This document shows, piece by piece, positions 1 to 64,000 of a stretch of 64,000 bases of DNA (the stretch's first letter is position 1; every line of letters starts with the position of its first letter). The DNA lies in contig NC_088302.1 of NCBI RefSeq assembly GCF_032854445.1, forward strand, positions 54,158,046 to 54,222,045, written 5' to 3'. A program made the translations under genes and the position numbers. Below the pieces are notes generated by a model. That model searched no databases, was not told the origin of the DNA, and saw only the letters and a list, made by a program, of their open reading frames with translations. The stretch is from Liolophura sinensis. Its lineage: Eukaryota > Mollusca > Polyplacophora > Chitonida > Chitonidae.

Positions 1-245
1 TTGATTGGTGTTTTACTCCAGAATATTTCACTTATACGATGGCGGCCAGCATTATGGTGGGAGGAAACCGGGCAGAGCCCGGAGGAAACTCACGACCATC
101 TGCAGGTTGCTGGCAGATCTTCCCACTTTCGGCCGGAGAGGAAGCCAGCATGAGTTGGACTTGAACTCACAGCGACCACATTGGTGAGAGGCTCCTGGGT
201 CATTACGCTGCGCGAGGGTGCTAACCAACTGAGCCACAAAGGCCC
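1..245 (-). mobile_element. tRNA-headed SINE (family 1), cut by window start
   Basis: The minus strand reads as a SINE. A tRNA-like head with A-box-like GGCTCAGTTGG lies near 220-240 and a B-box-like GAGTTCAAGTCC near 155-170. The body carries the GC-rich stretch around CCGGGCTCTGCCCGG, and the tail runs into AAACACCAATCAA at the window edge. The same body recurs at 8.8, 42.0 and 52.9 kb, which lets the family be recognised inside this window. The 3' tail end lies outside the window. Confidence 0.8.
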
Positions 246-575
246 CGATTATAGTTGTAAAGCTTACCTTCAAATTCAGCGAGAGAAATGAATCCTACTA
301 AAACGCGCGTTAAACCACAATTAAAACACCGTCCCTCCAAATAGAACCAAAGAAATTCCCATTCAATTCCGCCTGAATCCCACTATCGGCGTGCGCCAAT
401 CCCATTAAATGACTCCTTCAAATCTCACAAAGTGGGCCTGAATTCTAATTCAAATTGTTAGCACGCATGGACACTCCAAGGGTATTGGATAGGGAGTAGC
501 TGTACATGTTTAAACGTTTAATAAAGTTACAACAGGAAAAGGACGGTTGAAGGTCAGACAAAAAACCTAGAAGAA
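246..575. other. No gene seen
   Basis: AT-rich unique-looking sequence between a SINE and a minisatellite. No long reading frame, splice-site pair with coding similarity, or RNA fold was recognised. Confidence 0.5.
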
Positions 576-1045
576 TCCAGGAGACACGGCACGCATCAAG
601 GAAACACGGCACGCATCAAGGAAACACGGCGCACATCCAGGAAACACGGTACACATCCAGGAAACACGACACACATCCAGGAAAACATGGCACACATCCA
701 GGAAACACGACACACATCCAGGAAACACGGTACACACACAGGAAACACGGCACACATCCAGGAAACACGGCACACATCAAAGAAACACGGCACACATCCA
801 GGAAAACATGGTACACATCCAGAAAACACGGTACACATCCAGGAAACATGGTATACATCCAGGAAAAACGACATGCACCCAGAAAACATGGCATGCATCC
901 AGGAAATACGACACACATGCAGTTAAACACGTCACACATCCATGGTAACACAGCACACATCAAGAAAACACGGCACACAAAAAGGAAACACGGCACACAA
1001 AAAGGAAACACGGTACACAAACAGGAAACAAAACACAAATCAAAA
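576..1045. repeat. 20-bp minisatellite
   Basis: Tandem copies of GGAAACACGGCACACATCCA with point changes, roughly 23 copies. The copies decay at the right end, where CACAAAAAGGAAACACGG variants appear. Reading frames on both strands are open only because the unit is short and lacks stops; they do not look like protein-coding sequence. Confidence 0.9.
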
Positions 1046-1135
1046 CACAGGGAAAGCAGCACAAATCAAAGGACCACGTGCGCAAATTCAAAAAACAATA
1101 AATCCAAGATAAATAAGATATAATAGATCGGCATG

Positions 1136-1412
1136 AATTCCGGAATCATGGCACAAATACAGAGAACGGCATCAATTCCGGAATCATGGCACAAATACAG
1201 AGAACGGCAAGAATTCCGAAATCATGGCACAAATACAGAGAACGGCAAGAAGTCCGGAATCATGTCACAAATACAGAGAACGGCAAGAAGTCCGGAATCA
1301 TGTCACAAATACAGAGAACGGCAAGAAGTCCGGAATCATGTCACAAATACAGAGAACGGCAAGAACGCCGGAATCATGGCACAAATACAGAGAACGGCAT
1401 AAATACGTAATT
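1136..1412. repeat. 38-bp minisatellite
   Basis: About seven tandem copies of a 38-bp unit that contains CGGAATCATGGCACAAATAC and AGAGAACGGCA. The middle copies share an AGTCC variant for ATTCC, which suggests local expansion of a sub-block. Confidence 0.9.
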
Positions 1413-1944
1413 CACAACACAGACGAAACATTACGAAACAAACGTCAGCACAGTCAGTAACACTGAGTAAGGAATACAGGTGTAAGTGTCACCTTTACAA
1501 ATAAATAGATACCTTTACAAGACCCGGAAGCAGACATGCAGAATCAAGCATCAAAACATCCGCTGCCACAATGGAGAAAATGAAGAAAGTACTTCGCGTC
1601 ATTTTACACTTTCGTCATGATTCAACACAAAGTGAATAAAGACGACATATTACGTCGGATTACACGAAACTGCTTCACGTCAGAAATGCTCCTCCAGCTC
1701 CTTCTGAAGTACACTTCAACTCTTACCAACGTACACCTTCAGCTCTCACTAAAATACACCTACAAATTTCACTTCAATGGCGCCTTAAAGTGCGATAAAA
1801 ATACTACAAAAGTACGCCTTCACATCCAACTGAAGTATGTATCAAATCTTTCTGAAGGAGGTTTTCAACCGAACTGAAGTACAGTTGGCCTATGACTGAT
1901 AGTGTGAGAAGACATGAACACAGTAGGCCTACTTTTTGCCATTG
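1413..1944. other. No gene seen
   Basis: Unassigned sequence. From about 1680 to 1880 there are loosely repeated ACTTCAA/CTGAAGTAC motifs, perhaps an old decayed minisatellite. No coding or RNA signal was recognised. Confidence 0.4.
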
Positions 1945-2170
1945 GAGTCATGGTGGCCTAGTGGTTAGCATGCCAGTGCGGCGCAATGAACCAACGCTGT
2001 GAGTTCAAACCAAGCTCATGCTGGCTTCCTCTCAGGCCGAACGTAGGAAGGTTTACCAGCAAATTACGAATGATCGTGGATTTTCCCAAGGCTCTGCCCG
2101 GTTTCTTTCAGTCGTCATAAAAGTGAAATATTCTTGAGTACATCCTAAAACACGAATCAAATAAGTAAGT
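1945..2170 (+). mobile_element. SINE family 1, diverged copy
   Basis: Plus-strand copy with an A-box-like TGGCCTAGTGG, a B-box-like GAGTTCAAACC, the body ending AAGTGAAATATTCTTGAGTA and the tail AACACGAATCAAATAAGTAAG. It is clearly more diverged than the copies at 42.0 and 52.9 kb, so it is probably older. Confidence 0.75.
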
Positions 2171-2480
2171 ATATCAAAAAGGTGCCCATGGGAAAAAATG
2201 TCCTAAAAGAGAGGAAAAATTGAGAACGGCATAGTCTGGCGCGTGGAAAAAATATTGTTCCAGGTTAAATAATCCGGCAATAACATGTCCTGTACATTCA
2301 AATCTCATATGCAGAAAACAAAAGCAAGTCATATTTTTGGCGTAAGTTCAGTAGCAAACTGTACGATGCGAATTTATTTACATTAACATGATTAAAGGCA
2401 TTTTTGAGTAGCTTCTGTATCAGATTTGTAGTTGAAGTGACAGTTGGAAAAGCATGATTGTAGTTTATGTCAAATATATC

Positions 2481-4325
2481 AGATATCGATGAATGCCATG
2501 TTATTCTTCCACCCGTCTCACAGATATAGATGAATGCCATGTTAATTTTCCACCTGTCTCACAGATATCGATGAATGTCATGCTATTCTTCCACCTGTCT
2601 CACAGATATCGATGAATGTCATGCTATTCTTCCACCTGTCTCACAGATATCGATGAATGTCATGCTATTCTTCCACCTGTCTCACAGATATCGATGAATG
2701 TCATGCTATTCTTCCACCTGTCTCACAGATATAGATGAATGTCATGCTATTCTTCCGCCTGTCTCACAGATATAGATGAATGCCATGTTATTCTTCCGCC
2801 TGTCTCACAGATATAGATGAATGTCATGTTATTCTTCCGCCTGTCTCACAGATATCGATGAATGCCATGTTATTCTTCCACCTGTCTCACAGATATCGAT
2901 GAATGTCATGCTATTCTTCCACCTGTCTCACAGATATCGATGAATGTCATGCTATTCTTCCACCTGTCTCACAGATATCGATGAATGTCATGCTATTCTT
3001 CCGCCTGTCTCACAGATATCGATGAATGTCATGCTATTCTTCCGCCTGCTCACAGATATCGATGAATGTCATGCTATTCTTCCACCTGTCTCACAGATAT
3101 AGATGAATGCCATGTTATTCTTCCGCCTGTCTCACAGATATAGATGAATGTCATGTTATTCTTCCACCTGTCTCACAGATATCGATGAATGTCATGCTAT
3201 TCTTCCACCTGTCTCACAGATATCGATAAATGTCATACTATTCTTCCGCCTGTCTCACAGATATCGATGAATGTCATGCTATTCTTCCACCTGTCTCACA
3301 GATATAGATGAATGCCATGTTATTCTTCCGCCTGTCTCACAGATATAGATGAATGTCATGTTATTCTTCCGCCTGTCTCACAGATATCGATGAATGCCAT
3401 GCTATTCTTCCACCTGTCTCACAGATATCGATGAATGTCATGCTATTCTTCCACCTGTCTCACAGATATCGATGAATGTCATGCTATTCTTCCGCCTGTC
3501 TCACAGATATCGATGAATGTCATGCTATTCTTCCGCCTGCTCACAGATATCGATGAATGTCATGCTATTCTTCCACCTGTCTCACAGATATAGATGAATG
3601 CCATGTTATTCTTCCGCCTGTCTCACAGATATAGATGAATGTCATGTTATTCTTCCACCTGTCTCACAGATATCGATGAATGTCATGCTATTCTTCCACC
3701 TGTCTCACAGATATCGATAAATGTCATACTATTCTTCCGCCTGTCTCACAGATATCGATGAATGTCATGCTATTCTTCCACCTGTCTCACAGATATAGAT
3801 GAATGCCATGTTATTCTTCCGCCTGTCTCACAGATATTGATGAATGTCATGTTATTCTTCCGCCTGTCTCACAGATATCGATGAATGCCATGCTATTCTT
3901 CCACCTGTCTCACAGATATCGATGAATGTCATGCTATTCTTCCACCTGTCTCACAGATATCGATGAATGTCATGCTATTCTTCCACCTGTCTCACAGATA
4001 TAGATGAATGTCATGCTATTCTTCCGCCTGTCTCACAGATATCGATGAATGTCATGCTATTCTTCCACCTGTCTCACAGATATAGATGAATGTCATGCTA
4101 TTCTTCCGCCTGTCTCACAGATATCGATGAATGTCATGCTATTCTTCCACCTGTCTCACAGATATCGATGAATGTCATGCTATTCTTCCGCCTGTCTCAC
4201 AGGTATCGATGAATGTCATGCTATTCTTCCACCTGTCTCACAGATATTGATGAATGTCATGTTATTCTTCCACCTGTCTCACAGATATCGATGAATGTCA
4301 TTCTATTCTTCCACCTGTCTCACAG
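2481..4325 (+). repeat. 45 x 41-bp tandem array of 3' splice sites
   Basis: Each 41-bp unit reads AG|ATATCGATGAATGTCATG, then a pyrimidine tract CTATTCTTCCACCTGTCTCAC, then the next AG. The unit therefore copies the acceptor and first codons (D-I-D-E-C) of the EGF exon that begins at 4326. From the first unit (ATATCGAT at 2483) to the exon start is 1843 bases, which equals 45 x 41 minus 2. The two missing bases are the single-base deletions in CCTGCTCACAG near 3048 and 3539. Variants ATATAGAT and ATATTGAT also occur. A 491-bp higher-order block is duplicated inside. The array lies at the end of the intron before exon 1 of the visible EGF gene. Confidence 0.95.
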
Positions 4326-4460
4326 ATATCGATGAATGCCGTGACCTTTCGTCGCCTTGTGGCTCAAACTCGGAATGTACCAACACAAATGGCGAACACT
4401 ACTGTTCCTGTAAATTTGGATTCTCAAGTCCAGCTAGAAATGGAAGAAACTGCGTAACAG
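4326..4460 (+). CDS. EGF exon 1 (phase 1-1)
   Basis: The acceptor is the last unit of the 41-bp array (CTGTCTCACAG). Translation begins [13 protein letters not shown] and ends GRNCVTG. The donor is ACAG|GTGAAA; an alternative GTAACA just upstream would break the phase shared by the other EGF exons. There are six cysteines and the calcium-binding start D-I-D-E. It is the only one of the eleven without the Asx-hydroxylation aromatic residue ([10 protein letters not shown]). Confidence 0.88.
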
Positions 4461-7400
4461 GTGAAATTGAACATGGAGTTTGTAGGGAGTTTTTGTTTTA
4501 GGGCTTTCAGAAGTCTATATCTTCGAAGTACTGGACTTTAGACCTAGGTTAAGATATTAAGAGCTCTAAATGGATATCCATGGAGTTCGACTTCTGATGC
4601 ATGTGTAGGTATGCAAGAGAACAAAAAAGGGCACGACCTTCACTTCTGTGAATTAAGAACTAGTGGAAATTGCCAAGATTGAATAACTGTACTTTATATG
4701 ATCAGTTATCTGACAGACACGGTAAATATAAACTCAGTGGCATGCCAGAATTTTGACAGACCAACTATAGCACACACACGGTATTCAGTGCATTGATTGT
4801 GTTTTATATAGCATGTACTGTACTCAATGATTACATCTCATTTTTTTGCCAGATATGTAGCAAACATGATATCCATTGCAATGCATGGCACTTGTCAGAT
4901 TGTAATATAATTCGCCAACTATGTATCAGTGCAATGACGCTGCTATATATGTCAGACAAAGTATCCAAGACAATGATTCCACTTTATTTCTAGGTTTATA
5001 TTTATACGATAAATAAAATTTTGATTTTTCTGTCTATAGATAGGGTTAGTGAATGTCTACATGACATCATTTTTAAGCATATACCTCAGTAAGCTCTCTC
5101 ATTGAATGGTCTCGCATACCCACTGATAAATGACTGCGGAACTGGTGCACTTTTCGTGTTAGTGGAAGGTGAAATAGCGGGCCTTTTTCCTGTTTGAACA
5201 GTTACAGAGGAATGTTTGTCCAAACAAAATACATCATAGTACTTAATTCATTTGAGTGCTATTATCCAGAGTAAAGTGTGTAGGCGTATACGTTATAACA
5301 CTATAACAGTGGCCCCCTAGGAGATAATTGACATAGGACACGGGATATACCAGTAAGCAAATCGCTGTACAGACACACATGTTAAACCATCGTTTTCGAG
5401 CCAGCTTTCATTATTTTCCCACGCATCTTTGTCTAATTGTTTGTGAAGCACAGCGCCTGTAATTAAGAAGAACAAGGGTGGCTGTGATTGCATCACACGG
5501 GGCCAAAGAGGGGGTGCATGTGTTGTCCTTACAAACGGCGCTAGAAACCCAGTACAAACATATACAAGATATTAAACGTTCTTGAATACAAATAAATTCT
5601 GGAATGCAGATTTCTTATGTATTTTTTGATGATTCGCTAAGCAAGGGTTGTGATATATGTGGTAGAATTTTATTAAACTGAAAAAGGTGAATCAAGTCCA
5701 CAAATAAATACATTAGCATGACATTCTTCGTTTTACTTCGTTTTGCAGACATCGATGAGTGTGTAGTGCTACGTGACCCGTGTGGCCCTCACTCTGCCTG
5801 TGACAATACCTATGGCGGATACATTTGTACCTGTCTTAAGGGGTATTCCAGCCCGACACATGACGGTAAAAATTGCCAAGGTAAGATTTAAACAAAGCTG
5901 TCGTCAGCTTATATAATATCACAAAACTTTACCTACACTGATGGTGTTAACATTGTTCTAGGCGTACTTTACAGAAACTGCTGGTCTGAACATTGTTCAG
6001 TACGATCTTTACAAAGACTGTTGGTCTGAACATTGTTCAGTACGATCTTTACAAAGACTGTTGGCCTGAACATTGTTCAATACGATCTTTACAAAGACTG
6101 TTGGCCTGGACATTGTTCAGTACGATCATTACAAAGACTATTGGTCTAAACATTGATCATTACAAACTTTAGACAGACTGTTGGCCTAAACATTGTTCTA
6201 GGCGAGCTTTACAAAGTCTGTTGATCTTAACATTGTTCAAGTCGAGCTTTACAAAGGCGGTTGGTCTAAACATTGTTCAGTACGATCTATACACAGACTG
6301 TATTTGTAAAAATTGTTTAATGTGTGCTTAACATACATAATTGACCTAAACATTGCTCAAAGCGAGCTTTGAGTAGACCGACGTTTTGATTGCTCAGTAA
6401 GATCTGTACATAGACTTTTGGTCTGAACATTGTTGTAAACTAATGTTCGAAGGACTATAGATCTAATCATTGTTCGCCACGATACAACAGCAATATTGAC
6501 GATGCGACGTTGTTCCATAGTCATCCATTCATTGTAATCATTGCTATAAACAGATTTACAAATTCTATTTGTTTTTCACTTATTCCAGAGATAGACGAGT
6601 GTGAGAGCACCGAGGCTGTGTGCGGAGAGAATTCTGTGTGTACAAACTTCGGAGGAGGTTACAGCTGCTCGTGTTCACTTGGGTTCGTCAGTGAGTCACG
6701 GGACGGAACCCATTGCACAGGTAATTCAGCGAGATTCCATAAAATGACATAATTCCTGACTATATAAAATAAAAACGCTTTTATGTTTTATTCACCAATG
6801 AATGTTTCAAAAATATATCTATGATTTGTTAATATTTGATCACTAGACGTGTAATTCATGTATAAACCTGTTGAATCAGAACCTCAGCTAATCATTATAT
6901 TGGCTCCACTCTTTGATACAATTGGGTTCATTAATGGACCATGCACTTTTACTCTGAGATCGAATAGCCATGTTGCCAGCTTAGCTTCCACATTAACCGC
7001 TCTGAGATCGATCAGCCGTGTTCCGAGCTTAGCGTCCACATTAACCGCTCTGAGATCGATCAGCCGTGTTCCCAGCTTAGCTTCCGCATTAACCGCTCTG
7101 AGATCGATCAACCATGTTCCCAGCTTAGCTTCCACATTAACCGCTCTGAGATCGATCAGCCATGTTCCCAGCTTAACTTCCACATTAACCGCTCTGAGAT
7201 CGATTAACCATGTTCCCAGCTTAGCTTTCACATTAACCGCTCTGAGATCGATTAGCCATGTTCCCAGCTTAGCTTCCACATTAACCGCTCTGAGATCGAT
7301 CAGCCATGTTCCCAGCTTAGCTTCCACATTAACCGCTCTGAGATCGATTAGCCATGTTCCCAGCTTAGCTTCCACATTAACCGCTCTGAGATCGATCAGC

Positions 7401-10400
7401 CATGTTCCCAGGTTAGCTTCCACATTAACCACTCTGAGATCGATCAACCATGTTCCCAGCTTAGCTTCCACATTAACCGCTCTGAGATCGATCAGCCATG
7501 TTCCTAGCTTAACTTCCACATTAACCGCTCTGAGATCGATTAACCATGTTCCCAGCTTAGCTTCCACATTAACCGCTCTGAGATCGATTAGCCATGTTCC
7601 TAGCTTAACTTCCACATTAACCGCTCTGAGATCGATTAACCATGTTCCCAGCTTAGCTTCCACATTAACCGCTCTGAGATCGATTAGCCATGTTCCCAGC
7701 TTAGCTTCCACATTAACCGCTCTGAGATCGATCAGCCATGTTCCCATCTTAGCTTCCACATTAACCGCTCTGAGATCGATCAGCCATGTTCCCATCTTAG
7801 CTTCCACATTAACCGCTCTGAGATCGATTAGCCATGTTGCCAGCTTAGCTTCCACATTAACCGCTCTGAGATCAATCAGCCATGTTCCCAGCTTAACTTA
7901 CACACTAACCGCTCTTAATTAATCTGTGTGGATCGTTACATTCACTAACTTGGAGCTCGGTACTGTGGCCTGCACTGCATCAAAAAGTGCAGTATTAAAA
8001 CAATAATCAACGGGTTTATCTTTTCCGGAGTACACGTAAGGTGGATTCGATTCAAAAATTCGATTGGAGAAGGTCGGCTGGCCGACGACACACCAGTCAT
8101 ATTCATATCAAATCTGAGGTTATGACCTTTAGCATTCCTAAATAAGTAGGTGATATGAAGTAAGAATTACTTCGAAAATACATAAACTTCACAAACATAT
8201 ATGTTTTTGGTGTTTTACCCGGCACTCAAGAATACAGTAGTCAGAGGAATACCTTCAGGTGAATGCCGGTTTAAAGCTGGCTGAGTGCAAACATAGCCAC
8301 ATTCCCTCCCAGGTACCTTGCAAACTCTGTAATGTACGAGGCTTTCGTCACCTAAAAGTTGATTCAATGGAAGACCATCTTTGTGAGGACTAATTGTTTG
8401 TAGCGACTTTGTTAGCAGAGCAAACAAAACCCCTGACCAACGACCGTCGCGTTCCAGTCCAGCTCTCTAAGTTGTGGCTTTGTAGTGCGAAGTTATCCAC
8501 TCACCCAACCACCGCATGGTATAAGTGAACAACTCATGAGGACTACCAATAATTATATTAATAACGTCATGGCGTGATTGTCTATATAGTGCTGAGATAA
8601 TCATTCTCCTGTTTAAAAAAATACACAAACAATTACATTGTCAAGTGTGAAAATTGAAACTGTCTTTTTGAAAAACAGTGAATAGAGGTCATTTCCTATT
8701 TAAGAGGAATACACCATCATCGTAACACCTCCCGCCTCCCTAGAATTTGGGCACGACTTACGGCTATAAGAGCAAGATGTCGCCACATAAACAACAGCCC
8801 TTCGCACCATTGATCACTGTTCATATACAAATGTAGGGTTGTAACAGAGGCTCAGTCGGTTAGCGCGCTAGCGCAGCGTAGTGATACAGAAGGCTCTAAC
8901 CAGTGCGGTCCAGCTCATACTGGTTTCCTCTCCGGCCGTAAGTGGGAAGGTCTTTCAGCAACCTGCGGATGGTTGTGGGTTTCCCCCGGGCTCTGTCCGG
9001 TTTCCTCCCATCATAATACTGGCAGCCGTCGTATAAGTGAAATATTCTTGAGCACGGCGTAAAACACCAATCAAATAAATAAATAAATAAACTGTAACAG
9101 AGCTTCACAATGTACACGCGCATAAAAACACGTTTACAGTACCATAATGTAAATCTTCTATACCCTGTTAGTAGACTGAGTTAGTGGAAAAGAAGAATTA
9201 AGAAACATCAATAATGGCGTCATGCTGAACAGTTTGTTTTCTGATTCTTTTCATCTCCTCCCAACCCCATCCGTCGGGTTGAATAAATGAAACGTGTGTA
9301 GACCTAAAGAACAATGAAAGAAAGATATCTAAAAATATGATCTATTGCAGATATCAACGAATGTGTGGAAGACGTGTCAGTGTGTGGTCAGAATGCGGAG
9401 TGTATCAATGTGGTCGGAAGTTACGGCTGTGCATGTGTTATTGGATATACGCCTATGGACACAAGTTGTCAAGGTGTGTCCAACTGCTCATTATCCGAAG
9501 CAACAGGATTAGGTACAAAAACGAATGAAATCAAAGGAATGGCCAATGGTTAAAGTCTATTCCAAGGATAGTTGAAGTAAGAGTGTTTGCTCAAACAGAT
9601 TTGGTATTTCTCAGTTGAGGGGAAATGACGTTAGAATTCCATAACTATGCACTCCAATCGTCATTTAAACGTTGAAAACACATCTGTTGAGCAAAATGTC
9701 AGTTGTTATTTCTGCTTGTTTTCATCAGACTTCTGTAATAACTTTCATTTATTTATCTCGACATATCTGAAATACTGAAACTGTGACGTTCAGTCCCAGC
9801 CATTCATTCATTACTTTCCAAAAGAGATAGTTCGCTAAATAATATAAAAGCTTTGAACGATATTTTGGCCAAAATTACGTAGCGTACTCATCATTAGCCA
9901 ATGATCAGAAAATACGATCAGGATAAAGTCAAAAGTAAATTTGACATGGCTAACCACAGAACCCTTTCGCACTGGAGGCTGTTTGCTAGTTTCCAAACGG
10001 TCATTATGTATGTGATCAAAAGAATGCAATTGTCTAAACTGGTCAACCATATTCATTATTAACCAACTTACTGTGAAATTGGCAAATAATGAAATAATAT
10101 GAAGCTTTTCGATGTGGCTATAATGGGATCAGAGTGTGGTATGTGTTAACTGTTTGACTGTTCTTCAGATCGATATTATTTTCGCCTCTGTGCAGATATA
10201 GACGAATGTTCTGCCGCCATCTCACCATGTGGGCGGAACTCCACGTGCTCGAACAACAATGGCAGCTTCCGGTGTACGTGTGAGGCGGGTTACGCCAGCT
10301 TTAGGCAGGACGGCAGAGAATGTTATGGTGAGTACAGTATTAGAAATAAATACCGGAGACAGTAGGAAAATATCGTTTTCAACATTTACTCCAGTTGTTA

Positions 10401-13400
10401 TTCTTTCATCCAACGTATCAAAAATGATAAATGAACGAAGGTTGTCAGTCATTCAGGTACATTACTTACATATTTGTGTTTAATGTCAGAAATATTCACT
10501 TCAGGCAGTGTTGACCTCACGCATTTCGTGCAATTTCAAACATCTGTGTTTTCTGTCAGAATTTATATACAATTGCTAAATATATCAGTATAGGGTTCGA
10601 ACCAAAGGAATAAATGCAAACTTAGTTTCTTCATTTTTTCGAGTGTCAATGAATAGAATGACCATGCAATGAAATCTTTGTTTTCGCTGTAGATATTGAC
10701 GAATGCGCCGAACTAGAGTATCCATGTGGAGATAACTCTGTCTGCCTTAACTACGACGGAGGGTATCAGTGCAAGTGCCTGGATGGGTACTTTGATACGT
10801 CTGTTGACAACAAGAACTGTAAAGGTAGACTGTAGTTCTTTTTGACAGTGTTAACCTGTTGCTGTCACATATGTTTTTGTCCTTGGATTTTCGCAAATCT
10901 TGATAACAAAACGCTTTCCTTAAAAGGCGAAAGCGCAAAGAGCTTTGAAAAGATGCTTTTCTGTTTTCCGTTTTCAATTCCTTAATTATTCTGTGGACTT
11001 TAACCTCATAACTTCATACCGGTTTCCTTCCTTTTCTTTTGCACTTACGTGTGTGGTGTTATATGTGAGAGGGTTTTCCCCAAAGGTTACGACTGAAATT
11101 CATAAACACCTTTTCTGTGATTCATTCATACCTTCTCTGTTATTCATTCATACCTTCTCTGTAAATCATTCATACCTTCTCTGTAAATCATTCATACCGT
11201 CTCTGTAATTCATTCATACCTTCTCTGTCATTCATTCATACCTTCTCTGTAAATCATTCATACATTCTCTGTAAATCATTCATACCTTCTCTATAATTCA
11301 TTCAAACCTTCTCTGCAAATCATTATACCTTCTCTGTAATTCATTCATACCTTCTCTGTAATTCATTCATACCTTCTCTGTAAATCATTCATACCTTCTC
11401 TGTAAATCATTCATACCTTCTCTATAATTCATTCATACCTTTTCTGTAATTCATTCATACCTTCTCTGGAATTCATTCATACCTTCTCTGTAAATCATTC
11501 ATACCTTCTCTATAATTCATTCAAACCTTCTCTGTAAATCATTATACCTTCTCTGTAAATCATTCATACCTTCTCTGTAAATCGTTCATACTTTTTCTGG
11601 AATGCATTCATACCTTTTCTGGAATTCATTCATACCTTCTCTGTAACTCATTCATACCTTCTCTGTAAATCATTATACCTTCTCTGTAATTCATTCATAT
11701 CTTCTCTGTAAATCATTCAAACCTTCTCTGTAAATCATTCATACCTTCTCTGTAAATCATTCATACCTTCTCTATAATTCATTCATACCTTCTCTGTAAT
11801 TCATTCATACCTTCTCTGTAATTCATTCATACCTTCTCTGTAATTCATTCATACCTTCTCTGTAAATCATTCATACCTTTTCTGGAATTCATTCATACCT
11901 TTTCTGGAATTCATTCATACCTTTTCTGTAAATCATTATACCTTCTCTGTAACTCATTCATACCTTCTCTGTAAATCATTATACCTTCTCTGTAAATCAT
12001 TATACCTTCTCTGTAAATCATTCATACCTTCTCTGTAAACCGACGAACACTTAATCACTAATCATATTTATGAAATGATAATAATCTGAATAACCCAATA
12101 GTTTGTTGTACATCTAAGCTGTGACTGTTCTGTTTGTAGATGTAAATGAGTGTATGGAATCACGCCATAGCTGTGGATCTCATTCCCGCTGTGTGAACGT
12201 GGACGGAGCATACTCCTGTATGTGTCACAGTGGCTTCAAAAGGCGAGCCCAAAATGGAGACTGTGAAGGTAAGCCCAAATCACACAGATCTGCGATGACC
12301 GCTTCTGTGGCTTAATGGATAGAGCGTCTGCCTAGACGTGGGGAGACCCGGCATCCAGTAATACCAAAGAAATAAATAATGGCACTTCTTGCTGCCTCGC
12401 TTGGCGCTCAGCGCTGAGTGGTTAGGGCAAGGAAATATGGCTGGTTGGCCTGTTGTGGGTATAGTGTTGCTGGGTGGGGTGTCATGTCAGCCGGCAGCCC
12501 TTTGGCGCCATGGACTCGCCCTGCCACAATAAGAAACAGTATATTATCACACACCTAATGGCTCCTCGTCGTCACATGACGTAAAACCCCAAGCATACAT
12601 GCAAACATAGATACATTGTACCATTTCCATGCGTACAACAGGCCTTCTGAATAAGTATATCAGCGTCATGTCCGACATTCATATACCATTGTAGTCCGTA
12701 AAGGGCGTTCCCTTTACGAATTACTAGTAGTATTTGGACATAAATGAACTCGCAGTAATCAATCCTGATCCATGAGTTAAAACTGGATGGTGTCTCCAGG
12801 TTACCTCGCACAACGTATGCTTAAAGTAAAAGAAAGCTAAAACCGTAAAATAAAGTTCGTTAGACGGACAACTAAAAACTGTGAACAAAAAAAAATTTTC
12901 ACTTAGTTTATCAATTGATTTAGTTAATCAAGAATATTTCACTTATACAACGGCGGCCAGCATTATGGTGGAAGGAAACCGGGCAGAGTCCCCCGACCAT
13001 CGACCCACGACCATCCGCAGGCTGCTGAAGGACCTTCCCACGTACGGTCGGAGAGGAAGCCAGCATGAGCTGGATTTAAACTCACAGCGACTGAACACTG
13101 TTAAACGCATTATTGAAACTACTGAATTCTATGGTGAACTGTATGGACCACACTGTCTGTGGCAGTACCCAAACATCATCTATCTGGTTCATTTTATTGC
13201 ACTTAATTGTCTTGAAATAATTGTAATTTTTATTCATGGTTTTCAATTGTCTGTCTGACGAACCGTATTTCATTTTTGGCTTACTTTCACCTTAAAGTAG
13301 GATTCAGAAAGTTCACTTTTTATATTTTCAAGAATATTTCATTTTCAAGATTTTCTAATATACACCGGGTCTCATGGAAAGCCTTTAACAAAAGAGAGGA

Positions 13401-16400
13401 TTGTTATGTTATCTTCACCCAGAGAGCTGATTTCAGTTTACGAGATAATACAAGCTAAGTACCGGGCATCCTGTGGGTGGAATGCATTGTGTGGATACCG
13501 CTGTAAATGTGGTCAACCATTCTGTTGTTGACGTGAATGAGTGTGAGGAGTACCGGGCATCCTGTGGGCGGAATGTAGTGCATGGTTACTGCTGTAAATG
13601 TGGTCAACCATTCTGTGGTAGATGTGAGTGTGAGGAGTAACGAGCATCCTGTGGGCAGAATGCAGTCTGTATAAACCATATCGGGGATACCGCTGTAAAT
13701 GTCAACCATTCTGTTGTAGATGTGAATGAGTGTGAGGAGTATCGGGCGTCCTGTGGGCGGAATGCAGTCTGTTTAAACCACATTGGGGGATACCGCTGTA
13801 AATGTGAGCCGGGTTACAGCATCCGGAATCCGTTGGGAGAGAACTGTGATGGTAATGTAGATGAATAGCTGGACAAACCTTTCAAACATGAGTACAGGGA
13901 ATGGTAGCCTAACAGAATGAAATAGTGAATGCATGGTTCAGTGGAATAAAATGCTTCCAGTTACTAATTTATTTAATTTTCTCAAATTATTATTAGTTTG
14001 CGCCATATTATAATCAAAAACAGAAAAAGTTCAGACGCGATTTGGTTATGTATTAATTATAGATGATATATATTAATAATATTTGCACCGCTAATTAAAT
14101 GACAGAGTGGATTAAAACGTTACGTTTGAGACTAATGGTCCTTGTAGTAAGGACACTTAGCTTTTGTTTTATGTTGAAATCAGATCTTTATATTATCAGT
14201 TAAGTTTTACATCACTCTGATGTCTGTTTCAGTATATTATTTGTTTTGAATTAAACAGTTCACATTCGATTGAAACTCGTCTTGAAGACGTGAACTACAC
14301 TTTTAGTGAAACACTTACACTCTGCTCATTATTTTCAGTCGGAATTTACTAGCATTTTTGCCTTGTACATTGCTAACAATTGACAAGTCAAATGCATACC
14401 GCCTTTTCCGCATTTCAGACGTGGATGAATGCGAAGACAACCCTTGCGGTCCGGGCTCAGAATGCGTGAACTACCCAGGAGGATATGTATGCAAGTGTGT
14501 ACGTGGTCACAGCAGCGTAGTGGCGGATAACAGTCACTGTACAGGTGGGGTACTAGAATGTGTGAACTATCACGGGCGATATGTGTGTACATTTACTTCG
14601 CTACAGCAATGTGGTGGAAGATAACAGACACTCTACAGGTATTAGAATGTGTGAGCTACCCAGGGGGGATATGGGTGTAAATGTTCACGTGGTCACAGGA
14701 GCGTGGTGACGGATGACAATCACTGTACATGTACTAGAATGTGTGAACAGGGGGGATATAGGTGTAAATGGGCATGTGAACTACTGTGTGTAAATGAATG
14801 CCGGGCCTACTAGAACTTGTGTTTACTGTAGCCTGCATGCTACATCACGTACAATTACACATTTCCATGTATTTCAGTGTTGTTCTGTTTCAGATGTTAA
14901 CGAATGTCAGTTTATCGGGATTTGTCACGAGAACGCCACGTGCCTGAATGTAGAGGGCAGCTATGTCTGCACATGTAAGGCCGGCTTCACTGGAAACGGG
15001 GTCAACTGCACAGGTGTGATTGCTTCTGTTTTAGGAAATACAATCTTTACCATGTTATATAGCTTAATTTATATCAGTTTTCCCCCACCAAGCTAATAAA
15101 AATCACCGATGATTCGACCGCTTCTTTTCTGATGTTTTATTCTCTAAGCAAAAAGCAGTTTCATTCTCCTCAGGCATAAGCACAAACCTGTTGCAAGAAA
15201 CCTGCGGAAATATTTTGGCCAATGTCAGTTGAAATAGCAAGTTGCACTCAATTTATGAGTCTTAAAGATGATTGTCTTTCAGTGACTAGGGCGCACGAGC
15301 TGCGGGTACAAACCCGGCCTTTGAATTTGTAGATTCCCCTGATCCCTCTGCTTGTTGGGACCCTGCTGGCAATAAACTTTCGACGACGCTCGTGTGGCCG
15401 TTTGTTTAGTCCAACATTCACTGAAGACCACTCATCTTCAGTATATGTACTGCGTATATGTACTACATCTGTACATGTGGCATCTGTGGATGTGGCATCT
15501 GTGGATGTGGCATCTGTAGATGTGACAAAGCTCGTCAGGAACTTGCCAAAGTTTCCTCCATCGATACAGATAAATGTCATCGTAAACAAATTCTTGAGTA
15601 TGACGTTAAGCAACAATCAAATAAATAAATTTGTTCGTCGTCCTTACAACCTGCATGGAGACACTTTAGGCCACAACTTTTAATGAAGCGACCTTCGTCC
15701 CTTTTCTGTTTCAGACATAGATGAATGTGTCGTCAGTAATGGATCAGCCTGTGGCGTTCACGCGACCTGTATAAATTTGGAGGGTAGCTTTGACTGCGTG
15801 TGTGCGGGAAATGCCTTATATAGTGATGATGACGGGACGAACTGCTCAGGTATGAATATACGGCGGTGTGATAAGTTGTGGGTTTGGATTACTGTTCCTG
15901 TAATTTTTGTGCTAACGGGATATCCGAGGTACAGGGTGGTGTCAACCAAGATGCTTGTACATACAACATTTCCGCCTGCTTTGAACAGAATGGATTGTCT
16001 AGTTTTGACATCGCTATACTGCCAGTGATACAAAACGGACAAATTGCTTTCCGCATTCGGCCACACCGCTGAATGTATGAACCCACATTTACAAACCTTT
16101 GTAAATCTATTTTTTATTACTTTTGTCGTAGATCAGTTTTGTGAAAGTGGCGCCATCGCTCTGGTCAGGGGAGGTAACTGATTCTGATCTATCAAAGACG
16201 TCGAAAGACTAAGCCCGGATTCCAGGTTGTCCCCCGTCCTATTCTTTGACTAATAACCTTGATGACTTGTAACTACATGTGTATTTGTCAAGTATCTCTT
16301 TCTCTTCCCGCCTTGATTGTCTACAACTACTCAAGCCCCATGTGTCACTTTTACAGATTTGACAGATAAAAACAGAGATGGCGGATCGACAATTCGTGGA

Positions 16401-17248
16401 TATTCATCCCGTGGTAAGTCGCCAAAGGCAAGGCGTGATCGAATGCTATTCAGTTTCATGTTGGAATAATTCATGCTGCTGTGTGTGTTTCTTTAATACG
16501 CTTTGTAAGCTAAGTATAGATTTATTTATTTATTTGATTGGTGTTTTACTCGTACTCACTTAATATTTCACTCATACGACGGAGACTGGGATTGTAGTGG
16601 CCGGAAACCTGGCCGAGTCCAGGAAATGTTTATAGCTACATGTATTAGAAGCTGCCATGTAAGCACTTAGGCAAACAGCTATCTAGTGTGCTACCTTACC
16701 ACAGGTAAACTGATAAAAGGCCAATGGGCCGAACTGTCAAAACTGTTGTCACTGCTTAGATTTTGCTTCAATTCCTGTAAGTTTTAATTCTTTATTTGTG
16801 CAGTCATTTTCAGACTCAAATCTTCCTCCTTCATGCCTTATTGAATGTTGTTGTCGTTTGTGGTACTGAGTTCGGGACTTCCACATTGCAGTGTCAGTTG
16901 TCACCTTGATCGCTGTGGACGTTTCGTTGGCTGTCGTTGTTTTACTCACCATCGTTTTCAGCCTTCTAGATCTTCACAGGTGAGATTTGGCAGTAAAAAA
17001 CCATTTTTACAGCTTGACTGTAATTAATATCGAGCACAAAAATCCACATTTGCTGCTCAGATGTGTGTGTGGTTAACATTTATCATTTACGGCATTTCTA
17101 TAACAGTACAAACTACATGCGAGATGATCTTTTGACTGATAAGCAAATGCTGACTTTTCATTTTATCACAACGTGTTTAATAAATTCTATGTTATATTTT
17201 TTCAGGAGGAAAGCGAACGAACAAAAAAATCCCGAGACACGAGTCTAA
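4326..17248 (+). CDS. Multi-cbEGF type I membrane protein, 3' part (15 exons seen)
   Basis: Exons: 4326-4460, 5749-5880, 6589-6720, 9351-9473, 10196-10327, 10693-10824, 12140-12268, 13720-13851, 14419-14544, 14894-15013, 15715-15849, 16132-16173, 16357-16413, 16892-16979 and 17206-17248. The lengths sum to 1658, which keeps one open frame through to TAA (551 codons plus a split first codon). Eleven EGF domains begin D-[IV]-[DN]-E-C, or E-I-D-E-C in the third. Each has six cysteines and the calcium-binding pattern. Ten also carry the Asx-hydroxylation consensus C-x-N-x4-[FY]-x-C-x-C; the first has His at the aromatic position. A transmembrane segment and a 14-residue tail follow. The EGF exons are phase 1-1, so domain number can change freely. 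The N-terminus lies upstream and is not seen. Resemblance is to fibrillin/fibulin-type EGF chains, but no orthologue can be named. It is probably a cell-surface adhesion or receptor protein. Confidence 0.88.
5749..5880 (+). CDS. EGF exon 2 (phase 1-1)
   Basis: Acceptor TTTTGCAG, donor CAAG|GTAAGA. Starts [13 protein letters not shown] and ends GKNCQG. Six cysteines, with the Asx-hydroxylation consensus in [12 protein letters not shown]. Confidence 0.9.
5945..6475. repeat. 40-bp intronic minisatellite
   Basis: Around ten increasingly diverged copies of a 40-bp unit containing CATTGTTCAGTACGATCTTT and ACAAAGACTGTTGG, in the intron between EGF exons 2 and 3. The copies at the left are nearly identical; those at the right are decayed. 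Confidence 0.85.
6589..6720 (+). CDS. EGF exon 3 (phase 1-1)
   Basis: Acceptor CTTATTCCAG, donor ACAG|GTAATT. Starts [13 protein letters not shown] and ends GTHCTG. Six cysteines with calcium-binding and Asx-hydroxylation patterns ([12 protein letters not shown]). Confidence 0.9.
6955..7915. repeat. 48-bp minisatellite, about 20 copies
   Basis: The unit contains CGCTCTGAGATCGATCAGCC, ATGTTCCCAGCTTAGCTTCC and ACATTAAC. Because 48 is a multiple of 3, long frames stay open on both strands (354 codons on +, 323 on -). The 16-residue repeats differ mostly by synonymous or neutral-looking changes on either strand. The array sits inside an intron of the EGF gene. I treat it as a satellite, not a gene. 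Confidence 0.9.
8205..8540 (-). mobile_element. Probable second type of tRNA-like SINE
   Basis: The left end GTGTTTTACCCGGCACTCAAGAATA resembles the reversed tail of family 1, but the body differs. The right end, reversed, gives a possible A box (GGTTGGGTGAGTGG). The boundaries are uncertain and no second copy was found in the window. Confidence 0.4.
8835..9091 (+). mobile_element. SINE family 1, near full length
   Basis: A box GGCTCAGTCGG, then GCGCTAGCGCAGCGTA. A short deletion falls in the B-box region. The body and tail are complete, ending ACACCAATCAAATAAATAAA. It lies in the intron before EGF exon 4. Confidence 0.85.
9351..9473 (+). CDS. EGF exon 4 (phase 1-1)
   Basis: Acceptor TCTATTGCAG, donor CAAG|GTGTGT. 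Starts [13 protein letters not shown] and ends TSCQG. It is one of the shorter domains, with a compact last loop. Six cysteines; [12 protein letters not shown] fits the Asx-hydroxylation consensus. Confidence 0.9.
9474..10195. other. Intron between EGF exons 4 and 5, nothing recognised
   Basis: AT-rich intron sequence without a visible repeat array or coding segment. Short reading frames here have no recognisable content. Confidence 0.5.
10196..10327 (+). CDS. EGF exon 5 (phase 1-1)
   Basis: Acceptor CTCTGTGCAG, donor TATG|GTGAGT. Starts [13 protein letters not shown] and ends GRECYG. Six cysteines; [12 protein letters not shown] fits the Asx-hydroxylation consensus. Confidence 0.9.
10693..10824 (+). 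CDS. EGF exon 6 (phase 1-1)
   Basis: Acceptor TTTTCGCTGTAG, donor AAAG|GTAGAC. Starts [13 protein letters not shown] and ends NKNCKG. Six cysteines; [12 protein letters not shown] fits the hydroxylation consensus. Confidence 0.9.
11095..12040. repeat. 22-bp intronic minisatellite, about 43 copies
   Basis: The unit is CATTCATACCTTCTCTGTAA plus AT. Variants include GGAATT and ATAATT for GTAAAT and a shortened ATTATACC. It fills most of the intron between EGF exons 6 and 7. The copies are polypyrimidine-rich, but each AG-free unit carries no acceptor, unlike the 41-bp array. Confidence 0.9.
12140..12268 (+). CDS. EGF exon 7 (phase 1-1)
   Basis: Acceptor TGTTTGTAG, donor GAAG|GTAAGC. Starts [13 protein letters not shown] and ends NGDCEG. 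Six cysteines; [12 protein letters not shown] fits the hydroxylation consensus. Confidence 0.9.
12296..12605 (+). mobile_element. SINE family 2 copy
   Basis: The tRNA-like head TGTGGCTTAATGGATAGAGC is followed by a body with GCGCCATGGACTCGCCCTGC, CTCCTCGTCGTCACATGACG and the tail AAACCCCAAGCATACATGCA. The same body appears near 59.8-60.1 kb and, reversed, at 57.8-58.1 kb. It lies just 3' of EGF exon 7. Confidence 0.65.
12930..13085 (-). mobile_element. SINE family 1 fragment
   Basis: The reversed body and B-box end are present (CAAGAATATTTCACTTATAC through CATGAGCTGGATTTAAACTC). The tRNA-like head is missing on the right, and the tail is cut on the left. Confidence 0.75.
13452..13700 (+). 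pseudogene. Three broken partial copies of EGF exon 8
   Basis: Three tandem fragments repeat parts of the next exon: GAGTACCGGGCATCCTGTGG, GGCGGAATG, ACCGCTGTAAATGT and the acceptor-like CATTCTGTTGTAGATGTGAA. Each lacks the C-terminal half and carries deletions; the third has an in-frame TAA in GAGGAGTAACGAG. They precede the intact exon at 13720 and look like slipped partial duplications of that exon with its acceptor. Confidence 0.8.
13720..13851 (+). CDS. EGF exon 8 (phase 1-1)
   Basis: Acceptor TTCTGTTGTAG, donor GATG|GTAATG. Starts [13 protein letters not shown] and ends GENCDG. Six cysteines; [12 protein letters not shown] fits the hydroxylation consensus. It is the intact last member of a local set whose upstream copies are broken. 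Confidence 0.9.
13852..14418. other. Intron between EGF exons 8 and 9, nothing recognised
   Basis: AT-rich intron with no repeat array or coding segment seen. Confidence 0.5.
14419..14544 (+). CDS. EGF exon 9 (phase 1-1)
   Basis: Acceptor CGCATTTCAG, donor ACAG|GTGGGG. Starts [11 protein letters not shown] and ends SHCTG. Six cysteines; [12 protein letters not shown] fits the hydroxylation consensus. Confidence 0.9.
14550..14812 (+). pseudogene. Three decayed partial copies of EGF exon 9
   Basis: Downstream of exon 9 are shortened copies of its middle and end: GAATGTGTGAACTATCACGG, GAATGTGTGAGCTACCCAGG and GAATGTGTGAACAGGGGGG, followed in two by ATCACTGTACA-like ends. Frames are broken and acceptors absent, so they should not be spliced in. 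Confidence 0.75.
14894..15013 (+). CDS. EGF exon 10 (phase 1-1)
   Basis: Acceptor TGTTCTGTTTCAG, donor ACAG|GTGTGA. Starts [17 protein letters not shown] and ends GVNCTG. It is the shortest of the EGF exons, with a compact last loop. Six cysteines; [12 protein letters not shown] fits the hydroxylation consensus. Confidence 0.9.
15275..15631 (+). mobile_element. Probable SINE with ATCAAATAAATAAAT tail
   Basis: A plus-strand element ends TTCTTGAGTATGACGTTAAG then CAACAATCAAATAAATAAAT, a SINE-like tail distinct from family 1. An internal 18-bp GTGGCATCTGTGGATGTG repeat (15476-15526) occurs in about three copies. The left boundary is unclear. Confidence 0.55.
15715..15849 (+). CDS. EGF exon 11 (phase 1-1), last EGF domain
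   Basis: Acceptor CTGTTTCAG, donor TCAG|GTATGA. Starts [14 protein letters not shown] and ends GTNCSG. Six cysteines; [12 protein letters not shown] fits the hydroxylation consensus. Confidence 0.9.
16132..16173 (+). CDS. Small juxtamembrane exon 12 (phase 1-1)
   Basis: Acceptor TTACTTTTGTCGTAG, donor GGAG|GTAACT. It codes for [14 protein letters not shown] and keeps the phase between the last EGF and exon 13. The call rests on splice sites and phase only. The single cysteine is unpaired within the exon. Confidence 0.6.
16357..16413 (+). CDS. Small juxtamembrane exon 13 (phase 1-1)
   Basis: Acceptor CACTTTTACAG, donor CGTG|GTAAGT. It codes for [19 protein letters not shown], a hydrophilic linker just outside the membrane. 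It joins exon 14 through G|TG to give Val at the start of the transmembrane segment. Confidence 0.65.
16525..16622 (-). mobile_element. SINE family 1 tail fragment
   Basis: The reversed tail (TTTATTTATTTGATTGGTGT) and the first part of the body are present, then the copy stops. It lies in the intron before the transmembrane exon. Confidence 0.65.
16892..16979 (+). CDS. Transmembrane exon 14 (phase 1-2)
   Basis: Acceptor CACATTGCAG, donor CACAG|GTGAGA. It codes for [10 protein letters not shown] then [19 protein letters not shown], one hydrophobic span of about 22-25 residues followed by basic residues from the next exon. An Asp lies within the span, which is unusual for a simple anchor. The orientation (EGFs outside, RRK on the inner side) fits a type I protein. 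Confidence 0.82.
17206..17248 (+). CDS. C-terminal tail exon 15 ending -ETRV
   Basis: Acceptor TATATTTTTTCAG. The split codon AG|G gives Arg, then the exon codes for [13 protein letters not shown] and TAA. The basic start (RRK) is a stop-transfer signal. The last four residues E-T-R-V match the class I PDZ ligand pattern [ST]-x-hydrophobic. No AATAAA was seen close by. Confidence 0.82.
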
Positions 17249-20200
17249 TCTAAGTCAATGTGTTTTATTTTTAAACTAAATCTAATGATTAATTACGTGC
17301 CGTTGTCGTTGAGATGGCAAATCCGTTCCTAAGATAAGTGCCAAGAGAACCTGCTGGGCGTCATTTAGAAAGTGGTTTCACAAAAAGTGTCGTTGGATAT
17401 TTAGTGGAGCTCCGCTGGCTTAACGGTCTGGCCTGGACATATTTCGTAATAATGATAAATAACACTGTACGTCAAACTCACGTGATCTCAGCCAAGCAGC
17501 AAAGGAATCGTTGTATACACTGGGATTCACCAAGCCATCTGGATGATCAAGTCAGAGCCTTGGGTATGACTACATTTTACACACGCATAGTTGTTCGGAC
17601 AAACTTCAGCCGTCTTAAGTTTTGTGTTTGCATGATTATATTTTAAGTTGTAAACTTTAGTTTTGCAAAGTGAGCATTTGTATAAAATTTCAAAACGTCT
17701 GTTTTCCCACCACAAACAACGGGTATTCGTCTTCCGTTACCTGTTATGTATATAGACTTAGTTTTGTACCACCAACATAATCATATTGATTGCCTTGATA
17801 GGTTGTGTGACTCATCGCTACACGCTGACCCTGAAACAGGTATTGGCAGCGTTGTTTAGTAATGTTACGATGCTGAAAATTGATGAGATATGTAACCGAA
17901 GTGTTTGACAAAAATCAAGATATAAAGATATTCGTATCTAGACGACTGTATAACAATGATTATGTAAAATGTATTCAAACAGGTTTGTTTTCGTGGAATT
18001 TGTGTGGTTTTAAGTATAAAATTTTGACGTAGAAAGTATTATCGCGTTTTCCTCACGTTTATTTATTTAAGGTGATATGCAATTTGTTTCCAGCAATTAA
18101 ATGTCCCTTGGTAATTAAGGGTATCTTCAAGTCGACAGGAAAGCCGCCTCGATGATATATGGAGTAGGGTGCTGAATTGAAATCTGCGAAAAATGATGTA
18201 TATACGCACAATAAAACATAAACAATAAAAACGGTTCTGACCTGGACAAATCAACCCAAGCTTTGCAGTTTGTTTTTCCGAGCAGTGTGTCAGGCTTTCT
18301 TAATGATTCGGGTGCTTCGGTGTTACCATGTAAGCGCGTTTGCCCATGGTTAATAGTAAATGGTTGACAATTTTGTGTAACTCATTTAAAGGAATCCTGC
18401 AGATGCTGTACCATCTCGTTCGTAATAACAATTTCATATTTTCACCACTTAATTTTAATTCTTTCCCCTTAGCATACATAAATGTATGTAAGATATATTT
18501 CTTAAATAGTACACCTTATGACCCGAGCTCGATAACCCTGTAGAACCATTGGAATTTCACATGAGAAGTCTTTTGTCTTATATCGACACCTGTGTTATTT
18601 ACAGCAGGTCTGTATATGTGACAAGCCCTTGGGAAATGTGTTAAACCCCAACCACTCACAACTTGGAAAATGCGTCAAACAGGGCGGGGAAATCCACAAA
18701 TTCCCTGTCCCTTATCGGGATTGAACCCACATCTTTTGTAAAACTTTCAACCATTCCAGTGTTAGCTTTAGTTTTCAGACAACATGTCATTTTAGAGCAC
18801 ATTCAAGAGAAAGGAATATTCCAGCATCATCGCCATACACTACAGTTTATATGAAATGGGAAACACTGGAATTGTCTTACTGTTACACAATCATAATAGT
18901 ATATCGTTCTTCCAAGTTAAATGGTTTTACATGTTTTATTCGAATGAAACGAGGAACATATGCGTAAACAATACGACGTTAAAACTATGAAATAAGCGTT
19001 AACCAGACATGTGAGTTGATCTGAATGATGATGAACAATATTTAAGACATAATCTGCGTTGAGAAATATTTACAACGTTGTTATGATTTATTCACAAAAC
19101 AAGAGGAAATATACATGATTTGTTTACGTGTCTAATACAATTGGGAAAATTCACATAGTCTGTCGACAATTAAAGATGCATAATAAAGCGAACAATCTTT
19201 TGACCCAACTGGGCGCAATTCTGGCTACAGTGCAATTTGTTAGCTATGCTATTGTTAGCAATTTGTTCTATGTACTAAGTTCTATGTAACTCAGGGTAGT
19301 GCATTCAGTCCTTATTTTTTGATCGTTACACTTAATGGCCAGTTTGCTACCTTATTAATAAACCAACAACAAGGATTGCTTCTGCTACGAACCATAGTCC
19401 CTGCAATGTCAGTCACCGACATGTGTTTCCCGGAACAAGGCCTGGAAGAACTGTTCATATTCTTTGCTTGTTTCCCACCAGGTTGATTTTGGCTAAGACA
19501 CGGATCAAGTCAATGGATGCACGGTGATGTCACACTATTATCTACGGCGATAGATCTATAGCTGTGGAGGCGTGTTTTACCTTATATGACATATAGGTTA
19601 AAGAGGTAAAAGTTCAACATTGTGTTGAGAGCGGTAAACAGTCATCTATGTCTAGTCCGTGGAGCATAATGCGTTCAAAGTTTGACATTGTGGAGATTAT
19701 CGGCAGACGTGCATTCAGTTATAAAACAAAGAAGCTCATGTAAATAGAAATCTGCTTTCTGTGACGATGAAGAATACACAGTTGTGGTCTGGAACCATAC
19801 AAAATACACGGACGATTGTGCCAAGCGATTACAGAGAAATCGCGTTGAGCAAAGAGAACGGTACACTAGTCCTGGGGCCTATGTACAAACAGCCGATATA
19901 TCTGACCTTGGCGACAGGTAACGATGGTATGAATGTAAAACACTGACACAATTCATATATCTTCATCCTACATTTGACAACGATGTGGTTCAGTCTATGA
20001 AAAGGTCGTCGCAAATCTTGACGGATATTACTAATCTGTCAGCGAATCCGGCTTCTTCTGTAAAATATAAAAACACAGAGCAGGCTTCAGGATATATCTC
20101 AAAATATTTAGCATAAAGTGTCTTCTGTTTACGCATCATTGTTGTAATTAATAGGAATGTTTACTGAATGGATATACGATATATAAAGAATTTTGCCCTA

Positions 20201-20343
20201 AAAGAATACGTGAACAATACTTTTTGACTATTGTCTGAACTATTTGCCATCACCACATGGAAATGTTGAATTACGGTTGACGTCACTTTACTTTATGGGG
20301 CAGACCAAATGATGTTTCACTGTGAAAATAAACTGCAACAAAA
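17249..20343. other. Gap between the converging EGF gene and gene A
   Basis: AT-rich sequence holding the 3' flanks of two tail-to-tail genes. Near 18600-18750 there is a SINE-like piece with GTTAAACCCCAACCACTCAC and a B-box-like GATTGAACCCAC. No further exon of either gene was recognised. In particular, no match to the short terminal exon of genes B and E was found for gene A. Confidence 0.5.
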
Positions 20344-20542
20344 CTACAGCTTGGCCATACCTCCATCACTGAATCTGCCGCAGTTGCTGGTTGAGACAGC
20401 ATAGGCAAACCGTGGCAGTGTGCCCTCTTCATAAGGACAAGACTTCGTGTCTTGTGGATCAAACACGGCCAGGTAGCCACAGTCATTAGCACAAGTGTTA
20501 TACTCTCGACTGATAAAAAAACGCCTCTCCTCAGCAGCATGT
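20344..20542 (-). CDS. Gene A exon 4 (terminal)
   Basis: Acceptor AAATTTACAG. Codes HAAEERRFFISREYNTC, then NDCGYLAVF and SNCGRFSDGGMAKL, stop TAG. A GT at GGAG|GTATGG aligns with the donor of gene B exon 4 but here lies inside the reading frame. Confidence 0.82.
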
Positions 20543-22881
20543 CTGTAAATTTAGAAATATTATAGTATGAATATAACTGTACCAATAAGTTCCTAATGAA
20601 AACCTACCCAAAGGCAACTGGCAGCAAAATACCATGGTGTTAGGTGAATAATCGTAATGAATGGACAACAAAATGCTGTTACTTACCCGCTGACAGAAAA
20701 GTAATTAAACTCTCCGCTTTTTAAGTCTTTGTATGGGCTTGCAATAAGTCTATCCATGCTCATCCAAGAATCTAAAGATGAGCCAAGGCCGTTGAAGACA
20801 AACCAGGTTTTTCTTTCTCCAGCATTGTACAGTTCTACTTTAACCTGTAACGCACAAATTATAAATAAAATTATAAAAATATACAAAGTTGTATAATGTG
20901 TCAACGCTACAGTTATGAGCAAAGGAATTTTTTTTCATGAAATAATTTTGCTTTTAACATCCTTTTATCATATATCATTGTATACGACGATCCCAGTTGT
21001 TCATTGGTACAGTGCTGCCTCACTGATATACTGCTGTGAAGACACCAGGCACGACACCATACAAAGTGAGCGTATTTTACACTCTCCTGACCAGTACTTG
21101 GCCTATGACCTTACTGCTCACCAAGCGAGGAAATGTTAAAAATTGCCAGTGTTCCACTTTTATTTACGAGGCCCTGGCTATGACCTGAGTCGGAATATGA
21201 ACCAAGTTTCCCACTTACGAGATGAATACTCATGACACCACCTGATGATGGAAAATAACTGTTCATAAAGCTTGTGAATAAGTCATTATGTATAAAGTGA
21301 CATCAAAGACTGTCAGTCACGGTGATCCAAGTTTTAAACTATGGAGTGTGAAAATAATGCACAATGTGTTTTTCTAGTGCTGTTCATCAGCAGAATACTC
21401 CAAACTTTCCCAAACAACAGTATATTAGAAAAACAGAATACTTTTAGTAACCTGCCTGTCTGAAAATACCTGAGATACCACGAGATGGTCCCATCTATCC
21501 AGTGTTCCGCTGTCTCGAAACGGCACCGTGCTGGATAACGTCTTCACACCAAGCACATGGGCGTTCAGGTAGCCAGCTGTCATGAAATCAGAGTATACAT
21601 CTCGACCATTTCCCTCCACGGCCTTGAACACTATTCTCCACTCACAGTCAGGATCTAAACGAAAAACAGCGTCACACAACTTTGTTTGCTTTCTGCATCT
21701 ACATAAAAACATGAATGTTATGTTCTTAAATTTATAACAAGAGATTTAAAGCGAGTAGTGTCCCCAGCGTGAAGGCTAGTTTCCACCAAACCATACAACC
21801 ACATCTCCATCTCCAATCAGAGCGTGTCATGAACAGAACGTTTGTTACCTTGTAGCAAATCACCACATATCTGGTGAAAATTATCCTACAGAGTCAATAA
21901 CGTTTTGTCTAAGTGGCACGGTGTTGAGATTGTGGTTATGACCTCTAGTGTGCTTAAAAGGAGTTGATGCCACTTTAAGCGATGACTTGACTTTTGAACA
22001 TTCTTAGAATAAATCCATTTCCTGCTATGCACCTTCACAAAATACAGCTGATAATCATTCAGATATTTTGTTCGCACAAGGCACTGCATAGGACAATTTA
22101 GTAAGAAGATACCAATCAGGTGAACCATAATTAGCCTTTTGAATAAAGAATACATGTATGTCTTTACTTAAGGGTTTGGGTGGTTCAGAAAGTAAAATTT
22201 AACATTACGTAACAATATAATAATGCTGATTCAATGAAAAAAGATTTCAGCTTACTTCAAAATATGTAAAAACTGCTCACTTCACAACATATATCGCTGG
22301 GTGTCCAAAAAAAACGCATTACATGTTATACATATTGCAGTAGGTTTACTAGAACTTAACATTTCTGCATAATTATTACTGAAATATAAAGGATCAAATT
22401 AATAACTGTCATTCATGTAATCTTCCTTACCTAGCTCTTCGTAAGAATGGAACGTGCTGATTTGGTACCCAGCATTAGTCAAGGGGGGTTCCGGGGGCAC
22501 AAATGGGACCGGGGGCGGTATGTACAGTATTTGATACCCATACGGCGAATACGGCCCAACATAAGGATGTAACAGGCCATGCTTGTGATAAGTGCTTCCG
22601 TGGTGATGATAATAAGGGCTGTTCTGCTGTTTACGGACAATAGAGTGTAGTGGACTCGGGGGAACGCCCAAGGCTCCTGGACCATGGTTGACAAGAGATT
22701 CAAATGGGTTATACGACGCCATCGGCACGTCTCGTAGTACTCTGTGGTCTTCTTTTTCTTCATCTGGGGATATAAGACCAGCCGAAATCACAGCGTCTAT
22801 CAAAAGCACGATCAGTACCACTGAAGTCCATGCCGTGTGCATATTGCCCAAGGTGTTACCCACACTGTAGGAAATCCTCAC
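20344..22881 (-). CDS. Gene A: secreted Pro/Tyr/His protein with Cys/Trp module (4 exons)
   Basis: Exons on the minus strand: 22881-22431, 21654-21470, 20844-20687 and 20542-20344. The total of 993 bases encodes 330 residues. Exon 1 encodes a signal peptide (core WTSVVLIVLLIDAVISA) and a Pro/Tyr/His-rich stretch (YYHHHGSTYHKHG, YIPPPVPFVPPEPP). The start could be the Met at 22842, which gives a more typical signal peptide. Exons 2-4 encode a module with C-E-W-R-I-V-F-K-A, LDRWDHLVVSQVKVELY, TWFVFNGLGSSLDSW, RRFFISREYN and CANDCGYLAV. I recall this module from uncharacterised lophotrochozoan proteins but cannot name it. The gene stops in exon 4 (GGMAKL) where B and E continue into a fifth exon. 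Probably secreted; function unknown. Confidence 0.85.
20687..20844 (-). CDS. Gene A exon 3 (158 bases)
   Basis: Acceptor CGTTACAG, donor GCGG|GTAAGT. Codes VKVELYNAGERKTWFVFNG through EFNYFSVSG. The length and phases (0-2) equal those of gene B exon 3. Confidence 0.87.
21470..21654 (-). CDS. Gene A exon 2 (185 bases)
   Basis: Acceptor TTTCGTTTAG, donor TCAG|GTATTT. Codes DPDCEWRIVFKAVEGNG through LDRWDHLVVSQ. The length and phases (1-0) equal those of gene B exon 2. Confidence 0.87.
22431..22881 (-). CDS. Gene A exon 1 (signal peptide and low-complexity region)
   Basis: Donor CTAG|GTAAGG. After the signal peptide come an acidic patch (DEEKEDHRVLRD) and a Pro/Tyr/His-rich stretch. Unlike C and D2 it lacks regular YPY repeats. 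Confidence 0.85.
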
Positions 22882-23590
22882 ACTGAACTTCCATCTCGGT
22901 GATAAATTGAGTATTTATGTACATGCCAAATACGGGTAGTCACATATAAAGTTATCATAAACAAGGACAATCCTCCTTACAAAAACTTCCAAAATATGGC
23001 GATTAAATGTTTCATTTCAACTATTATTCATATCAAACTGTTACCGCTAACTAAATGTTTTGAAGATCTCTTAGAGAGCTATTGCATGTTTGAATGGTTA
23101 ATTTAGTGGAGAATCTATTCTCCAATACGACACTCATCATCAACATTGTCAAACAAGTCAGGCTGAATCCATACTTTCATTTGTGTTATTCGGATGTGGA
23201 ATGTAATGTGATACATGAAGAATGCTTACTGTCGAAAAACAAGTTAATTTTGTTACAGCCCGTCCTACGTTTTAAGTATGTGAACTATTCACCATGTCTA
23301 TAGTTATTAACAATAATTACACATGCTATTGCAGTTTTAATATACACAAATATTAGCTGAGTTGAACACACACCTTGCTAGAGATGTTACGCTTGGGTTT
23401 AATGTACATAGACGACATTAAATCGTGTGAAATGAAATGAAGCCTGTTCAGTTGCTCCCGACCATATTAGTTTGGAATTCTGCTGGCTTTACATTGTGAG
23501 CGGGGAAGTCATATAGCTGGCAAAGGGCGGCTGCTGGTGGACTGGTGTACAGTAAACCGGATCGCTATCATATATAAGGGAAAACAGTAG
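22882..23590. other. Upstream flank of gene A
   Basis: No clear TATA box like that of B, C, D1 and D2. Near 23147-23170 the plus strand reads TGTCAAACAAGTCAGGCTGA, a weak match to the distal element shared by B, C and D1. No coding segment recognised. Confidence 0.35.
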
Positions 23591-23639
23591 TCAAATAAAC
23601 ACAAGCAAGTAGACATATGTTTTTATTGGTAGAGAAGAG

Positions 23640-24150
23640 CAATGCAAGACAGAGACAACAACTCAGTATATGTGCGAGATATGTCTTTGTGCAAATATAG
23701 GTCCAGATAAGATGTATCATCTAAAGAGACTGCAATTTTCTTTAAACCCCAAAAATAAAAGGTGGGCGTCTATCTCGGCAGCCCTTGTTATATCTGCTAG
23801 CACTAAAGCACTCATATGTTTCCATGTGTTTCAAAGCCAGCAGATCATCAATATTCTATTGAGTGAATGGTAAAGATAGAGTCTGACGCAGATAACCGTT
23901 TAATAATTTCTGCATATAAAAGTAAAAGTCAGACAAAATGGCGGGTACAATATGTACCCATTGGCATACCTATGCACTGTTGAAATATGGTTCCCCCGAG
24001 TTTCACACAGATGCTATTAATATGAAATTCAGAAAACTCACTGAAGAACAAATCATTCCATAAATGGCAACCTTTCCATAAAGTGGAATTGAAGAAGGTT
24101 TTTTTGCCTTGGACGTTAATGTGGCGGTGGCCGGTTTTGTGAAACACAGA
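23640..24150 (-). mobile_element. Penelope-like reverse transcriptase fragment, decayed
   Basis: Read on the minus strand, 24147-23935 gives a reverse-transcriptase segment with FQQCIGMPMGTYC, close to the Q-x-x-G-I-P-M-G-T-x-C pattern I know from Penelope-like elements. Further along, 23760-23660 gives DDTSYLDLYLHKD. Matching pieces occur at 47.3-48.0 kb (+) and 57.05-57.44 kb (-). It is frameshifted and clearly inactive. Confidence 0.7.
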
Positions 24151-24559
24151 AACAATTAGTGATGAAATTCTATCGGTTGAGGAATAGTATTATACAGACC
24201 ATAGAAATTTATTCACGTATACGGCACCTGCACTTGAGCGTCTAGTTTTTCAGTGAGACGTCCTGAGAGTATTGTATGTCTCCAGATTGTAGGTCGTTAT
24301 AGAATACATTGAGCAGACAAATATACTGTAAGATGCTTTGTCCATAGGAACAATAACTTCTCTGAAGGTCATCCAGTATTTTTTGCACCGGAGAGTCCTT
24401 CAGAACTTTTTTGGCTTGGATTGCGTGCACAAAATTTATCTGCACGGTAAACTTTCTCCTGCTTTCAAAGTTTTTCCCGTTTTGAAACTCTTCAGGTACC
24501 GAAGAGAAAATTTTCTTATTGGCGCTCATATTTATGTTTCTTGGCTGTCTATACATTGA

Positions 24560-25370
24560 TTAGGTCACAAGCATATTTCGAAGAGCATCATGTTTACATG
24601 GATAGAAAGTAGAAGTTCATGTAAACATGTTATGACTGGTAAACATGTTTACATCAAATCAGAAAATTCATACCTAATTTTCTGTGAATTAGGCCCGACG
24701 GAGTTACTGGGGAAACATGACCAAGGAGACGTACTCGTACCATGAGTGATATTCTCTGTATAAAGCGTCACAGCAGAAGGCGTTTATGCCAGTTGTTTGT
24801 ACTCAACACCGATACAATTCTATTAGTTAAATCTCTTTGAGGAATAGTATAGTCCAAAGAGTACAAAAATTTCAAGTGAAAATGTCCTTAAGCTGTATGT
24901 GTAAATCAGCGTCTAGTTCTGCTGCGAGGCATTTTGAGTTTTGTGAGTTTTTGTTGGCGCCTGATTTATTCACTTTTTAGTACAACAGTGCTTTTTCCGA
25001 AATGACTGTGCTTCTTGTAGTGTCTTCGTTAAGGGAGTAGATACCAGTTTGGTCCCGCAATAAAGGAGCTTTTTGTACATTTTTGAAATCCAGTAAAGCG
25101 GTGGTAGTTCAGTGCAATGGGGCGGTACGATTTAACTGCTTTATTATTTATATAAAGGTGAAATGTCAATAGTTCTTTCACTGATATGTCACTGGCTCAG
25201 TGAGATATCACTTTTGTTTTACACACCCAGACGCTCAGTCAGCTTTAACATTTCTACGTCACGCAACAAGTGTGACGTCACGCTATAAACACAAGCTAAA
25301 AACATGCTCAAATACACAAAATCATGATATTGTCAAAGCATAAATAATAAAAAGAATATTGCGCAGTGAA
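24560..25370. other. No gene seen
   Basis: AT-rich intergenic sequence. A short inverted GTTTACATG motif repeats around 24590-24655. Nothing else was recognised. Confidence 0.4.
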
Positions 25371-25379
25371 GGTTGAATA

Positions 25380-25965
25380 TCGTTGTGTGGGTCATCTTGG
25401 AATCTTTGTGTGTGTCATCGTGGAATTCGTCACGTGTGTCATCTTGGAATTCGGTGTTGCGTATCATCTTGGAATTCGTTGTGTGTCATGTCAGAATTCG
25501 TTGGGTGTGTTATCATGAAAACGGTTGCATGTGTCATCTTAAAATTCGTTGTGTGTGTCATCTTAAATATTTTGTGTGTGTCATCATGGAATTCGTTGTG
25601 CGTGACATCATGGAAATGATTGCATGTGTCATCTTGGAATTCGTTGTGTGTGTCATCTTGGAATTCGTTGTGTGTTATCTTGGAATTCGTTGTGTGTGTC
25701 ATCGTGGAATTCACTGTGCGTGTCATCGTAAACTTCGTTGTGTGTGTCATCATGGAAATTGTTGCATGTGTCATCCTATAATTGTGTGTCATCTTAGAAT
25801 TCGTCGTGTATGTCATCTTCGAAATCGTTGTGTGTTGTCTTGGATTTTGTTGTGTGTGTCATCTTCGAAATCGTTGTGTGTTGTCTTGGATTTGGTTGTG
25901 TGTGTCATCTTAGAATCCTTTGTGTATATCATCATGGAAATAGTTGCAATATGTAGTATTATTAT
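25380..25965. repeat. Irregular GTGTGTCATCTTGGAATTCG minisatellite
   Basis: About 25 copies of a roughly 20-27 bp unit with variable spacing (TCATCTTGGAATTCGTTGTG). The long plus-strand frame of 202 codons across it is a by-product of the repeat: it reads as Cys/Val-rich text with no signal peptide. Confidence 0.85.
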
Positions 25966-25989
25966 TTGCTTTGTCCGCTAGAACAATGA

Positions 25990-26265
25990 CATCAGTGACC
26001 AGCAAAGAATGAATAGCCACTTATATTATGAATGTATTATACGCTGGGGTTATTCATCAGTTGCGTTTGTATTATTATTGGTGTATTGTACGCTAGAGTC
26101 GTTCATCATTTACTTTAGTATTGTTGTGAGTGTATTGTACTCGTTAGAATTATTATGAGTGTATAGCACGCTTGAGTCAGTCATCACTTGCCTAAGTATT
26201 GTCGTGAGTGCATTGCACGATATATAGTCGTTCATCATTTGCGTTAGTATTATTATGATATTATG
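25990..26265. repeat. Diverged tandem repeat with unit of about 60 bp
   Basis: Around four diverged copies share GTATTGTACGCTAGAGTCGT and TTCATCATTTGCGTTAGTAT-like text. Only weak periodicity remains. Confidence 0.55.
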
Positions 26266-26269
26266 GCAT

Positions 26270-26412
26270 GAACAATGCCGTACTCAAGAATATTTGACTT
26301 ATACGACTGCAGCCAGCATTATGGTGGGAGGAAACCGGGCACAGCCAGGGGGGAACCAACGACCATCCGCAGGTTGCCGGAAGACCTTCCCAAGCATGAG
26401 CTGGACTTGGTG
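26270..26412 (-). mobile_element. SINE family 1 fragment
   Basis: The reversed body runs from ACTCAAGAATATTTGACTTA to CATGAGCTGGACTTGG. The tRNA-like head and the poly-AAAT tail are missing. Confidence 0.75.
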
Positions 26413-27026
26413 TACACATCTGTAAATCATTACTTAGTAACTTTCATTGTAAAACGTGAAGCCTTGTTAATTAAAGGGTACGCAACGCCATTTTCGAGAG
26501 TACGCAATGCCATTTCCGAGAAAACGAGGTAGAAAGTGGAATTACGTTGGCTCCTGACAGTCATTCTAACTGATAGTGTTAGAAAGACTGAATAAAAAAA
26601 CTGCCACAACACACCAACACAGACAAAATACTGATCACCAATTGTTGTTCATTTACTATTATAAAGTTTATGATACATGATGAATAAAAACGTTCGTAAT
26701 GTGCTGTTAGAAATGTAGGAGAAGGTGGAGACGAGTTTGGAACAAATATCTAAAGTGAACTTTAAATGTGGAGTGTATTAAAGTTTCATTCGTTGGATAA
26801 ATTATCCCTAGTTATTTTCCTTTCCTATGTCCCATGGAAATTTTCTGAGGGTTGATGAATGGCCTCCAGGAAATTGTCTCTCGTAGCTGTTCAGCAAGGG
26901 CCCAGTTCTCAATAAAATCGGATTTTATTGCTTTAACTTCTAATGATCGATACATTACTTTGGCGCCCGGAACGGTTTTGTCACAATGTTAATCACGTGG
27001 TCAGAACTTTCTGGACGGCTTGCCTT

Positions 27027-27097
27027 TCACTCTGTAAGCTTGTGATTGTCACACAGGTTCACTGATATCACGAAACGATCTGCATACTGAACCTCGT
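27027..27097 (-). CDS. Gene B exon 5 (71 bases, terminal)
   Basis: Acceptor TTTTAATTTCAG. Codes DEVQYADRFVISVNLCDNHK then LTE and TGA. Gene E has the matching exon of the same length (61680-61750). Confidence 0.87.
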
Positions 27098-30000
27098 CTG
27101 AAATTAAAACAAGAAAAATCATGGCTGTGCGTGATAGATTCTAACCTCATCACCTCTGATTATTTCAAGCCTCACCACCTCTGATGCGTTCTCACTTCAC
27201 CACCTCTGATGTTATTTATTTATTTATTTGATTGGTGTTTTACGCCGTGCTCAAAAATATTTCACTTATCCTGACCTCTGATGTGTTCTAATCTCACTAC
27301 CTCTGATCAGTTCTAACCTCATCACCGCTGATCAGTTCTAGCCTCAGATCAGTTCTAGCCTCACGACCAGCTCTAACCTCACCACCTCTCATCAGCTCTA
27401 GCCTCACCACCACTGACAAGTTCTGACCTAACTACCACATATCAGTTCTAACCTCACTACCTCTGATCAGTTCTGACCTCACCACCTCTGATCAGTTGTA
27501 GCCTTATCACCTCTGATCAATTTTAACCTCACTACCTCTGATCTGTTTTACCTTCAGGGCCTCCAATGAATTCCAACCTTTTTTGTAGCCGAAACAGATT
27601 GCACCACTCTATCTGACCCGGTCAGTTAGGTCTAAACTCGTATATACAGTGTGTTGCATCACAGCTATGGACTCCGGCCATGGACACTTACCATGAGACT
27701 GATATAGGCCGCAAGTGTCGGTCAGCGTGGTGTAGAGGAAGAGTGGGCGGTGTCCGACCTCCTGCCAGGGGCAGTGACCTTCTTCGGGCCGATCAACAAC
27801 CGCTAGGAAACCGCAGTCTTCAACACAGTCTTCGTTCAGCTCACGGGTGATGAAGAAGCGATTTTGTTCAGCCGCATCTCTGAAAATGAAATCATTTTAA
27901 GGCGTTTTACATAACACCACAGTATATCTATACATCACACCACAGTATATCTATACATCACACCACAATATTTCTATACATCACACCACAGCATTTCTAT
28001 AGATATCACTACAGCATTTCTATACATCACACCACAGCATTTCTATACATCACACCACAGTTTTTCTATACATCACACCACAGCATTTCTATACATCACA
28101 CCACAGCATTTCTATACATCACACTACAGTATATCTTTACATCACACCACAGCATTTCTATACATCACACCACAGCATTTCTATACATCACACCACAGCA
28201 TTCCTATACATCACACTACAGCATTCCTACAAGGATCTGGCTCACCACATGTTACACTTTCCTATATCGTGGAAACTCTGGGATACTTCTATTTCCACAT
28301 CATCCGTTAAAATTATCTAAGCTAGACTCTTATTGTAAATCTATTCTCTGGTGTTCTCCTACAATGCTTTATTCTTCCGTGTCTGTGTGTTGAATGTGGA
28401 TACATGTAGACCTACACGTAAAATACAACGAGGCAATGTGTTGACCGACCAGATACGAATACCGTTGGAGACCTGTATATAGGTCTACCCACAACCAATG
28501 GTCATTGGTCTATTTGTATGAGAACAGGAAATTATTTACGCACTATGAGTTGGAAATTTCATCTGGATGTAATGTATAGAATATCGACTGTTTTCCCTGG
28601 AACAATGAAAACTGATGACTGCTTTTCTCATACATCTGTAAGAGTGGTATACGAATGTCGATGCAGATTCAGCTGTGTCGAAGTAGGGCAACTCTACTCT
28701 TTTTGTGGTAAGCTTAAAGCCTGGTACACTTAACTGGGGGTAACTTGTTAGACACAATAAAAAATACTCTGCATTGATATCTTCACCGTGTGAAGAAAGA
28801 ATAGCTCACCCTACTATGGAATAAAATTGGAACTCTCCTGTCTTGATATCATGGTATGGACTGGCTAATAAACGATCCCTGTCGAACCAGTCTGTGAAGG
28901 TAGAGCCTAAGCCATCAAATATGAACCACACCCCCCGGACACCATGTACAAACAACTCGACCTTGACCTGAAATACAACCGGTCATGCTTTTGTTGTAAA
29001 TGTGCATTTTTTATTTATTTATTTACTTGGTTCGTGTTTTACGCCGTACCCAAGAATATTTCACTTATGGACGGCGGCCAGCATGATAATAGGATGGGGG
29101 GAAACCCACGGCCGTCCGCAGGTTGCTGTCAGACCTTCCCACTTACTGCCGGAGCGGTGCATTTTGGGGTGATTTACTGAACTGCTGTACTCTTCTGTTA
29201 GTTATATATGATCAAGATAGGTAAGGTATGGACATGTCACAGGATGTATCCCTGAGGACTTATTTGTTTCTTTCTGTAATTATAGTTATAATGATTACAG
29301 TATGGAAAGAAAATTCAGCTCAGCAACGACATTGTGACAGTTGGCAAATGCTCACGCGTAGGCGATGAATTCAGGTTTGATTCTTTCATCAGTACTAAAG
29401 ATGCATTTCACTTATGGACATGGTGTTTTATGGATGGAATAATAGAGGAAAAAACACAACCATTGCAAGTAGTAGAGCTTAACTGTATGTCAAGCCTTCT
29501 GACGTGAGCAGTAGCCAAATCGATACATTTGGCATGGTACCCCAGTACAAACCTTTGGAACAATTATGTGATCCCATCTGTCAAGAACCTCACCGTCTCT
29601 GTAGACCAGCGGGCTGGACACCGCACTAGCGTACGGAATGTGGGTGTTAATATTACCCAAGTGCATGTAGTCCTCGTACACTGAGTGATGATTACCAGCG
29701 ACAGCTTTAAACACTACTCGCCACTCGCAACCAGGAGCTGAAACCAGTCATTGTTTAAGAGTTTAATGTTGTAACCAGTCGCATTCCCCAGCTTTAACAC
29801 TACTACAGTGAGTGACGATTACACGCCACGGCTTTAGACACTCACAGCCACTCAAGACCAGGAAATGAAACCATTCAAGTGTTTGAAGTTGTTGTCACTC
29901 ACATTGCCCAGGTTTAACACAACGTTTTGTAATAAATGTCAAAGACTCACTAGATTTACTAAATTTACCAAGTGGGACCAATTGTTTCTTTACGCATTCT

Positions 30001-31301
30001 TTGAGGTTGTGAGTCTGTACGTATTAATATGCATTGATTAAAAGTCCAATCTATTTATTACGTAATTTATTACTTTTACAATAGGCCATGGGTTTGTTAT
30101 CACTCTGCTGCTCATTAAAAGAATTTCTGGTATTTTGGTTAGTTCTTGGTATTTTTGGTTAGTTTTTGGTATTTTGGTTAGTTTTCGGTATTTCTGATTA
30201 GTTATATTGTTTTAACTATTCACCGGCTGTTTGTAGAAATTATTTGTGGACACTTAAGAAGAAACCGACACTTGTCAAAGAAGCTCTTAGGTTTGTACAC
30301 TGTTAAACTGTTTGTGAGCTGCAGAAGAGCACGTGAGCGATGTAAACTATGGGCGCGTGGCATTCAGTTATTTGTCGGTACAATACACTTGAACACTGTA
30401 TTCGAAAAAGAATACGATGTACGTTGTAAAACACTGTTGCTGAAAATTCCAAAACAAATGTCAGAACACGTCGCCTACAATCGGCGTCTTTGAGAGGTTG
30501 TCAGTAATATCCCAATTTAAGCTTTGACTTTAATTGTGGAATAGAGATTTTGAAACTTCGCATGGTAGTTAATTAATATCCCTACAAACTGTATAATGTG
30601 TTTGCAGATGATCGTTACTCAAAGCACCCGCCACGCCCTTTGTCGTACTCTAACTGCGTTTTCTTTGTATTAATATTAATTAATATTGTGTGATGAGTCT
30701 TTTGTTATACATAACCTGGCAGCTGAATGCATTTATTTCCTATGGGCCCGTTTCAATGTTAGCTTGACTTACTTGTGTCTTCATATGGGTGGAACACCTT
30801 GTGGCTTGGGTAGGGCAGAGGGGGTACTTCTGGCTGTCCACGGTGATAATCGGGCTCAGGTTGGTGAGGCCAAGCGTAACGATCGTACTTCGGGTAATGC
30901 TCATACGGGTGAGGTTTGTACGGGTACGCATGTTCCGCTGGGTAACCGTGGTAATAGTCTGCGTGATGATCGTACGGGTCAGGCTTGTACAGGTAAGGGT
31001 GGCCCGGATAATACCCAGGGCGGTGGTCGTATTCATCATGTGGATCTATCCACGGGTGAGGAGGAGGAGGGTGATGAAAATCGTGATGAGACGGTTCATA
31101 ATGACGGTAGGGGTGAAGATGATCAGGGTGAAGTGGATCGTCTTCGGGGTGGTCTACTACTGGCTTGGGCCTGGGCCCGTGCTTCGTGTCCCACAAAGGG
31201 TTGTCTGGAATCCTCAGAGCCAAACACGATCCCATTAAGCCCAAAATGGTAGTAAACGCTGTCAGTCCCATCTTCCCTGCTTTACGGTGTCCCTGAAGCA
31301 A
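27027..31301 (-). CDS. Gene B: secreted Pro/His/Tyr protein with Cys/Trp module (5 exons)
   Basis: Exons on the minus strand: 31301-30773, 29737-29553, 28967-28810, 27879-27692 and 27097-27027. The total of 1131 bases encodes 376 residues. The start may be the inner Met at 31271 (MGLTAFTTILGLMGSCLAL), because that signal peptide is what paralogues C, D1 and D2 share. Exon 1 then codes for a Pro/His/Tyr/Asp-rich region (HHDFHHPPPPHPW, YYPGHPYLYKPDPYDHH). Exons 2-5 encode the module also in A: CEWRVVFKAVAGNHHSVYED, LDRWDHIIVPKVKVELF, VWFIFDGLGS, NRFFITRELN, CVEDCGFLAVVD, then DEVQYADRFVISVNLC. Exons 2 and 3 have exactly the lengths found in gene A; exon 5 has exactly the length found in gene E. 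A conserved TATA box lies upstream. Function unknown; probably an extracellular structural or binding protein. Confidence 0.88.
27180..27580. repeat. CACCTCTGATCAGTTCTAAC repeat in gene B intron 4
   Basis: About 15 irregular copies of a 22-24 bp unit. It is interrupted at 27213-27270 by a reversed SINE family 1 tail (TTATTTGATTGGTGTTTTAC), so that insertion came after the array formed. Confidence 0.8.
27692..27879 (-). CDS. Gene B exon 4 (188 bases)
   Basis: Acceptor TTCATTTTCAG, donor CATG|GTAAGT. Codes DAAEQNRFFITRELNEDC, then VEDCGFLAVVD and TDTCGLYQSH. Confidence 0.87.
27905..28235. repeat. 24-bp minisatellite in gene B intron 3
   Basis: About 13 copies of CATCACACCACAGCATTTCT plus ATAC between exons 3 and 4. 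Confidence 0.9.
28810..28967 (-). CDS. Gene B exon 3 (158 bases)
   Basis: Acceptor TGTATTTCAG, donor TAGG|GTGAGC. Codes VKVELFVHGVRGVWFIFDG through GEFQFYSIVG. Confidence 0.87.
29005..29160 (-). mobile_element. SINE family 1 fragment in gene B intron 2
   Basis: The reversed tail (TTTATTTATTTACTTGG) and body as far as CCCACTTACTGCCGGAGCGG are present; the tRNA-like head is missing. Confidence 0.75.
29553..29737 (-). CDS. Gene B exon 2 (185 bases)
   Basis: Acceptor ACTGGTTTCAG, donor AAAG|GTTTGT. Codes TPGCEWRVVFKAVAGNHH through LDRWDHIIVPK. A decayed partial echo of this exon's start appears at about 29795-29880 in the intron (GACGATTACACGCCACGGCT, CACTCACAGCCACTCAAGAC), perhaps an old local duplication. 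Confidence 0.87.
30100..30210. repeat. Short TTTTGGTTAGTTTTTGGTAT repeat
   Basis: Four to five copies of an 18-20 bp unit in gene B intron 1. Confidence 0.75.
30773..31301 (-). CDS. Gene B exon 1 (signal peptide and low-complexity region)
   Basis: Donor ACAA|GTAAGT. The signal peptide is followed by LRIPDNPLWDTKHGPRPKP and VVDHPEDDPLHPDH, which align with the start of genes C, D1 and D2 (IPDHDAFWETG..PRPIVDN in C). The rest is Pro/His/Tyr/Asp-rich. The antisense frame of 188 codons is a shadow. Confidence 0.87.
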
Positions 31302-31394
31302 ATGTGCAGGCCCTAGATGGAGGCTTACTACAACACCACACTCCTCTTCTGGGTGTCCACTGCCAGCTTGTTATTTTGCTTCATGGTGTGTCCA

Positions 31395-31401
31395 TTTTAT
31401 A
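31395..31401 (-). promoter_or_regulatory. TATA box of gene B
   Basis: The minus strand reads GATGCTATAAAATGG, with TATAAAA 94 bases before the outer Met (31301) and 124 before the inner one (31271). The same GCTATAAAA context precedes C, D1 and D2. Confidence 0.75.
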
Positions 31402-31610
31402 GCATCGGACAGCAAGGGGGTGTACATTCCTGCTGAATCACGCCGTTGACTGCCCGTTGTTTGGAATACTTAACCCTGTTTTCATTCTTCCTTAAAAGTT
31501 GGTGTGCTTTACATACCCATATTTTATAGTGATGTTTAGAAAATAAAGGACGGGGAAAATGAGCTTCATAGCAGATAGGTCTCTGGGATGTCAATACATA
31601 AACCACTCGA

Positions 31611-31629
31611 GGACAAATCAAGTCAGAAT
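31611..31629 (-). promoter_or_regulatory. Conserved distal promoter element, gene B
   Basis: The minus strand reads ATTCTGACTTGATTTGTCC. The same 19 bases lie before gene C, and a one-base variant before D1, each about 210-226 bases upstream of the TATA box. No known factor is assigned. Confidence 0.55.
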
Positions 31630-31702
31630 CCCAAGAATGACACGTCCGAAAAGACCGATTAGATGACAATTTTAATAACTTAAATTTCAAAACAAATATT
31701 CT

Positions 31703-34700
31703 TGAACAAAAAGCATAGAATGGACGCGGGGCGCAAGAGGTATATATTTCTCCAGTGATTCATAATGCTCTGTTCTAAAGTTTTCAGTATTACATTTGTG
31801 CTCAGTAATTTCTCTTAACTGGTATTGTACACGTGTGGGATGTAAGCGTTGAATTGCTGGTTATCCATTGTCCAAGAGACTGTTTGCGCGTGAAAGGAAA
31901 CTCTCCTTAATGAACGTGTTATCAGACTTTTGCTTTAGCAGGACTCCATTTATTGACGCCCATAAGTTCAGCAGATGGCTTATCTTCCAGGTTACCATTT
32001 GCCAACCCCTTATCTACCAAGGTTTAAACCAAATAATTCTCTCCACATATTTTAGGTCGCCAAAAATACGGTATGTAATAAACAACAAGTTACAAAAATG
32101 AGGAATTTCAGGTCGGAGAAATGTGTTTGATCTGCTGGTATGGAAATAATGGATCTTAATAAACAGTTACAGCTTAATGCATATTGCTATTGCTCAACAA
32201 AACACTGAACTCAGGTTTCAAAATTAACCTGCATATCTGTAATATGTTTGAATGAAAACGTCCATGAAACTTGCTCGCAGAGAGATAATAATTTTGGAAT
32301 TTATAAATTATAAGCATGTAATTTTATAGCCTATTCTGCTGGGCCCAGTTGTTCGAAAGCCTATTACCTAATAATGGTATTCAGTCATATTTTGTATTTA
32401 GAATGAAACACTAACTCAGCAGCCAATGCACTTCTCCAAAGGCAAAGTATATCAGCAGCGGTTTTAGTTCATATTTAATATACTGGTACACAATTTTTTA
32501 GGCAAAGTACAAAGTTGAAGACTTGGCTTAAAGTTACATCTGGTATTAAGTCTTAAATCAATTTTGGATAGCCGGGCCCAGATAGTTATCTATGTTCAAG
32601 CCCTGGTAATCAAAGACTGTACTCGGATTCAGGTCTTTTTGACAATCAAGTACGTGACAAACGAAAGGGAAAAGTGAACAAAATGCATGTGTTGGAGAGC
32701 CTCATGTCTAACAAAATTCGTCATGAATTCGTTTAAATTAAACTCAATTAAGAATCGCCCCGCCGGCTTTCAGAATATGAATAGATCAATCTTCTTTTAT
32801 AAAGGTAATGACAAGCTTCCGATCTAAAATCTGGAAGTATGTTGTATTTGGTACAATTACGTTTTTTTACACCTTTTAAAACTGCTTTTTTTGTCTTTTT
32901 GCGAGAAAGCTATGTAGCACACTTCGTGATGAAATCGCTTGGGCTAAGTGCTGGTGTATAAAGATTTGTCCACCTGTGAACCACTCATATTGCAGAAGTA
33001 TGGAATTCTGAAAGCAACTTCTTCCCCAGAACCGCACATTGCCTTAAAAATTAATAATCATTTAAGGGAAACAGAAAAATGTAACTATTGATGGATTAAA
33101 ATATAGAAGACTACAAATAAATGCGACCCTTGTGCATTCGGTAGAAGGTGAGCGGAAGGTAAGGGGGCGTGGAAGGTGAGGGGAAGGTGAGGCGGGTCCC
33201 GAAAATGACGGGTGGCTGGGGGGAAGGTGTTGGGGGCAGGGAATCACGCCTTCCGCGTCCTCCGCTACCTCAGCGGCCTAGGAGAGAACAGATCGCGAAT
33301 CAGCCTTGTTCTTGTGTTTCGCGGAAGTCGCTAGGGGCGCGGTTCTAATTAAACTGCTTCCTCTACGAGGGCGCGGAGGGCACCGTCCGCACACTTCTTG
33401 TCTTCCGCGGTTTTAACTGCGAACTCGAGGTAGCTAAGGTCACAGTTAAGATGGCCGCTGTCGGCTAACATATGGTAGTGTGGTAGTTGGCAAATCGTTA
33501 CACGTTTTACTGGTGAAAATCTGGCCTCTTGCTAATTTATCTCAGGGTTTAATTTTTATTTATTTAAAGACGTTTCATTCATCACATTTTCAAATCCATT
33601 TGTGATATACTTGCTTGATTTTCTCGTTAAAGATGCAAGTGTTTTTCCGGTTTACGTCGGTCCAGGGTCGGTCCAGCGTCGGTATCGATGGTAAAGGGTT
33701 GCACTCTTCAATGTCAGCACACAAACGTCGCTTTCACGTCGAGCAGAAACATTAAAATGCTTGTGTGGACTTGACCTGAGGTTATAACCATGTGTGTCAT
33801 ACATGTCTCGTTTTATATCCAAGCCTTTGTGAGTCCTTCTAATCTGTCTCTCATTAGATTTCAAAACTACTTTCATTTAATGACACGATTTTCAGGAAGA
33901 CGCTCAACGTCGACACAGATTTTAGTGGGTTTAATCTTCAGTAGAGGCCTTTAGTTAGAAGTTACAAATTGTGACTTGAAATTTGTAACTTCAAACTAGA
34001 ATTAGTTTACCTATTCTGGATTGAAGTTACACGTTACAAGTTGAAACTGTAACTTCTAATTAGTCTCTATTCTTAGCACACAGACGTCATTTCAACGTGG
34101 AGCAAAAACGTCAAAATGGCTTGTGGTCACCGAAATGAACAGGTATATTGGGTAATTGGTAAGACAAGACACGGTTGAACAAAATAACCTCAGCCCGACG
34201 CCATCGGTGTTACTGATGACGTCTAACCGACGATAAGTCGATGTTTGTGATCGATTACGTAAAAAAATTCGCACAAAGGGACCTATTCGTTGAAATCCCA
34301 GTCAAAATACAATGCGTGTATTCTGCCTTACACTGGATTTTAATTAAAGTTGACTTATTGCACAGTTAAGACAACGCACACACCTTTAAACGTTGTATTT
34401 ACTTAATGTCCAAGTTTGCTCGTTGTAACCTAAATATGGAGCCAAGCACGGCATTCAAACGTGATATTCTAAGTTTGTCCTTTTAAAGTATTTAATGTGT
34501 TAATACCGCCGTTAAGGAATGCAACTACTTACAGATAAACACCAGTTATTTATTACTGTGAGCTCATGTGAATCCCTAACGAACAAAACAGTAACACAAA
34601 TGAAACTGTTCGTGTGGAGGTAACAGCATAGTGTCCTTTCCAGACAATCCTTATATGTTACGAAGCATTTCTGCTCTTTAAATTCCGGTTTATTCAACAT

Positions 34701-36225
34701 TTGCAAAACAAGAACTTGGGTATTTATTTTATGTTGACGGAGTTTTCATTAGTTTAATTGTAGCCAAATAAACATTGATTCTCATTACGTAGTAATGTAA
34801 CAACCTTGAGCTGGTATCCAGCCCTATGTAATGCTATTTATGTTATTATCACAAGAGATGGGATTTCACCGGTTACGTGTGACCCATTCGTCTAACTATA
34901 AGTGTCGTCGCTTTGGTGTTAATCTCTTTGCTGTAAGTCTGTTCTATTGTATATTATAACTCGAGATTCCTCTGAACACGTTGCATAAAGTCTCTAACAG
35001 CACAACCTTAGGGTAGAGGGGTTGTACAAACGAGTAGCACGCCATGATTCATCCGAATGCCATTGGTAAACAAAACCTATATGTACTGACATAGCTTATA
35101 CCCATGGATCGACCGCGATGTAACAATCAACTGTGTTATGTAATGTTTTGTTTTTAACATAAAATCTGTAAAAATAGCAAAGAACTAAACTATTCTGTAT
35201 TAAAGCAGCGTCATTCAAAAAACTATTCATGAGTAGAGTAATGTACAACAGGACAGGTTAAACATTGTAAACAATATGTAAACAACAATTTAACCTGGCC
35301 TAAATTTTTCGTGTATGTAAAACAACAATTTGACCTGGCCTAATTTTTTCGTGTATGTAATGCATAGTGTTGTGTTGTAAGAACGTACTCGTCCCATGTA
35401 ACGGATGAATTCATGATTACGTTGGCATTATTACATTTCTGTCAAAGAATATTGATGAATGGAAGAAACTGCTGCATATCATACAAACTGCCTTCGTGTT
35501 TCCATAAAAGGATTTTAAAAAAACTGTCTCAAAATCACCCAGATTATTAAAGATCTTGTTTCACCTAGAGGAGCGCAGTTATATCTTCAGATCGGAATTT
35601 AATTTGATATTGGCCATATTTTGGTGTAATCTTTTGTGAAATCTATTTATGTAATACTGCGTTAAACTAAATCTACAAATATTTTATTATTCACGGATTA
35701 CGGTGAACAAAAATGATGCAATGGAAAAGCCGCCCAGATCGCAAAAATAGGTAACAATCGACACCCTTTACAAGAAGGTGTTGTAAGCTTTGATAGTTGT
35801 AATTTACAATCAGAAATTACAATCGGGTCGACCCAGTTGTAAATATTTACAAGTTTACTTTAAAGATAAGGCACAAATGCTTGCCTTAAATAGGCTGTTA
35901 ATCAGTACTTTGTGACTAGGTTTGCTGTTAAGATGTGCAATGTAATTTTCTCAGCAAGATATTAAGGCCATTTTTGCACTTGTTGTTGTTAGCAACTGAA
36001 TCATTATGAACTCTTTTGAAAATAAAGGCAATGACCTTTACATTGTACATTTACACGGGCCACGTTTCTGTACGAATCTGGCGTACTGTAGCGATTGTGA
36101 CTTCAAAAATTCACAATTACCTTACAATTCTTTAGGGCCTACACTCGATTGCATTGGCAGTTATAATCTCTTTCTGCAAGCTGACCCAGGCTGATATGCT
36201 TGAAACACTGGTTAATGTATATAAA
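31703..36225. other. Intergenic region between genes B and C
   Basis: No gene recognised. Notable parts: a purine/G-rich stretch at 33145-33240; a GC-rich block at 33241-33480 (CGGAAGTCGCTAGGGGCGCG); several ACGTCG-containing short repeats at 33645-34280; and a tandem pair of about 50 bases at 35275-35360 (AACAATTTAACCTGGCCTAA). None is clearly coding. Confidence 0.45.
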
Positions 36226-36425
36226 GCAAGGGCTCGCGCCCAGTATCAGGCCCTTGACGAATGAGGTCTCGTGCATGGCTGAGTCAAGATGTTCGTCAGG
36301 TACCTGTCGAAGGCTGGTGGCTTAATCCGGTCACTCTGGTTTCTTCACTTATAAACCTGACCGCCGTCAAATATGTGAAAACTTCTCGACCTCCCCGATA
36401 TACATCAATCAATCAGCCAATCAGT
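36225..36425 (+). mobile_element. Probable third SINE type with ATCA-type tail
   Basis: The body carries GTACCTGTCGAAGGCTGGTGG, CCTGACCGCCGTCAAATATG and the tail ACATCAATCAATCAGCCAAT. That arrangement (a GCC-rich body and an ATCA tail) is common in mollusc SINEs as I recall them. Only one copy was seen in this window. Confidence 0.5.
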
Positions 36426-37984
36426 CAGTAGTATAGTACATGAGTTGGTAGTCCATCATGTGGTTATACGTCCATGTATAACACTAGTGGTTTCTGAGTG
36501 TTTCCCTTCAAAGAATGCGCCGGAAGCTGAATGTGTACTGCAACTATTCAGTGCGACAAACCGAGGTACAATGCAGGCCTCTTTCGTGTTTTGAGCTGAG
36601 TGTGCTGTAACACATTAGAGACCACGGACTTGGAACAACATTATTGTCTGTCTTCCGAAAAAGGTCATTTCAGTTTATAATATTAAATACTATAACATAA
36701 CGATTAAAACCAGAGGAGTAATGACAGTCTGGCAGCGGACAAATGACCACAAGTAATTGGTGAAATCCGGCCATCTTTGAATTTACCTGTTATGGTAATA
36801 TTCCAATTGTTCACGGAATGCCTAACCACTTGCAACTGAGGCAACCCTCAGTGCTATGGTCAAGCCAGAACTAGGTAAAATAAAATGTGGTAATGTCATT
36901 GGCGATTTATTAGACATTACTGGTACATACGTTCTGAAAATTCCCTGTTGTCGACACATGTAACGAACAATAACGTGATAAGAATGTTAAAGAAACAGTC
37001 AGAAACGTTGGGCGTGACCGAGCGATCAAAATGCTTCGTTGTTCCTGCAGAGCGCCAAAGAGGTAAGGTTTTGTATATCATGTGTGAACAGTTAACCAGG
37101 TAATCTCGATACCAATAACGGTACACAAATGTGGTTACAACCATGAACGTCCAGGTTTCTTTAGAACCAAGAATAAAGAAGGAAACATCATAGAATACAA
37201 GTCTACATTTGAATCATAAAAATACACAGCTCTACTTCAAAATGGAACCTCTTAACTCGTTATTCATATTGGCCCTATCACGAGTATCGACCGTAAAAAG
37301 TGACAGTTCAGGAGACGTCAAGACAAGCAATTCACTTTGTACTCGGTGCAAAATTATATAGTGATTCTTAAGTTCTGAATAAATGATGAATTAATATACC
37401 AACCATCAACTTATTTCGTTTGTTGCACACAAAGTTCGACAACCTCTATTAACTGTTAAGTGTTATAACATTGTTCACATCAATTATCAAATTAAGTTTC
37501 AGGTAGTTTTAGATAACATTCTACTTCTTAAAAATGTTCAAATCCAAATTGTTGATTGCCACCACACAGACGTCTCTCTAGCAGATAACACGAATCTGCA
37601 TGGTAGCTTTGGTGTACCGCCTTTTCTGTGTCAGATTCACAGGTAGGGATTCCAAAGTGCCAGGTACAGGTGAGACACAGATAGATATATTGTATTCAAA
37701 AGTTAAGCAGTCCAACATTCCCTGCAGTTGTTCCTATTAAGACTGCACATAACACGGATCCAGGGATTGCCAAAAATAATATTGCTTTGAGTTAAGAGAA
37801 GAAACCAGTCTTGCTTTGGTAAAACTTACAAGTGCACCAGTGTCTCGCTATCTTGTAGAAGAATAAAAGAACCTGGTCGATTCTGATAATAAGTCGGTCA
37901 ACCATACAACGGTGAATCTGTATCGCTTGAGGTGCCTGTATCATGAGCATCCTGATGCTCATAGAAAAGGTTGTGGGGAGTCCA
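36426..37984. other. Region 3' of gene C, no gene seen
   Basis: No exon of the A/B module was found here, so gene C appears to lack it. At 37570-37670 the text (CAGATAACACGAATCTGCAT, GGTAGCTTTGGTGTACCGCC) resembles the 3' flank of D1 at 51080-51165, which shows that the duplicated block includes 3' flanking DNA. Confidence 0.5.
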
Positions 37985-38578
37985 TTAGTGACCACCATAA
38001 GGCAGGTACGGGTAATGACTATATGGCTTGTACGGGGTGAAAGGATATTTATAGCCCGGATAGTGCTGGGGGTAGGGTCCGTGCGGATAGTGTTCGTAGG
38101 GCAGGTATCCGTAAGGGTATTGTTGATAAGGGTAGTGCCGATCGTGCGGGTAATGGTAAGCCGGAATGTGCTTGTCAAAAGGTCCGTGGGGATAACGCCC
38201 GTATAGATATTCGTCCAGCGGGGAATGGTGGGTTCCGTGTGGATATGGGTGATAGGGGTAGCTCTGCTGACAAAATCCACAAGGCTTATGGTAGTTAGGG
38301 AAGTATTCGTGATGTCCATATGGGTCATAGGTGGGGTGACTGATACCCGGTGCGTTGTATGGCTGATCAGGATGGTCGAATGAGTGGAAGGAGTCGGAAT
38401 AGTGAAGGTCGTCTTCTCCATTATCCACTATTGGCCTCGGAACACCTGTTTCCCAGAAAGCATCGTGGTCTGGAATCCCCAGAGGGAAACACGGCCCTAT
38501 CAGCCCAACAAGTGCTACAAATGCTGTCAGCGTCATTCTCTCGACCTTATGGCTCGCTGATGTATGCGTACAGACCAC
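37985..38578 (-). CDS. Gene C: secreted Tyr/Pro/His-rich protein, single exon
   Basis: The frame encodes 197 residues, or 183 if translation starts at the Met at 38536 (MTLTAFVALVGLIGPCFPL), which is the part shared with paralogues. After the signal peptide the protein is about half Tyr, Pro and His, with irregular HYPY, YPHGP and PYEHYPHGPYPQHYPG motifs, and ends YKPYSHYPYLPYGGH. A single CGFC motif lies near the middle. No donor was found before the stop and no module exons downstream, so this is a module-less paralogue of B. The TATA box at 38627 gives a short leader. Likely a secreted structural protein whose tyrosines could be cross-linked; that role is inference. Confidence 0.82.
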   Translation of the reverse strand: MVCTHTSASHKVERMTLTAFVALVGLIGPCFPLGIPDHDAFWETGVPRPIVDNGEDDLHYSDSFHSFDHPDQPYNAPGISHPTYDPYGHHEYFPNYHKPCGFCQQSYPYHPYPHGTHHSPLDEYLYGRYPHGPFDKHIPAYHYPHDRHYPYQQYPYGYLPYEHYPHGPYPQHYPGYKYPFTPYKPYSHYPYLPYGGH

Positions 38579-38626
38579 GATGCAGGATACAGTACCAACA
38601 TGCTATTTTGCATAGAAACGCCTCTG

Positions 38627-38633
38627 TTTTATA
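38627..38633 (-). promoter_or_regulatory. TATA box of gene C
   Basis: The minus strand reads GATGCTATAAAACAGAGG, 49 bases before the outer Met at 38578. The context CTATAAAACAGAGGCG is shared with D2. Confidence 0.8.
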
Positions 38634-38838
38634 GCATCGAAAGACAAAACTGTTTAGATTACAACTTTGTTGATGGTAACACATTTGTTATAGTTATCTA
38701 TTTCCTCATTTCAAATGGGAGAGCACTCTCTGAAAAATAATATTTAATGTTTAGAAAACAACAACCAAAGTATAAAAGCGCAGATGAGCTTTTGATACCA
38801 TACGCGTTTCTGGAATGCCATTGCCCTGAGCAAATGGT

Positions 38839-38857
38839 GGACAAATCAAGTCAGAAT
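38839..38857 (-). promoter_or_regulatory. Conserved distal promoter element, gene C
   Basis: The minus strand reads ATTCTGACTTGATTTGTCC, identical to the copy before gene B and at nearly the same distance from the TATA box (about 212 bases). Confidence 0.55.
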
Positions 38858-39179
38858 TTCAGGAATGATAACGTTGATTAGAAACAAACACACATTCAGT
38901 GAATCAGTCTTGTATTAACCACATTAAATGACTCCATCGCCTTGCATAGGGTGTGTAAAACAACTGGTTTATGTTCGCAATACATCCAGACTGCCTCTAT
39001 CCATTCCATTTCGTTCAACCATGTGTTAATCTTTGTCATGCATCATCAAATGGCAATGGGAATTGGCCGTGACCTAGTTTAATGGCTCTTGCCCTCGTGT
39101 GTCGGTTTACGCAGGGAATTTGCAGATGCGTCCTTTCTCTCTGCCAGTGGGACATTTTAACCTCTTTCCTGCCTCAAAC

Positions 39180-39590
39180 AATGAGCAGAACACTTCATCA
39201 TTCAAATAACAGTGGCCAGGACACTTCATCATTCAAATAACAATGCCCAGGACACTTCATCATTCAAATAACAATGACCAGGACACTTCATCATTCAAAT
39301 AACAATGACCAGGACACTTCATCATTCAAATAACAATGACAAGGACACTTCATCATTCAAATACCAATGTCAAGGACACTTTATCATTCAAATAACAATG
39401 ACCAGGGCACTTCATCATTCAAATAACAATGACCAGGACACTTCATCATTCAAATACCAATACCAAGGACACTTCATCATTCAAATAACAATGACAAGGA
39501 CACCTCATCATTCAAATAGCAATGGCCACAACGCTTTATTATTCAAATACCAATGCCAAGGGGACTTCATCATTTAAATAATAGACATGA
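39180..39590. repeat. 31-bp minisatellite
   Basis: About 13 copies of a unit containing CACTTCATCATTCAAATAAC and AATGACCAGGA. Confidence 0.9.
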
Positions 39591-39752
39591 TTTATCCTAC
39601 GTATGGTCTGTCAATGGCATATCGATTTGTCCAAGTTAGAGTTTGGGCAACGTTCGGCTTTTTCAACCAGTCAAAACAGTTCAGTTCCTAAAACCACAGT
39701 ACTTTGATAAGGGCCTTGACAATGAACATGCCATGCATGTTAAATTATGTAC

Positions 39753-40441
39753 ACTGTAAATAGTACCGATGTAAATTTACAGTAAAATTTGCTGACAATT
39801 TGTGGACTAGCGAATTTTACTGTATTTTTACATCACCACAGGAAAGAATGTTGTGAAAACTACAGATGTAAATTTACAGTACAAACAGTGGATTGAGTAA
39901 CAGCATTATCGTTACTAAGGATAACTCTTTCTGCGGGTTTCGCACCAGCCACCTTAGAGTCAGACCCCATAACGTTAGCAATACATGTCATCCGTATACA
40001 CCACTCGAAAATAACGCCACTGCCTTAGGTGAATATCAGATATATACAGATATCAGACATGGACAGATATATATTGTCTGATATATTCACCTAAGAGTCA
40101 TTTGTGATCATCAGAGAGGTAATGCATGTTCGCTGAAAAGTCTACCGGCCAACTACCTTCTATATTTGTGGAAGTCCTCTTGGTCGAGTGGTCTACACGG
40201 TTGACATGTATTGCTGACGGTTTGGGGCCTGACTCTGAGCTCGTTTGGTCGAACCCCGCAGAAAGTGTAATTCTTATTAACGATAATACTGTTACTTAAT
40301 CCGCTTGTTCTTTACTGTAAATTTACATCTGTGGTTTTTACAATATTCTTTACTGTGGCGATATAAAAATACAGTAAAATTCGCTGGTCCGAAAATTGCC
40401 AGCAAATTTTACTGTAAATTTACATCGGTACCATTTACAGT
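39753..40441. mobile_element. 689-bp foldback element with tRNA-like arms
   Basis: The two ends are inverted copies. The left has ACTGTAAATAGTACCGATG, AATTTACAGTAAAATTTGCT and CTACAGATGTAAATTTACAG; the right ends CATCGGTACCATTTACAGT. The pairing continues inward to the centre, where CTTAGGTGAATATCAGA (40024-40040) faces TCTGATATATTCACCTAAG (40077-40095). The right arm holds a tRNA-like stretch (A-box-like TGGTCGAGTGGTC near 40180, B-box-like GGTCGAACCCC near 40245), and the left arm holds its diverged inverse. The right arm has an extra piece of about 80 bases. No transposase frame is present. It could be a MITE-type or inverted-dimer SINE element. Confidence 0.75.
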
Positions 40442-41020
40442 TTAAGACTCTATAGTGCTGTGACAATTCTTTTTGACATATAAGAGTTTTGTGTGTATCC
40501 TACAAATATGCTAAACCAATCGCTTCCAAAATCTTTAATTACCATTATACAGTCAAGAGGTTTGATTTCTCCAAGAACACTTCTGACATATAAGCCTACA
40601 AATGCGCTTGGGTGAACAGAAGTAAATTATCAGATTTGACTTACCAACCTAAAGATTTTTTGACTGGTAACATTAATATTGTAAAATATTCATGACCCGC
40701 TTGTTAGGGGTTCAAAGGTCAAATAGGAAACACAAATAGGAAAGCTAATACAAAAACTCGTATCCTTTCAGCGCCAGAAGAGCCTTCAGTTCCGAGATTT
40801 GCAAGGGTTACTAAATACGGAGAGAAAACCAGCATGAGATGGAACGCATTGGTGGAAGGCTCCAAGGCCGTGTTTTTTGTGCGTGTGCTATAAAATCGCC
40901 AAGTTAGATATATGAACAGTTGAAATCAAAGAACAATCGATGTGCATATAACTGAATAATGACAAGTTATACAGTTGCATGGCACATGGGTTTAACATTC
41001 ATTCTAAGCGCTATATTCGA
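40442..41020. other. No gene seen
   Basis: AT-rich sequence between the foldback element and the next minisatellite. A short SINE-like trace (GGAGAGAAAACCAGCATGAG) lies near 40820. Confidence 0.4.
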
Positions 41021-41024
41021 CATT

Positions 41025-41335
41025 GTTGCTGTATATTTACTGTGTTTCAAGATATTTACTGTGTTTCAAGATATTTACTGTGTGGCCGTATGTTACTGTA
41101 TGGCTGTATGTTTTCTGTGTGGCTGCATGTTTTCTCTGTGGCTGTGTGTTTTCTGTGTGGCTGTATGTTTTCTGTGTGGCTGGATATTTACTGTGTAGCT
41201 GTATGTTTCTCTGTGGCTGTATGTTTTCTGTGTGGCTGGATATTTACTGTGTGGCTGTATGTTTATCGTGTGGCTGTATGTTTACCGCGTGTGGCTGTAT
41301 GTTTATCGTGTGGCTGTATGTTTACCACGTGAATC
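41025..41335. repeat. 19-bp GTGTGGCTGTATGTTTTCT minisatellite
   Basis: About 15 copies with ATATTTACTGT and TTTATCGT variants. Three overlapping plus-strand frames stay open across it and read as Cys/Val/Phe-rich text; I do not regard them as genes. Confidence 0.85.
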
Positions 41336-42034
41336 AAGATCACATGAACATGAAGCGCGACTGAGACAGACATTTTTTTCGAACAAGCATGGTACACTAT
41401 TTGTGTACTGATTTAATGGCTAGATTTGCATTTGCTGTGGATTTTTGTATTTGCAATAAAAAAGCAAATTATAGACTACAACACAAATTTGCGTCTGGTT
41501 TTATTGAATGCATATTTTAATACATTTTGTAGTTTATGTAGGCTCTAAATTTGCCAAAAATCAATTAAATTTACTGGAGAATTCTTTTCACATTTTTTAA
41601 AAATTTGAACAACACCCGAAAAAATAATATTATTTCTCTACATTTGCAGAATATGCACATTGTATGTCCAGCCTTATAGCTAAATCATGGACGTGGCTAA
41701 TTCAACATTCAGTGGCATGGGGACATCTACTTGTAAATCAGTAAGTTTGGTTTGTGTCGTGAACTTTTCTATGTAAGATTTCAAGCAAAAGTATCTGATA
41801 CTTGTGGAGGACAAATGTTGAGTCTTATGTGAGACCGCTTATAACACCAATCCCGTAATTTCACGACTGCACTGATGCGGATACCTGACCGATATGTCAT
41901 CACGAATCGCTTCTACCCCTCGGTCTTTTTGCTTAAAACCCATGTCATTTTGATCCCAAATCAGTAAATAATAGCGATTATGCCGTTTTAGCAAGGGAGG
42001 TAATTAGGGAATAGCACATTTAAATCTTCAAAAG

Positions 42035-42305
42035 TGTGGGGGCCTCCATAGCTCAGTCGGTTAAAGCGCTAGCGCAGCGTAATGACCCAGGAGCCTCTCA
42101 CCAATGCGGTCGCTATGAGTTCAAGTCCAGCTTGTGCTGGCTTCCTCTCCGGCCGTAAGTGGGAAGGTCTGCCAGCAACCTGCGGATGGTCGTGGGTTTT
42201 CCCCGGGCTCTGCCCGGTTTCCTCCCACCATAATGCTGGTCGCCGTCGTATAAGTGAAATATTCTTGAGTACGGCGTAAAACACCAATCAAAAAAAAAAA
42301 AAAAA
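42035..42305 (+). mobile_element. SINE family 1, full length
   Basis: The head GGCCTCCATAGCTCAGTCGG carries the A box, the B box is GAGTTCAAGTCC, and the body is complete. The tail ACACCAATC is followed by A15 or more. It is almost identical to the copy at 52.9 kb, which suggests recent activity. Confidence 0.92.
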
Positions 42306-42319
42306 TCAAAAGTGTGTTA

Positions 42320-43155
42320 CGCTTTTCTAATATTCTGACAACGGGACCGGTAAAGTAGAGGCCCTCAGGGTCAAAAACATCCCTTCAGAAACGTAAACGT
42401 CATTGGTCTGTAGAAGTGTCATATCAGTTACACCTCCCCCTCTGACTTTAACGATGCACATGCCATGAGTAGCGCGTTACCTAGGTAAATTACTATTAAT
42501 TCTCCGAGAAAATACAATGCTCGTGAGGCGAAGTTGTATCCTGCCTAGCTAACATACATTATGTATATTGTATTATTCGTGTTTGTATCACTGTCAGTCA
42601 TTTGACGACCAGAGTGGATATCAAAACAATCTGATAGTAAGAGCATACTATAGTCAGAACTGTCACAAGTATTGTACACATTTTTCACGAGTCACAGCTA
42701 TACAACAAATGACTCATTTTTAAAACATACAATGCATCCTCGAGAGGTTGAGAGGTGTGATGAACGTGATTCTAAGACTCCAATGTACAATATACGCAGA
42801 AAATTTAAAACCATAGAGAGATGGAATTTCAGAGGCATTACGTAAAGTTAACAGAACATGAAATGACAGCTACCCATGGCTTTAAACTATAGTCTTCCTC
42901 ACATTTGATTGCTTTTTTTATATTAGATATTTAGGTTTTTGCCAGCAAACCTACAACTGACCAAGCAAATTCTGGCGCAAACGAGCAGGTTTTCAGTTCA
43001 TGGTTGATACATAAAACAATCTAGATGCATAAGCACCAACACACGTACAAGTAAAATATAAGTAAACCAACACAGAAATAAAACATATAAAAGTGGAACA
43101 GCAATATTTGTAGCTATGCTGTTTTTTTAGCGTGTTTTTAAATGTTCAGAATAAG
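42320..43155. other. No gene seen
   Basis: AT-rich intergenic DNA without a recognisable feature. Confidence 0.4.
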
Positions 43156-43159
43156 GATC

Positions 43160-43340
43160 GGAACAACAGTGTATGTATGTATGTTTGCTTGGGTTTTAAC
43201 GACGTACTTAATAATTTTTCAGTCGGTGTATGTACATATAATGTGTCTCCTTGTGGCAGGGCGAGTCCATTGCGTTAAAGTGCTGCCGTCACTGAAGCAA
43301 GAGGACGCCTAACTCATTTCTTACGTCTTGGATTAAGAGG
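43160..43340 (-). mobile_element. SINE family 2 fragment, diverged
   Basis: GTTTGCTTGGGTTTTAACGACGTACTTAATAATTTTTCAG followed by ATAATGTGTCTCCTTGTGGC and GGGCGAGTCCATTGC matches the reversed tail and body of family 2 (compare 12540-12600 and 60020-60110). Confidence 0.6.
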
Positions 43341-44775
43341 ACGCCTGAGTACAGGACAAGCCGAACAGAATTCACGGACGTTAGCACCTTAAAGAATCAT
43401 TCTGTGCTGTATTTTAAACTTTTAAACTTGTTCTATAATCTCAAGCCACTCGTAACTTTGACATTGACGAATGAATATGGCAATTTTGGTGGTGTCATTA
43501 ATTTATTTTAAATACCGGTACAGAGGAAAAATTCGTAAACATGACATCACACACCATTGATAAAATAAATTATTTTATTGTCGAAGATATTTTGTTAAAA
43601 ATGATCGACAAGTGCTGCTACCTAGTCAGTAGTGATATATAGTATTACAACACCAAACCATATAATTGTAGCCTGGCACTATCACGGCAGTGTACATAGC
43701 TGACTGTTGAGTTCCCTTTGACACTTTTCACAACAGCTAACTCAATGTTTTCTTTGAACCCCATTAAGGGGCGACTACTCTTGTTATTAACCGGAAACCG
43801 CATGTGCTTGATGTGTTGTCACAGAATTGGTAATTATTTTACGTATTACACCACTTAATTGTTCTAAATTGTAAGAGTCACCACTTTAACTATTTTTCTA
43901 AATGTGCCCAGTTGTCCGTTACGGATAAACACCGATAAAGTTTTATATTGCTTTTATGAGTGTACACACATGTGCGTTAGTGATGAATACTGGAGTCCTC
44001 GTCTTCTCAAAGCATTCACCCATATATCGTTGAATGTCCGTAATACATTAGACTGATGACAGTAGATGAGCATGGTGCCAAACATAAGTGAGCGATAAAG
44101 ATGTATAGACACATAGTTACTTAAGTAATATGTACGTGGTTACGTTGTACAGGTGTAATGATGACGTCATCGGATAACATGCTGATGTGTTGTGATGTGA
44201 TTTGATGTGAAGTTACATGGTGATAGTCGCTTACATACAGGCTTGTGCTTTCTGTATACTTGATACCCATTATACCTATAAGGCATTTTACTCTTGTAAT
44301 TCATTAATTGATATGGATTTGCCAGACAATTCTCTTTTGATGGATAAAATAGAGTTGTAAATCTGTTATAACTTGTTCCAGCATTAATACCGTACACATG
44401 ACCATTAAATGTGGTGCCAAACACTACTTAACAAGGTAACGCTCGATTATTACTCATATCGACTAGTGAATCTGATGAAAAAGTATCTTCATCACGGTCA
44501 GGGTTCGAATCTGGCATCCTCCTGTATTCTTAGCTTTGCTTTTGTAGTTTGATATTCCGTATGTATATGCCAAATTTTTCGCCTGTGTGACGTAAATACA
44601 TCTGTATTTCATGCATTGTGTCCAATTATACCCATTTTATATTTGTTACTTTCAGGCCATTTTGTCACTGGCCAGTCACAGTTTTAATGTTATCAAAACT
44701 CAATAAATCACCAGTTCATATATATATTGATGCATTGTGTCAGTTTATCCCTAGTGCTGTGAAGCGTTGCATAAA
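43341..44775. other. No gene seen
   Basis: AT-rich intergenic DNA. A B-box-like GGGTTCGAATCTGGC occurs near 44500 without a recognisable A box in place. Nothing else supported. Confidence 0.4.
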
Positions 44776-44779
44776 CTAA

Positions 44780-45140
44780 ACAGGCTCAAAGACAACAAAA
44801 AAGGCACTGTAGAATCATTCAAACCTTTCAGTACGATGTGTTTATTAATACAACAGTTAAACTGATATCCAGATATCTATGAACAATTTTTGTACAAACG
44901 TTATATGTTTATGTTACCATGAAATGTTATTTGAACTAAAAGGTATGAAAGATCAATGAATGGTTCAATTCTGAGTAAAAACAAATGGTTCTCTTTGGTG
45001 ACGTGGTAAAACTGTAATCCTTCGCCCTCTGACATAAGAACTGGTGTTCAACAAGTACTCTAGCACAGAATTGCTGCAGTACTGCTCATTTTAATGTATT
45101 CACTATGTCGGAACTGTGCTCGAGTGTGAGTTCTTCGTCA
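44780..45140 (-). other. Duplicated 3'-flank block (copy of 50.25-50.53 kb)
   Basis: This stretch and 50250-50530 share ordered blocks: CTGAGTAAAAACAAATGGTT / CTGAGTAAAAACGAATAGTT, TAATCCTTC, AGCACAGAATTGCT / AACACAAAATTGCT, and GGAACTGTGCTCGAGTGTG / GGCACTGAACTCGAGTGTT. The second copy lies 0.8-1.1 kb beyond the D1 stop. This copy may be what remains of another family member. Confidence 0.5.
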
Positions 45141-45144
45141 GATC

Positions 45145-45640
45145 TTCAGCTTATTAAGATTCCCGGTAACTCTCCAGATCGTCAGCTTATGTAGATTCCC
45201 GATAATTCGCCAGATCAGTAGCTTATGTAAATTTCCGAAAACTCGCCAGATCTTCAGCTTACCAAGTTTACCGATTACTCGCCAGATCTTCAGCTTATGT
45301 AGATTACCGACAACTCGCCAGATCGTCGGCTTGTCTAGATTAATGATAACTCGCCAGATCGTCAACTGTTGTAGATTTCCGATAACTCGCCAGATCGTCG
45401 GCCTGTCTAGATTCATGATAACTTGCCAGATCGTCAGCTTGTCTAGATTAACGATAACTCGCCAGATCGTCAGCTTATGTAGACTACCGATAATTCGCCA
45501 GATCATCGGCCTATGTAGATTACTGAGTCGCCATACTGTCAGTTTACCTGGATTACCGATAACCCGCCATATGGTGAGTTTGCCTGGATTACCGTTAACT
45601 CGCCGTAATGTCAGTTTCGATTACCGATAACTCGGTAAAT
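45145..45640. repeat. 36-bp minisatellite
   Basis: About 13 copies of a unit containing AGATTACCGATAACTCGCCA and GATCGTCAGCTTATGT. Frames on both strands are open because 36 is a multiple of 3; they are not supported as genes. Confidence 0.9.
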
Positions 45641-45954
45641 AAGCTATATGCCCAGCTTACTAGCCAATGAATAGCCACATCACCAGTTTATCTAGATATG
45701 AAATAAACAGATTACAGCATGTAGAGTTTAACCAGGGCAGCGACAACAGTCTGATAGTCACTAATGGTCGGACGTTACCGGTGAAATATGTCCCCTAATC
45801 ATTTTAACTCAGTTAAGATTTATTTCAACTGTTCATGTAAATGCTGAAATAGTAGTCAATTTCTCACCCACTAGCACCATCATTTAAGCCAAAATAGGTT
45901 AAAAAAAATATATGCAGCGAAGTTATTTGCAAATATTATAATATTAGACGTCAC

Positions 45955-46085
45955 TGGGCTAAAATAAGTCAAAATACTGACTTGTGGGGCTCGGATAACT
46001 CAAAATACTGACTTGACGGGCTAGAATAACTCAAAATTCTGACCTGTCGGGTTAGAATAACTCGAAATACTGACTTTTCATTACC
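45955..46085. repeat. Short 31-bp tandem repeat
   Basis: Four copies with AATAACTCAAAATACTGACT and TGACGGGCTAG. Confidence 0.75.
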
Positions 46086-46089
46086 TTTA

Positions 46090-47300
46090 ATAAAGACTAA
46101 CCTGAAGCCCAAAGCAAAGGCCTGGCCTCAGGGATGCATAGTACACCAGTAGAAGTTCAGTGTATGTAGGTATAAAATATACAAAAATATACGCTGTGTT
46201 TTTACAGAAAAGGTTTGCAAGTAATTGGCGTGTTTTAAATGTTACAATAAAGAAAGGAACTGTGGTGTGTGTTAGAGGCGGAAATGTACAAAGTTATAAA
46301 TGTATATGTAACATGTGTTTCTATTCTGATCGTTCTCATACGTCGTAATGAGTTCTCATCTCCACATATTCGTATCAGGAATGTAAAATTAGTACGAATA
46401 TGAGCTGTTCTGAACATTTTATGTGCGCTTTGCACTTGCTGGCCGAATATGGCGAACACACCTACAGGCGAGTCTTCATATAGCGAACTGGAGCACGTTC
46501 TGGCGACACGCTATTTATTTATTTATTTTATATACCGGTATTTTAGTTTTATAAAATACTGTAGTCTTATACCACTGCGACACACTACAAGGGGCGCAAT
46601 CGTCAGCTGAGAAAGAATGCTACTAGTCAATAGGTTGCTTAGATTTCGTCAGAGTACATTTATTTTCCAGACCGGATAAATATATTCATAAAAGTGTCTT
46701 TGAGGGCATGTCAGGGTATATGGCTATCCTAGCATAACTGGACCACGTTGTTGTGCTTTTCTATGCCGTTTGTGTGTTTTTTTTGGGGGGGGGGCAGGGG
46801 GGTGTCTATAACTGGTCTCCATTGTTGACTATATGGCTAATGAACTCATATGTCTACTTGTGACGTCATAAAGTCCCGGACGACGGAAATCACCGGGTTT
46901 TGGGTCAAATCCCAAAGTTCACAAAATATATTAAAAAAGACACACTAAACCTTTTCGATGGACTAGGACTTTAAAGCCTTCTTTAGTGTTGTATTGTATC
47001 TATGTATAATGAATAACAGGATGGTGAGTATAACCAGGGCAACCAGGGCAGTATGATAGCTACCAGTGTATAAGCCAATTCGGCATTTCAGAAGTCTCTC
47101 CAGTTCATTTAAGTGAGATAAGATGAGGCTAACTGCTAACGGCGCCGTTGGGCCGAAAGCCCCAACTCGCGCCTTTTAGCTATGTCAGTTTGTGAGAGCT
47201 CCCATTTTGGAACAGTCAGTTTGGAACAAGTACTGTTGTGCAATTGCAAAATCGCAAAAAATTCAAGTATCAACTGTATGTGAATACTACAAAACTGCTC
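46090..47300. other. No gene seen; G-run at 46785-46802
   Basis: Intergenic sequence. Ten consecutive Gs, CA, and six more Gs follow a T8 run at 46777-46802. This could form a quadruplex, but there are too few separate runs to say more. Confidence 0.4.
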
Positions 47301-47309
47301 TAATTCACA

Positions 47310-48250
47310 TACCGTATAAGGACATCTCCACTTGGGAGTTCCCCACTCTCTATACTATGGCTCCTCAGCGCGGATTTAATAGACAGAATTTCATCACTAA
47401 TTGTTTCAGTGTTTAATAAATCTGGTCACCACTATATTAACGACAGAGGCAACAAAGCCTTCTTCAGTTCCATTACATACAAGGGTTACCATTCATGGGA
47501 TGTTTCCATGTTCATTGAATTGCTTGAGTTTCTTATTAATAAATCTGTGTGAAATTCTGGGAAATCATATGTCAACAGTGTATAGGTATTCCGATGGTTA
47601 CAAATTTGCACCACTTTTGACCGACATATACCTGTTCTCATATGAATGCGACCATTTGCAGAAACTATTAAGGAATACTTCTCACCAGGCCCGATCTTTC
47701 TCATTTTTCTAAACTGCATATTAAAAATCGGCTGACTTTAAACTAATCAAACATAGGAATGGCTGGACCTATATATCTGGACCTATATTTGTACAAAGAT
47801 CAAAACGGTTTTCTCAATCGTAAACTTTACGACGAGACGGATAGTTTCAGAATTGACATTGTAGATTATCCTTGCATGGACAACAATATACCGCACGGCC
47901 TTGCACCTGGCGTGTACATACCTCACCTTGTAGCATTAGTTAGATCCTGCAAAAGTTATTACTACAAAAACTAATGTGTCAAGGTTATTTCATCAAATGC
48001 CTTCACCCCGAGTTTCTCTTGTACGTAAATATGTACAGAATCTCTGGCGCTCTGCTTCACGATTGTGTCTAATTCCGCTTAACTTGGGGCTGGGGGAAGT
48101 ATATCCATCGTGTTGAATTAGATTGCCACGTTGGATATATGAGCAGTTGCAACCAAAGCTCAACTGAGACACATATTTTGTGACATCTGATATTCTAGCT
48201 TGGTACACGATTTGAATACTGACATCACCCATTCCCCTAAAAACATACAT
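47310..48250 (+). mobile_element. Penelope-like element fragment, frameshifted
   Basis: The reading frame changes but the order of motifs is right for a Penelope-like reverse transcriptase: STWEFPTLYT (motif A region) at about 47325-47360, GYKFAPLLTDIYLFSYE at 47595-47650, then YLDLYLYKDQNGFLNRKLYD and VDYPCMDNNIP up to 47974. The 3' part to about 48200 (GCCACGTTGGATATATGAGC) matches the reversed copy at 56930-57440. Frame breaks make it inactive. Confidence 0.75.
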
Positions 48251-48259
48251 TTCGTCTTC

Positions 48260-48475
48260 CCAGCATCATTAATTGTTGCCTGCTTCTCTTTGCATGATTC
48301 CGTCCTATTTTCGTACTTTATATACTTTCTTAGTTCGGTTTTACTTTCTTTGATGTTTTGTGTTATACGTCGTTATTGAGAATTGGCCTCGCGATTATTG
48401 ACCTGGTACGTCTTTATTGGTTGACGGTATGTATATGAATGTCTGTTTCGACGCACAGACCCACACTTTCTCGTC
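48260..48475 (+). repeat. Element terminal unit, copy 1 (+)
   Basis: TTTGCATGATTCCGTCCTAT, TACTTTATATACTTTCTTAG, GTTATACGTCGTTATTGAGA and GGTTGACGGTATGTATATGA in order. It follows the Penelope-like fragment at 47.3-48.2 kb in the same orientation. Further copies lie at 59553-59700 (+) and 60400-60590 (+), with reversed copies at 48700-48835, 49030-49200, 56745-56910 and 58485-58615. Confidence 0.7.
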
Positions 48476-48699
48476 GAAACCTGCATGAGCTCGTGAGATT
48501 TTTTCAGAGGATGTTAATCCGTCATCGGATGAGGTTGCCAACGATAAGAGATAAGGGTTGTTTGCCTTCTGCTGAGGTACCGGAAGCTGAATTTGACTGT
48601 ACCCAGTCACTACTCTCTCTTAATCTGTAATGAAGTAAAAGTAGGCAATTTCAATTGTTTCGGTCTTATTATCAGTTCATCTTAATTACAGGTGTAAGA

Positions 48700-49200
48700 C
48701 ATCAAATAAATCCATGCGACGAAACAGACAATCATATATCAGCCGTCAACCAATAAAGAAGTTCCAGTCAATAATCGCATGACCAATCCCAAAACGACGT
48801 ATAACACAAACCACCAAAAAAACCAATATGAACTTGAACTGTACCTAATCACTATTCCCTTGAACAAATCAAAACATCTCGTCTTAATGTTAAATTACTC
48901 TTGACTACAAAGTTGAAAAACAGAGTAAAAGAAGTTATGGCACCTTCATTTGTTTCCGTCTTATTATCAGTTCCTCTTAACCATAGATTAGATCACCAAC
49001 AGTACAGATAATGCGTACATATGTCGATCTAAGAATCTGTCAGACATTCGTATACCAACCGTCAACCCATAACGACGTTCCGGGTCAATGATCGCACGGC
49101 CAATTCACAAAATGACGTATAACGAATAAAGAATGTATATAAAGTACAAAAATTGGACAGAATCATGCAAAGACAAGCAGTCAACAGTTTTCAGTGATGT
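48700..49200 (-). repeat. Element terminal unit, two reversed copies
   Basis: Two minus-strand copies of the terminal unit (48700-48835 and 49030-49200). They share CAACCAATAAAGAAGTTCC / CAACCCATAACGACGTTCC and AACGACGTATAACACAAA / AATGACGTATAACGAATAA. With the plus copy at 48260 they form inverted copies around a spacer of about 220 bases. Confidence 0.65.
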
Positions 49201-49639
49201 TGGAAAGACGCAAGGTATGTTCTAAGCAACAGTGATTCAACAGGACAAATATATAGCGCCTGGCCACAGGTTAAGTGGACACAATCGAGAAGCAAAGCGT
49301 CTTATCCTGTGTGAGAGTTTACACACTACACGCTGTGTGTCATACCACTATTTCGCTTAACCCGGGGCTTATATTGATCGAGCTCAGAAACATCATCGCT
49401 TTGAACATTTTCATTAACTTGCGAACTAGTGTGGTGTGCGAGTTGAATGCTTATTTAATTCATTCGTGGTGTCTCTCCGTCATCACTGAAAACTGTTGAC
49501 TGATTCTCTGCATGAAACTGTCTCAGTTTCCTATTTTATATCCTTTCTTAATCTGCGGTGATTTGTGTTGAATTGCAATTATCGGCAGAGAATATATCGA
49601 GTAGATATGATTTCCTACACTGATAAATGGACACTGGAG

Positions 49640-49720
49640 ACTGACTTGAGTGAAACTCGAACTCACGACTCAGGGTGTCTAGCCCCACAGCTCTACGAGC
49701 TGAGCTACCCAGGCAGATGG
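49640..49720 (-). tRNA. tRNA-like sequence (pseudogene or SINE head)
   Basis: The minus strand folds as a cloverleaf: A box TAGCTCAGCTCGTAGAGC, a possible anticodon stem with loop CUAGACA (anticodon AGA), and the T arm GTGAGTTCGAGTTTCAC. The acceptor stem pairs with one mismatch (GCCTGGG with CTCAAGT). A serine tRNA should have a long variable arm and this one does not, so a functional tRNA is unlikely. Confidence 0.4.
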
Positions 49721-50249
49721 GAAGGGTTCGTTTGTTAGAATCTAGTTATAGTTACGTGTTGTAAATGATTTTTCACGAAGACACACAACATTTATAGTAC
49801 AAGGAACAAACAAACAACTTAATGTTTCGAAAGCAATTTGCAGTCATCGTCAGAGATCGTGAAGAACATTCTGTTGGAAAATGGCTATTAACCCCGAACG
49901 ACCCTTTATGCTTGACTACTGGTACACGAATGTCTGGTACACGAATATGTAGTACCAGGCTTAGATTACAATGTCATTTCAACATTGTCCAGCAACGCAT
50001 TTTTTTCGCTGAGTACCAACCACGTCATCAGTACACATCCAGCAGTCTTTGTCTCACGTTGGTTGACCAGCTACGTGGCTGAATGCTTTCCTCCAAAATT
50101 ACCACCAAAAAAGTGAAGAATTTTTAAGGATGACGTCAAAGACCATAAATAAATATTTTATTGCCATTGTTATAAAACTATAGTTGATCGACGAGTTTCG
50201 GTTTTTAGACAATGGCAACATACTTGAGATAAAAAGTTTAAACTTTTGT

Positions 50250-50530
50250 TTTAAAAAGTTTAAAAAGTTATTTTTCATCTCAGTTAAGAAATATTGAACA
50301 TCTAGGAATGTTTCAAAACTGAGTAAAAACGAATAGTTTTTCTTCAGTAACAGTTTTCCATGGTGTAAAGCCATAATCCTTCACTCTGTGAGATTTCAGT
50401 GTTTTAGCGGCAATAGAATACTTTTTACAAGCAGTGAATCTAACACAAAATTGCTCTAATACTGCTCTAATATTGCCGTCAGTAAGTTAAAACTCGGCAC
50501 TGAACTCGAGTGTTTGTCGGTCGTCAACTC
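50250..50530 (-). other. 3' flank of D1, duplicated at 44.8-45.1 kb
   Basis: See the block at 44780. The order of conserved pieces is the same in both. It lies about 0.8-1.1 kb downstream of the D1 stop codon on the minus strand. No open frame is shared, so it is non-coding flank or untranslated sequence. Confidence 0.5.
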
Positions 50531-51308
50531 TCTTTTCTTTTTTAATAATCGATCAGCCAAGAAACAGAAATCATAGAGAATATACCACATATTGCAAAAC
50601 GAGGACATAATAAAGGCAGTCTTCAGTTCACATTGAAAATGTCCATACAGTATTTAATGGTGATGTTAATACCATGACCAAGCCGAATACAACTGTTAAT
50701 AATTCTAACAAACACTCTACATTGTATACATTGAATATACATAAGGATGGAAAAGGTTTGACTTACAGAGAGAAAACTCAATTTACGTTCAGATTAAGTG
50801 CTCCATATTGGTTTTGCCACAAAAAGAAGTATTTAAAGTTCTAGTCATAAGTTTCACGACATTCATTGCAAAACTTTAGTTGTTCCACACTAAGATCTGT
50901 CCTATATATATTGTCCAGTGTTTCATCATATAAAAATCCCAATGCTCGTTATATTTATTGAAGACAATTTGTCCAGAAATGTTTCTTGGCCTGGTGTACA
51001 AAGTTGATAAATATTGTCTCAAATAATTAAATAGGTCTTGACTTCCACAAGGTGTACACGGGGACCCACCACCACCCCCACAGATAACACAGGCGTACAT
51101 GGTAGTCTTGTTTTACCGTGTTTTCTCTGTCAGGTATACAGGTCGGCGTTACAAAGTGCTCCGTTAAGTCCACAAAGAGCAGACCACAACTTACAGATAA
51201 AAATTCACAATGCCTTCATTTAAAAAAACTCGACAAAATGTCAATCCGGCTGTAGTAAAACTTGTACTTCATGAAAAAGAGCAAAACGGTAAAGCTGACA
51301 AAAGTGAA

Positions 51309-51989
51309 CTAATTAGGGTCTTCCGGATTCTCACTTGCCTGATTTGTATGATAACCGTAGTGATGGCCATAAAAAGGGTAGTTGTAGTGAGGATTCCAGG
51401 GATAGTCAGCACGTTGGTTCGGATAGTATCCATGGTGATTTCCGTACATCTGATATCCGTATGGGTGGTGGCCCGGATAGTGCTCTGGAAAGGAATCCGT
51501 ATGGGTTGTGCTGGTAGGGTTCGTGTCCGTATGGGTATTGGTACCCCGGATAGTGCTGTGGATAGGATCCGTACATGTAGGGCTGGTGTCCGGATAGGTA
51601 TTGCTGATCGTGTGCGAATATGCTGCATCGGGAAATAGCTGTGGTGGGATCCGTACGGGTAATGCTGGTAGGGCTGATGTCCGCACGGATATTGAGGATG
51701 CGGGTAAAGATTCAGGTATGAGCCGAGCAGTCCATGGTCGTACGAGTTATAATATCCAAATTTGTCATATGAATCGTATGGGTAATTAAGAAGCGGATTG
51801 TACCCGTGCGGGTAAGGATCTATGTCTTGGTGATCTACCACAGGATTCGGTCCAGGGGCTTCTCCTCCAGAAGTCCTCACTGAATGGAATCGCCAGAACC
51901 AAACATGGTACTACCAGTCCTACTATAGCGACAAACGCTATCAGCTTCATTCTCTCCACCTTATGATACCCTGAAGTAAGTATGAACAC
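51309..51989 (-). pseudogene. Gene D1: Tyr-rich paralogue broken by frame changes
   Basis: The signal peptide (MKLIAFVAIVGLVVPCLVL, Met at 51950; an outer Met at 51989) and IPFSEDFW read in one frame. Near 51858-51870 the family text continues in another frame (PGPNPVVDHQDIDPYPHGYN, HQPYQHYPYGSHHSYFP). Near 51615-51635 it passes to a third stretch (HQPYMYGSYPQHYPGYQYPY, GHEPYQHNPYG), and near 51487-51500 to a fourth (HYPGHHPYGYQMYGNHHGYY) ending SENPEDPN and TAA/TAG at 51309. Each piece keeps the Tyr/Pro/His character only in its own frame; the alternatives read as Thr/Ile/Arg-rich. Three indels are needed, so this is a pseudogene or a spot of indel errors in the assembly. The promoter looks intact. 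Confidence 0.72.
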
Positions 51990-52041
51990 CTTCTTTGGAG
52001 GCTGCAGTGCAGACTTGCTTTTCTGCTTGTTAACGCCTCTA

Positions 52042-52048
52042 TTTTATA
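52042..52048 (-). promoter_or_regulatory. TATA box of D1
   Basis: The minus strand reads TTGCTATAAAATAGAGGCG, 53 bases before the outer Met. The box and its flank are preserved although the coding region is broken. Confidence 0.75.
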
Positions 52049-52267
52049 GCAATCAACGACCTGATTGTTTGGATTCCAACCGATCACACATATGACTGTA
52101 CCAATGATTGTTTGAAATGGTTGCGTGCTTCTTCCTTTAGAACAGATGAGCACCGACTGAAAATAAACATATACAATCTTCAGGAAACAGCAATATTATT
52201 ATGACAGGCAAGACGAGCTTTGATGGCATAAGCCTTTATCGCGTATAAATAATTATGGCTAAATACA

Positions 52268-52286
52268 GGACGAATCAAGTCAGAAT
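52268..52286 (-). promoter_or_regulatory. Conserved distal promoter element, D1
   Basis: The minus strand reads ATTCTGACTTGATTCGTCC, one base different from the copies before B and C, about 220 bases upstream of the TATA box. Confidence 0.55.
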
Positions 52287-52421
52287 TCGTGGTTGACACA
52301 TTCTATAAGGTTGAGTAGACAGCAATAGCGAACAACAACTACGTAACAGATTACCGATACTGTAAAGACTATCACAATTAATTTATTTATCTTCTTTGTG
52401 TATATTTAAGTGGTTTCACAA

Positions 52422-52423
<2 letters not shown>

Positions 52424-52490
<67 letters not shown>
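52424..52490. repeat. (AT)n microsatellite
   Basis: About 33 uninterrupted AT dinucleotides. Confidence 0.97.
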
Positions 52491-52929
52491 GCCTTTTTGC
52501 ATACAGTACATTGTGAATACATATGAACTCCTTCACTTTCCTTTGAATTATCAAGGAATATTACACAAGTACACAAGAATATTTCCCATATACCATGGCA
52601 GCGTTAGGCATATTTGACCAGGTATTGTGGTTTCGTTGAGTATATATTTCCAGGTCGTTGTTTTCTTTGGTTCATGATCAGGTTCTGTGATTTCGTTGGG
52701 TGTATAGCAAGCTGTGATTGGACTTTACCCACCTTCGTCCCCCAACTGTTGGTACTACTTGGTCAAGCAAGAAATAAATTTAATAATTCCGCCCTCAGTG
52801 TCACAAAGCTAACGATATATATTTTAGACAATCGCGGCGATGTAACTGAAATACTGCCACAGTGGCATATAAAACTCTCAAAACTCTCATCGTTCATTCT
52901 TTTAGATCATAACGTGAACCTAAAATGTT

Positions 52930-53205
52930 ACAGGGGCCTCCGTGGCTCAGTCGGTTAAAGCGCTAGCGCAGCGTAATGACCCAGGAGTCTCTCACCAATG
53001 CGGTCGCTGTGAGTTCAAGTCCAGCTCATGCTGACTTCCTCTCCGGCCGTACGTGAAAAGGTCTGCCAGCAACCTGCGGATGGTCGTGGGTTTCCCCCGG
53101 GCTCTGCCCGGTTTCCACCCACCATAATGCTGGCCGCCGTCGTATAAGTGAAATATTCTTGAGTACGGCGTAAAACACCAATCAAAAAAAAAAAATAAAA
53201 TAAAT
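52930..53205 (+). mobile_element. SINE family 1, full length
   Basis: The head GGCCTCCGTGGCTCAGTCGG carries the A box, the B box is GAGTTCAAGTCC, and the complete body ends TACGGCGTAAAACACCAATC then an A-rich tail. It is almost identical to the copy at 42.0 kb. Confidence 0.92.
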
Positions 53206-54140
53206 AAAATGTTACAGCTTCCACCTTAAACTAAACAAATTAAGAGCAAACAAAATATGCGGTGTAGCAGTATTTAAGCGTATATATGGGGAGAAGGTTA
53301 TTGACAAACTAAACACTAGCCAGGTATTTATACATGTACTTATATAACCATATGTATTGAGGTCTCAATTAACAGTGAGTAAACTCGCTAAATATTTTGC
53401 TTACATACACAGCTGTAGAAAAGAATGAAAGATTCTAACATAAGGGTCCTACATGTGGCCTAACGTCACACACTCTCATCCATCCAGTGCGTTGTCAATC
53501 TACAGAAAGTGACTGTGTACGAACATTCCAACAACAAAGTGCTACATGACACGACACCAAAATAGTTGTTAAGAGTTGTCCCACGATCATCAAGAATGAA
53601 AATCGTATATTGTTGCCAAGTTTCAAGAGTTGGAAATTAACTCAGAAGTTTTCTAATTGTGGGATATTGTGTCCGAAAAACACAGTGAGTATGATTTATA
53701 AGCTAGTTTTCTAAAGTAAACATCTAGGATCGGACTGGAGTTTTAAGTATAATCGGACTCGCCATTGAACTTGGCCGCCTTGTTAACATGGAGTATTGTA
53801 TTCCAAAGATCGGAACTCTGTGTACCGTTTATAAGCAATCATAAACAGTAAAAACAAAGTGTTTTCTAGAATATAACTTTATTCTTTTCCGGGCAAAAAA
53901 GAGCTGAAAACTCGCTTACAGGAGAGATTGTATTCACAGTATAATATGGTGATGAAATAATTGTTACAGTTTTTAACTGCTCAGTGCTGTAGGCTGATAA
54001 CAAAAGTGAACAAGCAAAGTTTTGAAATCATGCTTAAAAAAGGATGTCCGAAACAGTCTTGATAAAACACAGCTGGTATAAAATGTTTGTATATGAACAA
54101 GTAGAAAGTCTCGTTAAGATTGATCTCACACAGAAACAGT
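53206..54140. other. No gene seen
   Basis: AT-rich DNA 3' of gene D2. No module exon was found, so D2, like C, appears to be a single-exon gene. Confidence 0.45.
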
Positions 54141-54535
54141 TGATCCTGCCTTGCACACATAAGGGAACAGTTGATCGTACCTTGTACACATCAGGGAGCA
54201 GTTGATCGTGCCTTGAACACATCAAAGAACAGTTCATCTTGCTTTTCACACATCAGGGAGCAGTTTATCGTACCTTGCACACATCAGGGAACAGTTGATC
54301 GTGCCTTGCACACATCAGGGAACAATTGATCGTGTCTTGCATACATCAGGGAACAGTTGATCGTGCCTTACACACATCAGGAAACAGTTGATCGTGCCTT
54401 GTACACACCAGGCAACAGTTGATCGTACCTTGCACACATCAGGAAACAGTTGATCATGCCTTGTACACATCAGGGAACAGTTGATCGTACCTTGCACACA
54501 TTATGGAAGAGTTCATCATGCCTTGCACACATCCG
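54140..54535. repeat. 31-bp minisatellite 3' of D2
   Basis: About 13 copies of a unit containing TTGCACACATCAGGGAACAG and TTGATCGTGCC. Confidence 0.9.
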
Positions 54536-54714
54536 GAACTAGTATACCCTTTTCTTTCGTAAGATAGCCAACTCAAAACTGTTTGATGAGGCATAACTGG
54601 GCTATATGCGGATAATCACAGCACACAGCATGTACACTCTGTTGGAGAATACTGAAATAATCATTGATCAGGTTCCATTTTTCAAAGATTTCCAAAGAGT
54701 TCTCGATCAGGCTT

Positions 54715-55608
54715 TTAATTTTCCTCGGTTGTGTCGGTATCTCCATTACGGTGCAGATTTTGACACGGGCACCAGTAAGTCTTTTTATGCCCGTAGTGAT
54801 GTTGATAATAATCGAGGTTTTTGTAATCATCAGGGAGATGTTCGAACGGGTAACGATGATCCGAGTAGTAAAGGTTGTAAGGATAAAGGTCGTACGGGTC
54901 ATGATGATCGAAGTTGTACACGTTGTAAGGATAATGGCCGTATGAGTAACGGTGACCCGAGTAGTACACGTTGTAAGGATAATGGTGGTACGGATCATGA
55001 TGATCGAAGTTGTACACGTTGTAAGGATAATGGCCGTAAGGGTAACGCTGACCCGAATAGTACACGTTGTAAGGATAATGATTGTACGGGTCATGATGCT
55101 CGAAGTTGTACTCGTTGTTAGGATAATGGTCGTACGGGTAGCGATGATCGGAGTTGTAGTCATTATAAGCATGCTGTTTGTACGGGTAGCTATGATCGGA
55201 GTTGTAGTCATTATAAGCATGCTGTTTGTACGGGTAGCTCCCGTGGTAACCGTTAGAATTATCATCGTACGGGTAAGGCCTGTGCGAGTCCTGCTGATCC
55301 GAATTGCGCTCGAGGAAGGGTTCGCGCGGTTGTTGCTCGTAGGTGTTACGATGATCAGGGTAGTATTCGCCATATGGATCTGTCAAAGGATCGTCTTGGT
55401 GATGAGAATCGAGATCCTGCGGGAAGAAAGCGTGACTACTGGGGTCCTTTTCTGGATGGTCGATTGTTGGCATATTTTCTCCATCAGTTAAAATCTCTTT
55501 ACTTGGTATCCTTAGAGCCAAACATGGTCCTACCAGCCCTACAATAACGGCAAATGCTGTCACCTTCATTTTCTCCACCTTACGGCACTCTGAAGGAAGT
55601 ATACACAC
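54715..55608 (-). CDS. Gene D2: secreted Tyr/His/Asp-rich repeat protein, single exon
   Basis: The frame encodes 297 residues, or 284 from the inner Met at 55569 (MKVTAFAVIVGLVGPCLAL), which is the start shared with the paralogues. Residues about 30-110 are acidic and Pro-containing (IDHPEKDPSSH, DLDSHHQDDPLTDPYGEYYP). Residues about 125-280 are built from short repeats: two copies of SYPYKQHAYNDYNSDH, then a 32-residue unit containing HYPYNVYNFDHHDPY and YPYNVYYSGHRYSYG. The unit corresponds to a 96-bp DNA repeat (GATCGAAG at 54906 and 55002 on +). The C-terminus has a C-P-C motif. No downstream module exons were seen. Clusters of His-His-Asp next to Tyr could bind metal, and the tyrosines could be oxidised; both are inference. 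Confidence 0.85.
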   Translation of the reverse strand: MCILPSECRKVEKMKVTAFAVIVGLVGPCLALRIPSKEILTDGENMPTIDHPEKDPSSHAFFPQDLDSHHQDDPLTDPYGEYYPDHRNTYEQQPREPFLERNSDQQDSHRPYPYDDNSNGYHGSYPYKQHAYNDYNSDHSYPYKQHAYNDYNSDHRYPYDHYPNNEYNFEHHDPYNHYPYNVYYSGQRYPYGHYPYNVYNFDHHDPYHHYPYNVYYSGHRYSYGHYPYNVYNFDHHDPYDLYPYNLYYSDHRYPFEHLPDDYKNLDYYQHHYGHKKTYWCPCQNLHRNGDTDTTEEN

Positions 55609-55660
55609 CTTCTCTGGAGGCTGCAGTACACACTTCCTTTTCAGCTTGATAACGCCTCTG

Positions 55661-55667
55661 TTTTATA
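55661..55667 (-). promoter_or_regulatory. TATA box of D2
   Basis: The minus strand reads GATGCTATAAAACAGAGGCG, the same context as gene C, 53 bases before the outer Met. The homologous promoter continues upstream (GTTTAGAAAACAA), but the distal 19-bp element is degenerate here (near 55870). Confidence 0.8.
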
Positions 55668-56464
55668 GCATCAAACAGCAAGACGGTGTACATTCCAAAT
55701 GATTAACACCGTTGACTGTTAGATGTTTGTTTGGAATATCTTTCTGTGTCTTCATTCATCATTTAAACTAAAGACATACTCTTTCCGAATATAAATAAAG
55801 ACGTTGTTTAGAAAACAATAGCAAAAGACTGACAGGGAAGATGACATCAGTTCGAACACCTGCGATATACAATCATGAATCAGGCAGTATAGGGATATCT
55901 CATTTACCTCTCCCTGATCAAGTTTTCTTCGCAGTTTTGGCAATAACCTTTTTACTCGCATAATTTGAGTTTAAGGTCGTACATGATTTAGGGTTTATCA
56001 GGACGGTGTGAACTTGTAGCAGACAGGTGACAAGATCCCCATATTTAGAGATCAGTTTGACCAATACTTGCCCTGTGCAGTTATGCTCATCACAGAGAGC
56101 TAAGATATACCACGAATGCCAATTCCAAAGCGTCAAGCATTTCCCCATCCGGAACTGGGCGCACTTTTGGAGTGCGTGGATACTATTTATTTCAAAAAGC
56201 GTTGCAATGGAGTATATGCAAAGCGTTGCAATTGAAGCAATAGCCTTGGATATCTTAAGCTGAATGAATAAAAAAGTCGGAAACAACTGCATAGTCATAA
56301 GAATGCACTACCTCCTAGCCCCACCCTAACCCAAAACCTACTTCCTACCTTACACAAACACACCTTCACATTACTGACAACCAACCTACGAGGATACCAA
56401 CATCAACACTAAACCTACCCATTTCACAACTTGCTTAAGTGGCATTTAGAAGTCGGTGAGGAGA

Positions 56465-56650
56465 TACACTGGACAAGGCATTCTTATGGATGTACAACTT
56501 CTTGGTTTATTTAACACAACGTTTCGATGCAGATACTAGCATCGTTATCAAGTTATCATTCACTTGATAACGATGCTAGTATCTGCATCGAAACGTTGTG
56601 TTAAATAAACCAAGAAGTTGTACATCCATAAGAATGCCTTGTCCAGTGTA
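56465..56650. repeat. Perfect palindrome, 89-bp arms, 8-bp spacer
   Basis: The left arm 56465-56553 begins TACACTGGACAAGGCATTCT and the right arm 56562-56650 is its exact reverse complement; the spacer is TATCATTC. Each arm contains GATGCTAGTATCTGCATCGAAACGTTG, where CATCGAAACGTTGT resembles ends of Penelope-like elements and the GAAA side of a hammerhead ribozyme. Confidence 0.95.
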
Positions 56651-56744
56651 CCCATTTCACAGCCTTGCTAATTATTAGAAAACAGCTAGGAGAATACAGG
56701 TATGCACAGGAAAATGCGGGGAAGTCATTTTCATAATCTATGTG

Positions 56745-57440
56745 TCAAATCAGGCATACGTATATCAGCCGTCAGCCATTATAGACGATCCAGGTCATTA
56801 ACTGCAAGGCCAATTCCCAAAACGACTTTTATCACAAAACACCAAAGGGCTAAGGAAAAGGATGAAAATAGTACGAAAATTATGCATAGAGAAGCAGTCA
56901 ACAGTTTTCAATACTATAATATAAGGTGTGGATAATACAATATGTATCTCAGTTGCCGTTTGATTGCAACTCATATATCCAACGTGGCGATCTAATTCAA
57001 CAGTATGAATATACAGTCCCTCTCACCGAGTTAAGCGGAATGAGACACAATCAGGGATCAGAGCGCCAGAGACTCCGGACGCTCTGTCTATATTTACTTT
57101 CGAGAGAACTATACTCATTACAAAACTTAGGAAACTTGGAGTAAAAGCGTATCATGGAATAACCTTGACACACAAGTTTTTGGAGTAATAACTTTTGACG
57201 TTGATTAAAATGGTCAGACAACGAATGCGACACGCCATATCCAGGACCCTTCCGTATATTTCTATCAAAGTAAAGATAATTTACAATGTCAAAACTGAAA
57301 CTATCCCTCTTGTCGTAAAGTCTGCGAGAGAGGAAACAGTTTTTGGCTTTGTACAAATGTAGGTCCAGATAAGATGTACCATCTGGAGAGTCTGTGGTTT
57401 CCTTTAAATCTAGCAAAGGTGGGTAAATATCTTTCATAAC
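56745..57440 (-). mobile_element. Penelope-like fragment with terminal unit (-)
   Basis: The minus-strand frame 57437-57051 reads SYLDLHLYKAKNCFLSRRLY, DKRDSFSFDIVNYLYFDRNI and GPGYGVSHSLSDHFNQRQ, matching the C-terminal part of Penelope-like reverse transcriptases as I know them. Beyond it, 57040-56930 matches 48050-48180, and 56910-56745 is the terminal unit. The order RT end, spacer, terminal unit is the same as at 47.3-48.5 kb, in mirror orientation. Confidence 0.78.
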
Positions 57441-57629
57441 CTTTGCTAAATATGGATTGTTTAAAGCTAGCAGATCGTCAATATAACGTTTTCAAATACT
57501 ATTTGAAAGTTTCAGATTTTAACGAAAAATTGCTGTGGAGTACATACTAGATTTGACACATATTAAACATGTCCTTCGGGGCTCGTTGGAAACTGTTCAC
57601 CGTGGCTACTTCCACGTAGTTATGTTAAG

Positions 57630-57830
57630 GTAAATATATTTATTTATTTATTTATTTATTTATTCATTTATTTATTTATTTCATTGGTGTTTTACTCTGT
57701 ACCCAGGAATATTTTATGTATATGACGGCGGCCAGCATTACGGTGGGTGGAACCGGGCACAGCCCGGGGGAAACTCACGACCATCCGCACGTTGCTTTGA
57801 GATCTTCCCTCGTGAGATCGGATAGAAGTA
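57630..57830 (-). mobile_element. SINE family 1 fragment with (TTTA)n tail
   Basis: The reversed tail is about ten TTTA units, then TTCATTGGTGTTTTACTCTG and the body to GAGATCTTCCCTCGTGAGAT. The tRNA-like head is missing. Confidence 0.8.
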
Positions 57831-58085
57831 AGTGAGTGAGTGATTTGGGATTAACGCCGTAATTAGCAATTCTCCAGTGATATGACGACGACGCAGTCGT
57901 TAGGGTGCATGTACGTGTTATATGCCTCCTCGTTGCAGGGCGGATTTCCACCGCTCTTTCATGTAGTGCTGCTTCAGTGAGACGACTTTTAAGGTCTTAG
58001 GTGTGACCCGACCCAGAATTGAACCAGGATCTACCGCTCTCGAAAGGGACGCTCTACCACCATTGGTAAGAGGCATCGCCCGTTA
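57831..58085 (-). mobile_element. SINE family 2, near full length (-)
   Basis: Reversed, the head GGTGGTAGAGCGTCCCTTTC and the B-box-like GGTTCAATTCTGGG lie at 58020-58070. The body has GCAGGGCGGATTTCCACCGC and the tail lies at the left. It inserted next to the family 1 copy at 57.6-57.8 kb. Confidence 0.75.
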
Positions 58086-58719
58086 AATATATATTTAACG
58101 GGAACACCATTTTCCAGGTCCCATGAACAGAGCAATAATACTTTGTTACGACGACAAGTAGAAAAATAGTTTTTTAATTAGCTCTTTAGGATTGCATTTA
58201 CACAGTGTTAGTCACTGATTTGCTTACTTCGCTGTTTGCATATTGTTAGTGTTAGTCATTGATTTGCTGACCTTGATGTTGTTTAATGTTTCACATTTAT
58301 CGTTGGAGTTGGTTGGGAACATTAGCAAGCACCTGTTGAATTTTTCCGCTGGTAGGGAACATCAGCAAGTACCTGTCGAACTTTCCCACTAATACATGTG
58401 TGCTTTCCCTTACAGCGAGTTCAAAATCTATATTATGTTAATAAAAGGAAATTAATCGTCAAGAAACTCAATGTAACCTAGGCATCGAAACGGATATTTG
58501 TACACCAGCCGTCGTTCCTGATCAATAATCACAAGACCTTCATCACAAACCACCAAAGAACTAAGAAAGTATACAAAAATGTTCGGACGGATTCATGCAA
58601 AGAGAAGCACAGACGGACAGGCTGGAGGGATATACTAGGAGAATGAGTCAAAACAGTGTCCAAATAGTGAACAATGCAGGATCGTTCATACGATGTTAAT
58701 CAAAATATGAATGTGTGAT

Positions 58720-59545
58720 ATGGCATACAGTACAAAACAGGAGGCCTATGCCATACAGTACAAAACAGGAGGCCTATGCCATACAGTACAAAACAGGAGG
58801 CCTATGCCATACAGTACAAAACAGGAGGCCTATGCCATACAGTACAAAACAGGAGGCCTATGCCATACAGTACAAAACAGGAGGCCTATGCCATACAGTA
58901 CAAAACAGGAGGCCTATGCCATACAGTACAAAACAGGAGGCCTATGCCATACAGTGCAAAACAGTAGGCCGATGCCATACAGTACAAAACAGGAGGCCTA
59001 TGCCATACAGTACAAAACAGGAGGCCTATGCCATACAGTACAAAACAGGAGGCCTATGCCATACAGTACAAAACAGGAGGCCTATGCCATACAGTACAAA
59101 ACAGGAGGCCTATGCCATACAGTACAAAACAGGAGGCCTATGCCATACAGTGCAAAACAGTAGGCCGATGCCATACTGTACAAAATAGGAAGTCAATGCC
59201 ATATAATACAAAGCATCAGGCCTATGCTTACGACACAAAACAGTAGGTCTATGCTATACAATATAAAGCAGTAGGCGTATGCCACACAGTACAAAACAGT
59301 AGGCATATGCCATACAGTACAAAACAGTAGACCTATGCCATACAGTACAAAGCAGTGCGCCTATGCCATACAATACAAAACAGTAGGCCTATGCCATACA
59401 ATACAAAGCAGTACGCCTATGCCATACAGTACAAACTGGAGGCCTATGCCATATAATACAAAACATTAGGCCTATGCCATACAATACAAAACAGTAGGCC
59501 TGTGCCATACAAGACAAAATAGTAAGCCTAATAAAAAACAATAGG
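58720..59545. repeat. 28-bp minisatellite, about 29 copies
   Basis: The unit is GGCCTATGCCATACAGTACA plus AAACAGGA. The first 16 or so copies are nearly identical; the rest are diverged. A variant pair (GTGCAAAACAGTAGGCCGAT) recurs 196 bases apart (7 x 28), which shows a duplicated 7-unit block. The 150-residue open frames across it are repeat artefacts. Confidence 0.93.
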
Positions 59546-59552
59546 CCTATGG

Positions 59553-59700
59553 TATATGCTTCTCCTTGTATGATTCCGTCCTCTTTTCGTACTTTATATA
59601 CTTTCTTAGTTCTTTGGTAGTTTGTGTTAAACGTCGTTTAGGGAATAGCCTTACAGTTACTGACCCTGAACGTGTTCATTGGTTGACGGGCTGGTGTACG
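59553..59700 (+). repeat. Element terminal unit, copy (+)
   Basis: GATTCCGTCCTCTTTTCGTA, CTTTATATACTTTCTTAGTT and TTCATTGGTTGACGGGCTGG match the unit at 48260-48475. Confidence 0.65.
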
Positions 59701-59789
59701 AACACCATGGATGCAATACAAGACAGTAGGGCTTATGTCATACAAAATAGTATGCCATACAATACAAAACACACCGTACCGCTTCGGTG

Positions 59790-60115
59790 GCCTGATGCTT
59801 GCAGCGTCCGCCTCGAAGTTCGGAAACTCCTGGGTTTTACTTGGGTCGGGTCATATCAAAGCCTTTATAAATTGGTACTTGTTGCTCTCTGGCTTAGCGC
59901 TAAGCACTGAAAGCTTACAGCAAGGAAACATGACCGGTTGGCCAAAGGTCAGTTTATTGTAAATTTGCGGGCTGCCATGTCATGTGATACTTCTGTAGCG
60001 GCACCAGTTTGGCGTCGTAGACACGCCCTGCCACGAGAACACACAATATGTGTACACACTCCTAGTCCTCGTCGTCATATGACTGAAAAATTAAGTACGA
60101 CGCATAAACCCAAGC
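59790..60115 (+). mobile_element. SINE family 2 copy
   Basis: GTGGCCTGATGCTTGCAGCG (head region), GGCGTCGTAGACACGCCCTG, CCTCGTCGTCATATGACTGA and the tail CATAAACCCAAGCATATATA match the copy at 12296-12605. Confidence 0.65.
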
Positions 60116-60399
60116 ATATATATACACATACTAAACAGTATGCCTATGCCATACAGCAACACGCCATACGATACAAAAGATAACAGCATGGAGACTAACA
60201 CAACAGCATCGATGACAGTGTTATAACCGGCAAATTGTCACAACGTACACGTAACCGATGAAATACAGCCTCTTGTTCAATCGATTTGGATAACACCTTT
60301 TCGTTTGTCGAGATACTTGTGATTCTGTGAGCATAGTACTTCTCCAGCTAAGCCCTATAATATTCCATTCATTCACCTTGAACAAACCTTGCATCTTTC

Positions 60400-60590
60400 C
60401 AACATCATTGAAAACTGCTTTTTTGCATGATTACGTCCTATTTTGGCACTTTTTTTAGTTCGTTGGCCGTTTGTGTTAAACTTTTCGTTTTTGGCCCAGC
60501 GATCACTGGCCTGGAATATCAATTTTAGTTGACGGCTAGAATACGAATGTCTGCTTCGACGCATAGATACATACTGGTCACGTACTGGTC
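60400..60590 (+). repeat. Element terminal unit, copy (+)
   Basis: TTTTGCATGATTACGTCCTA, TTTGGCCCAGCGATCACTGG and TAGTTGACGGCTAGAATACG correspond to the unit at 48260-48475. Confidence 0.6.
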
Positions 60591-60914
60591 GGCCAACTGT
60601 CAGTTTACTTTGAATGTCAGGTGTATCTTTCCGGTTAGAGAGCAATATAATAAACTATTCAAAAATGTAAGGGTATATTTTGGGATCTAAACACCCACAT
60701 ATACCTCTATCGTCGAACTGGTGAAACAGCAGGCACTCGACTGCGTGTGGAAATTGATTGTCAGGCCTGTTTAAGATCCGGCATATGTAATTCTGTCGTC
60801 GAAGGGGTGAAATATTATTACGCATTGTGATATCAGGAATCATAACACGTATATCATTTCACCAATAAATGTTTGTTAAGATAAAATTGAGCATTTCATG
60901 TATACAATTTTTTA

Positions 60915-61075
60915 TGTGTTTATTTGATTGGTGTTTACGCTGTACTAAAGAATATTTCGCTTATACGACGGCGGCCAACATCATGATGTGAGGAAACCGG
61001 GCAGAGCCCGGGGGAAACCCATCACCATGTTGCTGAAGAACCTTCCCACGTGCGATTGAAGGGAAAGCCTGTGAT
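60915..61075 (-). mobile_element. SINE family 1 fragment
   Basis: The reversed tail TTTATTTGATTGGTGTTTAC and body to TTCCCACGTGCGATTGAAGG are present. The head is missing. Confidence 0.75.
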
Positions 61076-61679
61076 TCATCTAATAAACCATTGTTTCAAA
61101 TACAATATAAAACAATGTCACAACTTCTTTTGCAAACTTTAAACAGACAACACCGATAAAATATGCGCAGTAGAAATATTCAAACTACTAGATACGTTTA
61201 TTGACACAAAAAATAAAGCATGTTGCTTGATATATCTGTACACACATCGACAACAAAAGTTAATATCTTTATAACAATGCCAGCTGAGACTTCATATTTG
61301 AATAAAAAAAAATTTAAAAAAACGTCTAGGAACATACATTTGGTACACACATGAACACTGCTCTATTCTCCTACTTTGAAATATTAGCGGACAACACAGG
61401 GGGCGTTTCTGTGCTAAAATAGGGTGATTTACGACCATTCCAGCACAAAAGATGAGACTCACTTACATGGAAGAACAAAAACGTACTAATCTTTGGTCCG
61501 TTTTTTGAAAAAGGTGACAAGCTTTCGCAGAAACTATATTTAACCTTCTAAACAGAAATGTAAGACTGTTCGTATGGCTGGTTATATACCCCCAACGAGT
61601 TACTGTGGCAATTAGAAGAAATGAAATCATAATTCCTCTATGGTCAGACTCAGGAAACCTCCTGGAAGTTGACAAAGTT

Positions 61680-61750
61680 TCAGTCAGTGCCCACATGCAC
61701 GTCACACACCTTCACCGATATCACCATGCGATCTGCGTACTGAACCTCTC
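61680..61750 (-). CDS. Gene E exon 5 (71 bases, terminal)
   Basis: Acceptor TTGTGTTTCAG. Codes GEVQYADRMVISVKVC, then DVHVGTD and TGA; about three quarters of the first 15 residues match gene B exon 5. Confidence 0.86.
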
Positions 61751-64000
61751 CTGAAACACAACAACACCGACGTTAGCAAGATATTCAATACTTGATTTTA
61801 GTTTTCTCAAGCCATATTGTAGATGCAGGAAATAGTATGATACAATGATTAAAATTTTGCTAAACTCATGTAACAGATGTGCTTACGTATTCAGTCATGG
61901 CTTAAATACCCAGAAATAATGTCCAGTGCAACAGAATTATGAAACGAATATTATCGTTTACATTCATATTTGTATATACAGTTAACATGTAAAAGACTCT
62001 CATTGGAGTGTACATGGGAGTGTACGTGGGAGTGTACATTGGAGTGTACATTGGAGTGTACATGGGAGTGTACGTGGGAGTGTACATGGGAGTGTACGTG
62101 GGAGTGTACATGGGAGAGTACATGTGATAGATGACTAAGGGTTGAGCATCTAAAATAGGGTGGTATTTTTGGATAAATTTGTTTATTCATTTCCCTATCG
62201 TTTAAGGACAGTGGAGTAACGGTTGAACAGTACGTAATAACATGGTTACTAAAACCAAGGAAAGTCCACTGTGGAGAGTGCTATAATAGAACAATCGTTT
62301 GTTGCTCTACTTGGAGACAGTGTAAATCAATACCAAGGCATTTCTCTTAAACAGGACATCTTCAGGATAATGTTTTACCAAATGTGCAGAAATTTTAAAA
62401 CAAGTTAAAACAAAATGTGTTGTGCAAATTTGGGGAAAATCAGGTAACCAGATGCTGTAGAGGAAACACGAATCTGTGTTACAATGCTATCAAACATTAC
62501 AATGGTTATGTGCTGTCAAAACACGCACTTGAGGTACAGTTTCACGGAAGATCCGTTATCAAAACACACATGTGTGGTGCAATGCTATCAAACATTACAG
62601 TAGTTATGTGCTGTCAAAACACGCACTTGAGGTACAATTTCACGGAAGGTCCGTTATCAAAACACACATGTGTTTTGCAATTTCATTGTACCCCTATTGA
62701 TAACATAACAAAATATATGGATAACAACTTCTGTTTCTTATTTATTTATTGTTATCCATATATCTCGTTATGTTATCCAACTCAACTTACAAATGTCCCT
62801 CAAAGATGTTATACCCCTATTGATTGTTTGAATCCACTTGTGTTGGAAAAGCAAAGCATATCCGTGGGGTAATTTCGGAGCACTACCCGGAAATCTTACC
62901 TTTATCTTGATACTTTCCACATGTGTCTATTAATGTGCTGTAGACAAAGAGCGGCAAGTGGCCGGCTTGTTCCCATTGACAGTTAGGCGTTGACTGTTCA
63001 TTAACGACAGCCATATAACCACAGTCTCCAGCACAATTGTCCGTAGAACGACTCATGAAAAACCGTCTTTCTTTGGTGCTGTCCCTGAAAATAGTACAGA
63101 ACAGTGTCATGTGCTAGAGCCACGTAGTTATCCCTAACAGCGTGGCACGTATGCTACGGAATCAATCGCAGCATTAGACAAGAGCTCAAACCCGGATCGT
63201 GTCATACCAAAGAGCTTAAAAATGTACTTGTTGAAAAAAGAAATAGGACTGGTTGGTCCGGTGTCAGTATAATGTGACTGGGTGGGGTATCATGATATCT
63301 GCGGCATGATACTTCACTGACGGCAGAAGTGTCACAAGACACGGTTTATGTAAACACACCAATGACGTCTCGACGTCATAGGTCTGAGAAGTTGTCAAGT
63401 ACGACGTAAATCTCCCAGCATGCATACATACATACATACATACATACATACATACATACATACATACATACATACATACATACATACATACATACATGCA
63501 TGCATGCATACATACATACATACATACATACATACATACATACATACATACATACATACATACATTCATACATACATACATACATACATACATGCATACA
63601 TACATACATACATACATACATACATACATACATACATACATACATACATACATACAGAAAATGTGTACATTTCCCTGTCTCATTGATTACGAGGCCATAG
63701 TGACAATAAGCGGTTTACCTCATTTTGTTGACCACTTTGTACGTTTAGTAGATGAGAGCAAGAGGAGAGTTACATTAACCTCACAAGCAAGCTGGTCCTG
63801 CTAAAGTCGACAAAGAGTTTACTACCATTTAAGTACAGCAATGAAACATTCTGAACATTTAGCCTCGAGCTTTAATGATGCCGTTTTGACCGAGGCCGCA
63901 TGACGTAAGGCCGCTGTAACTCCTCTCCACTCCCATGCCATCAACAAACAGTGCTATACATGTCTGACAGTTTTGGCTTACCCTTCTATGGAAAAGTGCT
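61680..64000 (-). CDS. Gene E: 3' part of a third module gene, cut by window end
   Basis: Exons seen on the minus strand: the last 19 bases of exon 3 (64000-63982, coding HFSIEG), exon 4 (63084-62900) and exon 5 (61750-61680). Exon 4 codes for ERRFFMSRSTDN, CAGDCGYMAVVNEQ and DTCGKYQDK; exon 5 for GEVQYADRMVISVKVCDVHV then GTD and TGA. Phases (2-1, then 1-stop) match gene B, and exon 5 has the same 71-base length. The signal peptide and low-complexity exon should lie beyond the window. Function unknown, as for A and B. Confidence 0.85.
62005..62120. repeat. 12-bp GGAGTGTACATG tandem repeat
   Basis: About nine copies in gene E intron 4, with CATT/CGTG variants. Confidence 0.9.
62480..62680. 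repeat. 98-bp direct repeat, two copies
   Basis: CAATGCTATCAAACATTACA, GTGCTGTCAAAACACGCACT and TTCACGGAAGATCCGTTATC recur 98 bases apart. An open frame of 151 codons spans this intron segment (62417-62872) but shows no recognisable protein features. Confidence 0.8.
62698..62778. repeat. Imperfect hairpin in gene E intron 4
   Basis: GATAACATAACAAAATATAT and GGATAACA face TGTTATCC and ATATATCTCGTTATGTTATC across a loop of about 20 bases. The short motif TACCCCTATTGAT occurs on both sides, possibly as a target duplication. Confidence 0.6.
62900..63084 (-). CDS. Gene E exon 4 (185 bases)
   Basis: Acceptor TACTATTTTCAG, donor AAAG|GTAAGA. Codes DSTKERRFFMSRSTDNC, AGDCGYMAVVNEQ and LPLFVYSTLIDTCGKYQDK. 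Cysteine positions match genes A and B. Confidence 0.87.
63115..63415 (+). mobile_element. SINE family 2, diverged copy
   Basis: The head AACAGCGTGGCACGTATGCT, the middle GACTGGGTGGGGTATCATGA and the end CAAGTACGACGTAAATCTCC follow the family 2 order. It leads directly into the CATA array, which may have grown from its tail. Confidence 0.5.
63418..63656. repeat. (CATA)n microsatellite
   Basis: About 60 tetranucleotide units with occasional CATG and CATT changes. Frames reading Tyr-Ile-His-Thr or Met-Tyr-Val-Cys are artefacts. It lies in gene E intron 3. Confidence 0.97.
63982..64000 (-). CDS. Gene E exon 3, last 19 bases
   Basis: The minus strand reads AGCACTTTTCCATAGAAGG|GTAAGC, coding H-F-S-I-E-G with a phase-2 donor. 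This aligns with YFSVSG of gene A and FYSIVG of gene B. Confidence 0.75.

Follow-up and report, generated by a model that had tools for sequence, protein, structure and literature searches.

Tandem repeats that cross exon-intron boundaries have been described in amphioxus as mirages. Many, not necessarily all, of their units carry splice signals (PMC3087553, PMC3902484). These accounts report concerted evolution inside the arrays with the boundary units excluded, length instability between haplotypes and somatic cells, and regular splicing that is left undisturbed (PMC3087553, PMC3902484). The units measure 10-72 bp in Adh3 and 150-160 bp in the globins, where BflGb6 haplotypes carry 6 and 3 units (PMC3087553, PMC3902484), and TnC and PGBD5 are given as further cases (PMC3902484). 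A general route by which minisatellites are born, that of Haber and Louis, is described as starting from short flanking repeats of 5-10 bp (PMC6947457). In a mollusc, a length-variable 27-bp minisatellite has been found in an abalone intron; the passage describing it does not state that it spans a boundary (PMC6905558). The sources returned by our literature search, which was not exhaustive, place boundary minisatellites in amphioxus only, and none was found for molluscs.

Here we describe an array of this kind in the mollusc Liolophura sinensis. The window, the whole stretch of DNA that was analysed, covers 64,000 nucleotides (contig NC_088302.1, positions 54,158,046 to 54,222,045). Part of a gene with EGF repeats, on the forward strand, lies in its first 16 kb (1-16 kb). 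We found 11 EGF_CA exons in this gene, from 4326-4460 to 15715-15849, and their joined translation matched Pfam EGF_CA in 11 stretches (E-value 6.3e-93). The exons are consecutive, all 11 have a length that is a multiple of three, and all are of phase 1-1, as in a calcium-binding EGF exon array. The first of them, E1 (4326-4460), is 135 nt long with the donor CAG|GTGAAA at 4461. Six further exons follow at 5749-5880, 6589-6720, 9351-9473, 10196-10327, 10693-10824 and 12140-12268, then E8 (13720-13851), E9 (14419-14544, with its real donor CAG|GTGGGG at 14545), and the last two found, at 14894-15013 and 15715-15849. Outside the window, an EGF exon precedes E1 at -453 to -316 in window numbering (Pfam EGF_3, E-value 4.3e-7), with a phase-1 donor at about -315. 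Spliced across an intron of 4,641 bp to 4326, this exon gives the stop-free reading ...FYCE|DIDEC..., and E1 is the only in-frame continuation. This phase-1 donor and stop-free junction show that the reading phase assigned to the gene in a preliminary description of the window was correct.

Immediately before E1 lies a minisatellite of 45 head-to-tail units (2483-4325, forward strand). Splitting at CACAG, which closes all 45 units, yields 43 units of 41 bp and two of 40 bp, 1843 bp in total. TRF places the array at 2480-4338, with a period of 41, 45.4 copies, 94% matches and a score of 3242. The units have a mean identity of 0.963 to their consensus, ATATCGATGAATGTCATGCTATTCTTCCACCTGTCTCACAG, and fall into 16 distinct types, with 11 of the 41 columns varying and 30 invariant. 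Unit positions 1-18 agree with the start of E1 at 16 of 18 sites, and the next 23 nt, compared without gaps, at 6 of 23. The intron end, in the form that it has in the final unit before 4326, takes up positions 19-41. A unit is thus made up of about 16-18 nt of exon start and about 23 nt of intron end, a pyrimidine-rich tract with a terminal CACAG. To the left of the first unit, just 10 of 23 nt agree with the intronic half, and the layout is therefore (exon start + intron end) x 45, followed by the exon. At this left edge (2460-2482), an AG at 2481-2482 follows unrelated sequence and has a weaker context of its own (acceptor score 6.3).

The preliminary description had read the repeat as an amplified exon boundary, with one 3' splice site in 45 copies and a unit holding a pyrimidine tract, the acceptor AG and the first exon codons. 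The TRF result, the CACAG split and the comparison of the consensus with the start of E1 bear this out, and the span is indeed 45 x 41 minus two 1-bp deletions. The extent needs correction at one end: 45 units do run to 4325, but the first begins at the exon-like start 2483, and the AG at 2482 stands apart from it.

Within the array, a block duplication (2881-3984) pairs 2881-3493 with 3372-3984. The two blocks are offset by 491 bp, or 12 units, and agree at all but 2 of 613 bp, with a perfect run of 440 bp. This 12-unit duplication is a sign of recent length change. Unit types that occur once are found in units 1-2 and 43-45 and also in some inner units. A genome search with a 420-bp array query matched six places, all within the array; this search skips very common words and could have passed over copies elsewhere. 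Unit 43 alone (4195-4215) reads CTCACAG|GTATCG. Its AG|GT junction resembles a recursive-splicing (zero-length exon) site and is probably a single substitution.

The locus shares with the amphioxus mirages a tandem repeat across an exon-intron boundary, with splice signals in many units: an AG ends all 45 of them, and 43 of 46 candidate sites score 9.4-10.2. Both have boundary-spanning units, at acceptors or donors, with AG or GT signals in many and the real exon as the end copy, and where amphioxus shows length change, the recent block duplication is an indirect sign of it here. They differ in copy number, as the Liolophura array with its 45 units of 41 bp far exceeds the 6 and 3 units of the globin haplotypes, and in the material analysed, which included RNA in amphioxus and was genomic DNA here. 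We conclude that it is most likely a mirage-type boundary minisatellite, near-neutral and of large copy number. The Haber-Louis layout, (repeat + spacer)n + repeat, suits both the left and the right edge of the array, although the flanking repeat here is the 16-18 nt or so of exon start, as against the 5-10 bp of that route. The human gene 6-16/IFI6 (G1P3) reportedly has a minisatellite whose units are splice donors, with multiple donor sites in the transcript. There as here, minisatellite units are splice sites, but the units at 2483-4325 are of the acceptor type, and only the last acceptor keeps the frame (45 of 45 upstream AGs break it), which sets the array apart from the 6-16/IFI6 type.

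To compare the copies, we used an acceptor weight matrix trained on 90 distinct EGF_CA acceptors of the same genome, with four acceptor-array cases excluded. The score takes in exon bases 1 and 2, where EGF_CA exons show codon bias. The last acceptor (4325) scored 9.6, and 26 of the 46 sites, itself included, equalled or exceeded this value. Besides the 43 sites at 9.4-10.2, the AG next after 2482 scored 8.8, bringing 44 of the 46 into the range 8.8-10.2. The low-scoring sites are 2482 (6.3) and 4202 (2.5); the latter value is probably due to the following G and in part probably an artefact of the codon-biased exon bases. Real EGF_CA acceptors had a median score of 11.2 and a 10th percentile of 6.4, and of the 164 AGs that precede the array only the one at 2423, with 9.7, was as strong as the real acceptor. 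The copies are thus nearly equal acceptors, as had been proposed, and the last one is unmarked by local sequence. The AG preceding 4325 lies 41 nt upstream, and real acceptors here have a median AG-free stretch of 30 nt. The last unit thus has room for a branch point that serves 4325. The AG columns are invariant, as are 30 of the 41 columns in all (P = 0.53 for two given columns). Selection on the AGs would be consistent with their invariance at the 45 unit ends, but this invariance does not speak for it.

Upstream of the last acceptor there are 45 AGs, namely 2482 and the 44 unit ends from 2523 to 4284. Reading from the phase-1 donor into each of them met a premature stop in all 45 cases, and 4325 alone kept the frame, in agreement with the earlier statement that only the last copy works. 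The stops were CGA TGA (21), ATA TAG (15), AGA TGA (5), CGA TAA (2), TAT TGA (1) and GCG TAA (1). The last of these arises from the nearest upstream acceptor, one unit away; its TAA lies at 4455-4457, where a wrong-frame stop near 4457 had been predicted. For two or more units upstream, the preliminary description had CGA TGA as the stop. All of these readings do end early, but CGA TGA accounts for only 21 of the 45. Later exon junctions lie downstream of the early stop in all 45 alternatives. Stops come cheaply, since an out-of-frame TGA lies within the GAT GAR of the EGF_CA start, and upstream AGs read in two sister arrays described below likewise lead to stops (9 of 9 in L022, 2 of 2 in L010). 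Because the sister arrays behave in the same way, the universal stops are no special design. The use of acceptor 4325 itself is predicted from the reading frame.

Two more arrays of the same gene adjoin exon boundaries. In a second acceptor mirage (13458-13719, forward strand), the intron end and most of E8 recur in three copies that have diverged; two are complete and the third is partial. TRF gives periods of 91 and 102 for the array, which occupies 13458-13666 beside the acceptor 13720. Its upstream junction at 13530 has no AG, and the one at 13621 has an AG that leads to stops, so the AG is lost in one of two. TRF and reading of the sequence further revealed a donor-side mirage with copies of the E9 3' end (14545-14770, forward strand). 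At 14639 this mirage has another donor-like sequence, CAG|GTATTA, which has the wrong phase and comes after a stop. We compared 24 array units, typed from 53 TRF rows with overlapping rows and several short arrays left out, with 22 exon boundaries and 100 shuffles. Three arrays lay well above the shuffles, those at 2480, 13458-13666 (E8 acceptor) and 14459-14770 (E9 donor), each beside its own exon. A boundary origin was rejected for the remaining tested arrays; the one at 45135 was equalled by 1 of 100 shuffles, the top-scoring one, and is far from the gene.

Boundary arrays were also found in other genes. Our survey covered 90 of 150 EGF_CA places, these scored from 1,495 candidates in the 609-Mb genome; the best 30 were taken with flanks of 1500 bp and 60 more, chosen down the list, with 500 bp. 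An AG was missing from the expected position in four of the 90 exons, and nine had no donor passing the filter. Arrays spanned 3 of 86 acceptors, one of which is that of E8 in the gene of the 45-unit array, and 1 of 81 donors. The acceptor mirage L022, in another EGF gene (31 bp x 35.8; locus 402-1509, exon at 8815384 of G000:C8), keeps the AG in 25 of 28 upstream copies in register and has lost it in three, two of which adjoin the real acceptor. Copies at the end of an array, like these two, tend to diverge anyway. L010 (48 bp x 13.6 + 34 bp x 3.1; locus 802-1517, exon at 84415287 of G000:C1) has a more diverged 48-bp part with some decayed AGs and a 34-bp part that adjoins the exon; the AG is missing in 3 of the 11 upstream exon-start matches listed. 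Both have the layout (exon start + intron end)n + exon, as in the 45-unit array. On the minus strand, the donor-side mirage L047 (127 bp x ~2.5; G000:C13:17471343-17472468, locus 274-593) has an apparently intact donor, ATAG|GTAAGA, in its second copy. A search for array-free DNA paralogues of three array-bearing exons, those of the 45-unit array and its sister arrays, returned self matches only.

Arrays do not detectably seek exon boundaries, as their placement shows no excess there. Nine arrays, merged and with the short array 1707-1772 left out, make up 35% of positions 1-16000. Three of the nine touch a boundary, compared with 3.66 expected at random (P(>=3) = 0.85). Across the survey, a mean array coverage of 5.1% predicts about 4.4 of 86 acceptors and about 4.1 of 81 donors, close to the 3 and 1 observed. 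Special targeting of boundaries was therefore rejected. Acceptor arrays occur at 2 of 11 exons in the gene of the 45-unit array and at 2 of 85 elsewhere (Fisher p = 0.063). Array density accounts for the boundary arrays, and those that reach an exon can survive, the last copy being the real one.

We consider it likely that the array is a mirage minisatellite grown by slippage and unequal exchange, whose last acceptor is chosen by exon definition and which has no dedicated function. It would have originated as a short tandem duplication across the 3' splice site and been enlarged by slippage and unequal exchange. Such growth would be tolerated, as the last copy remains attached to an undamaged exon, and splicing there should give a normal protein whatever the copy number. 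Given near-equal local signals and a branch point that fits the last unit, the choice should fall at branch-point/U2AF recognition. There, the last acceptor would be picked by exon definition, through the whole of E1 (135 nt) together with the donor at 4461. Local signal strength, nearly equal among the copies, would not decide the choice, nor would first-AG scanning from a branch point before the array, which would select 2482. Work by Reed and Maniatis in 1986 is said to have dealt with exon sequence and proximity in splice-site choice. Any mis-spliced transcripts would meet early stops and presumably be removed by nonsense-mediated decay, and the array would serve no dedicated purpose. As a counterpoint, some splicing into upstream copies is expected under first-AG and co-transcriptional models. 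The preliminary description had left two possibilities, a spliceosome that reliably picks the last AG or an intron that makes many non-productive transcripts; the former is the likelier.

The origin of the unit could be read differently. If the first ~44 nt of the exon alone had been duplicated and the non-coding copies had decayed into a pyrimidine tract, the AG at 2482, weak and at the left edge, would be the ancestral acceptor, and the splice site would since have moved 1.8 kb downstream. The array does start exactly at an exon-like start, without a copy of the intron end on its left (10 of 23 matches), and the best of six gapped comparisons between the intronic half and the next exon bases was matched by 25 of 2000 shuffles. 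However, the other five comparisons were matched by 36, 59, 191, 198 and 720 of 2000, which makes the similarity weak, and a short dispersed duplication of the exon start with unequal exchange explains the same edge. This origin would be incompatible with an array-free relative or allele having the intron end CTTCCACCTGTCTCACAG; our search yielded no array-free DNA paralogue. On balance, we regard an exon-only origin as unlikely. Also conceivable is that the decoys lead to frequent skipping of E1 and that in-frame skipping buffers the effect of the array. With 135 nt, phase 1-1 and an upstream donor of phase 1, skipping E1 keeps the frame, yet its EGF pattern is intact, and we find frequent skipping rather improbable.

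The upstream copies might instead act as copy-number-dependent poison acceptors, used in splicing to give products that are removed by nonsense-mediated decay, so that array length tunes gene output. This would accord with scores of 8.8-10.2, within the range of real acceptors, at 44 of the 46 sites (6.3 and 2.5 at the other two), with the early stop and downstream exon junctions of all 45 alternatives, and with the CACAG at the end of every unit. We nonetheless hold it to be very doubtful. The AG invariance is not special, AGs have been lost in the sister arrays, the out-of-frame TGA of GAT GAR makes stops cheap, and amphioxus mirages are reported to splice normally (PMC3087553, PMC3902484). 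The earlier suggestion that copy number may tune expression found no support: 30 of 41 columns are as invariant as the AGs (P = 0.53), AGs have decayed at the 13720 array (1 of 2), in L022 (3 of 28) and in L010 (3 of 11), and arrays lie at boundaries no oftener than chance. Competition in vivo between the last acceptor and the 45 upstream of it, with array length setting the productive fraction as a copy-number-tunable control of expression, is highly improbable. One amphioxus mirage is described as aberrantly assembled in the genome draft (PMC3087553), and an error in the assembly could likewise have produced this array or its length. Against this stand the irregular order of the 16 distinct units, their single-base variants, the length of the contig (58 Mb) and similar arrays elsewhere in the genome, and we deem such an artefact extremely improbable. 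The mirage minisatellite without dedicated function is thus the reading that we retain.

As such, the array is a natural test of 3' splice-site choice, with dozens of locally near-equal acceptors of which one is productive. Arrays of about 36 and about 17 copies in other genes of the same animal provide further tests. If the last copy alone is used, exon context and not local acceptor strength decides. The array also suggests that boundary minisatellites, which the papers found report only from amphioxus, recur in a second genome, where they might contribute to longer introns or to the birth of new ones.

Other repeats and genes were observed in the window. Between two EGF exons lies a 48-bp array of about 20 copies (6952-7915). 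Both of its strands have open frames (355 and 337 aa), which a unit length divisible by three permits, and it is probably non-coding. A dispersed SINE-like element with a tRNA-like head occurs at 1-245, 1949-2165 and 12930-13100, and we take it to resemble a molluscan SINE. Beyond the EGF gene, a cluster of His/Tyr/Pro-rich, secreted-looking proteins is encoded on the minus strand at 30759-31370, 37985-38602, 54715-55662 and perhaps 51269-51910. A Pfam scan of the cluster ORFs at 37985 and 54715 and of an ORF at 22399 gave no match. The proteins of the cluster have a common leader like MKVTAFAVIVGLVGPCLALRIP, and a 48/96-bp minisatellite (54838-55206) lies inside one of their coding regions, where the repeat would be translated.
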